31,508 nucleotides of DNA from a virus: positions 1 through 31,508 of IMG/VR virus record IMGVR_UViG_3300009103_001650; one strand, written 5' to 3'. Both the position numbers and the translations under genes were made by a program. How positions within the stretch are numbered: the stretch's first letter is position 1; every line of letters starts with the position of its first letter. Shown piece by piece: positions 1-31,508 of this stretch. A model generated the notes under the pieces. That model ran no database searches and was not told the DNA's origin. It saw only the letters and a list, made by a program, of their open reading frames with translations.

Positions 1-3
1 ATT

Positions 4-270
4 ATGAAACAGTACGAAGCAACCTACGAAGATACCAACCCCAACAACCTGAGCCAAGGCAAGGTGACCCTGCACAGGCGCAGCACCGACAAGCGGGTAA
101 AGCACCCCATCGCAATGGGAACGTATCACATTATGAACTGGCATTCATTTGATGACGGTGGTGCGACTCTTGAAACGGTGCAAGTATGGAACCCCATCAC
201 CAAGCGACTGTTTGAGATTTACTCAAGCGACGAAGGTGAGACATTCACATTTGATATGGTGGAGGCGTAA
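4..270 (+). CDS. hypothetical protein, 88 aa
   Basis: I do not recognise this protein. It is a complete small ORF starting three bases into the window. It is mixed polar and acidic with a basic stretch near residues 24-34 and an acidic C-terminus, and has no signal peptide, membrane segment or cysteine motif. The sequence before the ATG (att) matches the end of the AAAGATT that precedes the next two genes, so it probably belongs to the same set of small genes. Its codons look richer in G and C than those of genes after 1740. Position suggests a phage accessory gene of early type, which is inference. Confidence 0.6.
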   Translation: MKQYEATYEDTNPNNLSQGKVTLHRRSTDKRVKHPIAMGTYHIMNWHSFDDGGATLETVQVWNPITKRLFEIYSSDEGETFTFDMVEA

Positions 271-275
271 AGATT

Positions 276-428
276 ATGAAAGACAAAGAAGAAACCAAAC
301 AAGCAGCCGCATCGGAGGTTACCCCCGTGCGACCAGTAGTAAACAACTCCCCCAACTACGATGAGATGTGGGGCGTGTCGGGCTATTACAATGACGATGA
401 AGGTAACGACATCAGAGACAGAGACTAA
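276..428 (+). CDS. hypothetical protein, 50 aa
   Basis: A short ORF (MKDKEETKQAAASEVTPV at the N-terminus) fills the gap between two small genes with 5 to 7 bases on each side. Its start is preceded by TAAAGATT, nearly the same as the leader of the gene at 436. It is highly charged, ends in a run of Asp and Arg, and is probably disordered. The regular spacing and shared leader are the reasons for calling it; there is no family match. It is read in a different frame from the longer ORF that overlaps it, which has no leader. Confidence 0.5.
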   Translation: MKDKEETKQAAASEVTPVRPVVNNSPNYDEMWGVSGYYNDDEGNDIRDRD

Positions 429-435
429 AAAGATT

Positions 436-750
436 ATGAGAGACATACAGCACTATTACGTAGAACTCCACGCAAAGGGATTTAAGTACACAAACAAGTT
501 CAGCGGATTCGATTCTGCTTGCGCTCACTTTAGCACACGGGCCAGAGTTGGCACGATAACCTTTGAGCAAGCCAAGATGGATGCTGTCAAGCACATCGGT
601 GACCAGCAAATATCCCACGGCTGGGTTGACTATACTGTTGGCAAGACGTTTATGCAGACGGGTGAGGAGCCTGTCAGCGTGATGTCTCCAGAGTGGGAGT
701 ATCGCACTCGCGCAAGTATGACCAACCCCGTATATAAGGAGGTAAACTAA
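436..750 (+). CDS. hypothetical protein, 104 aa
   Basis: Function unknown. I choose the ATG at 436 (MRDIQHYY) rather than the in-frame ATG at 361. The AAAAGATT leader seen before the neighbouring genes sits directly before 436, and the earlier start would overlap the 50-residue gene at 276-428. The protein is soluble and rich in aromatic residues and His, with no membrane segment. The gene end is followed by about 90 non-coding bases that carry a candidate promoter. Confidence 0.6.
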   Translation: MRDIQHYYVELHAKGFKYTNKFSGFDSACAHFSTRARVGTITFEQAKMDAVKHIGDQQISHGWVDYTVGKTFMQTGEEPVSVMSPEWEYRTRASMTNPVYKEVN

Positions 751-780
751 CAGAGTTATTCACAATCGTACTTCCAGCCA

Positions 781-809
781 TAGACAAAGTAACTTTCTTG
801 TGTTATCTT
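781..809 (+). promoter_or_regulatory. candidate sigma70-like promoter
   Basis: TAGACA at 781-786 (5 of 6 matches to TTGACA) is followed after 17 bases by TATCTT at 804-809 (4 of 6 matches to TATAAT). It lies in the only sizeable gap of the left block, 36 bases before the ATG at 845. The spacing is ideal, but in AT-rich DNA such a match can occur by chance. Confidence 0.4.
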
Positions 810-844
810 GTAGTAACGAAACGAAGAACAAAGAAAGAAAGAAA

Positions 845-1000
845 ATGGACATAACACTAAACGAAAACGGAAACGCCGTTGTAGACGGCAAAGAATACGA
901 AGTGCATGGATTTGACTATGCAGGACAAGAGGCAATCACCATTCCAGATTTGGATTTGATCTCATACGACGATGGCGATTCATGGAAGGAGGTGGAATAG
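845..1000 (+). CDS. hypothetical protein, 51 aa
   Basis: A small acidic protein of unknown function (MDITLNENGNAVVDGKEYEV at the N-terminus). The ATG at 845 is preceded by a purine-rich stretch, GAAAGAAAGAAA. I prefer it to an in-frame GTG 45 bases upstream, which would overlap the candidate promoter. The last codons contain AAGGAGGT, the ribosome-binding site for the next gene, whose GTG shares one base with this gene's TAG stop. The two are therefore translationally coupled. Confidence 0.55.
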   Translation: MDITLNENGNAVVDGKEYEVHGFDYAGQEAITIPDLDLISYDDGDSWKEVE

Positions 1001-1278
1001 TGAAAACAGGAACACTAGAAATTGGCACGGTCTTAATTCCATCTGATCCATTAGTTTGCATGAGGAGTCTTACGCATTCGGTGGTCGTGGATATAGATTA
1101 CTCAGAGGGTGAAAAAATCGGTGCACTCACATGGGATCAATCTCCCGTTGGGGTTTGGATTGTCACCCAAGAGAACAGCGGCGAATGGTCGGCAGTCTCT
1201 CGGATAGCGTGGCCCTTGAGTCCAAACTCCCGTTGGCAAGTCTTTGATGAGGTTGACCCTTACGAAGAGCCATCCTAA
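1000..1278 (+). CDS. hypothetical protein, 92 aa, GTG start
   Basis: Function unknown. The start is set by a full Shine-Dalgarno sequence, AAGGAGGT at 986-993, six bases before the GTG at 1000. The longer reading from ATG 982 would place that site inside the gene. The protein is rich in Trp, Val and Gly and suggests a small beta-strand domain, with no cysteine cluster or membrane segment. It overlaps the preceding stop codon by one base (TAGTG). Confidence 0.6.
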   Translation: MKTGTLEIGTVLIPSDPLVCMRSLTHSVVVDIDYSEGEKIGALTWDQSPVGVWIVTQENSGEWSAVSRIAWPLSPNSRWQVFDEVDPYEEPS

Positions 1279-1362
1279 AGATACCCCCCCTTTCCTAGAA
1301 ACTATCTCACGACAGAAAAAGTTCTTACCCATTGTAAAACTCGAAAACCAAACAACAAGACT

Positions 1363-1620
1363 ATGACAATCAAAAATTGGTATGAAGTAAAAGCGGATGA
1401 CGAAGTAGTTGCCTCGTTCGCTCCCATCAGTCGAGAAGCTTCAACGAAGGCGTTTCAACTCGTACAAGATACCCAGACAGGCTTATATAGAAACAAGTCT
1501 CTTTATATAGTCGCTATGCCTGACGAAGAAATCATCTACGAGACTCACCCGACACGACTCGATGATAATGAGGCTGTTGGTGGCGACACTCCCCCTGCTT
1601 ACGACCTGTTTGTGATGTAA
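1363..1620 (+). CDS. hypothetical protein, 85 aa
   Basis: An unrecognised acidic protein starting MTIKNWYEVKADDEVVASFA, with an alternating pattern that could be a small alpha/beta fold. It is preceded by 84 non-coding bases carrying a C7-TTT-CCTA tract that is repeated in altered form just after this gene. There is no clear Shine-Dalgarno sequence. It is the last gene of the left block; a long hairpin and then the glycan cluster follow. Confidence 0.55.
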   Translation: MTIKNWYEVKADDEVVASFAPISREASTKAFQLVQDTQTGLYRNKSLYIVAMPDEEIIYETHPTRLDDNEAVGGDTPPAYDLFVM

Positions 1621-1623
1621 ATT

Positions 1624-1686
1624 AACCCACCCCCCCTTTTCTAAAAAATATTTGGGTCTTTTTTTTCTAAAAGGGTGGTGGGGGGT
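1624..1686 (+). terminator. long imperfect hairpin, possible terminator and block boundary
   Basis: A C-rich arm ending CCCCCCCTTTT (to 1640) faces AAAAGGGTGGTGGGGGGT at 1669-1686. Between them an A-run at 1643-1648 faces a T-run at 1659-1666. The pairing has several mismatches, so this is not a textbook rho-independent terminator, but it follows the last small gene and precedes a promoter. It may insulate the two blocks. Confidence 0.4.
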
Positions 1687-1724
1687 CGATTTCTCTCTCC
1701 CCGAGAATTTCGTTCAAACCATTA

Positions 1725-1754
1725 TTAGATGTTTGGTATTCCCGCCGCTATAAT
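1725..1754 (+). promoter_or_regulatory. sigma70-like promoter of the glycan cluster
   Basis: A perfect TATAAT at 1749-1754 is preceded after 18 bases by TTAGAT at 1725-1730, a weak -35 box. It lies between the hairpin at 1624-1686 and the first gene of the sugar cluster at 1802. That is where a promoter for the long run of coupled genes downstream would be expected. Confidence 0.5.
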
Positions 1755-1801
1755 GGAAAAGTGAAAACCTCTAACCTAAGTTAGCTATTCAAGAAGTTAT
1801 A

Positions 1802-2158
1802 ATGAAAATTTCACACCCACCTTCGTCAGCTTTGGAAGAGTGCTTTAAATCATTAATAGAGAAGCATGAAAAAATAGAAATAATTAAAGAATTTAACGAA
1901 AACGCCGCTAAAGAGATAGATGATGATAGCTTAGATGTAGTTTTTATTAATGGAGACGAAAAAATAAAAGAAAATTTAAATATTTGGTTTCCAAAAGTAA
2001 AACATAACGCATTCATATGCGGAAACAATTATGATAATGATGTAAAAAGGGAGGTGTGTGAATTTATTATTAATTATTTAGTCAAATATGGACCTAGGAA
2101 TTGGCAAACGCCAATAAAAAGCTTTCCAGATTCAACTTGGGTATTTAGAAAGATATGA
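1802..2158 (+). CDS. truncated methyltransferase-like protein, 118 aa
   Basis: It resembles only the C-terminal half of Methyltransf_24-type class I SAM-dependent methyltransferases. The segment LDVVFINGD (residues 44-52) matches the family's LDFVFIDGDH strand, followed by a helix, a Trp-Phe-Pro-Lys segment and FICGNNYDND, where intact enzymes have a GG-x-AGHDY-like strand. The glycine-rich SAM-binding motif I of the N-terminal half is absent, and the usual final His of DGDH is Glu. It therefore probably cannot bind SAM alone. No continuation is visible upstream, where promoter and hairpin lie. Its TGA overlaps the rmlA ATG (ATGA). It could be a decayed remnant or a small partner protein. Confidence 0.5.
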   Translation: MKISHPPSSALEECFKSLIEKHEKIEIIKEFNENAAKEIDDDSLDVVFINGDEKIKENLNIWFPKVKHNAFICGNNYDNDVKREVCEFIINYLVKYGPRNWQTPIKSFPDSTWVFRKI

Positions 2159-3009
2159 AAGGCATAATATTAGCTGGAGGTAACGGAACAAGGCTGTATC
2201 CGACAACACAAATCCAAAATAAAGGACTTTTGCCGGTATATGATAAGCCGATGATCTACTACCCCCTCTGCACATTGATTGAAAATGGGGTAAATGACAT
2301 TTGTTTAATTACTTCACCTGAACATATGAATAATTATAAAAATTTATTTAAAAATATTCGTGAGATTGGAGTAACTATGCATTTTTTGGTTCAGGAAAAG
2401 CCAGAAGGCATACCTCAAGCATTTTTAATTGCTCAGAAACATATAAAAGAAGAAAAAGTAGCTTTAATTTTGGGTGATAATATTTTTTATGGTAGTAATG
2501 TCTTTCAAAAAGCATTTCAGCACTTCAGATCGGGCGCTACAATATTTGGATATGAAGTAAATGACCCAGAGAGGTACGGCGTTGTTAATTTTGATGAGGA
2601 TGGGACTCCTAAAGACATAGTAGAGAAGCCTGAACACCCTGAAAGTAATTATGCTATACCGGGTTTATATTTATTTGATCAAGATGTTATAAAATATACT
2701 AAAAAAATATCCCCCTCTGCAAGAGGGGAGTTAGAAATTACTTCTGTTATTAATAAATATCTCGAGAATAACAAATTAAGAGTACATAAGATAAATCGCG
2801 GCTGTGCATGGCTAGACGCTGGGACACCTAAAGCCTTGCAAGAATCATCAGAATACATTAAAGTTATTGAAGAAAGACAAGGATTTAAAATAGGATGTAT
2901 TGAAGAAGCTTCTTTAAACAAAAAATTTATAAATAAGACACAATTAAAACAACTAGCGGCAAAAATGCCAAATAGTGATTATAAAGAATACTTAGAGAAA
3001 ATATTATGA
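2155..3009 (+). CDS. rmlA: glucose-1-phosphate thymidylyltransferase (RmlA)
   Basis: Catalyses glucose-1-phosphate + dTTP to dTDP-glucose + pyrophosphate, the first step of dTDP-rhamnose synthesis, in the cytoplasm. The nucleotidyltransferase signature LAGGNGTRLYP is at residues 6-16, followed by the conserved NKGLLPVYDKPMIYYPL segment. LILGDNIFYG carries the metal-binding Asp, and the family motifs VEKPEHPESNYAIPGLYLFD and CAWLDAGT follow. The length of 284 aa is close to the usual 290 of short-form RmlA, so it looks intact. It overlaps its neighbours at both ends by ATGA. RmlB lies about 8 kb downstream in the same cluster. Host nucleotidyltransferases also use other nucleotides, so dTTP is the family norm rather than proven here. 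Confidence 0.93.
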   Translation: MKGIILAGGNGTRLYPTTQIQNKGLLPVYDKPMIYYPLCTLIENGVNDICLITSPEHMNNYKNLFKNIREIGVTMHFLVQEKPEGIPQAFLIAQKHIKEEKVALILGDNIFYGSNVFQKAFQHFRSGATIFGYEVNDPERYGVVNFDEDGTPKDIVEKPEHPESNYAIPGLYLFDQDVIKYTKKISPSARGELEITSVINKYLENNKLRVHKINRGCAWLDAGTPKALQESSEYIKVIEERQGFKIGCIEEASLNKKFINKTQLKQLAAKMPNSDYKEYLEKIL

Positions 3010-3866
3010 TATTATTATTAGGAGCAAATGGCTATGTAGCAGAAGAGTTCATTAGGGCTTTCAACGAAAAGGGTATCGAAGCGGATGCGGCTTCGAGAGA
3101 TATGGTTGATTATACTGATTATAATAAATTATGGCCTTTTTTAAGAGCAAATGCAGCTAATATTGATACTTTGATTAATTGCGCTGGCTATGTTGGTAAA
3201 CCGAATGTTGATGCATGTGAATTAAATAAAGAAGAATGTATAAAAGGTAATATCTTATTACCCCAAATGCTTTCAAACTTATGCGCTGACTTAATGATTA
3301 AGTTCGTACATATATCTTCAGGTTGCATATATGGCGGGTACGAGAAGGACTTTACCGAAGAAGACCCCCCCAACTTTTGTTTTAACTCAGAAATAGAAGG
3401 TTCATTCTATTCGGGTACCAAGGCTGTCGCAGAGGGGTTAATAAATAAAAATAACTCTTATATTTGTAGATTAAGAATACCTTTTGATGAATACAATAAC
3501 CCCAGAAACTATCTCACAAAATTACAACAATATGATAGATTATTGAACATGAGTAATTCTATTTCTCATAGAAGAGATTTTGTAGATGCTTGTATACATT
3601 TAGTGCAAGAGAATTGCCCATTCGGTATATATAATATTACAAATACAGGATCAACAAATGCAGAGCAAGTATGCGCGCTCATGCGCGAGCATTTAAATTT
3701 AAGTAATAATTTTGATTTTTTTGATTCTGAGGAAGAGTTTTACAAGTTTGGAGCGATAGCTCCAAGATCTAATTGTTTATTAGATAATTCTAAACTTTTA
3801 TCCACGGGTTTTAAGATGAGGGACACGGAAGAAGCCTTAACCGACGCTTTAAGGAATTGGAGGTAA
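3006..3866 (+). CDS. NRS/ER-like 3,5-epimerase/4-reductase (extended SDR)
   Basis: An extended short-chain dehydrogenase with a Rossmann motif GANGYVA (residues 6-12) and catalytic YSGTK (Tyr135, Lys139). Beyond the generic RmlD-like fold it carries stretches that I recall from plant NRS/ER and RHM C-terminal domains and their giant-virus homologues: GKPNVDACELNK with Cys71, NNPRNYLTKL, and APRSN near residue 250. Those enzymes perform both the 3,5-epimerisation and the 4-reduction of the 4-keto-6-deoxy sugar nucleotide to the rhamnose form. No separate rmlC or rmlD is in the window, which fits that role. A plain RmlD-like reductase is the alternative. It overlaps rmlA by ATGA; a GGAGG for the next gene lies at its end. 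Confidence 0.72.
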   Translation: MILLLGANGYVAEEFIRAFNEKGIEADAASRDMVDYTDYNKLWPFLRANAANIDTLINCAGYVGKPNVDACELNKEECIKGNILLPQMLSNLCADLMIKFVHISSGCIYGGYEKDFTEEDPPNFCFNSEIEGSFYSGTKAVAEGLINKNNSYICRLRIPFDEYNNPRNYLTKLQQYDRLLNMSNSISHRRDFVDACIHLVQENCPFGIYNITNTGSTNAEQVCALMREHLNLSNNFDFFDSEEEFYKFGAIAPRSNCLLDNSKLLSTGFKMRDTEEALTDALRNWR

Positions 3867-3867
3867 A

Positions 3868-5211
3868 ATGTGCGGTATTTACTGTTCAGACCTATCCGAG
3901 TTGAGCTCTGATTCTTTTGGTGAGAAAATCTTCAAATTACGAGGGCCCGATTGCTTATCAAAAATAAAAATTGAAAAATTTCATTTCTCTCACTCTTTAC
4001 TAAGTATAACAGGTAATTTACGGTTCCAACCCTTTGTTCAAGACAATATCATTTGTTTATATAATGGAGAAATTTATAACCAATGTGATTTTGGTGATAA
4101 TTATGAGAGCGACGGAGAATGTCTTATAGATGCCTACAGGCAGCATGGCACCTTGTTCACAAAATTTTTAGATGGAGAGTTCGCTTTAGTTCTATACGAT
4201 ACCGCTAAAGAGCTTCTAATAGTCTCTACAGACGTTTTTGGTACCAAACCCTTATACTATACCCTCTCAGGAGAAAACTTCGGCTGTGGCTCGTATAAGA
4301 CCATATTAGAAGAAGCAGGACATACGGGTGTGGTTAAGATGTCACCCAACTTTACTCAAGTATTTTCTTCTAAAAATTATGAATTATTAAGTAGCCATAA
4401 GGTATTTGACTTTAAGGTAGAACAGTATAAAACCTCTTTTGATGATTGGCATACAGCTTTCTCTAATTCTATAGCTAAGAGAACTAAAAACTGTAATAAA
4501 AAAATCTTTATCGGATTGAGTAGTGGATATGATAGTGGAGTTATCTGCTGTGAACTGTTAAAGCAGAAAAAAGAATTTAAATCATTTACAGTTATAGGGT
4601 CCGAAGATGAAAATATTATTAGCGCCAGACAAACCCTCGTTGAGTTGTCCGAGTTTGCAGAGCATCAAAATCTATATAAAAACGACTCTAACTATAATAC
4701 TTCTCATAAATTCATAGAAGATAATACTGAGCATTATAAATATGACATAAACACAAAAGAAAACCCTTTCGATCCGTGGCGTGGGTGCAACCTTATCGAC
4801 GATAGCGGGTCTAATTGGCTTTCTTTAGTTTGTAAATATGCCCACGACCAAGGCTATAAAGTTCATTTATCTGGGATGGGCGCGGACGAAATCTTTTCTG
4901 ACTACGGTTTTAATGGTCAGCCCTATTTGCCTCATAGCAACTTTGGAGGATTATTTCCCGAAAATTTAAAATTAATATTTCCTTGGGAAAATTTTTACGG
5001 TGGAAGCATGGATGCTTATTTAACTAAAGAAGAGTACGTGGGTGGAGCTTACAGTATGGAGACAAGGTATCCTTTCTTAGATAAATATGTTGTCCAAGAG
5101 TTTCTTTCTTTAGATAAAGATCTTAAGAATTCCTATTATAAGTCTGTGTTACATAACTACCTAGAAGAAAAACGTTTCCCTTTTAGAAGAGATCAAAAGC
5201 TGGGATTTTAA
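3868..5211 (+). CDS. AsnB-like glutamine amidotransferase/ligase
   Basis: Two-domain asparagine synthetase B family protein. The class II glutamine amidotransferase domain begins with the nucleophile Cys2 (MCGIY) and has RGPD (25-28), YNGEIYN (65-71), ESDGE (80-84) and D-x-FGTKPLY (122-130). The synthetase domain has the ATP pyrophosphatase loop LSSGYDSG (217-224) and LSGMGADE (334-341). At 447 aa it is shorter than housekeeping AsnB (about 550). AsnB paralogues in polysaccharide clusters amidate sugar carboxylates such as uronic acids, and the context makes that likelier than amino-acid synthesis, which is inference. A GGAGGT sits five bases before the ATG. Confidence 0.82.
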   Translation: MCGIYCSDLSELSSDSFGEKIFKLRGPDCLSKIKIEKFHFSHSLLSITGNLRFQPFVQDNIICLYNGEIYNQCDFGDNYESDGECLIDAYRQHGTLFTKFLDGEFALVLYDTAKELLIVSTDVFGTKPLYYTLSGENFGCGSYKTILEEAGHTGVVKMSPNFTQVFSSKNYELLSSHKVFDFKVEQYKTSFDDWHTAFSNSIAKRTKNCNKKIFIGLSSGYDSGVICCELLKQKKEFKSFTVIGSEDENIISARQTLVELSEFAEHQNLYKNDSNYNTSHKFIEDNTEHYKYDINTKENPFDPWRGCNLIDDSGSNWLSLVCKYAHDQGYKVHLSGMGADEIFSDYGFNGQPYLPHSNFGGLFPENLKLIFPWENFYGGSMDAYLTKEEYVGGAYSMETRYPFLDKYVVQEFLSLDKDLKNSYYKSVLHNYLEEKRFPFRRDQKLGF

Positions 5212-5212
5212 A

Positions 5213-5929
5213 ATGAAATTAGACTATAGCTTATATATGACAGATAAAGGCACGACTCATACTTACATGGGGTTTTATGAAGAAGTTTTTGCTGTATACG
5301 ATAATGTTCCTGTTGATTTTTTAGAAATAGGCGTGGCGTGGGGTGGTAGCCTAAAAATGTGGAAAGACTTTTTTACGGAAGGTAGTTCGATTTCTGGAAT
5401 AGAAAATGAGGCTGGGATCTCCTATGGATTTGTGGGCCCTTTTAGAGATACGCAAATTACTGATCTCCGATACATTCCTTCAGATTTGGCAGGAGAAGGA
5501 AAAATGAGTCTTGAGGGAGAAGAGCTTGCTAAAATGTACGATGACAATATTGCTGGATGCAACATTTATAAAGATGATGCTCGAGTGGTTCAAATAGATA
5601 AAACATTTGATATCATCATTGATGATGGAAGCCATGTATTTGACGACGTAGTTGTTACTATTAATAATTTATGGAAAAATTTAAAACCGGGAGGGATTTA
5701 TATTGTAGAAGATGTCTCAGCCAATCAGGATTTAGGTTGGTATTGGGGAAATCTGCATGATGGAAGTTTTTGTGGGAGCCAAGGCTCTTGGAAAGATGAA
5801 ATGAAAAAGAGAGTTGGATTAGAATACGAAATCGTTGACAGAAGAGGGGTACTCAATAAATTCGGACATACGAACCCCAATGACGAAGTTTTACTTGTCT
5901 TTAGGAAACCTGAGAATGGTCCATGTTAA
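5213..5929 (+). CDS. class I SAM-dependent methyltransferase, sugar O-methyltransferase type
   Basis: Resembles the macrocin/demethylmacrocin O-methyltransferase group and related phage and glycan-cluster enzymes. Motif I is LEIGVAWGGS (37-46), where SAM binds. IIDDGSH (135-141) holds the acidic metal-binding residues and the His typical of this group, and KPGGIYIVEDV (158-168) is the following strand. It would methylate a sugar hydroxyl on a nucleotide sugar or glycan. The length of 238 aa is normal and it appears complete. It follows the AsnB-like gene by one base. It is not a close duplicate of the truncated methyltransferase at 1802. Confidence 0.8.
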   Translation: MKLDYSLYMTDKGTTHTYMGFYEEVFAVYDNVPVDFLEIGVAWGGSLKMWKDFFTEGSSISGIENEAGISYGFVGPFRDTQITDLRYIPSDLAGEGKMSLEGEELAKMYDDNIAGCNIYKDDARVVQIDKTFDIIIDDGSHVFDDVVVTINNLWKNLKPGGIYIVEDVSANQDLGWYWGNLHDGSFCGSQGSWKDEMKKRVGLEYEIVDRRGVLNKFGHTNPNDEVLLVFRKPENGPC

Positions 5930-5941
5930 CAAGACCTTAAA

Positions 5942-6883
5942 ATGCCATCAGCACAGAGAACAGCGAAAAGAACGTTTGCCGAAGAAGGGTATGTGCCATC
6001 ACACCTACGTAACGACGGAGAAAAAAGGAATTGTCCAATCATAGTTTTAGGGTGGCTTTCTTATGATATAATAAAAACATGTTTAAGTTCCATCAATCTT
6101 CTTGAAGGCGTAAACCCACAGATTTACTTTATTGAAAATCAAAGTAAAAATTCCGACAAAATTAAAGAGCTCGTTCTATCTACTCCAAACGTAAAGGGGT
6201 ACATCCAATATAAAGAAAATTTCGCAGCAAACGTTTGGAAAACGTCGATGGATCATTTTTTACCTCAAATTAATGAAGAGTTTATAACTATTACAGATGG
6301 AGACTACGTATTTGACGTAGACGCCATGACTTCGCAATACAAGTTATTTGATCAAGATGATCAAGTGGGAGTAACTTCTCAGAGAAGATCTTTCTTGGGG
6401 CTTCATGGCGCTGGACATAAGCCAAACTCTATTAAACTCGTTTATGATATATGGATTGGTCAAAATACTACAGAAGTAATAAACCCATTTTTAAAAAGAT
6501 GCACTTTTAATTCTATGCTTCTTACTACAGCAAGGAAGAGCGATTGGCTAAAATTTATTGACTGCATACAGAATAGGCATATAAACATGAGCACTTGTGC
6601 GCTCACAAACCATAACGAAGAACAATATAGGCCCCCTCTCTTTGCTGACGCAGATTTATATAAATTTTTTGAAATTGTTTTAGGAAAAAAGTCTTTAGTT
6701 TATTCAGGGGTTCCGGCTTACCACTTAACTGATGAACATGATCTGGATAAAACTAGTGAATACTCCATAGAAAAAAGAAAATTTAACTACCAAAAATCTT
6801 GGGGAGACTACGAGAACAACTTTGAATTTTACCATAACAAGTTTTACGCTAATGGAGATGTAAAGTTTGATAATATCATATAA
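5942..6883 (+). CDS. GT-A-like glycosyltransferase, paralogue 1
   Basis: Probable nucleotide-sugar glycosyltransferase. PIIVLGWLSYDIIKTCLSSI (about 32-51) resembles the first strand and helix of GT2-type domains, and FITITDGDYVFD (114-125) contains the DxD-like metal and sugar-nucleotide site at the usual distance. The gene just downstream encodes a clear paralogue sharing IVLGWL, QSKNS, KEN, FITITDGDY and the tail YHNKFY, so this is a tandem duplication. No membrane segment is seen. The family is unnamed to me and the donor sugar cannot be told. The start at ATG 5942 lacks a Shine-Dalgarno sequence; the first 28 residues are polar and diverge from the paralogue. Confidence 0.62.
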   Translation: MPSAQRTAKRTFAEEGYVPSHLRNDGEKRNCPIIVLGWLSYDIIKTCLSSINLLEGVNPQIYFIENQSKNSDKIKELVLSTPNVKGYIQYKENFAANVWKTSMDHFLPQINEEFITITDGDYVFDVDAMTSQYKLFDQDDQVGVTSQRRSFLGLHGAGHKPNSIKLVYDIWIGQNTTEVINPFLKRCTFNSMLLTTARKSDWLKFIDCIQNRHINMSTCALTNHNEEQYRPPLFADADLYKFFEIVLGKKSLVYSGVPAYHLTDEHDLDKTSEYSIEKRKFNYQKSWGDYENNFEFYHNKFYANGDVKFDNII

Positions 6884-6887
6884 ATCA

Positions 6888-7913
6888 ATGAAAAATTACC
6901 CGACAGAAGAATCATGGAAATCAAGAGATATTACTTATCATGACGTTACAGAGCTTATTCCTGAAGAAAGACACGCTGACTTTGAATGGGAGAAGGATGA
7001 GGTAATTAGGCCCTTTTCCGTTATAGTTTTAGGATGGCTAGAACCCGACATTCTAAGGAGGTCTCTCGCCTCAATAAACAGACTTCAACGAGTGAAGCCA
7101 AAGATTTATATAGCCGAACAACAAAGTAAAAACTCCAACCAAATGAAAGACCTAGTACTTTCTTCTAAAAATGTTGAAGGCTATATACAAATGAAAGAAA
7201 ATTGGGCCGCTGCCTCATGGAAGATCATAATGGAGCACTTCTTACCTCAAATAGATGACGAGTTCGTTACGATTACAGATGGAGACTATATATGGGATTT
7301 TTACGCTATGGATCGGCAATACGACTTGTTTCAGACTTACGAAGATATCGGGATAGTTTCCCAAAAGAGATCCTTACTGGGCGTATCAGGGTACTGGAAA
7401 CAAGCGATAATGCAAGGACACACCATGGCGACAATACCTGACAAAAGAAATGCGGAAGCAGCGTATGGTGAAGTGGGCGCAGCTAGAATATCAATAAACG
7501 GAATGAACCTTACTACCGCAAGGAAAAAGGACTGGGAGAAATATATAGATATTATAAACAACAAAAGCATATCTTTTGGGACTCATCGGATAGGGGAACC
7601 TTGGGTACCTGAATACAGGCCTCCTTTATTCTGGGATGTCGATTTATATCCATTTTTTGAAAAAGTTTTTAAGAAGGCTAGCTTTGTTATTGAAGAGAAT
7701 ACTTCTTACCATATTACAGACGAATATGAGAATGATCCGAAAAGTGAATACGCAATTGAAAAAAAAGTCTACGGATCAGCTGAGGACAATCGTGAGGGGA
7801 AATTCGATGGGGAATCTTATCATTCTCATTGGAGAGATTACCAAAAAGATCCTGACTATTTTCATAACAAATTCTATGACAACGGCGAGTTAAAATATGA
7901 GGTCATAGTATGA
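6888..7913 (+). CDS. GT-A-like glycosyltransferase, paralogue 2
   Basis: Second copy of the tandem pair. I start it at ATG 6888 (MKNYPTEESW), five bases after the previous stop, rather than at an in-frame TTG inside the upstream gene. IVLGWLEPDI (46-55) and FVTITDGDYIWD (126-137) match the paralogue. It is longer by an insert around residues 165-200 and by extra residues before the tail, and ends in the same FHNKFYDNG pattern. The two may add successive residues of one glycan. The stop overlaps the next ATG (ATGA). Confidence 0.62.
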   Translation: MKNYPTEESWKSRDITYHDVTELIPEERHADFEWEKDEVIRPFSVIVLGWLEPDILRRSLASINRLQRVKPKIYIAEQQSKNSNQMKDLVLSSKNVEGYIQMKENWAAASWKIIMEHFLPQIDDEFVTITDGDYIWDFYAMDRQYDLFQTYEDIGIVSQKRSLLGVSGYWKQAIMQGHTMATIPDKRNAEAAYGEVGAARISINGMNLTTARKKDWEKYIDIINNKSISFGTHRIGEPWVPEYRPPLFWDVDLYPFFEKVFKKASFVIEENTSYHITDEYENDPKSEYAIEKKVYGSAEDNREGKFDGESYHSHWRDYQKDPDYFHNKFYDNGELKYEVIV

Positions 7914-8650
7914 ACAACTTCTTAGATAACATAAAAAAAACGAAAATTTCGACAGAACCTTTCGACCATATGATAATTGATAATTTATTATCTAATGAAT
8001 TTTATTTGGAGTTATCAAAAGAGGTAAATGAATTTGATATAGATGGGTTTAATTTAAGCAGTTATAGGGGAGAGCCGCTTGTTAGTGATGCGATAGACAT
8101 TACTGACTATAAGCTTTTCACTGGAGATCATCGCAGCCCCACCGTAAAGGAGCATAACAATTACAATTTGTTGTCTTCAAAAGGGCTTCATAAGATTAAA
8201 TCTTTTGTTGATATGCTTTTGGGAAATCATAAAGAACTTCATTCTATATTGGGTTCTAGATTGCCCACAGATAGGCTACAAGAGGATTATTTTTTTCATA
8301 TATCCATGATAAGAGATAGAGCTCATTATACAATCGATCCACATCCAGACTCTTCATGCAATATATTCACAATGTTATTTTATGTGCCAGAAACTAACGT
8401 AAATAAAAATTTTGGGCTAGACGTCTACAAAACTACGGATCGTTCTGGAGAGATTGATGAGAAGGAAAATTTAGAGCAGGCTAATCATGTTAATTTTTTA
8501 CCCAACAGGATGGTTATTTTCGCTCCTTGGCAAAGTTGGACTGACGGTAAACATCGCCCTACTACTTGGCATGGGGTAAGTAAATTATCCGACAAGTTAA
8601 CTGGGACTAGAAATTCTTTTCAGCTTTTTCTTTACAAAAGATTATCGTGA
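7910..8650 (+). CDS. 2-oxoglutarate/Fe(II)-dependent oxygenase-like protein
   Basis: Carries the facial triad of 2OG-Fe(II) oxygenases: HPD (His145, Asp147) in YTIDPHPDSS, the distal His221 in TTWHGVSK, and a 2-oxoglutarate-binding Arg234 in RNSFQLFLY. These sit on the expected beta-strand pattern (FTMLFYVPET, MVIFAPWQSWTDG). The family hydroxylates or demethylates using O2, Fe(II) and 2-oxoglutarate. Here the substrate is probably a sugar or a structural protein, but that is inference from the cluster. At 246 aa it is about the size of a prolyl-4-hydroxylase-like domain. It is coupled to the upstream glycosyltransferase by ATGA. Confidence 0.72.
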   Translation: MNNFLDNIKKTKISTEPFDHMIIDNLLSNEFYLELSKEVNEFDIDGFNLSSYRGEPLVSDAIDITDYKLFTGDHRSPTVKEHNNYNLLSSKGLHKIKSFVDMLLGNHKELHSILGSRLPTDRLQEDYFFHISMIRDRAHYTIDPHPDSSCNIFTMLFYVPETNVNKNFGLDVYKTTDRSGEIDEKENLEQANHVNFLPNRMVIFAPWQSWTDGKHRPTTWHGVSKLSDKLTGTRNSFQLFLYKRLS

Positions 8651-8654
8651 CATC

Positions 8655-9818
8655 ATGAATGATGAAATTAAAAAAATCAAGGTTGAATCAGAAAATGTCA
8701 GTGATTTTCTTATAAATATAACGGACAAAAATAAATACACAGCTGAACAAATTTACAACAATTTACAAGATTGTTTACGTGGTCATGACTGTAATATATA
8801 TTCTTGTGGTCCAAGTTTTAAAGATTTACATAAGGAATTGCCTGTTAATGAAAACACAATAAAAATATGTATTAAATCTGCCGAGAATGGAATAGAAGAT
8901 TCTGATATATTTGTATTTGATAATAGAATTTCATCATCCAGACATCGGGGCGATTATAAATACAACATTGAGAACAAGTTTAGTATATATTGGGGTGAAA
9001 AATACTTTTCAAATACTCCTGATGATACTGGCTTTTTAGATTATATCAAAGGTTTGCCAGCTGTTTTAGAGTATCCTTCAGACGAAAAGCAATTTCTGGA
9101 ACCAAACATGGTATTTACGCCAGACGATAGGTTTGAGAAAGGTGGGATATTTATAGAGCCTTGTGATGTTGAATTAATATCGGATATCGGGAGAAATGTA
9201 TATTATGGTAGGTATAATGTTTTTGTACCCGTGCATTACAGAATTATGTTATTAATGAATCACATGGGTATAAAAAAATTTAATGTAGTCGGTGTAGACA
9301 TAGCTAACGTAGACCTTGACCGTAAGTCTTATCTTGATCACTTATACTGGAACAGCACAGATGATGAAAAACTGTTTCATACTCATCATCCTACCATGGG
9401 TACAGATACGCTTCTAAATTTGTGGTACGAAAATATAATGGATTATTCGCTATTCGATATTACTTTATATAGTGATCATTCTAACGCTAATGTATTAGTA
9501 CCTAGATACAAGGATATAAACTTAAAAGAGTATCACTGTCTCTATAAGTTTAAGTCTGTTGATTTAAAGGATTTATTGAGCGATATAAGCTTAACAGAAA
9601 ATCAAATTTTGTTTTTACAAATGATAGAATATGTTTTAATCAATAATATTGAAGTGGTGCGCCCGACGGATAATAATGGTGTTGTCCGCCCAGTTGACTC
9701 AGAACATAAGAATATAGAAGGTATAATAAAATTTTTAGCAGATAATAACTTTAAGAAATCTTTCCTTAATATAGTAAGGGTGTTTGGTTTCACGACTCTC
9801 GGACCCCTGACAACATGA
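8655..9818 (+). CDS. possible GT42/DUF115-like glycan protein
   Basis: Not firmly recognised. NIYSCGPSFKDL (47-58) resembles the S-x-GPSL loop of DUF115/GT42 (sialyltransferase-type) proteins. A predicted strand-rich segment, KKFNVVGVDI, resembles their later G-x-D-x motif. The middle holds His- and Trp-rich stretches (DHLYWN, FHTHHPTMG), which could be catalytic. The C-terminal 80 residues are less conserved in character and may be a separate helical tail. The 387 aa protein is soluble. Its place between an oxygenase and an RgpF-like transferase supports a glycan role. ATGA overlap with the next gene. Confidence 0.4.
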   Translation: MNDEIKKIKVESENVSDFLINITDKNKYTAEQIYNNLQDCLRGHDCNIYSCGPSFKDLHKELPVNENTIKICIKSAENGIEDSDIFVFDNRISSSRHRGDYKYNIENKFSIYWGEKYFSNTPDDTGFLDYIKGLPAVLEYPSDEKQFLEPNMVFTPDDRFEKGGIFIEPCDVELISDIGRNVYYGRYNVFVPVHYRIMLLMNHMGIKKFNVVGVDIANVDLDRKSYLDHLYWNSTDDEKLFHTHHPTMGTDTLLNLWYENIMDYSLFDITLYSDHSNANVLVPRYKDINLKEYHCLYKFKSVDLKDLLSDISLTENQILFLQMIEYVLINNIEVVRPTDNNGVVRPVDSEHKNIEGIIKFLADNNFKKSFLNIVRVFGFTTLGPLTT

Positions 9819-10756
9819 CAAAAAAACGCACATTAATAATCTACGCCCTCTACAAAGAGTCTTCTCAAGTACGCTTCTTTTTAGATCACGGTGTCAAGCA
9901 CGATCAGAGTGTAGATTACACGTTTGTTGTGAATGTAGATGGATTCAGTCAGGGAAGGGGGCTTTTCGCCCCTACCGAAAGGCTAACCAACTCGATCGAA
10001 GCCGTGAGTGCTAAAGTAATGTTGAGAGATAATGAAGGGCGCGATTTTGGAGGATATTCTTGCGTAGTAGATAGGCTCATAAAAAACGATTTAATTAAAG
10101 AGTATGATTATTTTCTTTTCTTAAACCAAACTGTCACTGGTCCTATTTTTCCTCGTTGGTACGAAGGTGAATGCCACTGGTCTAGATTAATTACCGACCT
10201 TATAAACGAACAAGATAAATTAGTTGGGCCTACTATAAATTGCTTTGGGTTTCCAAATGATCTTTACAAAAAAGACCCACGTATTGGAAGCAATATTATA
10301 TACGAGCAATATATACCCCCGAAACTAAATGATATGTTCGATTGGGCACCCCACGTACAATCATATTGCTTCGCTATGGATCGAGTAGGGTTAAAAATAG
10401 CGATAGATGCTGGGATATTCGACTACAGAAATCTTGTGACTGAATATAAAGAGATCGTAACAAAAAAAGAGATAGGCTTATCTTCGGCAATTATAAAAGC
10501 CGGCTATAATATAGCATCCCTCTTAGATTGCTCTTACGGTATAGACTTCAGAAAGATCGGTAGCGCAAAGGAAGCCCTTAATAAAGGTAAATGGGAACCT
10601 TGGAATGATATATGGGCCCACGGCTATTCGGGTGAAAAACCCCACATATACGAAACACTTTTCATGAAAAGCAATAGATCCCCCGAAGGAGTAGGTGTTT
10701 GGAATAAGAAATACTATTTAAATCTTCTTAGGTGGAAACGTAATCAACAAGTATAA
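9815..10756 (+). CDS. RgpF-like rhamnan synthesis glycosyltransferase
   Basis: Resembles the rhamnan synthesis protein F family (PF05045). DNEGRDFGGY (72-81) matches the family's N-x-G-x-D-x-G/A-Y segment, and YDYFLFLNQTVTGP (97-110) matches its F-L-N-D-S-x-x-GP motif. HVQSYCFAMD, near residue 185, is the third hallmark. RgpF proteins transfer rhamnose in the assembly of rhamnose polymers, which fits the presence of RmlA, RmlB and an epimerase/reductase in this cluster. Complete at 313 aa. It has no membrane segment, so it probably works at the cytoplasmic face. Confidence 0.75.
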   Translation: MTKKRTLIIYALYKESSQVRFFLDHGVKHDQSVDYTFVVNVDGFSQGRGLFAPTERLTNSIEAVSAKVMLRDNEGRDFGGYSCVVDRLIKNDLIKEYDYFLFLNQTVTGPIFPRWYEGECHWSRLITDLINEQDKLVGPTINCFGFPNDLYKKDPRIGSNIIYEQYIPPKLNDMFDWAPHVQSYCFAMDRVGLKIAIDAGIFDYRNLVTEYKEIVTKKEIGLSSAIIKAGYNIASLLDCSYGIDFRKIGSAKEALNKGKWEPWNDIWAHGYSGEKPHIYETLFMKSNRSPEGVGVWNKKYYLNLLRWKRNQQV

Positions 10757-10762
10757 TATATA

Positions 10763-11698
10763 ATGAACCTATTAGTAACAGGAGGATGCGGGTTTATCGG
10801 CTCTAATTTTATAAAGCACGTTATAAACAAAAAACAAATCTATAAACTTGTTAATGTTGACTGTTTGTCCTACGCGGGGTCTTTAGACAACACGAAAAGC
10901 TTTAACAAACACCCCAAGTACCTTTTAGAAAAATATGATTTATCAGATTATCAAAAGACCTATGACACCTTTTATAAACATGACATTACTCATGTGGTTC
11001 ATTTTGCCGCCGAGTCTCACGTCGACAATTCTATCAAAGGATCTAAGGAATTTGTTGATTCTAATATTGTCGGTACCCACGCTTTACTAGAGGCTACGAA
11101 GAAATTTAAAGCAAGATTTCATCATGTTTCCACTGACGAAGTCTACGGTGTCGCAAAAGATGGAGAGAGGTTTTCTGAAGATACCCCCTACGACCCAAGA
11201 AACCCTTACTCAGCGACAAAAGCCGCATCAGATTTTCTAGTGAAGGCTTATGTTAATACTCATGGGGTAAAGGCGACCATATCTAACTGCTGTAATAACT
11301 ACGGCCCAAATCAACATGAAGAAAAATTTATACCCGTGGTCATTAATTCCCTAATGAATGATGAACCTATTCCTGTATACGGTAAAGGGGATCAGGTCAG
11401 AGATTGGATATACGTTGACGATCATTGTTCTGGGGTATGGAAGGTACTTACTAAGGGTAAAATCGGAGAGACCTATTTAGTGGGTTCCGATTGTGAAAAA
11501 ACTAATTTAGAATTAATCACGGAGCTCTGTAAAATATTAGGAAAGGATCCTAATGAGTATATTTCGTTTGTAAAAGACCGTCCCGGTCACGATTTCAGAT
11601 ACGCTATAGACAGCACAAAAATAAGAAAGAAGTTAAAATGGAAACACAAAGTAAGCCTGAATCAAGGACTCAAAAAAACTGTAAAATATTATGCATGA
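10763..11698 (+). CDS. rmlB: dTDP-glucose 4,6-dehydratase (RmlB)
   Basis: Converts dTDP-glucose to dTDP-4-keto-6-deoxy-glucose with bound NAD+. The N-terminal Rossmann motif GGCGFIGSNF is at 7-16. HFAAESHVDNS (80-90), STDEVYG (123-129) with catalytic Asp125 and Glu126, and YSATK (Tyr149, Lys153) are all RmlB hallmarks. NNYGPNQHEEKFIP and the VRDWIYVDDH segment follow. At 311 aa it is somewhat shorter than the usual 340-360 but no motif is missing. It follows the RgpF-like gene by six bases, with TATAATATATAATG directly at the start. Together with RmlA it supplies the precursor for rhamnose. Confidence 0.93.
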   Translation: MNLLVTGGCGFIGSNFIKHVINKKQIYKLVNVDCLSYAGSLDNTKSFNKHPKYLLEKYDLSDYQKTYDTFYKHDITHVVHFAAESHVDNSIKGSKEFVDSNIVGTHALLEATKKFKARFHHVSTDEVYGVAKDGERFSEDTPYDPRNPYSATKAASDFLVKAYVNTHGVKATISNCCNNYGPNQHEEKFIPVVINSLMNDEPIPVYGKGDQVRDWIYVDDHCSGVWKVLTKGKIGETYLVGSDCEKTNLELITELCKILGKDPNEYISFVKDRPGHDFRYAIDSTKIRKKLKWKHKVSLNQGLKKTVKYYA

Positions 11699-12656
11699 AA
11701 CACTAATAGAAGACGTTAAGCTTAATATAGATTCTATAGACGATGGAAACGGTGAACTTAGCCTTACCGGATGGTGCGCTTCTGGTTCTAATAAAATAAA
11801 TAATATAAGACTAACAAAAGGGGGCGAATCTTTTTCAGCGGTATACGGGAAAGATCGAGAAGACGTAGAAAAATATTATGAAAATAAGAGCTTTTTAAAA
11901 TCAGGGTTTTCTATATCTATACCTAAAAAATTTAAAGATCCAAAGGAGCTATGTTTAGAGGTATTAAAAGAAGAAGAGTGGGTAAAAGCCATCAACATAG
12001 AAGGCCAAGAAGCTTGGGCGTTAACAGAGGAAGAAGGGGAAGTCGATTTTAAAATCTCAAAAAAATTAAATCCAGAGCTAATAGTAGTAGACGATTTTTA
12101 TGAAAACCCAGATGAGATCAGAAACTTTGCTCTATCTCGTAGGTTTGCCCCACATCTTGAGTATCACAAGGGGCAAAGAACTGAGTCTAAATATATTCCA
12201 AACGGAATAAAAGAGACTTTAGAAGACCTTTTGCGGATGAAGATTACAAGCTGGGAAGACCAAGGAGCAAACGGGGTATTTCAGTTTTGCACAGCCGAAG
12301 ATGCGTTAGTGTATCATGTAGATACTCAAACTTATGCAGCGGTAGTTTACCTTACTCCAAATGCCCCGGCTTCATGTGGTACGACATTTTTCAGGAGTAA
12401 GTCTAACGGCTTACTGCATTCTCCTACTGACGAGGACGCTAAAAAATTAAACAAAAGTAAAGATGAATTATTCTTTGAAATTTTTAAAAATAATTTTTAT
12501 GACAAGACAGACTTAGAGGTTATTGATGTCGTTGGCAATGTTTATAATAGACTTGTTATCTGGGATGCAAAGTTGATTCACGCCGCCTCTGAATATTTCG
12601 GAAACCAAAAAGAAAACTCAAGATTATTTCATATGTTTTTCTTTGACGCAAAATGA
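11691..12656 (+). CDS. DUF6445-like 2OG-Fe(II) oxygenase-fold protein with N-terminal beta domain
   Basis: Residues 12-105 look like a beta-sandwich (repeated short strands, LTGWCASGS and FSISIPKKF). From about residue 130, VVDDFYENPDEIRNFAL matches the opening of DUF6445-type proteins. A 2OG-Fe(II) facial triad can be placed at His209 and Asp211 (VYHVDTQTYAAVVYL), His297 (LIHAAS) and Arg311 (SRLFHMFFF). Such proteins occur near glycan genes and are thought to be hydroxylases; the substrate is unknown. This is the second oxygenase-like protein of the cluster, but not a close paralogue of the one at 7910. It overlaps rmlB by eight bases and the next gene by ATGA. Confidence 0.62.
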   Translation: MHETLIEDVKLNIDSIDDGNGELSLTGWCASGSNKINNIRLTKGGESFSAVYGKDREDVEKYYENKSFLKSGFSISIPKKFKDPKELCLEVLKEEEWVKAINIEGQEAWALTEEEGEVDFKISKKLNPELIVVDDFYENPDEIRNFALSRRFAPHLEYHKGQRTESKYIPNGIKETLEDLLRMKITSWEDQGANGVFQFCTAEDALVYHVDTQTYAAVVYLTPNAPASCGTTFFRSKSNGLLHSPTDEDAKKLNKSKDELFFEIFKNNFYDKTDLEVIDVVGNVYNRLVIWDAKLIHAASEYFGNQKENSRLFHMFFFDAK

Positions 12657-13291
12657 AAATAACAGTTTTACAACCGAACCTCTTCCCGTTCAAAAGTTAC
12701 TTTGATGTAGTTAATAAAGTAGATAAAGTTATTTTTGCTGACGATACGTATTACAATAAGAAGTCTTGGGTAAATAAAACGATAATACAAAAGGCAGGGA
12801 AAAAGGTAGTGTTTAGGGTTCCAATCAGTAATCTTGGAGAAAAGCAAAAAATTTGCAATTTAGTTTCGTCGCCCGGAAATTGGAGAAGAAACCTACTGAA
12901 AATAATCGGTTCAAACTATAAAGAATCACCCAATTTCGAAGAAGTTTTTCCTGTTATAAAAGAGATAGTCAAACTGCCATCAGAGAACATCTCTCATATC
13001 GCAGCGTATAGCGTTTTTAGAATAAGTGAATTAATGGGGTTTAAAACAAAATTCGCGCTTTCCTCTATAGCTTATAAGGACGTTGAAGGTTCTTTTTATA
13101 AAAAAATAATCAAAATATGCAAAAAGGAACACTCGAAAGAGTTTGTCACCTTTGCGATGTACAGGGACACCTTTAAGAGTGACTTCTTTGTGAACAACAG
13201 AATTAAGATAGGCTACTACTCAGACGCCACAGACAGCAATTACTCAATAATAGATGAACTCATGAATAATAGGGAATTATTTAAAAAATAG
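12653..13291 (+). CDS. WbqC-like family protein
   Basis: Matches the WbqC-like family (PF08889) at its N-terminus. ITVLQPNLFPFKSYFDVV (3-20), KVIFADDTYYNKKSWVNKT (25-43) and a later helical region around NISHIAAYSVF reproduce the family's QPxYFPW, DDVQY and W-x-NR features. The family is found in O-antigen and capsule clusters and is thought to act in modified amino- or deoxy-sugar synthesis; no reaction is proven to my knowledge. The length of 212 aa is typical. It is the last gene of the glycan cluster and overlaps the upstream gene by ATGA. A hairpin at its end separates it from phoH. Confidence 0.8.
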   Translation: MKITVLQPNLFPFKSYFDVVNKVDKVIFADDTYYNKKSWVNKTIIQKAGKKVVFRVPISNLGEKQKICNLVSSPGNWRRNLLKIIGSNYKESPNFEEVFPVIKEIVKLPSENISHIAAYSVFRISELMGFKTKFALSSIAYKDVEGSFYKKIIKICKKEHSKEFVTFAMYRDTFKSDFFVNNRIKIGYYSDATDSNYSIIDELMNNRELFKK

Positions 13292-13302
13292 TGTAATTCC
13301 CT
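13271..13302 (+). terminator. hairpin at the end of the glycan cluster
   Basis: AGGGAATTA (13271-13279) and TAATTCCCT (13294-13302) form a perfect 9-bp stem around a 14-base AT-rich loop that includes the WbqC stop codon. Only TTTAACC follows, so termination would be weak. The stem ends six bases before the phoH start and leaves it without a visible Shine-Dalgarno sequence, so it may tune translation or RNA processing instead. Confidence 0.45.
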
Positions 13303-13308
13303 TTAACC

Positions 13309-14121
13309 ATGAAAGATAAGAGCAACCCTATCATCAAGGATAGCAAGGGGAAGGTAAAGATTCGTGGAGATAAAAAGTTAGCTAAAAACCTAACTGAATC
13401 ATCCGATACTCATAAAAAACTTTCAAAAACCGAAAACCCCATCAAAAGACAAATTAGGATCAATCAATTTCCTTGGACAGAAAAACAAAAGGAATTCTTC
13501 AGAATAGCGCTAGACCCTTCAACTAACGTGGTTTTCGTAAATGGTCCAGCCGGCACATCTAAAACGTTATTATCTGTATATTGTGGGCTTCAACTCCTGA
13601 ATATGAAAGTTACAGAAGATATAATGTATCTACGCTCTGCGGTAGAAAGCTCAGATAAAAGCTTGGGATATTTACCGGGTGACGCTAATGAGAAGTTGAG
13701 GTTTTATAATTTACCTTTTCTCGATAAGCTGGACGAATTATTAGCGGAGAGTACCGCTCAAAAGCTTGAGGATCAGAAAAGAGTATCAATGTTTCCTGTG
13801 AATTTCGCAAGAGGGATGAATTGGAAACATAAATGTATCATTCTTGATGAAGCGCAAAATAGCTCCTTGAAAGAAATAATTACCGTCCTCACTAGAATGG
13901 GTGAAGGGTGTAGGTGTTTTATATTAGCTGACCCGATGCAAACCGATTTAAAAAGCGAAAATGCGCAGGGAGGCTTCGAGGGTCTATCTCATATATTCTC
14001 TGATGAAGAAAGTCTCAAAATGGGGGTTTATTCGTTTGAATTTTCGGAAGAAGACATAATGAGATCAGAGCTAGTTAAGTTCTTAATTAAAAAAATTCAC
14101 AAGTTTGCGGAGGAGGAGTAA
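13309..14121 (+). CDS. phoH: PhoH-like ATPase
   Basis: P-loop ATPase of the PhoH family, common in phages; its exact role is unsettled, with proposals in RNA metabolism and phosphate stress. Walker A is GPAGTSKT (79-86), Walker B with the DEAQ box is IILDEAQN (177-184), and MYLRSAVE, GYLPGD and ILADPMQTDL follow the family order. The first 50 residues are Lys-rich and probably disordered. The length of 270 aa is normal for phage PhoH. It lies after the hairpin that closes the glycan cluster and shares a TAATG overlap with the next gene. Confidence 0.92.
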   Translation: MKDKSNPIIKDSKGKVKIRGDKKLAKNLTESSDTHKKLSKTENPIKRQIRINQFPWTEKQKEFFRIALDPSTNVVFVNGPAGTSKTLLSVYCGLQLLNMKVTEDIMYLRSAVESSDKSLGYLPGDANEKLRFYNLPFLDKLDELLAESTAQKLEDQKRVSMFPVNFARGMNWKHKCIILDEAQNSSLKEIITVLTRMGEGCRCFILADPMQTDLKSENAQGGFEGLSHIFSDEESLKMGVYSFEFSEEDIMRSELVKFLIKKIHKFAEEE

Positions 14122-14435
14122 TGCACCAAGCGCTGAAGCGGGAGTTCGACAACCTTAAAACTCTAGCAAATAAGAAGGGGAAAACTATCGCTCTCATGGA
14201 GTCTAATTTGGAAAACGTAATTTTCATCTCCTCCGGAAAGAAGCTGGTTTGCTTGGTCGTTCGGGAAGAAGAGATTCACAACATATTAACCTGTTTCAAG
14301 GTTAACTTAAAAAAGTGGGAATGGGCTGAAGCGGAAGGGTTTTCTATCTCAGACGGGCTACCCAAAGCCCTGCAATCGGAGATCTTAATAAAGCTCCCGA
14401 CGCCTAGCGAATACTTGGGGTATCTAGACCTCTGA
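14121..14435 (+). CDS. hypothetical protein, 104 aa
   Basis: Function unknown. The start is well supported by GGAGGAG directly upstream and a one-base overlap with the phoH stop. The first half is basic, followed by short strands (KKLVCLVVREEE), a Trp-rich segment and an acidic end, suggesting a small alpha/beta protein. Co-translation with PhoH suggests a partner, but there is no direct evidence. Confidence 0.6.
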   Translation: MHQALKREFDNLKTLANKKGKTIALMESNLENVIFISSGKKLVCLVVREEEIHNILTCFKVNLKKWEWAEAEGFSISDGLPKALQSEILIKLPTPSEYLGYLDL

Positions 14436-14474
14436 TAACATTGTTACACTTTTTAAGTTTTTGTTTATTTATTT

Positions 14475-14503
14475 TTGTAAAGATTCTTTCTTTTATTTAT
14501 AAT
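14475..14503 (+). promoter_or_regulatory. strong sigma70-like promoter close to a start codon
   Basis: TTGTAA at 14475-14480 (4 of 6 matches), a 17-base spacer, and a perfect TATAAT at 14498-14503. Transcription would begin about seven bases further on, within a base or two of the ATG at 14512. The transcript for the zinc-ribbon gene would then be nearly leaderless, which fits the lack of a Shine-Dalgarno site. Confidence 0.55.
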
Positions 14504-14511
14504 AAATTATA

Positions 14512-14886
14512 ATGAAGATCTATTGCCAAAAATGCGGAGCAAAAGTCGAATATTCGGCAAGTAACAAACCGAAGTTCTGTCATAATTGTGGTTCATCATT
14601 AAGCCTTGGCTCTAATGTAGGTCGGGACTCGCAGCACGAAGAACCTCATCAAGAGGAGGAGGAAAGTGACGCTACAAGCGTGCCCAACATCCAAGAACTA
14701 GAGGTTGACATTCAAACGGAAAGTGCATCAACCGAAACCATCGGGGATTTAGCTCTTCAACAAGTGGAAGAAAACACAAACCCCATACAATATCCAACTC
14801 CTAAAAGCCTCAAAGGAGAATCTCTAAAAGAGCTTGAAAAAGAGGCGGGATCCTTAAGGAAGAAAGGTTCGACTAATGAAACTTAA
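14512..14886 (+). CDS. zinc-ribbon protein with disordered tail
   Basis: The N-terminal 27 residues form a compact zinc ribbon, with CQKCG (Cys5, Cys8) and CHNCG (Cys24, Cys27), a classic C-x2-C, x15, C-x2-C rubredoxin-like knuckle pair. The remaining 95 residues are rich in Glu, Ser and Gln and predicted disordered, ending in a charged helix. Such proteins often act as adaptors to nucleic acid or polymerase. The neighbouring sigma-like gene makes a transcription role plausible but unproven. Expressed from the promoter directly before it. Confidence 0.68.
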   Translation: MKIYCQKCGAKVEYSASNKPKFCHNCGSSLSLGSNVGRDSQHEEPHQEEEESDATSVPNIQELEVDIQTESASTETIGDLALQQVEENTNPIQYPTPKSLKGESLKELEKEAGSLRKKGSTNET

Positions 14887-14900
14887 TTTTAACTTAAGGG

Positions 14901-15599
14901 ATGAAAAAAGTTACCCGAAAAAAGAAACCAACATTTGAAGAAAGCTATGACTTCATTAATCAAGAAATAAGGAAGAGGAGAAAGAAGTGGTGCTTAACAT
15001 CTTTAAATTGGATAGACTACGATGACGTTGCTCAAATCGTAAGGACTCATATCTATGAAAAATGGCATTTATATGATCCAGAAAAACCTTTGGGCCCTTG
15101 GTTGAATAGAATAATATCCAATCAAATAAAGAACTTAATAAGGAACTACTACGGTAATTTCGCTAGACCATGCCTAAAGTGCGAGGCGGCAGAAGGGGAG
15201 GCTTCATGTAAGATATATAAAGAACAATGCGCCGGTTGTCCATTGTACGCGAAATGGGAAAGGACTAAAAAAATGGCTTACAGCATTAAAATTCCGCTAT
15301 CCCTAGAAGACCATTCCTTCGAAACAAATTCAATAGAATTCGATAATACAGGAGACACTGAGGGGCATATTAAAACGCTACATACCAAAATGAACACGAT
15401 TCTAAAACCTAACGAATGGATAGTTTACAAAGGTCTTTATATAGAACACTTAGAGGAAGACGAAGTGGCAAAAAAGCTGGGCTTGAAATCAAACGAAAAA
15501 AACAGAAAGCCCGGTTACAAGCAGATTAAAAACCTAAAAAAAAGTATAATCAAAAAAGCAAAAGAATGTATTGAAAAAGGAGAGATTGAATTATTATGA
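14901..15599 (+). CDS. phage RNA polymerase sigma-like factor with cysteine insert
   Basis: Residues 36-85 resemble sigma70 region 2: IDYDDVAQIVRTHIYEKWHLYDPEKPLGPWLNRIISNQIKNLIR-like spacing gives the acidic patch, core-binding helix and the Trp-x-x-x-I-x-x-N recognition helix. Residues about 170-215 form a plausible region 4 HTH (EEDEVAKKLGLKS). Between them, Cys91, Cys94, Cys103, Cys110 and Cys113 make a zinc-binding-like insert after FARP, unusual for sigma factors. It would redirect host polymerase to phage promoters, perhaps late ones, which is inference. The 232 aa length is like small ECF-type or phage sigma factors. Next gene overlaps by ATGA. Confidence 0.66.
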   Translation: MKKVTRKKKPTFEESYDFINQEIRKRRKKWCLTSLNWIDYDDVAQIVRTHIYEKWHLYDPEKPLGPWLNRIISNQIKNLIRNYYGNFARPCLKCEAAEGEASCKIYKEQCAGCPLYAKWERTKKMAYSIKIPLSLEDHSFETNSIEFDNTGDTEGHIKTLHTKMNTILKPNEWIVYKGLYIEHLEEDEVAKKLGLKSNEKNRKPGYKQIKNLKKSIIKKAKECIEKGEIELL

Positions 15600-16246
15600 A
15601 AATTATAGATAACTTAGCACGAAAACTATACCTTGGGGTTTCTAAGATTCCGGGGGCAGGAGTAGGCCTTTTTGCGGGCACAGAAATCATGAGTGGAACC
15701 CCCGTTTGCGAATACAAGGGGGAGATTTTCGACATAGAAGAAGAGAAACGAGAAGACGGTCTTAGTCCAAAGCTTGAAAGTGAAAAAAAATTAGGGGAAA
15801 AATATAGCTACACCCTGCAACTTGGTTTCGACAAACCCGCCGCACTGTACTCCATAGGCTGGGCATCTCCAGATAGAAAACAGAAAAAGCTCATAGACGC
15901 TCAGCCCTCGCTAACTGCGGAAACTATAGGTCTTGGAGGCTTTGTGAACGACGCCCTTGGCTGGCAAGGACGAATGAAGCCAGAGTACGCTGAAGAAAGA
16001 AAACAAAGAGAAGAAAACCTAAAATCAGTTGAAGGGTTAAAAGCCAACAAAGAGCTAGATATTAAAGCTGGATTTAATCTCGAATACTGGTCACACCCTA
16101 CAGAAGTTTTAATTTACTTAAATGCTATTAAGGACATAAAACCCGGCGAAGAGCTATTCGTAAACTATGGAGATGCTTATTGGAATCCGTTTATTAAGTT
16201 TCTACAAAAGCAAGCCGAGGCCGAATCTAAGAAAGAAAATGAGTGA
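15596..16246 (+). CDS. SET-domain protein, putative lysine methyltransferase
   Basis: SET-domain signatures run in order. LGVSKIPGAGVGLFAGTEI (13-31) is the I-GxG-L-F-A N-terminal motif, CEYKGEIF (38-45) the following strand, GGFVNDALG (114-122) the region of the NHSC motif, and IKPGEELFVNYGDAYW (181-196) the closing GEE-L-x-x-x-Y pseudoknot with the catalytic Tyr. Known members methylate lysine using SAM. Here the NHxC motif is changed to NDAL, so activity and target are uncertain. SET proteins are rare in phages as far as I know. It overlaps the sigma-like gene by ATGA and the next gene by eight bases, implying joint expression. Confidence 0.75.
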   Translation: MKIIDNLARKLYLGVSKIPGAGVGLFAGTEIMSGTPVCEYKGEIFDIEEEKREDGLSPKLESEKKLGEKYSYTLQLGFDKPAALYSIGWASPDRKQKKLIDAQPSLTAETIGLGGFVNDALGWQGRMKPEYAEERKQREENLKSVEGLKANKELDIKAGFNLEYWSHPTEVLIYLNAIKDIKPGEELFVNYGDAYWNPFIKFLQKQAEAESKKENE

Positions 16247-17315
16247 TTTTAAACTAACAGCAGAACAAGAAGAGATTCTTTTAAATGAGTGGAACTCCAG
16301 ACCGGATTCTCCACCAGCTTTATTAGAGCTTATAAGGTTAGCTTTTCCCGGTCAGGAGCTTGACGGAAGGACTAAAGAAGGCAAAGCCGTAAAAGCGTTC
16401 TTAGCGTCTAGAGACATAAAAGCTCGTGGAGCGCACGAGTACAAGGCTAAGAAAAAAATTGGACTCACTGAGGAGGGGGAAACTTTTATAAAGAATAACG
16501 TTGAATTCATGAGTTCTGTAGAGATAGCGAGGATCTTATTTGAAGACCCAAATCTAACGAACTTGAATCAGGAAGCTCGCACTGTCAGCGATTACATAAA
16601 AAGCTTGGAGGGCTCCCCTGTTTTCGAACAGCCGGACGAGGTTCCGGCGGAAGATTATAAGCCCCCGAAAACCTTTGATAAGACTTTGTTTAGGGTAAAT
16701 AAGTATACGAATAATTCTATAAACAAAAATAAAATTACAACAAAGATTAAAAAACAAATAGAGTCTTTAATTAATTATATAAATACTTATAGATTTTGTT
16801 ATCAAATTAACACTTATGTTACGCTAACAGATAGAGAATTATTTGAGTCAAGCTTCGTGAGATATACGAACGACAAGCCGGACTTAACACAGGAGGAGGT
16901 AGATCAATATATAGTGCTGTCTTCGGAAGTGGTCATTGCAGCAAGCATACAGCGCAGAAAAGAGCATCTAACCCAGTTGTTAGACGGTATAGTAGAAGAC
17001 TCAGACGGAAGAGCGTCTATGTCCCTTGTTGAGGCAATAGGAAAAACCGAAACGGAATATAATCAATCTGTCAATCGACAACAAAAACTATTAAACGATC
17101 TAAAGGAGAAAAGAAGTGATCGCCTCAAAAAACAAATTCAAGAAAACGCAAGCATATTGAACTTAGTTAAAGTTTGGAAAGAAGAAGAGAGTAGAACAAA
17201 ATTGATTAAACTCTCCGAAATGAGAAGGAAAAGCGTTAAAGAAGAGGCGGAGAATTTGTCTTCCATGGATGAAATAAAAGCGAGAATCCTAGGGATAGAC
17301 GAAAATGACATATGA
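16239..17315 (+). CDS. protein with two HTH-like repeats and coiled coil, candidate small terminase
   Basis: Not matched to a known family. The start is ATG 16239, just before the previous stop. Residues 6-60 and 75-125 look like two copies of one DNA-binding unit: each opens LTxExE, has a helix, then an R-x-x-F segment and closes with A-x-x-VKxF or R-x-V-x-x-Y-I. The middle is polar, and residues about 270-350 are highly charged and probably coiled coil. Two DNA-binding-like units, an oligomerising tail and a place shortly before the large terminase suggest a small terminase or transcription factor, but this is inference. Confidence 0.45.
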   Translation: MSDFKLTAEQEEILLNEWNSRPDSPPALLELIRLAFPGQELDGRTKEGKAVKAFLASRDIKARGAHEYKAKKKIGLTEEGETFIKNNVEFMSSVEIARILFEDPNLTNLNQEARTVSDYIKSLEGSPVFEQPDEVPAEDYKPPKTFDKTLFRVNKYTNNSINKNKITTKIKKQIESLINYINTYRFCYQINTYVTLTDRELFESSFVRYTNDKPDLTQEEVDQYIVLSSEVVIAASIQRRKEHLTQLLDGIVEDSDGRASMSLVEAIGKTETEYNQSVNRQQKLLNDLKEKRSDRLKKQIQENASILNLVKVWKEEESRTKLIKLSEMRRKSVKEEAENLSSMDEIKARILGIDENDI

Positions 17316-18271
17316 GCGAGAAGGAAGAAAACGGGGTAATTTGCAAAAGTTGCGAGAAAGCCTTTCAAACGGAAAGGCAACTGCACGCTCATATCAAAGT
17401 GCATAAACTAAGAGTAGTAGAGTATTACCAAAAGTATTTCCCGAGATACGATCTTTACGATGGAAAAATTATTAAATACAAAACAAAAGAGCAATACTTA
17501 TCTACAGACTTTAATAGTAGGACCAATTTACGACTTTGGTTAAAAGAGAAAGACGCGGAAGAGTCCAAAAATTACTGTAAAGGCCTTTTGCTAGAAAGGA
17601 AGGAAAAGAAAGGTTTAGTTTATACTCCTTCCCAAGTGGAACTAAGGACTATACTGTCTCCCCCGATCCAGTATCTTCACGATACATTCAAAAATTATTA
17701 CCCCTTCTGTGAAGATATAGGTTTTAAAAACAAATACCAATTCCCTGTTGAAATAACAGAAGGCAAGGAGTACGAAAAGCCTCAGTATTCTATTCATGTA
17801 GATACGAGGGAGCAGCTACCTTTAAAGTTTGATGATTATACAACTAGGTCCACCACCTTACCCGTGGGGGACTATACTTTTAGCGAACCAAAGCTGACAT
17901 GTAATTGCTATATAGAAAGAAAGTCTTTAGCTGATTTCATATCGACACTAAGCGTCAGAAATTTCGAAAGGTTTGAAAAGGAAATTATTAGAGCAAAGGA
18001 GATGGAAGCGAATTTAATTATACTGGTGGAAGATACATTGAGTCATGCGATGAACTTTAAGTACCTGCCTTATGTATCAAAAAAAATAAAAGTTACTCCT
18101 GAGTACATTTTTCATAATGTGAGACATTTGATTCAAAAATATCCCCATATACAATTCTTATTTGTTAAGGGAAGAAAAGAATCTAAAAGAGTAGTCAAAA
18201 AAATATTTTTTAGTGGCTGCCTTTACAAGAGTATAGACTTACAACTGGCCTATGATATAAAAATCTTATAA
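17312..18271 (+). CDS. C2H2 zinc finger fused to an ERCC4-type nuclease
   Basis: A C2H2 finger is visible at the N-terminus: Cys11, Cys14, His27, His31 (C-x2-C-x12-H-x3-H). The C-terminal half has the ERCC4/XPF nuclease core: VDTREQ (163-168), LPVGDY (183-188), IERK (201-204) with Asp208, i.e. the GDx(n)ERKx3D signature. These residues bind the metal for cleaving branched or flapped DNA in the known family. A conserved-looking linker of about 100 residues lies between. In phages, such an enzyme could trim recombination or packaging intermediates. It overlaps the previous gene by ATGA and the terminase follows after one small gene. Confidence 0.8.
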   Translation: MSEKEENGVICKSCEKAFQTERQLHAHIKVHKLRVVEYYQKYFPRYDLYDGKIIKYKTKEQYLSTDFNSRTNLRLWLKEKDAEESKNYCKGLLLERKEKKGLVYTPSQVELRTILSPPIQYLHDTFKNYYPFCEDIGFKNKYQFPVEITEGKEYEKPQYSIHVDTREQLPLKFDDYTTRSTTLPVGDYTFSEPKLTCNCYIERKSLADFISTLSVRNFERFEKEIIRAKEMEANLIILVEDTLSHAMNFKYLPYVSKKIKVTPEYIFHNVRHLIQKYPHIQFLFVKGRKESKRVVKKIFFSGCLYKSIDLQLAYDIKIL

Positions 18272-18277
18272 ACGACA

Positions 18278-18715
18278 ATGAAGAAATACTATGTTACATA
18301 TGAGCCCTGCACTGAAGACTTAGGTAAATATCCAGTAGATAAATGGGTCCAAGTGAACGATCCGACATCTCAAAATATATCATGTCTATGCGGAGACTTA
18401 CATGTTACAGATGTTAGTTTTGAGTATTTCCCGCTTGACGATAGCCATCCATGCGTTAACAAGGTCAACTCAGGATTCGCGTTTGGATACATTTCTTACA
18501 TTAATCAGAGTTGCGATATAGAATTAAATCCTAAACCAATTCCCAATACGACTCTATACAGAATGAGGTGGAAAATGTTTGGAGATCAATATCGATTTTG
18601 CATAGAAAATGAAAACGAAAAATATTCCGAAATGGATCATGTGGATCACATGCTTCTCTTCAGAGGAATACCTTTTGTTTCTAACCCCAAGTATAAAGGG
18701 AAATTAATTAATTAA
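18278..18715 (+). CDS. hypothetical protein, 145 aa
   Basis: Function unknown. It has six Cys (CTE, CLCGD, PCVN, SCD, FCIE) and many aromatic residues on alternating short strands, compatible with a compact beta fold. No spaced zinc-ribbon pair is clear. It sits between the ERCC4-type nuclease (6 bases) and the terminase large subunit (10 bases), so it is probably in the packaging operon. Confidence 0.55.
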   Translation: MKKYYVTYEPCTEDLGKYPVDKWVQVNDPTSQNISCLCGDLHVTDVSFEYFPLDDSHPCVNKVNSGFAFGYISYINQSCDIELNPKPIPNTTLYRMRWKMFGDQYRFCIENENEKYSEMDHVDHMLLFRGIPFVSNPKYKGKLIN

Positions 18716-18725
18716 TAATAATAAA

Positions 18726-20555
18726 ATGTGGTACTGTCCAGATAAATATAAAAATAAAGACGAAGAAAGCGTTAATGACCAGCTGCTAAAGATGAAGGGA
18801 CACCTTTCTGACAACGAAGCCAAGCTTACATTAGCCAAATTCTTGAACGCTAATTTAGGTCTTACTACTGAATTAATTTCTGGGATCAAGTTAGCTCCGT
18901 TTCAGGAAATTACCCTCAAAGGAATGATGAATAGAAACTTCTCAATGTGTGTTTGGGGTCGTGGTTGCGGTAAAACGTTCATTGCTTCAGTGTTTTGTTT
19001 CCTTCAGTGCATATTTAATCCCGGCACAAAAATATTAGTAGCCGGTCCCACTTTTAGGACGGCTAGATTTATTTTCGAAAACTTGGAAAAGCTGGTTGAG
19101 TCTGAGGGGGCAGAGCTTTTAATGCAATGTTTCGGGGCGAAATCGAAGAGAAATGATCAGTTTCAATGGCAAATTAACGGGGGGACAATCACGGCCATTC
19201 CGCTTAACGGAGAAAAAATTCGTGGTTTCCGCGCTAACGTATTGCTGCTGGACGAGTACCTACTTCTTCCTGAAGATTTAATCAACACAGTACTTATGCC
19301 ATTCTTAGTAGCTCCACAGAACATGAAAGAGCGTATAGAAATCAGAGAGATGGAAGACAAGCTTATCAAAGCTGGAGACATGAAAGAAGATGAAAGAATG
19401 GTTTTTGAAAACGATAGCAAGATGATAGAGTTATCTTCAGCAAGCTACACGTTTGAGAATCTGTATAAGACCTACAAAGACTGGGTTAATCATGTTTACT
19501 CTGAAGAACAAAGCGACTCCTCTTATTTCATATCCCAATTAGGATACGAAGCGTTACCTGAGCATATGATTGACCACACTATAATCGAAGCAGCTCAAGA
19601 CGGAGGGTATTCGAATGCCTCATTCCAAAGGGAGTATTGCGCTCAGTTCACGGACGGAAGCGATAGCTATTTCAGCGCAATCAAAATGCACCAATGCACT
19701 GTTCCAGATGGGGAAGAACCAACCACACTTATAAAAGGTAAATCGAGCGGGAAATATATCGTAGGTATTGACCCGAACATGAGTGATAGTCCAAGCGCGG
19801 ATTATTTTGCGATCACAGTCATGGAAATAGATGAAGAAAAAGAAACCTCAACATTAGTCCACAATTACGCGGGACTAGGAAGTCTGAATAATCATGTCAG
19901 ATATCTAAAGTACGTACTGGAGAACTTCGATCCAGAATTAATATGTATTGATAATGCTGGCGCAGACATGTTCTTAGAAGCAGCAAATCACTCTAAACTA
20001 TTTTTAGATAATAAAATAAACTTAAAGCCTATCGAGTTTGACTCTAACAAAGAGGGGGTAGATTACCTGAAAGAAGTAAGAAACCTGAAATCATCTTATA
20101 ATAAAGAAAATAAACAAATAGTCTTTAATCAAGTGTTCTCAAGCGATTGGATAAGAAAGGCTAACGAGCTACTTCAAGCAAATATAGATTACAAAAAAAT
20201 ATGGTTCGCATCAAGAACTACAGCAAATGGCTCAGAATTCGATAAACAAAGCATGACTAAGGTTAACTTAAAAGACGTACGTGAAGAAAATTTGGGGGAT
20301 TTTATCGAAACCCAAGATAATTTAGTATATCAGGTAAAGAAACAATGCGCTCTCGTAGAGGTAAAAACGACTTCTAGAGGAACCCAGACATTCGACCTCC
20401 CACAGCATTTAAAGCGGAATACCAGCGCAAACAGAGCGAGAAAAGATAATTATACTGGTTTACTTTTGGCTAATTGGGGTGTAAAATGTTACTTTGATAT
20501 GAAAAACTATAAGATGGAAACACCTTCTGCGACCTTTGTTCCTAGAATGGTGTAA
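18726..20555 (+). CDS. terL: terminase large subunit
   Basis: DNA-packaging motor ATPase and headful nuclease. Walker A is WGRGCGKT (77-84), Walker B is VLLLDEY (172-178) with catalytic Glu177, and the C-motif region follows. The RNase H-like nuclease domain has Asp349 (VGIDPNMSDS), Asp409 (ICIDNAG) and Asp574 (RKDNYTG), the expected three acidic residues. At 609 aa it is of the T4 gp17-like size class. The product translocates DNA through the portal encoded next. No Shine-Dalgarno site is visible; the start is preceded by AT-rich AATAATAATAAA. Confidence 0.95.
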   Translation: MWYCPDKYKNKDEESVNDQLLKMKGHLSDNEAKLTLAKFLNANLGLTTELISGIKLAPFQEITLKGMMNRNFSMCVWGRGCGKTFIASVFCFLQCIFNPGTKILVAGPTFRTARFIFENLEKLVESEGAELLMQCFGAKSKRNDQFQWQINGGTITAIPLNGEKIRGFRANVLLLDEYLLLPEDLINTVLMPFLVAPQNMKERIEIREMEDKLIKAGDMKEDERMVFENDSKMIELSSASYTFENLYKTYKDWVNHVYSEEQSDSSYFISQLGYEALPEHMIDHTIIEAAQDGGYSNASFQREYCAQFTDGSDSYFSAIKMHQCTVPDGEEPTTLIKGKSSGKYIVGIDPNMSDSPSADYFAITVMEIDEEKETSTLVHNYAGLGSLNNHVRYLKYVLENFDPELICIDNAGADMFLEAANHSKLFLDNKINLKPIEFDSNKEGVDYLKEVRNLKSSYNKENKQIVFNQVFSSDWIRKANELLQANIDYKKIWFASRTTANGSEFDKQSMTKVNLKDVREENLGDFIETQDNLVYQVKKQCALVEVKTTSRGTQTFDLPQHLKRNTSANRARKDNYTGLLLANWGVKCYFDMKNYKMETPSATFVPRMV

Positions 20556-20601
20556 TGTAAAATAAGATTTTATTTAAAAAAAAACTCTAAAAAAGACCAA
20601 A

Positions 20602-22629
20602 ATGAGCGTTCCGAAAAAACAAACAAAAAAAGTGGGAAGACCCAAGAAGAAAGAGTCTGAAGATATAGTGCCGATTATGATCTCTGAAGCCTCCGAAACA
20701 CGCCAAGAAAGTAACGCTTCAGATAGGACTTCTTATCGAAGAAACGTTTCTAGCACAATAGAGAGGACCGATAAATACAGCAATATAGACAAAGGTTTAG
20801 TCCCTTTTAGAACTGTAGACAACAAAGGCGCAATGTCGGTGAGGGATGCCGTTGTGTTATGTCAAAAAGCTTATTACAATTTTTCTGTTTTCAGAAACGC
20901 TATAGACCTGATGACAGAATTTTCTTGTGCAAGCATTTACTTTCAGGGCGGCAGCAAGAAATCTAAGACGTTCTTCGAAGCATTGTTAAAGAAGGTAAAT
21001 ATAGTTGATTTGCAAGATAGATTCTTCAGGGAATACTTTAGGTCAGGTAATGTATTTTTATATAGGCTCGATGCGGCGATCAAGAAGGAAGACGTTAGGA
21101 AGCTCTCACAGACTTTCGGAAGTAAAAAAATTAAAATTCCATATAGATACGTGGTTCTGAACCCAGCGGACATTCAATTATCAGGCTCCCTGAGTTTCTC
21201 TACTGACGTTAAAAAATACCACAAAGTACTTACTGACTATGAGCTAGAGAGAGTTAGAGTAGCTAAAACAGATGAAGACAAAAAGATAAGAGAGTCGTTA
21301 CCTGAAGATGTTAAAAAATTATTAAACTCTGGGCAGGTATTGAATTCTATAAAAATTCCCCTAGAGTCTGAAAAAATTTCAGCAATCTTCTATAAGAAAA
21401 TGGACTATGAACCCTTTGCGGTTCCCATGGGGTATCCAGTACTCGAAGATATAAATCACAAAACAGAATTAAAGCGCATGGATATGGCTATCGCTAGAAC
21501 TATGCAGCAAGCAGTATTGTTAGTTACGACAGGAACTGATCCAGATAAAGGGGGAGTAAATCAAAAGAACTTGGTTGAATTACAAAAGCTTTTCGAGAAT
21601 CAATCTGTGGGGAGAGTCTTAATAGCAGACTATACTACTAAGGCTCAATTTGTAATCCCTCAAATAGGAGACCTTCTCGACCCTAAGAAATATGAAATTG
21701 TAAACTCAGATATTCAAGCGGGATTGAACAGTATGATTACCGGTGCGGGGGGAGGAACGTCTACCGCTACGGGTGATAAAGCTAGCAGCTTTTCAATGAA
21801 AGTGGAAATTTTCTTAGCAAGACTTAAGCAGGCGAGAGAAACTTTTCTCAACGATTTTTTGATCCCAGAAATAAAAAGGGTAGCGCAAGATGTGGGTTTA
21901 AAAAACTATCCAACCCCTTTCTTTGATGAGATAAGTCTGAGGGAAAGCACGAACTTCGCTAAGGTTTATAGTAGATTAGTAGAAATAGGTGTCCTAACCC
22001 CAGAAGAAGGAATTAAAGCTATTGAGACGGGTAGGTTACCCACTCCAGAAGAGTCTGTCGAATCACAAATGCAATATAAATCTAACAAGAATAAAGGTTT
22101 ATATATACCAATGATGGGTGGAGTAGACCCAACTGACACAGCCAAACAAAGGAGCCACGAACTGAAGTTAGTAGACAAAAAAAGTTCGTCACCTTCTTCA
22201 CCCAACCCATCGAATAAGAACAAGCAATCTAAGATCAAACAACCAACGGGAAGACCTCAAGAAACTGACTCCCCTAAAGAGAGTAACGTTGAATCGAAAT
22301 CATTCTTTAGCTTCAGTAGGGTTAAAGAAAATATTTTACTTTCTCAAACTTTAGAGAAAGAAGTTGAGGTCAATCTAAGGAAAATTCATAAAGTAAAAAG
22401 ATTAAATAAAAAGCAGAAGGCCGTCGCAGAAAGCATTACTAGTGTAATTATAACTAACGAACCAACAGAAAACTGGAAAAATTCGATAGAGGATTACTGC
22501 AAGAAGCCTGTCGATAAAAATCATGACATGGTAAAAGAAATTACCGACATAGCTATCGAACATCAGGTCAACATGTTTATGGCGGGGATACTTTATCATA
22601 GTAAATCGGAAGAGGAGAACGGAGAATAA
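20602..22629 (+). CDS. portal protein
   Basis: Placed and shaped as the portal: 675 aa, directly after the terminase. The basic N-terminus (KKQTKKVGRPKKK) is disordered. The clip/wing region has YRNxV-type features such as FRNAIDLMTEFSCASIYF (98-115), YFRSGNVFLYRLDA (144-157) and the PADIQLSG strand that is typical of portals. The C-terminal 200 residues are polar and charged, with a PSSPNPSN-like linker. It forms the dodecameric head vertex. No Shine-Dalgarno sequence precedes the ATG. The end holds GGAGAA for the next gene. Confidence 0.88.
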   Translation: MSVPKKQTKKVGRPKKKESEDIVPIMISEASETRQESNASDRTSYRRNVSSTIERTDKYSNIDKGLVPFRTVDNKGAMSVRDAVVLCQKAYYNFSVFRNAIDLMTEFSCASIYFQGGSKKSKTFFEALLKKVNIVDLQDRFFREYFRSGNVFLYRLDAAIKKEDVRKLSQTFGSKKIKIPYRYVVLNPADIQLSGSLSFSTDVKKYHKVLTDYELERVRVAKTDEDKKIRESLPEDVKKLLNSGQVLNSIKIPLESEKISAIFYKKMDYEPFAVPMGYPVLEDINHKTELKRMDMAIARTMQQAVLLVTTGTDPDKGGVNQKNLVELQKLFENQSVGRVLIADYTTKAQFVIPQIGDLLDPKKYEIVNSDIQAGLNSMITGAGGGTSTATGDKASSFSMKVEIFLARLKQARETFLNDFLIPEIKRVAQDVGLKNYPTPFFDEISLRESTNFAKVYSRLVEIGVLTPEEGIKAIETGRLPTPEESVESQMQYKSNKNKGLYIPMMGGVDPTDTAKQRSHELKLVDKKSSSPSSPNPSNKNKQSKIKQPTGRPQETDSPKESNVESKSFFSFSRVKENILLSQTLEKEVEVNLRKIHKVKRLNKKQKAVAESITSVIITNEPTENWKNSIEDYCKKPVDKNHDMVKEITDIAIEHQVNMFMAGILYHSKSEEENGE

Positions 22630-22631
22630 AA

Positions 22632-23801
22632 ATGAACAATTCAGAAGACAAAAACGAAGAAAATGATCAAATAAAGTCCCTTTACGGAGACTCAGACTTA
22701 TCGCTTCCTGATGACCTACTCGTCCCAGATCTAGAAGAATCCAATTCAGGTTCTGATTATGAAGCTCGCAATATAAAGGATGATGTAGATGTCTCTTTTA
22801 AGTTTTGTTTCTTGGGAGCTGGACAAGGGGGATCTAGATTAGCTGAAACATTTAACAAGCTTGGGTACAATAGGGTTGCTGCGATTAATACAGCTAAATC
22901 AGATTTAAATACTCTATCTTTAGAAAACAAATTATGCGTAGGCGAGGGTGGCGGAGCGGGAAAAGACCCCGCCGTAGCTGAAAACGTTCTTCGGGAAAAC
23001 AGGGAAGATGTTATCGATTTCATGAGATACTCTTTCGGTGAATCTTTTGATAGGATTTTTATTTGCGCTGGGGCTGGGGGAGGCACGGGATCAGGCATGG
23101 TAACGTCATTAGTCAACTTAGCTGAAGAAGTTCAAGAGCTGGTGAGAACCGAGGAGAAACAAGTCGGGGTAATCTTAACATTGCCAAAGAAATCAGAAGG
23201 AATGAAGGTTAATAAGAATGCGTCCAATGTTTTAAATAACGTATTTTCCTTGGTGGAGACCGGTAAGGTGTCTCCATTGATCTTACTGGATAACGATAAG
23301 GTTGCGCAACTTTATCCTAATATAGCTGTCTCTAAATTCTGGGGCGCAGCAAACAGTAGCTTAGCCGGTTTATTCCATCTATTTAATTTAACCTCAGCAA
23401 AAGACAGTAGTTATACCTCCTTCGATAAAAACGATTACAAAGGAATATTAAATTCTGGGATGATTTTATTTGGAGCTTCTCCAGTTAAGAACTGGAATGA
23501 CCCTGTGCAAATTTCACGTACCGTAAGAGAGAACCTTAAGAGTAACTTACTGTCTGGAGGTGTTGATATAAGTACTGGGAATACCGCTGGAGTGGTAATG
23601 ATAGGGAGCACGGAGATATTAGATAATCTTCCTCAAGGACACATTGATCAAGCCTTAGATCAATTAAATCGAATCTTAGGTAGAAATAGCGTTGTCCATG
23701 GTGGTGTCTACAGTGGGGATAAACCCATATTAAATATATTCAGTGTTATAGGTGGCTTGGGCAGACCCACGGACAAGATAAGATCTCTTTCATCAAATTG
23801 A
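22632..23801 (+). CDS. tubulin/FtsZ-superfamily GTPase
   Basis: The tubulin-FtsZ signature is clear. GAGQGGSR (62-69) is the first nucleotide loop, NTAKSDL (86-92) the next strand, GEGGGAGKDPAVAE (104-117) the T3-like loop, and GGGTGSG (149-155) the diagnostic T4 phosphate loop. FDKNDYKGILNSG (264-276) places two Asp (265, 268) three residues apart, as in the FtsZ T7 catalytic loop, so GTP hydrolysis looks possible. The first 52 residues are an acidic disordered extension, and the C-terminus ends soon after the core. It differs from FtsZ by lacking a conserved tail peptide. It sits between portal and head genes, not in a replication or partition module as for PhuZ or TubZ. Confidence 0.88.
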   Translation: MNNSEDKNEENDQIKSLYGDSDLSLPDDLLVPDLEESNSGSDYEARNIKDDVDVSFKFCFLGAGQGGSRLAETFNKLGYNRVAAINTAKSDLNTLSLENKLCVGEGGGAGKDPAVAENVLRENREDVIDFMRYSFGESFDRIFICAGAGGGTGSGMVTSLVNLAEEVQELVRTEEKQVGVILTLPKKSEGMKVNKNASNVLNNVFSLVETGKVSPLILLDNDKVAQLYPNIAVSKFWGAANSSLAGLFHLFNLTSAKDSSYTSFDKNDYKGILNSGMILFGASPVKNWNDPVQISRTVRENLKSNLLSGGVDISTGNTAGVVMIGSTEILDNLPQGHIDQALDQLNRILGRNSVVHGGVYSGDKPILNIFSVIGGLGRPTDKIRSLSSN

Positions 23802-23837
23802 CGTCAAAAAAATAACAGACAAAAACATTAATTAATT

Positions 23838-23880
23838 AAAAAAGGTGTAATACTTCACAGTATGCGCCTTTTTATTTTTT
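23838..23880 (+). terminator. rho-independent terminator overlapping the next start codon
   Basis: The stem has an inner ATACT/AGTAT (23850-23854 with 23859-23863) around a TCAC loop. After one bulged base it continues as AAAAAGGTGT against GCGCCTTTTT (10 bp including two G-T pairs), followed by a T-rich tract to 23880. The ATG of the lipoprotein gene, at 23862, lies in the 3' arm. The hairpin would end transcripts from the GTPase operon and also hold the start codon. Confidence 0.75.
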
Positions 23881-24362
23881 TACTTTGTTTTATGATGCTC
23901 GGTTGCGGGTTATTAAAGCAGAGTAGAGAGCCTCATTACTTCTCAGAGATGAGGCAAGAAGGAAAAGATCCCCTTCATATATTTAGCTGCGGACCAGAGG
24001 CTATACAAAAAGCCTTCAGAAAACTAAACGTTCATGTAGATCTAAAAGACATAAGTCATGCTATTCAGAGTAATCATAAATTTAATACTTGTATCAGAGA
24101 TGTTTTAGCGATATTCGCCAATGACGCAAGGAGGATAACTTTTCCAGAGGAGGTAATCGATGAATTAAAGGCGCGAGGGTATTCGGTTAAAAAAATTAAA
24201 AATTATTCAGAGCTCGATGCAGAGACTGATGTAGCCATCATCCTAATCAAGAAAAAGAACTCCCTCACCTACCACTGGATGTGCTTCCCTGTGGATAGAA
24301 ATATTTTATCTTTTTTTGGAGAGAATACCGTTTTAAAAGAAATATACCTTATAGTTAAATAA
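23862..24362 (+). CDS. lipoprotein with C39-like cysteine peptidase core
   Basis: The N-terminus MRLFIFLLCFMMLGC is a signal peptide with lipobox MLGC (cleavage before Cys15), so the mature protein is probably lipid-anchored in the cell envelope. The mature part has FSCGPEAIQKAF (41-52), placing Cys43 at the head of a helix, and YHWMCFPVD (137-145), placing His138 and Asp145. That order fits C39-like papain-fold peptidases, although the order of strands is only guessed. A phage lipoprotein may exclude other phages or cut envelope peptides, which is inference. The start codon is inside the terminator hairpin, and its U-tract encodes part of the hydrophobic signal. A second terminator closes the gene. 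Confidence 0.6.
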   Translation: MRLFIFLLCFMMLGCGLLKQSREPHYFSEMRQEGKDPLHIFSCGPEAIQKAFRKLNVHVDLKDISHAIQSNHKFNTCIRDVLAIFANDARRITFPEEVIDELKARGYSVKKIKNYSELDAETDVAIILIKKKNSLTYHWMCFPVDRNILSFFGENTVLKEIYLIVK

Positions 24363-24385
24363 AATTAACTAAATATTGATTTGAG

Positions 24386-24406
24386 AATCCCAAGCGTGGG
24401 ATTTTT
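24386..24406 (+). terminator. rho-independent terminator after the lipoprotein gene
   Basis: AATCCCA (24386-24392) and TGGGATT (24397-24403) form a perfect 7-bp stem with an AGCG loop, followed by a T-run to 24406. It lies 23 bases after the lipoprotein stop codon. Together with the hairpin before the gene, it isolates this gene as its own unit. Confidence 0.7.
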
Positions 24407-24411
24407 AGTGT

Positions 24412-24431
24412 AGTTCTTAGTGTATAGAACT
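24412..24431 (+). promoter_or_regulatory. small inverted repeat upstream of the 24454 gene
   Basis: AGTTCT (24412-24417) and AGAACT (24426-24431) form a perfect 6-bp stem around an 8-base loop. TTAGTGTA also occurs twice here, once just before and once overlapping the loop. It could be an operator or a small leader hairpin; there is no further support. Confidence 0.25.
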
Positions 24432-24453
24432 GCCTAAATTGAGCTATTTTGTA

Positions 24454-24963
24454 ATGAAAAATAAGGAGCAAGAAATACAAAAGGAGAATTCGTCTGAGAA
24501 GAGCGAAAAAAAACTTGAAGAGCAGAGAATTTCCTTCTCCGCTAATCTGATTTCTTGCCTAGAAGACAAAAAGAAAAGCTTCAATAAAAGAACCAAATCA
24601 AGCCTCAAGATTCAGCAGTTGAGAGACGTATATTTCAGGGGAGTTTCTTCCGCTGAAGAGGACCTGAATCTACATGGCCTTGCTAGAGTTAATATGTTCC
24701 TAAGAATGAGGGAGCAAAATAAGGCAACGACAACCCCTTCCAATTCTGACCCCGCAGAAAAAGCTACAAGCTTAGAGCTTGAAAGCGCAGAGAGCGCTAA
24801 AGAGAGTTCTCCCATAGATATTTCTGCATCATGGAGACCAGAGGAAGACGACGTAAAAGAAGCTAAAGCTGATATCGAAAAATTTGATTTAAACTTGGAT
24901 TTTAAAAGTTTAGATGAATTATACTTAGAGACTTACAAACCAATTCAACTTGAATGGGAATAA
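24454..24963 (+). CDS. hypothetical protein, 169 aa, charged
   Basis: Unrecognised. I start it at ATG 24454 (MKNKEQEIQK), not at the in-frame TTG 15 bases earlier. The protein is rich in Glu, Lys and Ser, with a probable helical N-terminal half (residues 20-75), a Ser/Glu/Ala-rich disordered linker and an acidic C-terminus. It lies between lipoprotein and protease genes, where head-assembly accessory proteins are usual. No Cys cluster or membrane segment. Confidence 0.6.
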   Translation: MKNKEQEIQKENSSEKSEKKLEEQRISFSANLISCLEDKKKSFNKRTKSSLKIQQLRDVYFRGVSSAEEDLNLHGLARVNMFLRMREQNKATTTPSNSDPAEKATSLELESAESAKESSPIDISASWRPEEDDVKEAKADIEKFDLNLDFKSLDELYLETYKPIQLEWE

Positions 24964-24967
24964 TATC

Positions 24968-25732
24968 ATGGACATTGATTTCACACAAAACATTATACAA
25001 ATGAAAGAACGCGATGTTCTTCACAAGCCATTTCCGTCCCAAGAGGGATATTCTCTCTTTGAAAAAACGGAAGAAGGCAAAATCGTTAGAATGACTTTTT
25101 CTAGCGAAGAGTCTGTAAAAGCATACTTAAATCATCTTGGATATGATTGGGGAAATGAAGGTAAAAACGAATTCAGAAATTTTGATTGCATCAAAAGACT
25201 GACCACAGTTTTGCCAGAACTTAAAGATGCAGAAGTCGTCGCTGCGGACCCTCAATGGGATGCTGACGCAAAACCAGATTTCCATCTCGGTCAGCCAATT
25301 CAGCCGAAAGAACACGACTTGCATAAGTCTACTAGATCAATTGAAGATCTACCTCATCTTGCTGTGGAGCTTAGAGAAGTAGATCACCCGCTTCACTGGG
25401 ACGAAAGTAATTACGACACGAAAGCAAGCGAATGCGAGACATGTAAAGAAAAAGTTAAAGGAGATTATTCTGAGCTTTACCATAAAGTTCAAGGCGGATA
25501 CGACGGGGACATCAAAGTAGGAGACAATGTTAAAAATATTAACCCTAAATGTACTCATTTCGAAAGCGAGGGGGTCGTAAAAAAACTTAATGACATTCCC
25601 GGCGACAAAGGAACGACTGTTGCTTATCAATGTACTAACGCTGGAAAAAACTGGAAAAAAGGGGATATTCTAGATAAAACTCCTGACCAATTAACAAAAG
25701 GAAACTGCTCTAGCGGGGTTTGCATATACTAA
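24968..25732 (+). CDS. hypothetical protein, 254 aa, with a C-terminal SH3-like domain
   Basis: Unrecognised overall. The ATG at 24968 follows the previous stop by four bases; an in-frame TTG further upstream is less likely. Residues about 185-245 have a repeated strand pattern, IKVGDNVKNINPKCTHFESE then GVVKKLN and VAYQCTNAGKNW-GDIL, suggesting a small beta-barrel. Cys residues come as CETC, KC, QC and NCSSGVC near the end. The middle has acidic and His-rich stretches. It may be a head or neck component by position only. Confidence 0.55.
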   Translation: MDIDFTQNIIQMKERDVLHKPFPSQEGYSLFEKTEEGKIVRMTFSSEESVKAYLNHLGYDWGNEGKNEFRNFDCIKRLTTVLPELKDAEVVAADPQWDADAKPDFHLGQPIQPKEHDLHKSTRSIEDLPHLAVELREVDHPLHWDESNYDTKASECETCKEKVKGDYSELYHKVQGGYDGDIKVGDNVKNINPKCTHFESEGVVKKLNDIPGDKGTTVAYQCTNAGKNWKKGDILDKTPDQLTKGNCSSGVCIY

Positions 25733-25740
25733 GGTGTAAT

Positions 25741-27252
25741 ATGAAAGAATTTGAATATAAAACTACTTTTAGTTCGGAAGTAAAAGCTGCGGTTTCAGAA
25801 GATAGAGATAAGTACTTATCCTTGGCAAGCTTGATTAACATAGGAGACTTTCTGCCAAACGTTGACGTAGAAGAAAATGTTGATCTTTTACCTGTGGCCT
25901 TCAACGCGTTTGTAGCCAACAGGGTAAATAAAAATGGCGATGTGATAGATACAAAAACCGCTATCGCTATTCACGAAAATTTCTTAAACAAGCCCATCAA
26001 CATAGAACACGATAGAGACCGAGTTATTGGAACAATTCTTACCGCTGGTTTTAGTGAGTTCGGAACAGATAAACCCCTGACACTTGAACAAGTTAAAGAC
26101 ACCAATGGTCCATTTAACGTTACTCTGGGAGGTGTTGTATGGAAGATAGTTAATGATGAAATCGCAAGATTTATAGAGGATTCAAGCGATCCTACTAGCG
26201 AAAATTACCTAAAAGTATCAGCAAGCTGGGAATTAGGGTTTTCAGATTTTAATATTATATTGCTCAAAAATGATGAGAAAAATATAGAAAATGGTGAAGT
26301 AATAACAGAAAGAGAAAAAATAGAAGAACTTCAAGACCATTTAAGAGCTTTCGGTGGCAAAGAGTATGTTGATGAGGAGACAAAGGCATACAGGCAGGTC
26401 ATTGGAAATGTAGTGCCCCTCGGCATAGGCCTCACGGAAACCCCTGCGGCAGACGTCCAAGGAGTATCTACAGAAATAACTAAAAAACACAAAATTGAAG
26501 AAGATAAATTGGTGAAAACCAATTCTGCTTCAAATAATATTTCACGAAAACCCATTAAAAATGTAATTTTAAAGGAGAATGTCATGAAAATCAAGTCAAT
26601 CAAAGATATTACAGACGAATCTTTACAAGAGATGTCTGCTTCTGTTGTTACCGACTTCATAGAAGACGAACTCAAGAAAGCTTCTGAAAACTTTTCGGAA
26701 GACAAGGCGGCTGTTGAAAAACAGCTTAAGGACTCCATTGAACAGAATGAGAACCTCAGTAACGAGCAAGAAGCTCTCAAAGAGAAACTTACGTCTGTAG
26801 AAAAGTCTTTAGCTGAACTTGAGAAACAAAAACAGGAACAGGAAGCTCATCAAAGATTTAATGAACGGATGTCAGCCTTAGACGAAGAGTATGTTTTAAC
26901 CGATGAAGATCGGGAAGTCATCGCTTCGGATATTAAAGACATGAACAGCGAAGACTTCGAATCTTATTCGAAAAAACTTACGGTTCTCTTGAAAGAGAAG
27001 AATCGCGAAGTTCTTGCGAAGAAGGATGAAGAGTTAGCAAAATTGAAAGCTGAAGAAGCTGAGAAAACTCAGAAAGAAGAGGTGAAAGCTTCTGTTGAAG
27101 AGACTGACAATACTACGGTCATCGAAGATGCCGTAGAGGAGGCTCAGGAAGAAGACTCGGAAGATATTCCGAACTCTACCACTGCAGAAGAAGGAACTCT
27201 TACCGAGAGATATCAAAAAGCTTTTACTCTTGATCAATTCGAACTTAAGTAA
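25741..27252 (+). CDS. prohead protease fused to scaffold
   Basis: The N-terminal part, residues 1-240, resembles prohead maturation proteases of the T4 gp21-like type. FLNKPINIEHDRDRVIGTIL (81-100) carries the His90 motif, and YLKVSASWELGFSDF (156-170) carries the candidate catalytic Ser. The remaining residues from about 282 are strongly charged and coiled-coil-like (EKQLKDSIEQNEN, EKSLAELEKQKQ), typical of scaffolds. The two parts are joined by a Ser/Asn-rich linker. The start is ATG 25741. Protease would cut the scaffold and its own link during head maturation. The scaffold part can probably also start internally (separate entry). Confidence 0.75.
   Translation: MKEFEYKTTFSSEVKAAVSEDRDKYLSLASLINIGDFLPNVDVEENVDLLPVAFNAFVANRVNKNGDVIDTKTAIAIHENFLNKPINIEHDRDRVIGTILTAGFSEFGTDKPLTLEQVKDTNGPFNVTLGGVVWKIVNDEIARFIEDSSDPTSENYLKVSASWELGFSDFNIILLKNDEKNIENGEVITEREKIEELQDHLRAFGGKEYVDEETKAYRQVIGNVVPLGIGLTETPAADVQGVSTEITKKHKIEEDKLVKTNSASNNISRKPIKNVILKENVMKIKSIKDITDESLQEMSASVVTDFIEDELKKASENFSEDKAAVEKQLKDSIEQNENLSNEQEALKEKLTSVEKSLAELEKQKQEQEAHQRFNERMSALDEEYVLTDEDREVIASDIKDMNSEDFESYSKKLTVLLKEKNREVLAKKDEELAKLKAEEAEKTQKEEVKASVEETDNTTVIEDAVEEAQEEDSEDIPNSTTAEEGTLTERYQKAFTLDQFELK
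26584..27252 (+). CDS. nested scaffold protein from an internal start
   Basis: Inside the protease-scaffold gene, in the same frame, AAAGGAG at 26571-26577 sits six bases before ATG 26584. It falls exactly at the linker between the protease and coiled-coil parts. Starting here gives a free 222 aa scaffold, as lambda Nu3 is made inside gene C. No other internal ATG in the gene that I saw has so good a ribosome site. Confidence 0.6.
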   Translation: MKIKSIKDITDESLQEMSASVVTDFIEDELKKASENFSEDKAAVEKQLKDSIEQNENLSNEQEALKEKLTSVEKSLAELEKQKQEQEAHQRFNERMSALDEEYVLTDEDREVIASDIKDMNSEDFESYSKKLTVLLKEKNREVLAKKDEELAKLKAEEAEKTQKEEVKASVEETDNTTVIEDAVEEAQEEDSEDIPNSTTAEEGTLTERYQKAFTLDQFELK

Positions 27253-27283
27253 AATTTAACTAACTATAAAGGAATAAAACATT

Positions 27284-27886
27284 ATGGCACAACTGAAACC
27301 ATTTAGAGATTACGATGAGAAGGATGTAATTAACTTATTCTCCTTACATACCACGGGGCTAGCAGCCGCAAACGATCTAAGTACATGGGCTAAAAGAGTT
27401 CCCGCCGGAACGATGGTGAAAATCCACACTGGCTGGACCACTGGTCAAAACTTAGTGATGCTTGAAGATGCTGGATCAGCCAGCGCGGGCCTCAAAAACG
27501 TAACAACACAACGCTACGGCGTAGCAGCCAAACTCTTTCCATCTGCGGATACTGAAAGACCCGTTGGCATGATGCTCCATCACGTCGCTTCTGTCGACGA
27601 GAACGGAGAACAACTGAAATTCAACCCGAGAAAAGCAGCTGAGTTAGAGGCTTGTATTGATGGACAAGCAGTACCTATCGTAAGAAAGGGACTCTTCTTG
27701 ATCAACGAAGACGCAGCAACTCTTGGATCACCCACAGTCGGTGGAGCATTATATGCTGTAGGAGATGGTCAAATCTCCGCCACTAGCGGTGGAAGCTCCA
27801 TTCAAATCGGAATTAGCTTGGGCACAGCTGTCACTGAAGTTGACACTACCAAGACTGTTCTTATGCTGTTGGACTTACAAAATTAA
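27284..27886 (+). CDS. probable head decoration protein
   Basis: A 200 aa protein rich in Gly, Ala, Val and Thr, with many short strands and no membrane segment. Position directly between scaffold and major capsid protein matches the place of decoration or stabilising proteins in tailed phages. I do not see a named family motif. GGA lies in AAAGGAATAAAACATT before the ATG. It begins MAQLKPFRDYDEKDVINLF. A small outer capsid or fibre base protein is the alternative. Confidence 0.6.
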   Translation: MAQLKPFRDYDEKDVINLFSLHTTGLAAANDLSTWAKRVPAGTMVKIHTGWTTGQNLVMLEDAGSASAGLKNVTTQRYGVAAKLFPSADTERPVGMMLHHVASVDENGEQLKFNPRKAAELEACIDGQAVPIVRKGLFLINEDAATLGSPTVGGALYAVGDGQISATSGGSSIQIGISLGTAVTEVDTTKTVLMLLDLQN

Positions 27887-27913
27887 ACCCTGAAATATAA
27901 GGAGATTTAAAAG

Positions 27914-29092
27914 ATGAAATTGAAATTAAAAGAAACACCAGAACAGGTAGAACTTATTAAGGCTATCGGTTCTAGAGACGCAAATGTCGCTCGCGAAGCT
28001 TCTGAAGCATTCGCAGCTTTTCTCGGCCCGGTAATTGAAAAAGTTCTCTTGACCGCAGGAACAGCAAGCTCCATTTACGTAGACTCTGCTTTCGACGAAG
28101 ACGATTCACCAAGTTATCCGCTTGATCTTTATCACGGAGAACATGAAGGACACGTTCAAGTTTGGAGTCAGCACATGGCTGGTGGTTTACCCACCTCGCA
28201 AGTAGAAGGCATGCAAGAGATCAAGATTGCCACGTACAGACTTGATTCCGCAGTTAGCTTCAACAAGCGCTATGCTCGTAGAGCAAGACTTGATGTAGTG
28301 AGCAAAGCCCTCGAAAGAATGGCCAATGAAGTTCTGATTAAGCAAGAAAGAAATGCTTGGGCCGTTATTCTAAAGGCTCTTGCTGACGCTGAGACAACCG
28401 TTACGCATGCTACTACAGCTGGCGGATCGGAAGCAATGAAACACGTTATTCGCGCAGCCGCAGCCGGCGACTTCGGTCTGGCTGACTTGAATAACCTCAT
28501 GACTCACTCGAAAAGACTCAACGAGTCGTTCTCTGGGATGACACCTGTTGCCCCATACTCGAATGGTATTACGGATCTATACGTAAGTCCTGAGATTAAG
28601 GGAATGATTCGTGGATTTGCTTACAACGCAATGTACACTGGTACTCCTAACCAAGCCCTTCCGGATGATATCCGTTCCGAGATTTATCGTAACGCTGGTA
28701 TGGCATCCATTTACGGTGTTAACATCGTAGAGTTGGTTGAGTTTGGTAAAGGAAGAAAATACAACACCCTGTTTAATGATCTGGCGTTCACCGGCGGAAC
28801 TGATAACTTGGAAGCGATCCAAACGGACGCTGATGGTGGCACAGCCGGCAACCAAGCTTGGGATGCCGATACTCACCAGATTGTTGTCGGAGTTGATAAC
28901 TCCCGTGGTGCATTCATCCGTCCTGTTTCCCGTGGTCACGACTACGGTAGCGGAAACGGAACTTTCACTGCGTTACCAGATGAGCAATTCAATGCATATG
29001 GTAGTAGAGTAGAGAAGACAGGCTTTTACGGATTCCTCGAAGAGGGACGTATCTGCATCGATGCTCGCGCTATCATGGGTCTGGTTGTTTAA
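27914..29092 (+). CDS. major capsid protein, HK97-fold candidate
   Basis: A 392 aa protein, with a good AAGGAGATTT before the ATG, following protease, scaffold and decoration genes as in standard head modules. The N-terminal helical part (residues 1-45) is charged. A long-helix segment rich in Arg and Ala (YARRARLDVVSKALERMANEV-type, about 115-140) and the strand pattern to the end fit the HK97 fold. There is no long N-terminal delta domain, which agrees with the separate scaffold. Its UUCG terminator follows at 29124, matching a highly expressed last gene of a unit. Confidence 0.82.
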   Translation: MKLKLKETPEQVELIKAIGSRDANVAREASEAFAAFLGPVIEKVLLTAGTASSIYVDSAFDEDDSPSYPLDLYHGEHEGHVQVWSQHMAGGLPTSQVEGMQEIKIATYRLDSAVSFNKRYARRARLDVVSKALERMANEVLIKQERNAWAVILKALADAETTVTHATTAGGSEAMKHVIRAAAAGDFGLADLNNLMTHSKRLNESFSGMTPVAPYSNGITDLYVSPEIKGMIRGFAYNAMYTGTPNQALPDDIRSEIYRNAGMASIYGVNIVELVEFGKGRKYNTLFNDLAFTGGTDNLEAIQTDADGGTAGNQAWDADTHQIVVGVDNSRGAFIRPVSRGHDYGSGNGTFTALPDEQFNAYGSRVEKTGFYGFLEEGRICIDARAIMGLVV

Positions 29093-29123
29093 TATCACAT
29101 TATAGCACAACTCAAATCACATA

Positions 29124-29154
29124 CCTCGCTGGGTTCGCCCAGCGGGGTTTTTTT
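29124..29154 (+). terminator. strong UUCG-loop rho-independent terminator
   Basis: CCTCGCTGGG (29124-29133) pairs with CCCAGCGGGG (29138-29147) around a TTCG tetraloop. The 10-bp stem has one T-G pair, and seven T residues follow. It lies 31 bases after the major capsid stop codon. Confidence 0.95.
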
Positions 29155-29200
29155 ATTAATTTTTCTTGTTATTTACCGACACTTAATCTAGTATATTGAT

Positions 29201-29593
29201 ATGCCAAGAAAAAAGAAATCCAGTAAGAAGTCCAGTAAGAAAACGGCTGAAGCATCAAAAAAACCTAAGAAAATGATGCAAACGCACGCAAAAGAAGAGA
29301 AGTATGAACCTACGACTTTAGATCAAGTATGGGGAGATACCGGAAATACTAGATATGGCACACTGGAAGAAGAGACATATCGGGGAAAGCTTGATGAAAT
29401 GAATAAATCTGATTTACAGGCTCACGCAGGTAAAATGGGGTTTATTCCCATTGATGATCGGGGTTTATTGACTAAAAAATTATTGGCAGAATTCAGGAAA
29501 TACGTATCAGGGTTCAAGAAGCCAGCTACTTCACTCCGTAAGCCTTCCCCCCTTTCAAAGGGCTCGAGAAAAATCTTATCAGAGGGTAAGTAA
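29201..29593 (+). CDS. small basic protein with SAP-like segment
   Basis: The first 26 residues are dominated by Lys and Ser (MPRKKKSSKKSSKK at the start), with a near-perfect DNA repeat of TCCAGTAAGAAG. Residues about 65-105 (MNKSDLQAHAGKMGFI, then LTKKLLAEFRKYV) resemble a SAP or Rho-N-like helix-turn-helix used for nucleic-acid binding, a weak match. The middle is polar. It may be a DNA-binding head or neck protein. A TATATT at 29192 lies just before the ATG and could form a near-leaderless promoter, but its -35 partner is poor. Confidence 0.6.
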   Translation: MPRKKKSSKKSSKKTAEASKKPKKMMQTHAKEEKYEPTTLDQVWGDTGNTRYGTLEEETYRGKLDEMNKSDLQAHAGKMGFIPIDDRGLLTKKLLAEFRKYVSGFKKPATSLRKPSPLSKGSRKILSEGK

Positions 29594-29607
29594 AAAAAGA
29601 TCTTTTA

Positions 29608-29637
29608 TTGTCACAAGTGTAGTTAATTTACTGTAAT
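29608..29637 (+). promoter_or_regulatory. sigma70-like promoter before the tail-fibre genes
   Basis: TTGTCA at 29608-29613 (5 of 6 matches), an 18-base spacer and TGTAAT at 29632-29637 (5 of 6 matches). The predicted start of transcription, about 29644, falls at the ATG of the next gene (29645), giving a nearly leaderless transcript. Confidence 0.5.
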
Positions 29638-29644
29638 ACTTAGC

Positions 29645-29989
29645 ATGAGTGCTGAGTTAGTAGATTTATCAATTACACAAGGTGATACTTTTTCAATTAG
29701 AATAGAAATCAGGAAATCCGACGGTTCAGCAGATAATCTGACTGGATATGGTGTGCGGGGGTATTTAAAAAACAAATATTCTGACGTCACAGCTTTACTT
29801 GATTTAAGTCCCACGGTTCATGACGCTACTGCTGGGCAGATCGACATAGACATTTCCCCAGCCTTAACCGCTACTTTGCCGGTTACTCAAGGAGTGTATG
29901 ATATCGAAAAATACCTGTTAAATGACGCTACCGTCGTAGACAAAATATTAACAGGCAAAATTTTAATTAACCCTGAAGTAACCGCGTAA
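29645..29989 (+). CDS. BppU-N-like baseplate/fibre attachment protein
   Basis: The segment ITQGDTFSIRIEIRKSDGSADNLTGY (about 10-35) matches the opening of BppU-N-type domains: strand, Q-G-D-x-F, strand, then D-LTG. Such small beta-sandwich domains attach fibres to baseplates or tails. Full length is 114 aa. No Shine-Dalgarno sequence is seen, consistent with the near-leaderless promoter at 29608. The fibre gene follows after one base, so the two are coupled and probably function together. Confidence 0.6.
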   Translation: MSAELVDLSITQGDTFSIRIEIRKSDGSADNLTGYGVRGYLKNKYSDVTALLDLSPTVHDATAGQIDIDISPALTATLPVTQGVYDIEKYLLNDATVVDKILTGKILINPEVTA

Positions 29990-29990
29990 A

Positions 29991-31508
29991 ATGCCTGTAG
30001 TAGTAACAGATCTCATAGACGGCGATAATCTTAATGATCCCTCTAGTTCTGGGTCACAAGCTACTGTTACTGATCAAGATGGTAACGTAGTTTCACAAAG
30101 CTCCGCAGGCTCAAGTAGCGGTGTTGTAGGTGCACAAGGTAATCAAGGTTCCCAAGGTAATCAAGGTTACCTTGGCGCTCAAGGTTTTCAGGGGCAAGGC
30201 ACTCAAGGCGCTCAAGGTTTTCAGGGGCATCAGGGCTTTCAAGGAAAGCAGGGCTTTCAGGGCTTCGCGGGGGGCGATAGTCAAGAATTTAAATTTAATA
30301 GCTCTATCCTTCTTTCTGATCTCGGTAACGGTCAATTAGGATACGGTTTTTCTTTTAAAGGGGATTATGGGTCGACTTCTAACGATTATTACTGGGAATA
30401 CGATGTGGTAAAATACCAAGGTTTCGTTCACGTATCTAAAGCAAACAGCTCTCTTAATCCAGCTAATGTGAGCGGTTCGACTAACAATACTTGGACAGTG
30501 TCAGCTCATAACCTCAGCAATGGAAACGTCGTGAAAATTACTTCAATGCCTATCGGAGCTGGTCCAGAGCTAGAAACCCCTTATTGGGTAGGAAGCGTTA
30601 CTAGCAATACTTTCGTTTTGTATACGGACTCCTCATTGTCAACGGTATTAAATGTCACTAGCAATGTTGCAAGCGCGAATATTGTGATCGCTAACATGGG
30701 AAACCTTCCGGGGACTGGTGCTTGGCAGCTTTTTAATCAAGGTGAGATCCTTGTAGATAATCTAAATTTTTATTCTAACAATATAACGGCTTGGTTAGAT
30801 TCTTTGGACGATAACTCAACTAACCCGACCAGAGGGATAATAAGGATATTTAAGGCAGATGATTCAAATAAATATGCTGTATTCAAAATAACAGGAGCTA
30901 CTACCGATGGTGAGCTAACGAGTGTTACAGCAGCGACAAGCGATACTTGGACAAAGACGAGTCATGGCCTCTTAAATGGAGAGGCGGTAATACTAAGTGC
31001 GATGAGTTTTGGCGTGGGACCAACCATTGGGGCGACTTATTACGTTGGAAACATAACTTCTAATACGTTTGAATTATTCACGGATAGCGGGCTTTCTAGT
31101 AAAGTAGATGTTACCAGTAATGTTTTGGGGGCAACTCTAGAAACAGCTAAAGTACTCAGTATTGAATACGTTGATCATAATGGAGCTTTCTCTAATTCAG
31201 ATAATGTAATTTTAAGTTTCACATTAGCAGGAGAAAAAGGGAATCAAGGCGTACAGGGGAGCGCTGGTAGTGCGGGAGCTCAAGGAGCCGCGGGTTCATC
31301 TGGTAGTGATGGTAACGCAGGCGCAACAGGCGCTCAGGGTGTCGCGGGCGCTCAAGGTGCCGCAGGTGCAGCGGGTAGTACAGGCGCTCAAGGTGCCGCA
31401 GGTGCAGCGGGTAGCACAGGCGCTCAAGGTGCCGCAGGTGCAGCAGGCGCTCAAGGTGCCGCAGGTGCCGCAAATGCAGCGGGTAGCACAGGCGCTCAAG
31501 GTGCTGCG
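29991..31508 (+). CDS. collagen-like tail fibre, 3' end beyond the window
   Basis: An open frame of 506 codons with no stop before the right edge. Residues 44-95 are a Gly-x-Gln-rich collagen-like stretch (GAQGNQGSQGNQG at the start; several GFQG units). Two related beta domains follow: SGSTNNTWTVSAHNL to VTSN (about 161-227) and a second copy to about residue 377. A second collagen-like Gly-x-y stretch begins near residue 416 and continues to the edge. The gene begins one base after the BppU-like gene. Collagen-like trimers make stiff, extended phage fibres. Host receptor and C-terminal domain lie outside the window. Confidence 0.75.
   Translation, partial: MPVVVTDLIDGDNLNDPSSSGSQATVTDQDGNVVSQSSAGSSSGVVGAQGNQGSQGNQGYLGAQGFQGQGTQGAQGFQGHQGFQGKQGFQGFAGGDSQEFKFNSSILLSDLGNGQLGYGFSFKGDYGSTSNDYYWEYDVVKYQGFVHVSKANSSLNPANVSGSTNNTWTVSAHNLSNGNVVKITSMPIGAGPELETPYWVGSVTSNTFVLYTDSSLSTVLNVTSNVASANIVIANMGNLPGTGAWQLFNQGEILVDNLNFYSNNITAWLDSLDDNSTNPTRGIIRIFKADDSNKYAVFKITGATTDGELTSVTAATSDTWTKTSHGLLNGEAVILSAMSFGVGPTIGATYYVGNITSNTFELFTDSGLSSKVDVTSNVLGATLETAKVLSIEYVDHNGAFSNSDNVILSFTLAGEKGNQGVQGSAGSAGAQGAAGSSGSDGNAGATGAQGVAGAQGAAGAAGSTGAQGAAGAAGSTGAQGAAGAAGAQGAAGAANAAGSTGAQGAA
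30472..30670 (+). repeat. fibre beta-domain repeat, copy 1
   Basis: Codes for a segment running from SGSTNNTWT through VSAHNLSNGNVVKITSMPIG, then PYWVGSVTSNTFVLYTDS to NVTSN. It shares TWT, H-x-L-x-NG, S-M-x-x-G-x-GP, Y-x-VG-x-x-TSNTF-x-L-x-TDS and V-T-S-N with the segment at 30924-31120. Confidence 0.65.
30924..31120 (+). repeat. fibre beta-domain repeat, copy 2
   Basis: Second copy of the beta unit in the fibre, from VTAATSDTWTKTSHGLLNGEA to DVTSN. The copies agree in motif order and length but differ at many bases, so the duplication is not recent. Confidence 0.65.
31347..31508 (+). repeat. 36-base tandem repeats in the collagen-like part
   Basis: Units at 31347-31382 and 31383-31418 differ at one base. 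A shortened unit (31419-31445) and a longer unit (31446-31490) follow, and another begins at 31491. Each codes GAQGAAGAAGST. In the longer unit Asn (AAT) takes the place of a Gly, breaking the Gly-x-y register once. The array runs past the window edge. Confidence 0.9.

What the first reader, a model, noticed from the sequence alone, without database searches (positions are those of the whole stretch)
22632..23801. Tubulin/FtsZ-family GTPase between portal and capsid genes
The gene has the GGGTGSG phosphate loop, the first nucleotide loop and a T7-like DxxD segment, so the tubulin-FtsZ call is firm and GTPase activity is plausible. Its place inside the head-assembly module, directly after portal, differs from the phage tubulins I know: PhuZ in jumbo phages that build a nucleus-like compartment, and TubZ in plasmid-like phages. 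Expression with head genes suggests a role in positioning, building or trafficking capsids, or in acting on host division late in infection. The acidic 52-residue N-terminal extension is also unusual.
Basis: partly seen in the sequence, partly recalled or inferred. Interest (0 to 1): 0.87.

Follow-up and report, generated by a model that had tools for sequence, protein, structure and literature searches.

The report
Phage tubulin beside the portal gene
This uncultured phage, like many of its relatives, makes its own tubulin-like protein, a GTP-driven filament builder, from a gene right beside its DNA-packaging portal gene; it probably moves or positions phage parts inside the infected cell, and its shape differs from the phage tubulins studied so far.

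Summary
ORF 22632-23801 (+, 389 aa) is a real, strongly selected tubulin/FtsZ-superfamily GTPase: Pfam Tubulin E=1.4e-11, and a predicted fold (pLDDT 85.7) matching TubZ at Z=36, CetZ at 35 and FtsZ at about 30. All nucleotide loops and both T7 aspartates (D265, D268) are invariant in 43 homologues. It lies 2 bp after the portal gene. It belongs to a well-supported clade seen in more than 200 IMG/VR stretches, with no close relative among isolated phages.
Portal-tubulin adjacency holds in 82 of 82 testable main-clade loci, but is not universal. One subclade carries the gene about 30 kb away, some relatives have lost it, and outgroup phages have the head module without it. Position therefore suggests late co-expression, not a head-assembly role.
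It lacks TubZ hallmarks (upstream TubR gene, C-terminal tail) and the PhuZ tail. Instead the family has a 34-66-residue N-terminal arm with a conserved D-x-S-L-P-D-x-x-x-P motif and only 7-25 residues after the last strand.
Most likely it is a GTP-dependent late filament that positions proheads or phage DNA, docking through the N-arm (inferred). It is a new variant of a known kind.

The parts
22632..23801 (+). tubulin/FtsZ-superfamily GTPase gene, 389 aa, with stop
22632..22781 (+). disordered acidic N-terminal arm (residues 1-50) with conserved motif DLSLPDDLLVP (residues 22-32)
   Evidence: pLDDT under 50 for residues 1-25 and 32-44; D22, P26, P32 and D50 nearly invariant or invariant in 43 homologues; longer than in all FtsZ/TubZ/PhuZ references
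22815..22838 (+). T1 nucleotide loop GAGQGGSR (residues 62-69)
22887..22907 (+). T2 loop NTAKSDL (residues 86-92)
23076..23096 (+). T4 phosphate loop GGGTGSG (residues 149-155)
23421..23435 (+). T7 synergy loop FDKND (residues 264-268); D265 and D268 invariant
20602..22629 (+). portal protein gene, immediately upstream (2 bp gap)
   Evidence: AF2 model matches portals of HFTV1, T4, phiCD508, T7 and others by Foldseek
18726..20555 (+). terminase large subunit gene
   Evidence: Pfam Terminase_6N E=1.5e-8; phrog_2 E=5.7e-23
23862..24362 (+). downstream ORF, putative lipoprotein, often the next conserved gene in the clade
   Evidence: synteny; no family hit
24439..24963 (+). conserved ORF before the protease gene (prohead-core candidate)
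   Evidence: synteny; function by position only
25720..27252 (+). candidate prohead protease/scaffold gene
   Evidence: position before cement and capsid, conserved in syntenic loci including outgroups; no Pfam hit
27284..27886 (+). candidate capsid cement protein gene
   Evidence: weak Pfam Phage_cement E=0.006; synteny
27914..29092 (+). candidate major capsid protein gene
   Evidence: weak phrog_1650 'major head protein' E=0.041; synteny

Best explanation
The gene encodes a GTP-binding tubulin-superfamily protein that polymerises head to tail, with the T7 aspartates of one subunit completing the active site of the next. It is made late in infection, with the packaging and head genes, and its filaments position phage cargo (proheads, the packaging complex or phage DNA) inside the infected cell, as PhuZ does. 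The cargo or anchor is probably recognised by the flexible N-terminal arm through its conserved D-x-S-L-P-D-x-x-x-P peptide, because the C-terminal tail that does this in FtsZ, TubZ and PhuZ is missing. Shown here: fold, intact loops, purifying selection, distinct clade, arm architecture, gene order. Inferred from the superfamily: GTP hydrolysis and polymerisation (about 0.85). Inferred from operon position and PhuZ analogy: late expression (about 0.8) and cargo positioning (about 0.5). Arm docking is a hypothesis (about 0.35).
For: Fold: TubZ 4ei7 Z 36.2, rmsd 2.3 over 327 residues; CetZ2 Z 35.3; FtsZ about 30. Loops and T7 residues D265/D268 invariant in 43 homologues, the T7 pair also in phage G gp138. 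Strong purifying selection. Portal upstream in 82 of 82 main-clade loci with room, about 52 of them within 10 bp; tubulin distances track portal distances (Pearson 0.78), as portal tracks terminase (0.79). No terminator in the 2-bp gap. Loss in some lineages parallels the dispensability of PhuZ (PMC11724907). Capsids are known to travel on treadmilling PhuZ filaments (PMC7950403). Family arm architecture and motif conservation 0.71 against 0.33 for the linker behind it.
Against: No experiment exists. The 49-52%-identical sister clade and L224 carry the gene outside the head module, so coupling to head genes is not obligatory. Relatives assemble heads without it. The interval after the portal is a variable region, so neighbours may be unrelated in function. 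No partner protein was identified.
Confidence: 0.5

Rival explanations
1. Host-directed: the protein enters or caps host FtsZ filaments, or occupies a divisome partner, and blocks or redirects host cell division late in infection.
For: FtsZ-superfamily fold with intact interfaces; independence from head genes in the sister clade; small host-division inhibitors acting on FtsZ are common in phages (own knowledge).
Against: Known phage FtsZ inhibitors are small peptides or proteins, not full GTPases (own knowledge). Only about 20-23% identity to FtsZ and TIGR00065 63.8 bits against a 295-bit cut-off. Full conservation of the catalytic residues points to its own polymer.
Confidence: 0.17
2. A head-assembly or virion factor: a GTPase that acts on the portal or prohead without forming long filaments, such as a timing switch or portal chaperone.
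For: Adjacency to the portal throughout the main clade and co-divergence with it.
Against: The same head module works without it in relatives and outgroups; family members occur away from head genes.
Confidence: 0.15
3. A TubZ-type (type III) partition system that keeps the phage genome as a plasmid prophage.
For: Closest by sequence and structure score to plasmid TubZ, weak sister grouping 84/68.
Against: No TubR-like gene upstream, whereas each plasmid TubZ locus read and phage G has a 90-119-aa ORF there; no iteron array in 20400-24500; no C-terminal tail; sits in the late structural module.
Confidence: 0.07

Closest known systems
TubZ / RepX of Bacillus-type plasmids and pseudolysogenic phage c-st (type III partition)
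   Same: Fold (Z 36), loop set, DxxD/E T7 segment, closest sequence match
   Different: TubZ has TubR upstream, centromere repeats, and 73-86 residues after the last strand including H11 and a tail needed for filament dynamics (PMC5322520); here none of these, and a long N-arm instead
PhuZ of nucleus-forming jumbo phages (Chimalliviridae)
   Same: Phage-encoded tubulin, dispensable within its phage lineage, likely late cargo positioning (PMC7950403, PMC11724907)
   Different: Very distant in sequence (phrog_4733 E=0.028); 42-45 residues after the last strand and almost no N-extension; PhuZ is not beside an annotated portal gene in phiKZ
FtsZ
   Same: Superfamily fold and GTP site; flexible arm with a conserved peptide
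   Different: In FtsZ the arm is C-terminal; TIGR00065 score 63.8 against 295
CetZ of archaea
   Same: Second-best fold match (Z 35.3)
   Different: 22-24% identity; cell-shape role in archaea (own knowledge)
Bacillus phage G gp138 ('putative FtsZ-like cell division protein')
   Same: Only clear isolated-phage relative found, 26% identity to a family member, same loops
   Different: Has a winged-helix-like 98-aa ORF (gp137) upstream, no N-arm, 65-residue C-extension
A0A6J5RW92 'FtsZ Cell division GTPase' [uncultured Caudovirales phage]
   Same: Top hit in the viral structure library, E=1.1e-32
   Different: 28% identity, 452 aa; a database annotation, no study of it was found

Membership tests
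Tubulin/FtsZ GTPase superfamily | Two-domain tubulin fold | tested here: met
   AF2 pLDDT 85.7, pTM 0.84; 740 of 740 chains aligned at Z>=8, best 36.2
Tubulin/FtsZ GTPase superfamily | GGGTGSG-type signature, T1-T6 nucleotide loops and T7 acidic residues | tested here: met
   Conserved in 43 homologues
Tubulin/FtsZ GTPase superfamily | GTP hydrolysis coupled to polymerisation | not testable with these tools
   needs purified protein
TubZ (type III partition) | Small DNA-binding TubR gene directly upstream | tested here: not met
   Upstream gene is the portal in the window and in 82 of 82 main-clade loci; control: a 90-119-aa ORF lies upstream at each plasmid TubZ locus read and in phage G
TubZ (type III partition) | Centromere-like repeat array (tubC) nearby | tested here: not met
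   No multi-copy repeat family in 20400-24500; the rest of the genome is not held
TubZ (type III partition) | Long C-terminal helix and flexible tail | tested here: not met
   14 residues after G375 against 73-86 in seven TubZ
TubZ (type III partition) | Falls in the TubZ clade | tested here: inconclusive
   Sister to TubZ at 84/68; grouping with FtsZ, PhuZ or phage G is not rejected (AU p 0.30-0.41)
PhuZ | Falls in the PhuZ clade | tested here: inconclusive
   PhuZ forms its own 100/100 clade without it, but AU p=0.305; phrog_4733 only E=0.028
PhuZ | C-terminal tail used in filament assembly | tested here: not met
   14 residues against 42-45 in PhuZ
PhuZ | Encoded with chimallin nuclear shell | tested here: inconclusive
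   No hit with phiKZ gp054 in five contigs, but no positive control and genomes incomplete
FtsZ | Passes the curated FtsZ model | tested here: not met
   TIGR00065 63.8 bits, cut-off 295.2
FtsZ | C-terminal linker and conserved partner-binding peptide | tested here: not met
   C-extension 7-25 residues in the family against 49-194 in complete FtsZ references

The most novel reading that the evidence does not exclude
A separate class of phage cytoskeleton: a tubulin whose adaptor arm has moved to the N terminus and which is co-expressed with the portal to drive or anchor proheads (or the packaging complex) in phages that need not build a nucleus, with the D-x-S-L-P-D-x-x-x-P peptide binding a portal, prohead or membrane partner.
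Probability: 0.25. Interest if true: 0.85.

Novelty: new variant of a known kind. Interest (0 to 1): 0.62.

Why it matters
In the papers read, capsid and DNA movement on phage tubulin is described only for nucleus-forming jumbo phages, and DNA partition by phage tubulin only for TubZ-type prophages. A large clade of uncultured phages with an intact tubulin in the late packaging operon, without TubR and with an inverted tail layout, would show that viral cytoskeletons are more widespread and were re-engineered more than once. It also gives a compact, testable protein (389 aa, a separable arm, a conserved motif) for asking how tubulins recruit cargo without a C-terminal tail. The natural set of related phages with and without the gene allows comparison of what it adds.

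Tried and rejected
P0001 by tblastn in 50,697 phage records: no match at E<=0.01; a sister-clade query reached only phage G well, the other matches being weak hits to unannotated contigs. Genome contigs (GTDB) with the tubulin alignment: none. TATAAATA late-promoter search: 7 matches against 3.7 expected, none near the gene, not used. Promoter scan of the head region: 14 against 19.5 expected, uninformative. Chimallin search: empty but without positive control, so no conclusion. FtsZ hits in 'phage' records with E. coli FtsZ look like host contamination or cellular FtsZ on small fragments. The idea that the gene is universal in these phages was rejected: 32 portal relatives with at least 4 kb downstream lack it there, and 15 of 16 contigs searched whole lack it, with one positive control found. 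The idea that it is a head-module core gene of the wider lineage was rejected by outgroup loci among L216-L223. The exact sister group could not be fixed. Resemblance of the N-arm peptide to the DIP core of the FtsZ C-terminal peptide was considered and left untested. No paper on this clade was found in nine library searches; one cited survey of PhuZ-encoding phages (PMC12625630) was not held. The c-st phage and the anthrax and insecticidal toxin plasmids were deliberately not fetched as TubZ references; other Bacillales plasmids were used.

Full report
OBSERVATION. The ORF at 22632-23801 (+) is a complete 389-aa reading frame with an ATG start 2 bp after the stop of the preceding gene. It matches Pfam Tubulin above the gathering score (E=1.4e-11), phrog_17961 (unknown function, 6e-10) and only marginally phrog_4733 'tubulin PhuZ' (0.028). 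By sequence the nearest solved structure is Bacillus TubZ/RepX 4ei7 (1.9e-17; 2.8e-21 with a family profile), ahead of FtsZ and CetZ.

FOLD. An AlphaFold2 model from 43 homologues has mean pLDDT 85.7 and pTM 0.84; residues 1-25 and 32-44 are below 50. VIA-align gives TubZ 4ei7 Z 36.2 (rmsd 2.3, 327 residues), CetZ2 35.3, c-st TubZ 31.5, FtsZ about 30-31. In a library of viral models the best match is an uncultured-phage protein labelled FtsZ (28% identity, E=1.1e-32); PhuZ models are far behind (TM about 0.5).

LOOPS. Across 43 homologues (50-78% identity to the window protein) the phosphate loop glycines, N86, E189, N196, D220-N221, N241, F264, D265 and D268 are invariant. Most also hold when phage G gp138 is added. 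Aligned with FtsZ and TubZ, D265 and D268 occupy the two T7 acidic positions (FtsZ NxDFAD; TubZ FDSSE). Against the nearest relatives, pN is 0.14-0.15 and pS 0.74-0.81, so constraint is strong. Catalysis and head-to-tail assembly are predicted from this; they were not measured.

FAMILY. IMG/VR scans found 239 relatives with an alignment query (best 80 fetched) and a sister group of 18 loci. No isolated phage in INPHARED matched the window protein; the only clear isolate relative of the family is Bacillus phage G gp138 (26%). A maximum-likelihood tree puts the family on one branch (100/100), apart from FtsZ (99/100) and PhuZ (100/100), next to plasmid TubZ with weak support (84/68). AU tests reject none of the alternative pairings (p 0.30-0.41), so 'a distinct clade' is shown and 'closest to TubZ' is only suggested.

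ARCHITECTURE. Counting residues before the first core strand and after the last, FtsZ, TubZ, PhuZ and phage G proteins have 3-32 before and 42-194 after (an incomplete Haloarcula fragment left out). Every member of this family sampled in the tree has 34-66 before and 7-25 after. The N-arm is low-complexity and acidic but carries a peptide, DLSLPDDLLVP in the window, usually D-[IL]-S-[LM]-P-D-I-x-[MI]-P. Its mean conservation is 0.71 against 0.47 before and 0.33 after it, with P32 invariant. The same peptide is kept in the sister clade (DMELPDIPMP) and in L224 (VDMPDIPLP). In TubZ the C-terminal tail shapes the filament and binds partners (PMC5322520), and PhuZ uses its C-terminal tail in assembly (PMC3678025). 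The simplest reading is that the partner-binding arm has moved to the other end; this is a hypothesis.

GENE NEIGHBOURHOOD. The upstream gene is the portal: its model, although of modest confidence, retrieves almost only portal or neck structures (HFTV1, phiCD508, T4, T7, G20C). In the main clade the portal lies upstream in all 82 loci that reach far enough, in 55 with nothing between and in about 52 within 10 bp; near-copies are included in these counts. Otherwise one to three inserted ORFs lie between, including a recurring 431-449-aa structural-looking protein. No terminator was called between portal and tubulin, and no repeat array was found. Tubulin pairwise distances track those of the portal (0.78) about as well as portal tracks terminase (0.79); its median distance lies between those of terminase and portal.

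LIMITS OF THE POSITION ARGUMENT. (a) The sister clade has the gene near GTP cyclohydrolase and recombination genes (annotated by eye), about 30 kb from terminase in two contigs. (b) In L196 it lies between terminase and portal. (c) Of 77 further portal relatives, 12 have it downstream, one elsewhere, and 32 with at least 4 kb of downstream sequence lack it. Searching 16 contigs whole (up to 133 kb) found it only in the known positive. On the portal tree this needs four changes, at least three of them forced by well-supported branches. (d) More distant relatives (36-39% portal identity, in MAG contigs) read terminase-portal-protease-cement-capsid with no tubulin gene. So the gene was probably gained in this lineage, then kept for long and lost a few times. 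It is useful but dispensable, as PhuZ is in Chimalliviridae (PMC11724907).

MECHANISM. Best supported: a late, GTP-dependent filament that positions phage cargo, analogous in use to PhuZ, whose treadmilling filaments carry capsids (PMC7950403). Rivals: action on host division, a non-filament head factor, and TubZ-type partition. The last is disfavoured because the TubR gene, repeats and C-terminal tail are absent, whereas phage G and the plasmid TubZ loci read all have a small ORF in the TubR position; in phage G and one plasmid it has weak similarity to winged-helix families.

STATUS. Phage tubulins are a known kind, and a distant homologue is already labelled FtsZ in databases, so this is not categorically new. 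No study of this clade was found. The combination of separate clade, inverted tail layout, missing TubR and packaging-operon location makes it a new variant worth testing.

Noticed in passing
window 15596-16246: SET-domain protein (Pfam SET E=1.7e-10) encoded in a phage, between a sigma-70-like gene and the packaging genes; present in several relatives.
   Followed up: partly
window 14901-15599: Sigma-70 region 2 protein (Pfam E=4.3e-7), conserved upstream of the head module; candidate late sigma factor of the phage.
   Followed up: partly
window 1802-13291: Large sugar/surface-polysaccharide gene block: nucleotidyl transferase, sugar dehydratase/epimerase, asparagine-synthase-like amidotransferase, RgpF-like and WbqC-like proteins.
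   Followed up: partly
window 17312-18271: ERCC4-type nuclease domain with an N-terminal C2H2-like finger, usually just upstream of terminase in relatives.
   Followed up: no
window 23862-24362: Putative lipoprotein (lipobox-like LLCFMMLGC) with a CGPEAI motif reminiscent of C39-like peptidases; conserved downstream of the tubulin gene but no family hit.
   Followed up: no
portal-to-protease interval, e.g. L159 8883-11742, L205 8901-12974, L005 3435-5735: Insertion-rich late region: tail-fibre/adhesin-like ORFs, a recurring 400-450-aa structural-looking protein, and a set of small membrane or lipoprotein ORFs (94, 149, 66, 138 aa) that may be lysis genes, in phages with and without the tubulin.
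   Followed up: partly
L088 5698-7125 and L121 7698-9122: Phage G and a 175-kb relative carry a TubR/TubZ-like pair (98-aa winged-helix-like ORF plus tubulin) among nucleotide-metabolism genes, suggesting a partition system in phage G.
   Followed up: partly
L225 1237-2448: More divergent tubulin (403 aa) with a long N-extension and almost no C-tail, beside a PIN-PhoH gene, on a contig binned with a Halobacteriovorax MAG; the arm architecture may be wider than this clade.
   Followed up: partly
window 29991-31508: Collagen-like repeat tail-fibre gene running off the window end (Pfam Collagen E=1e-19).
   Followed up: no
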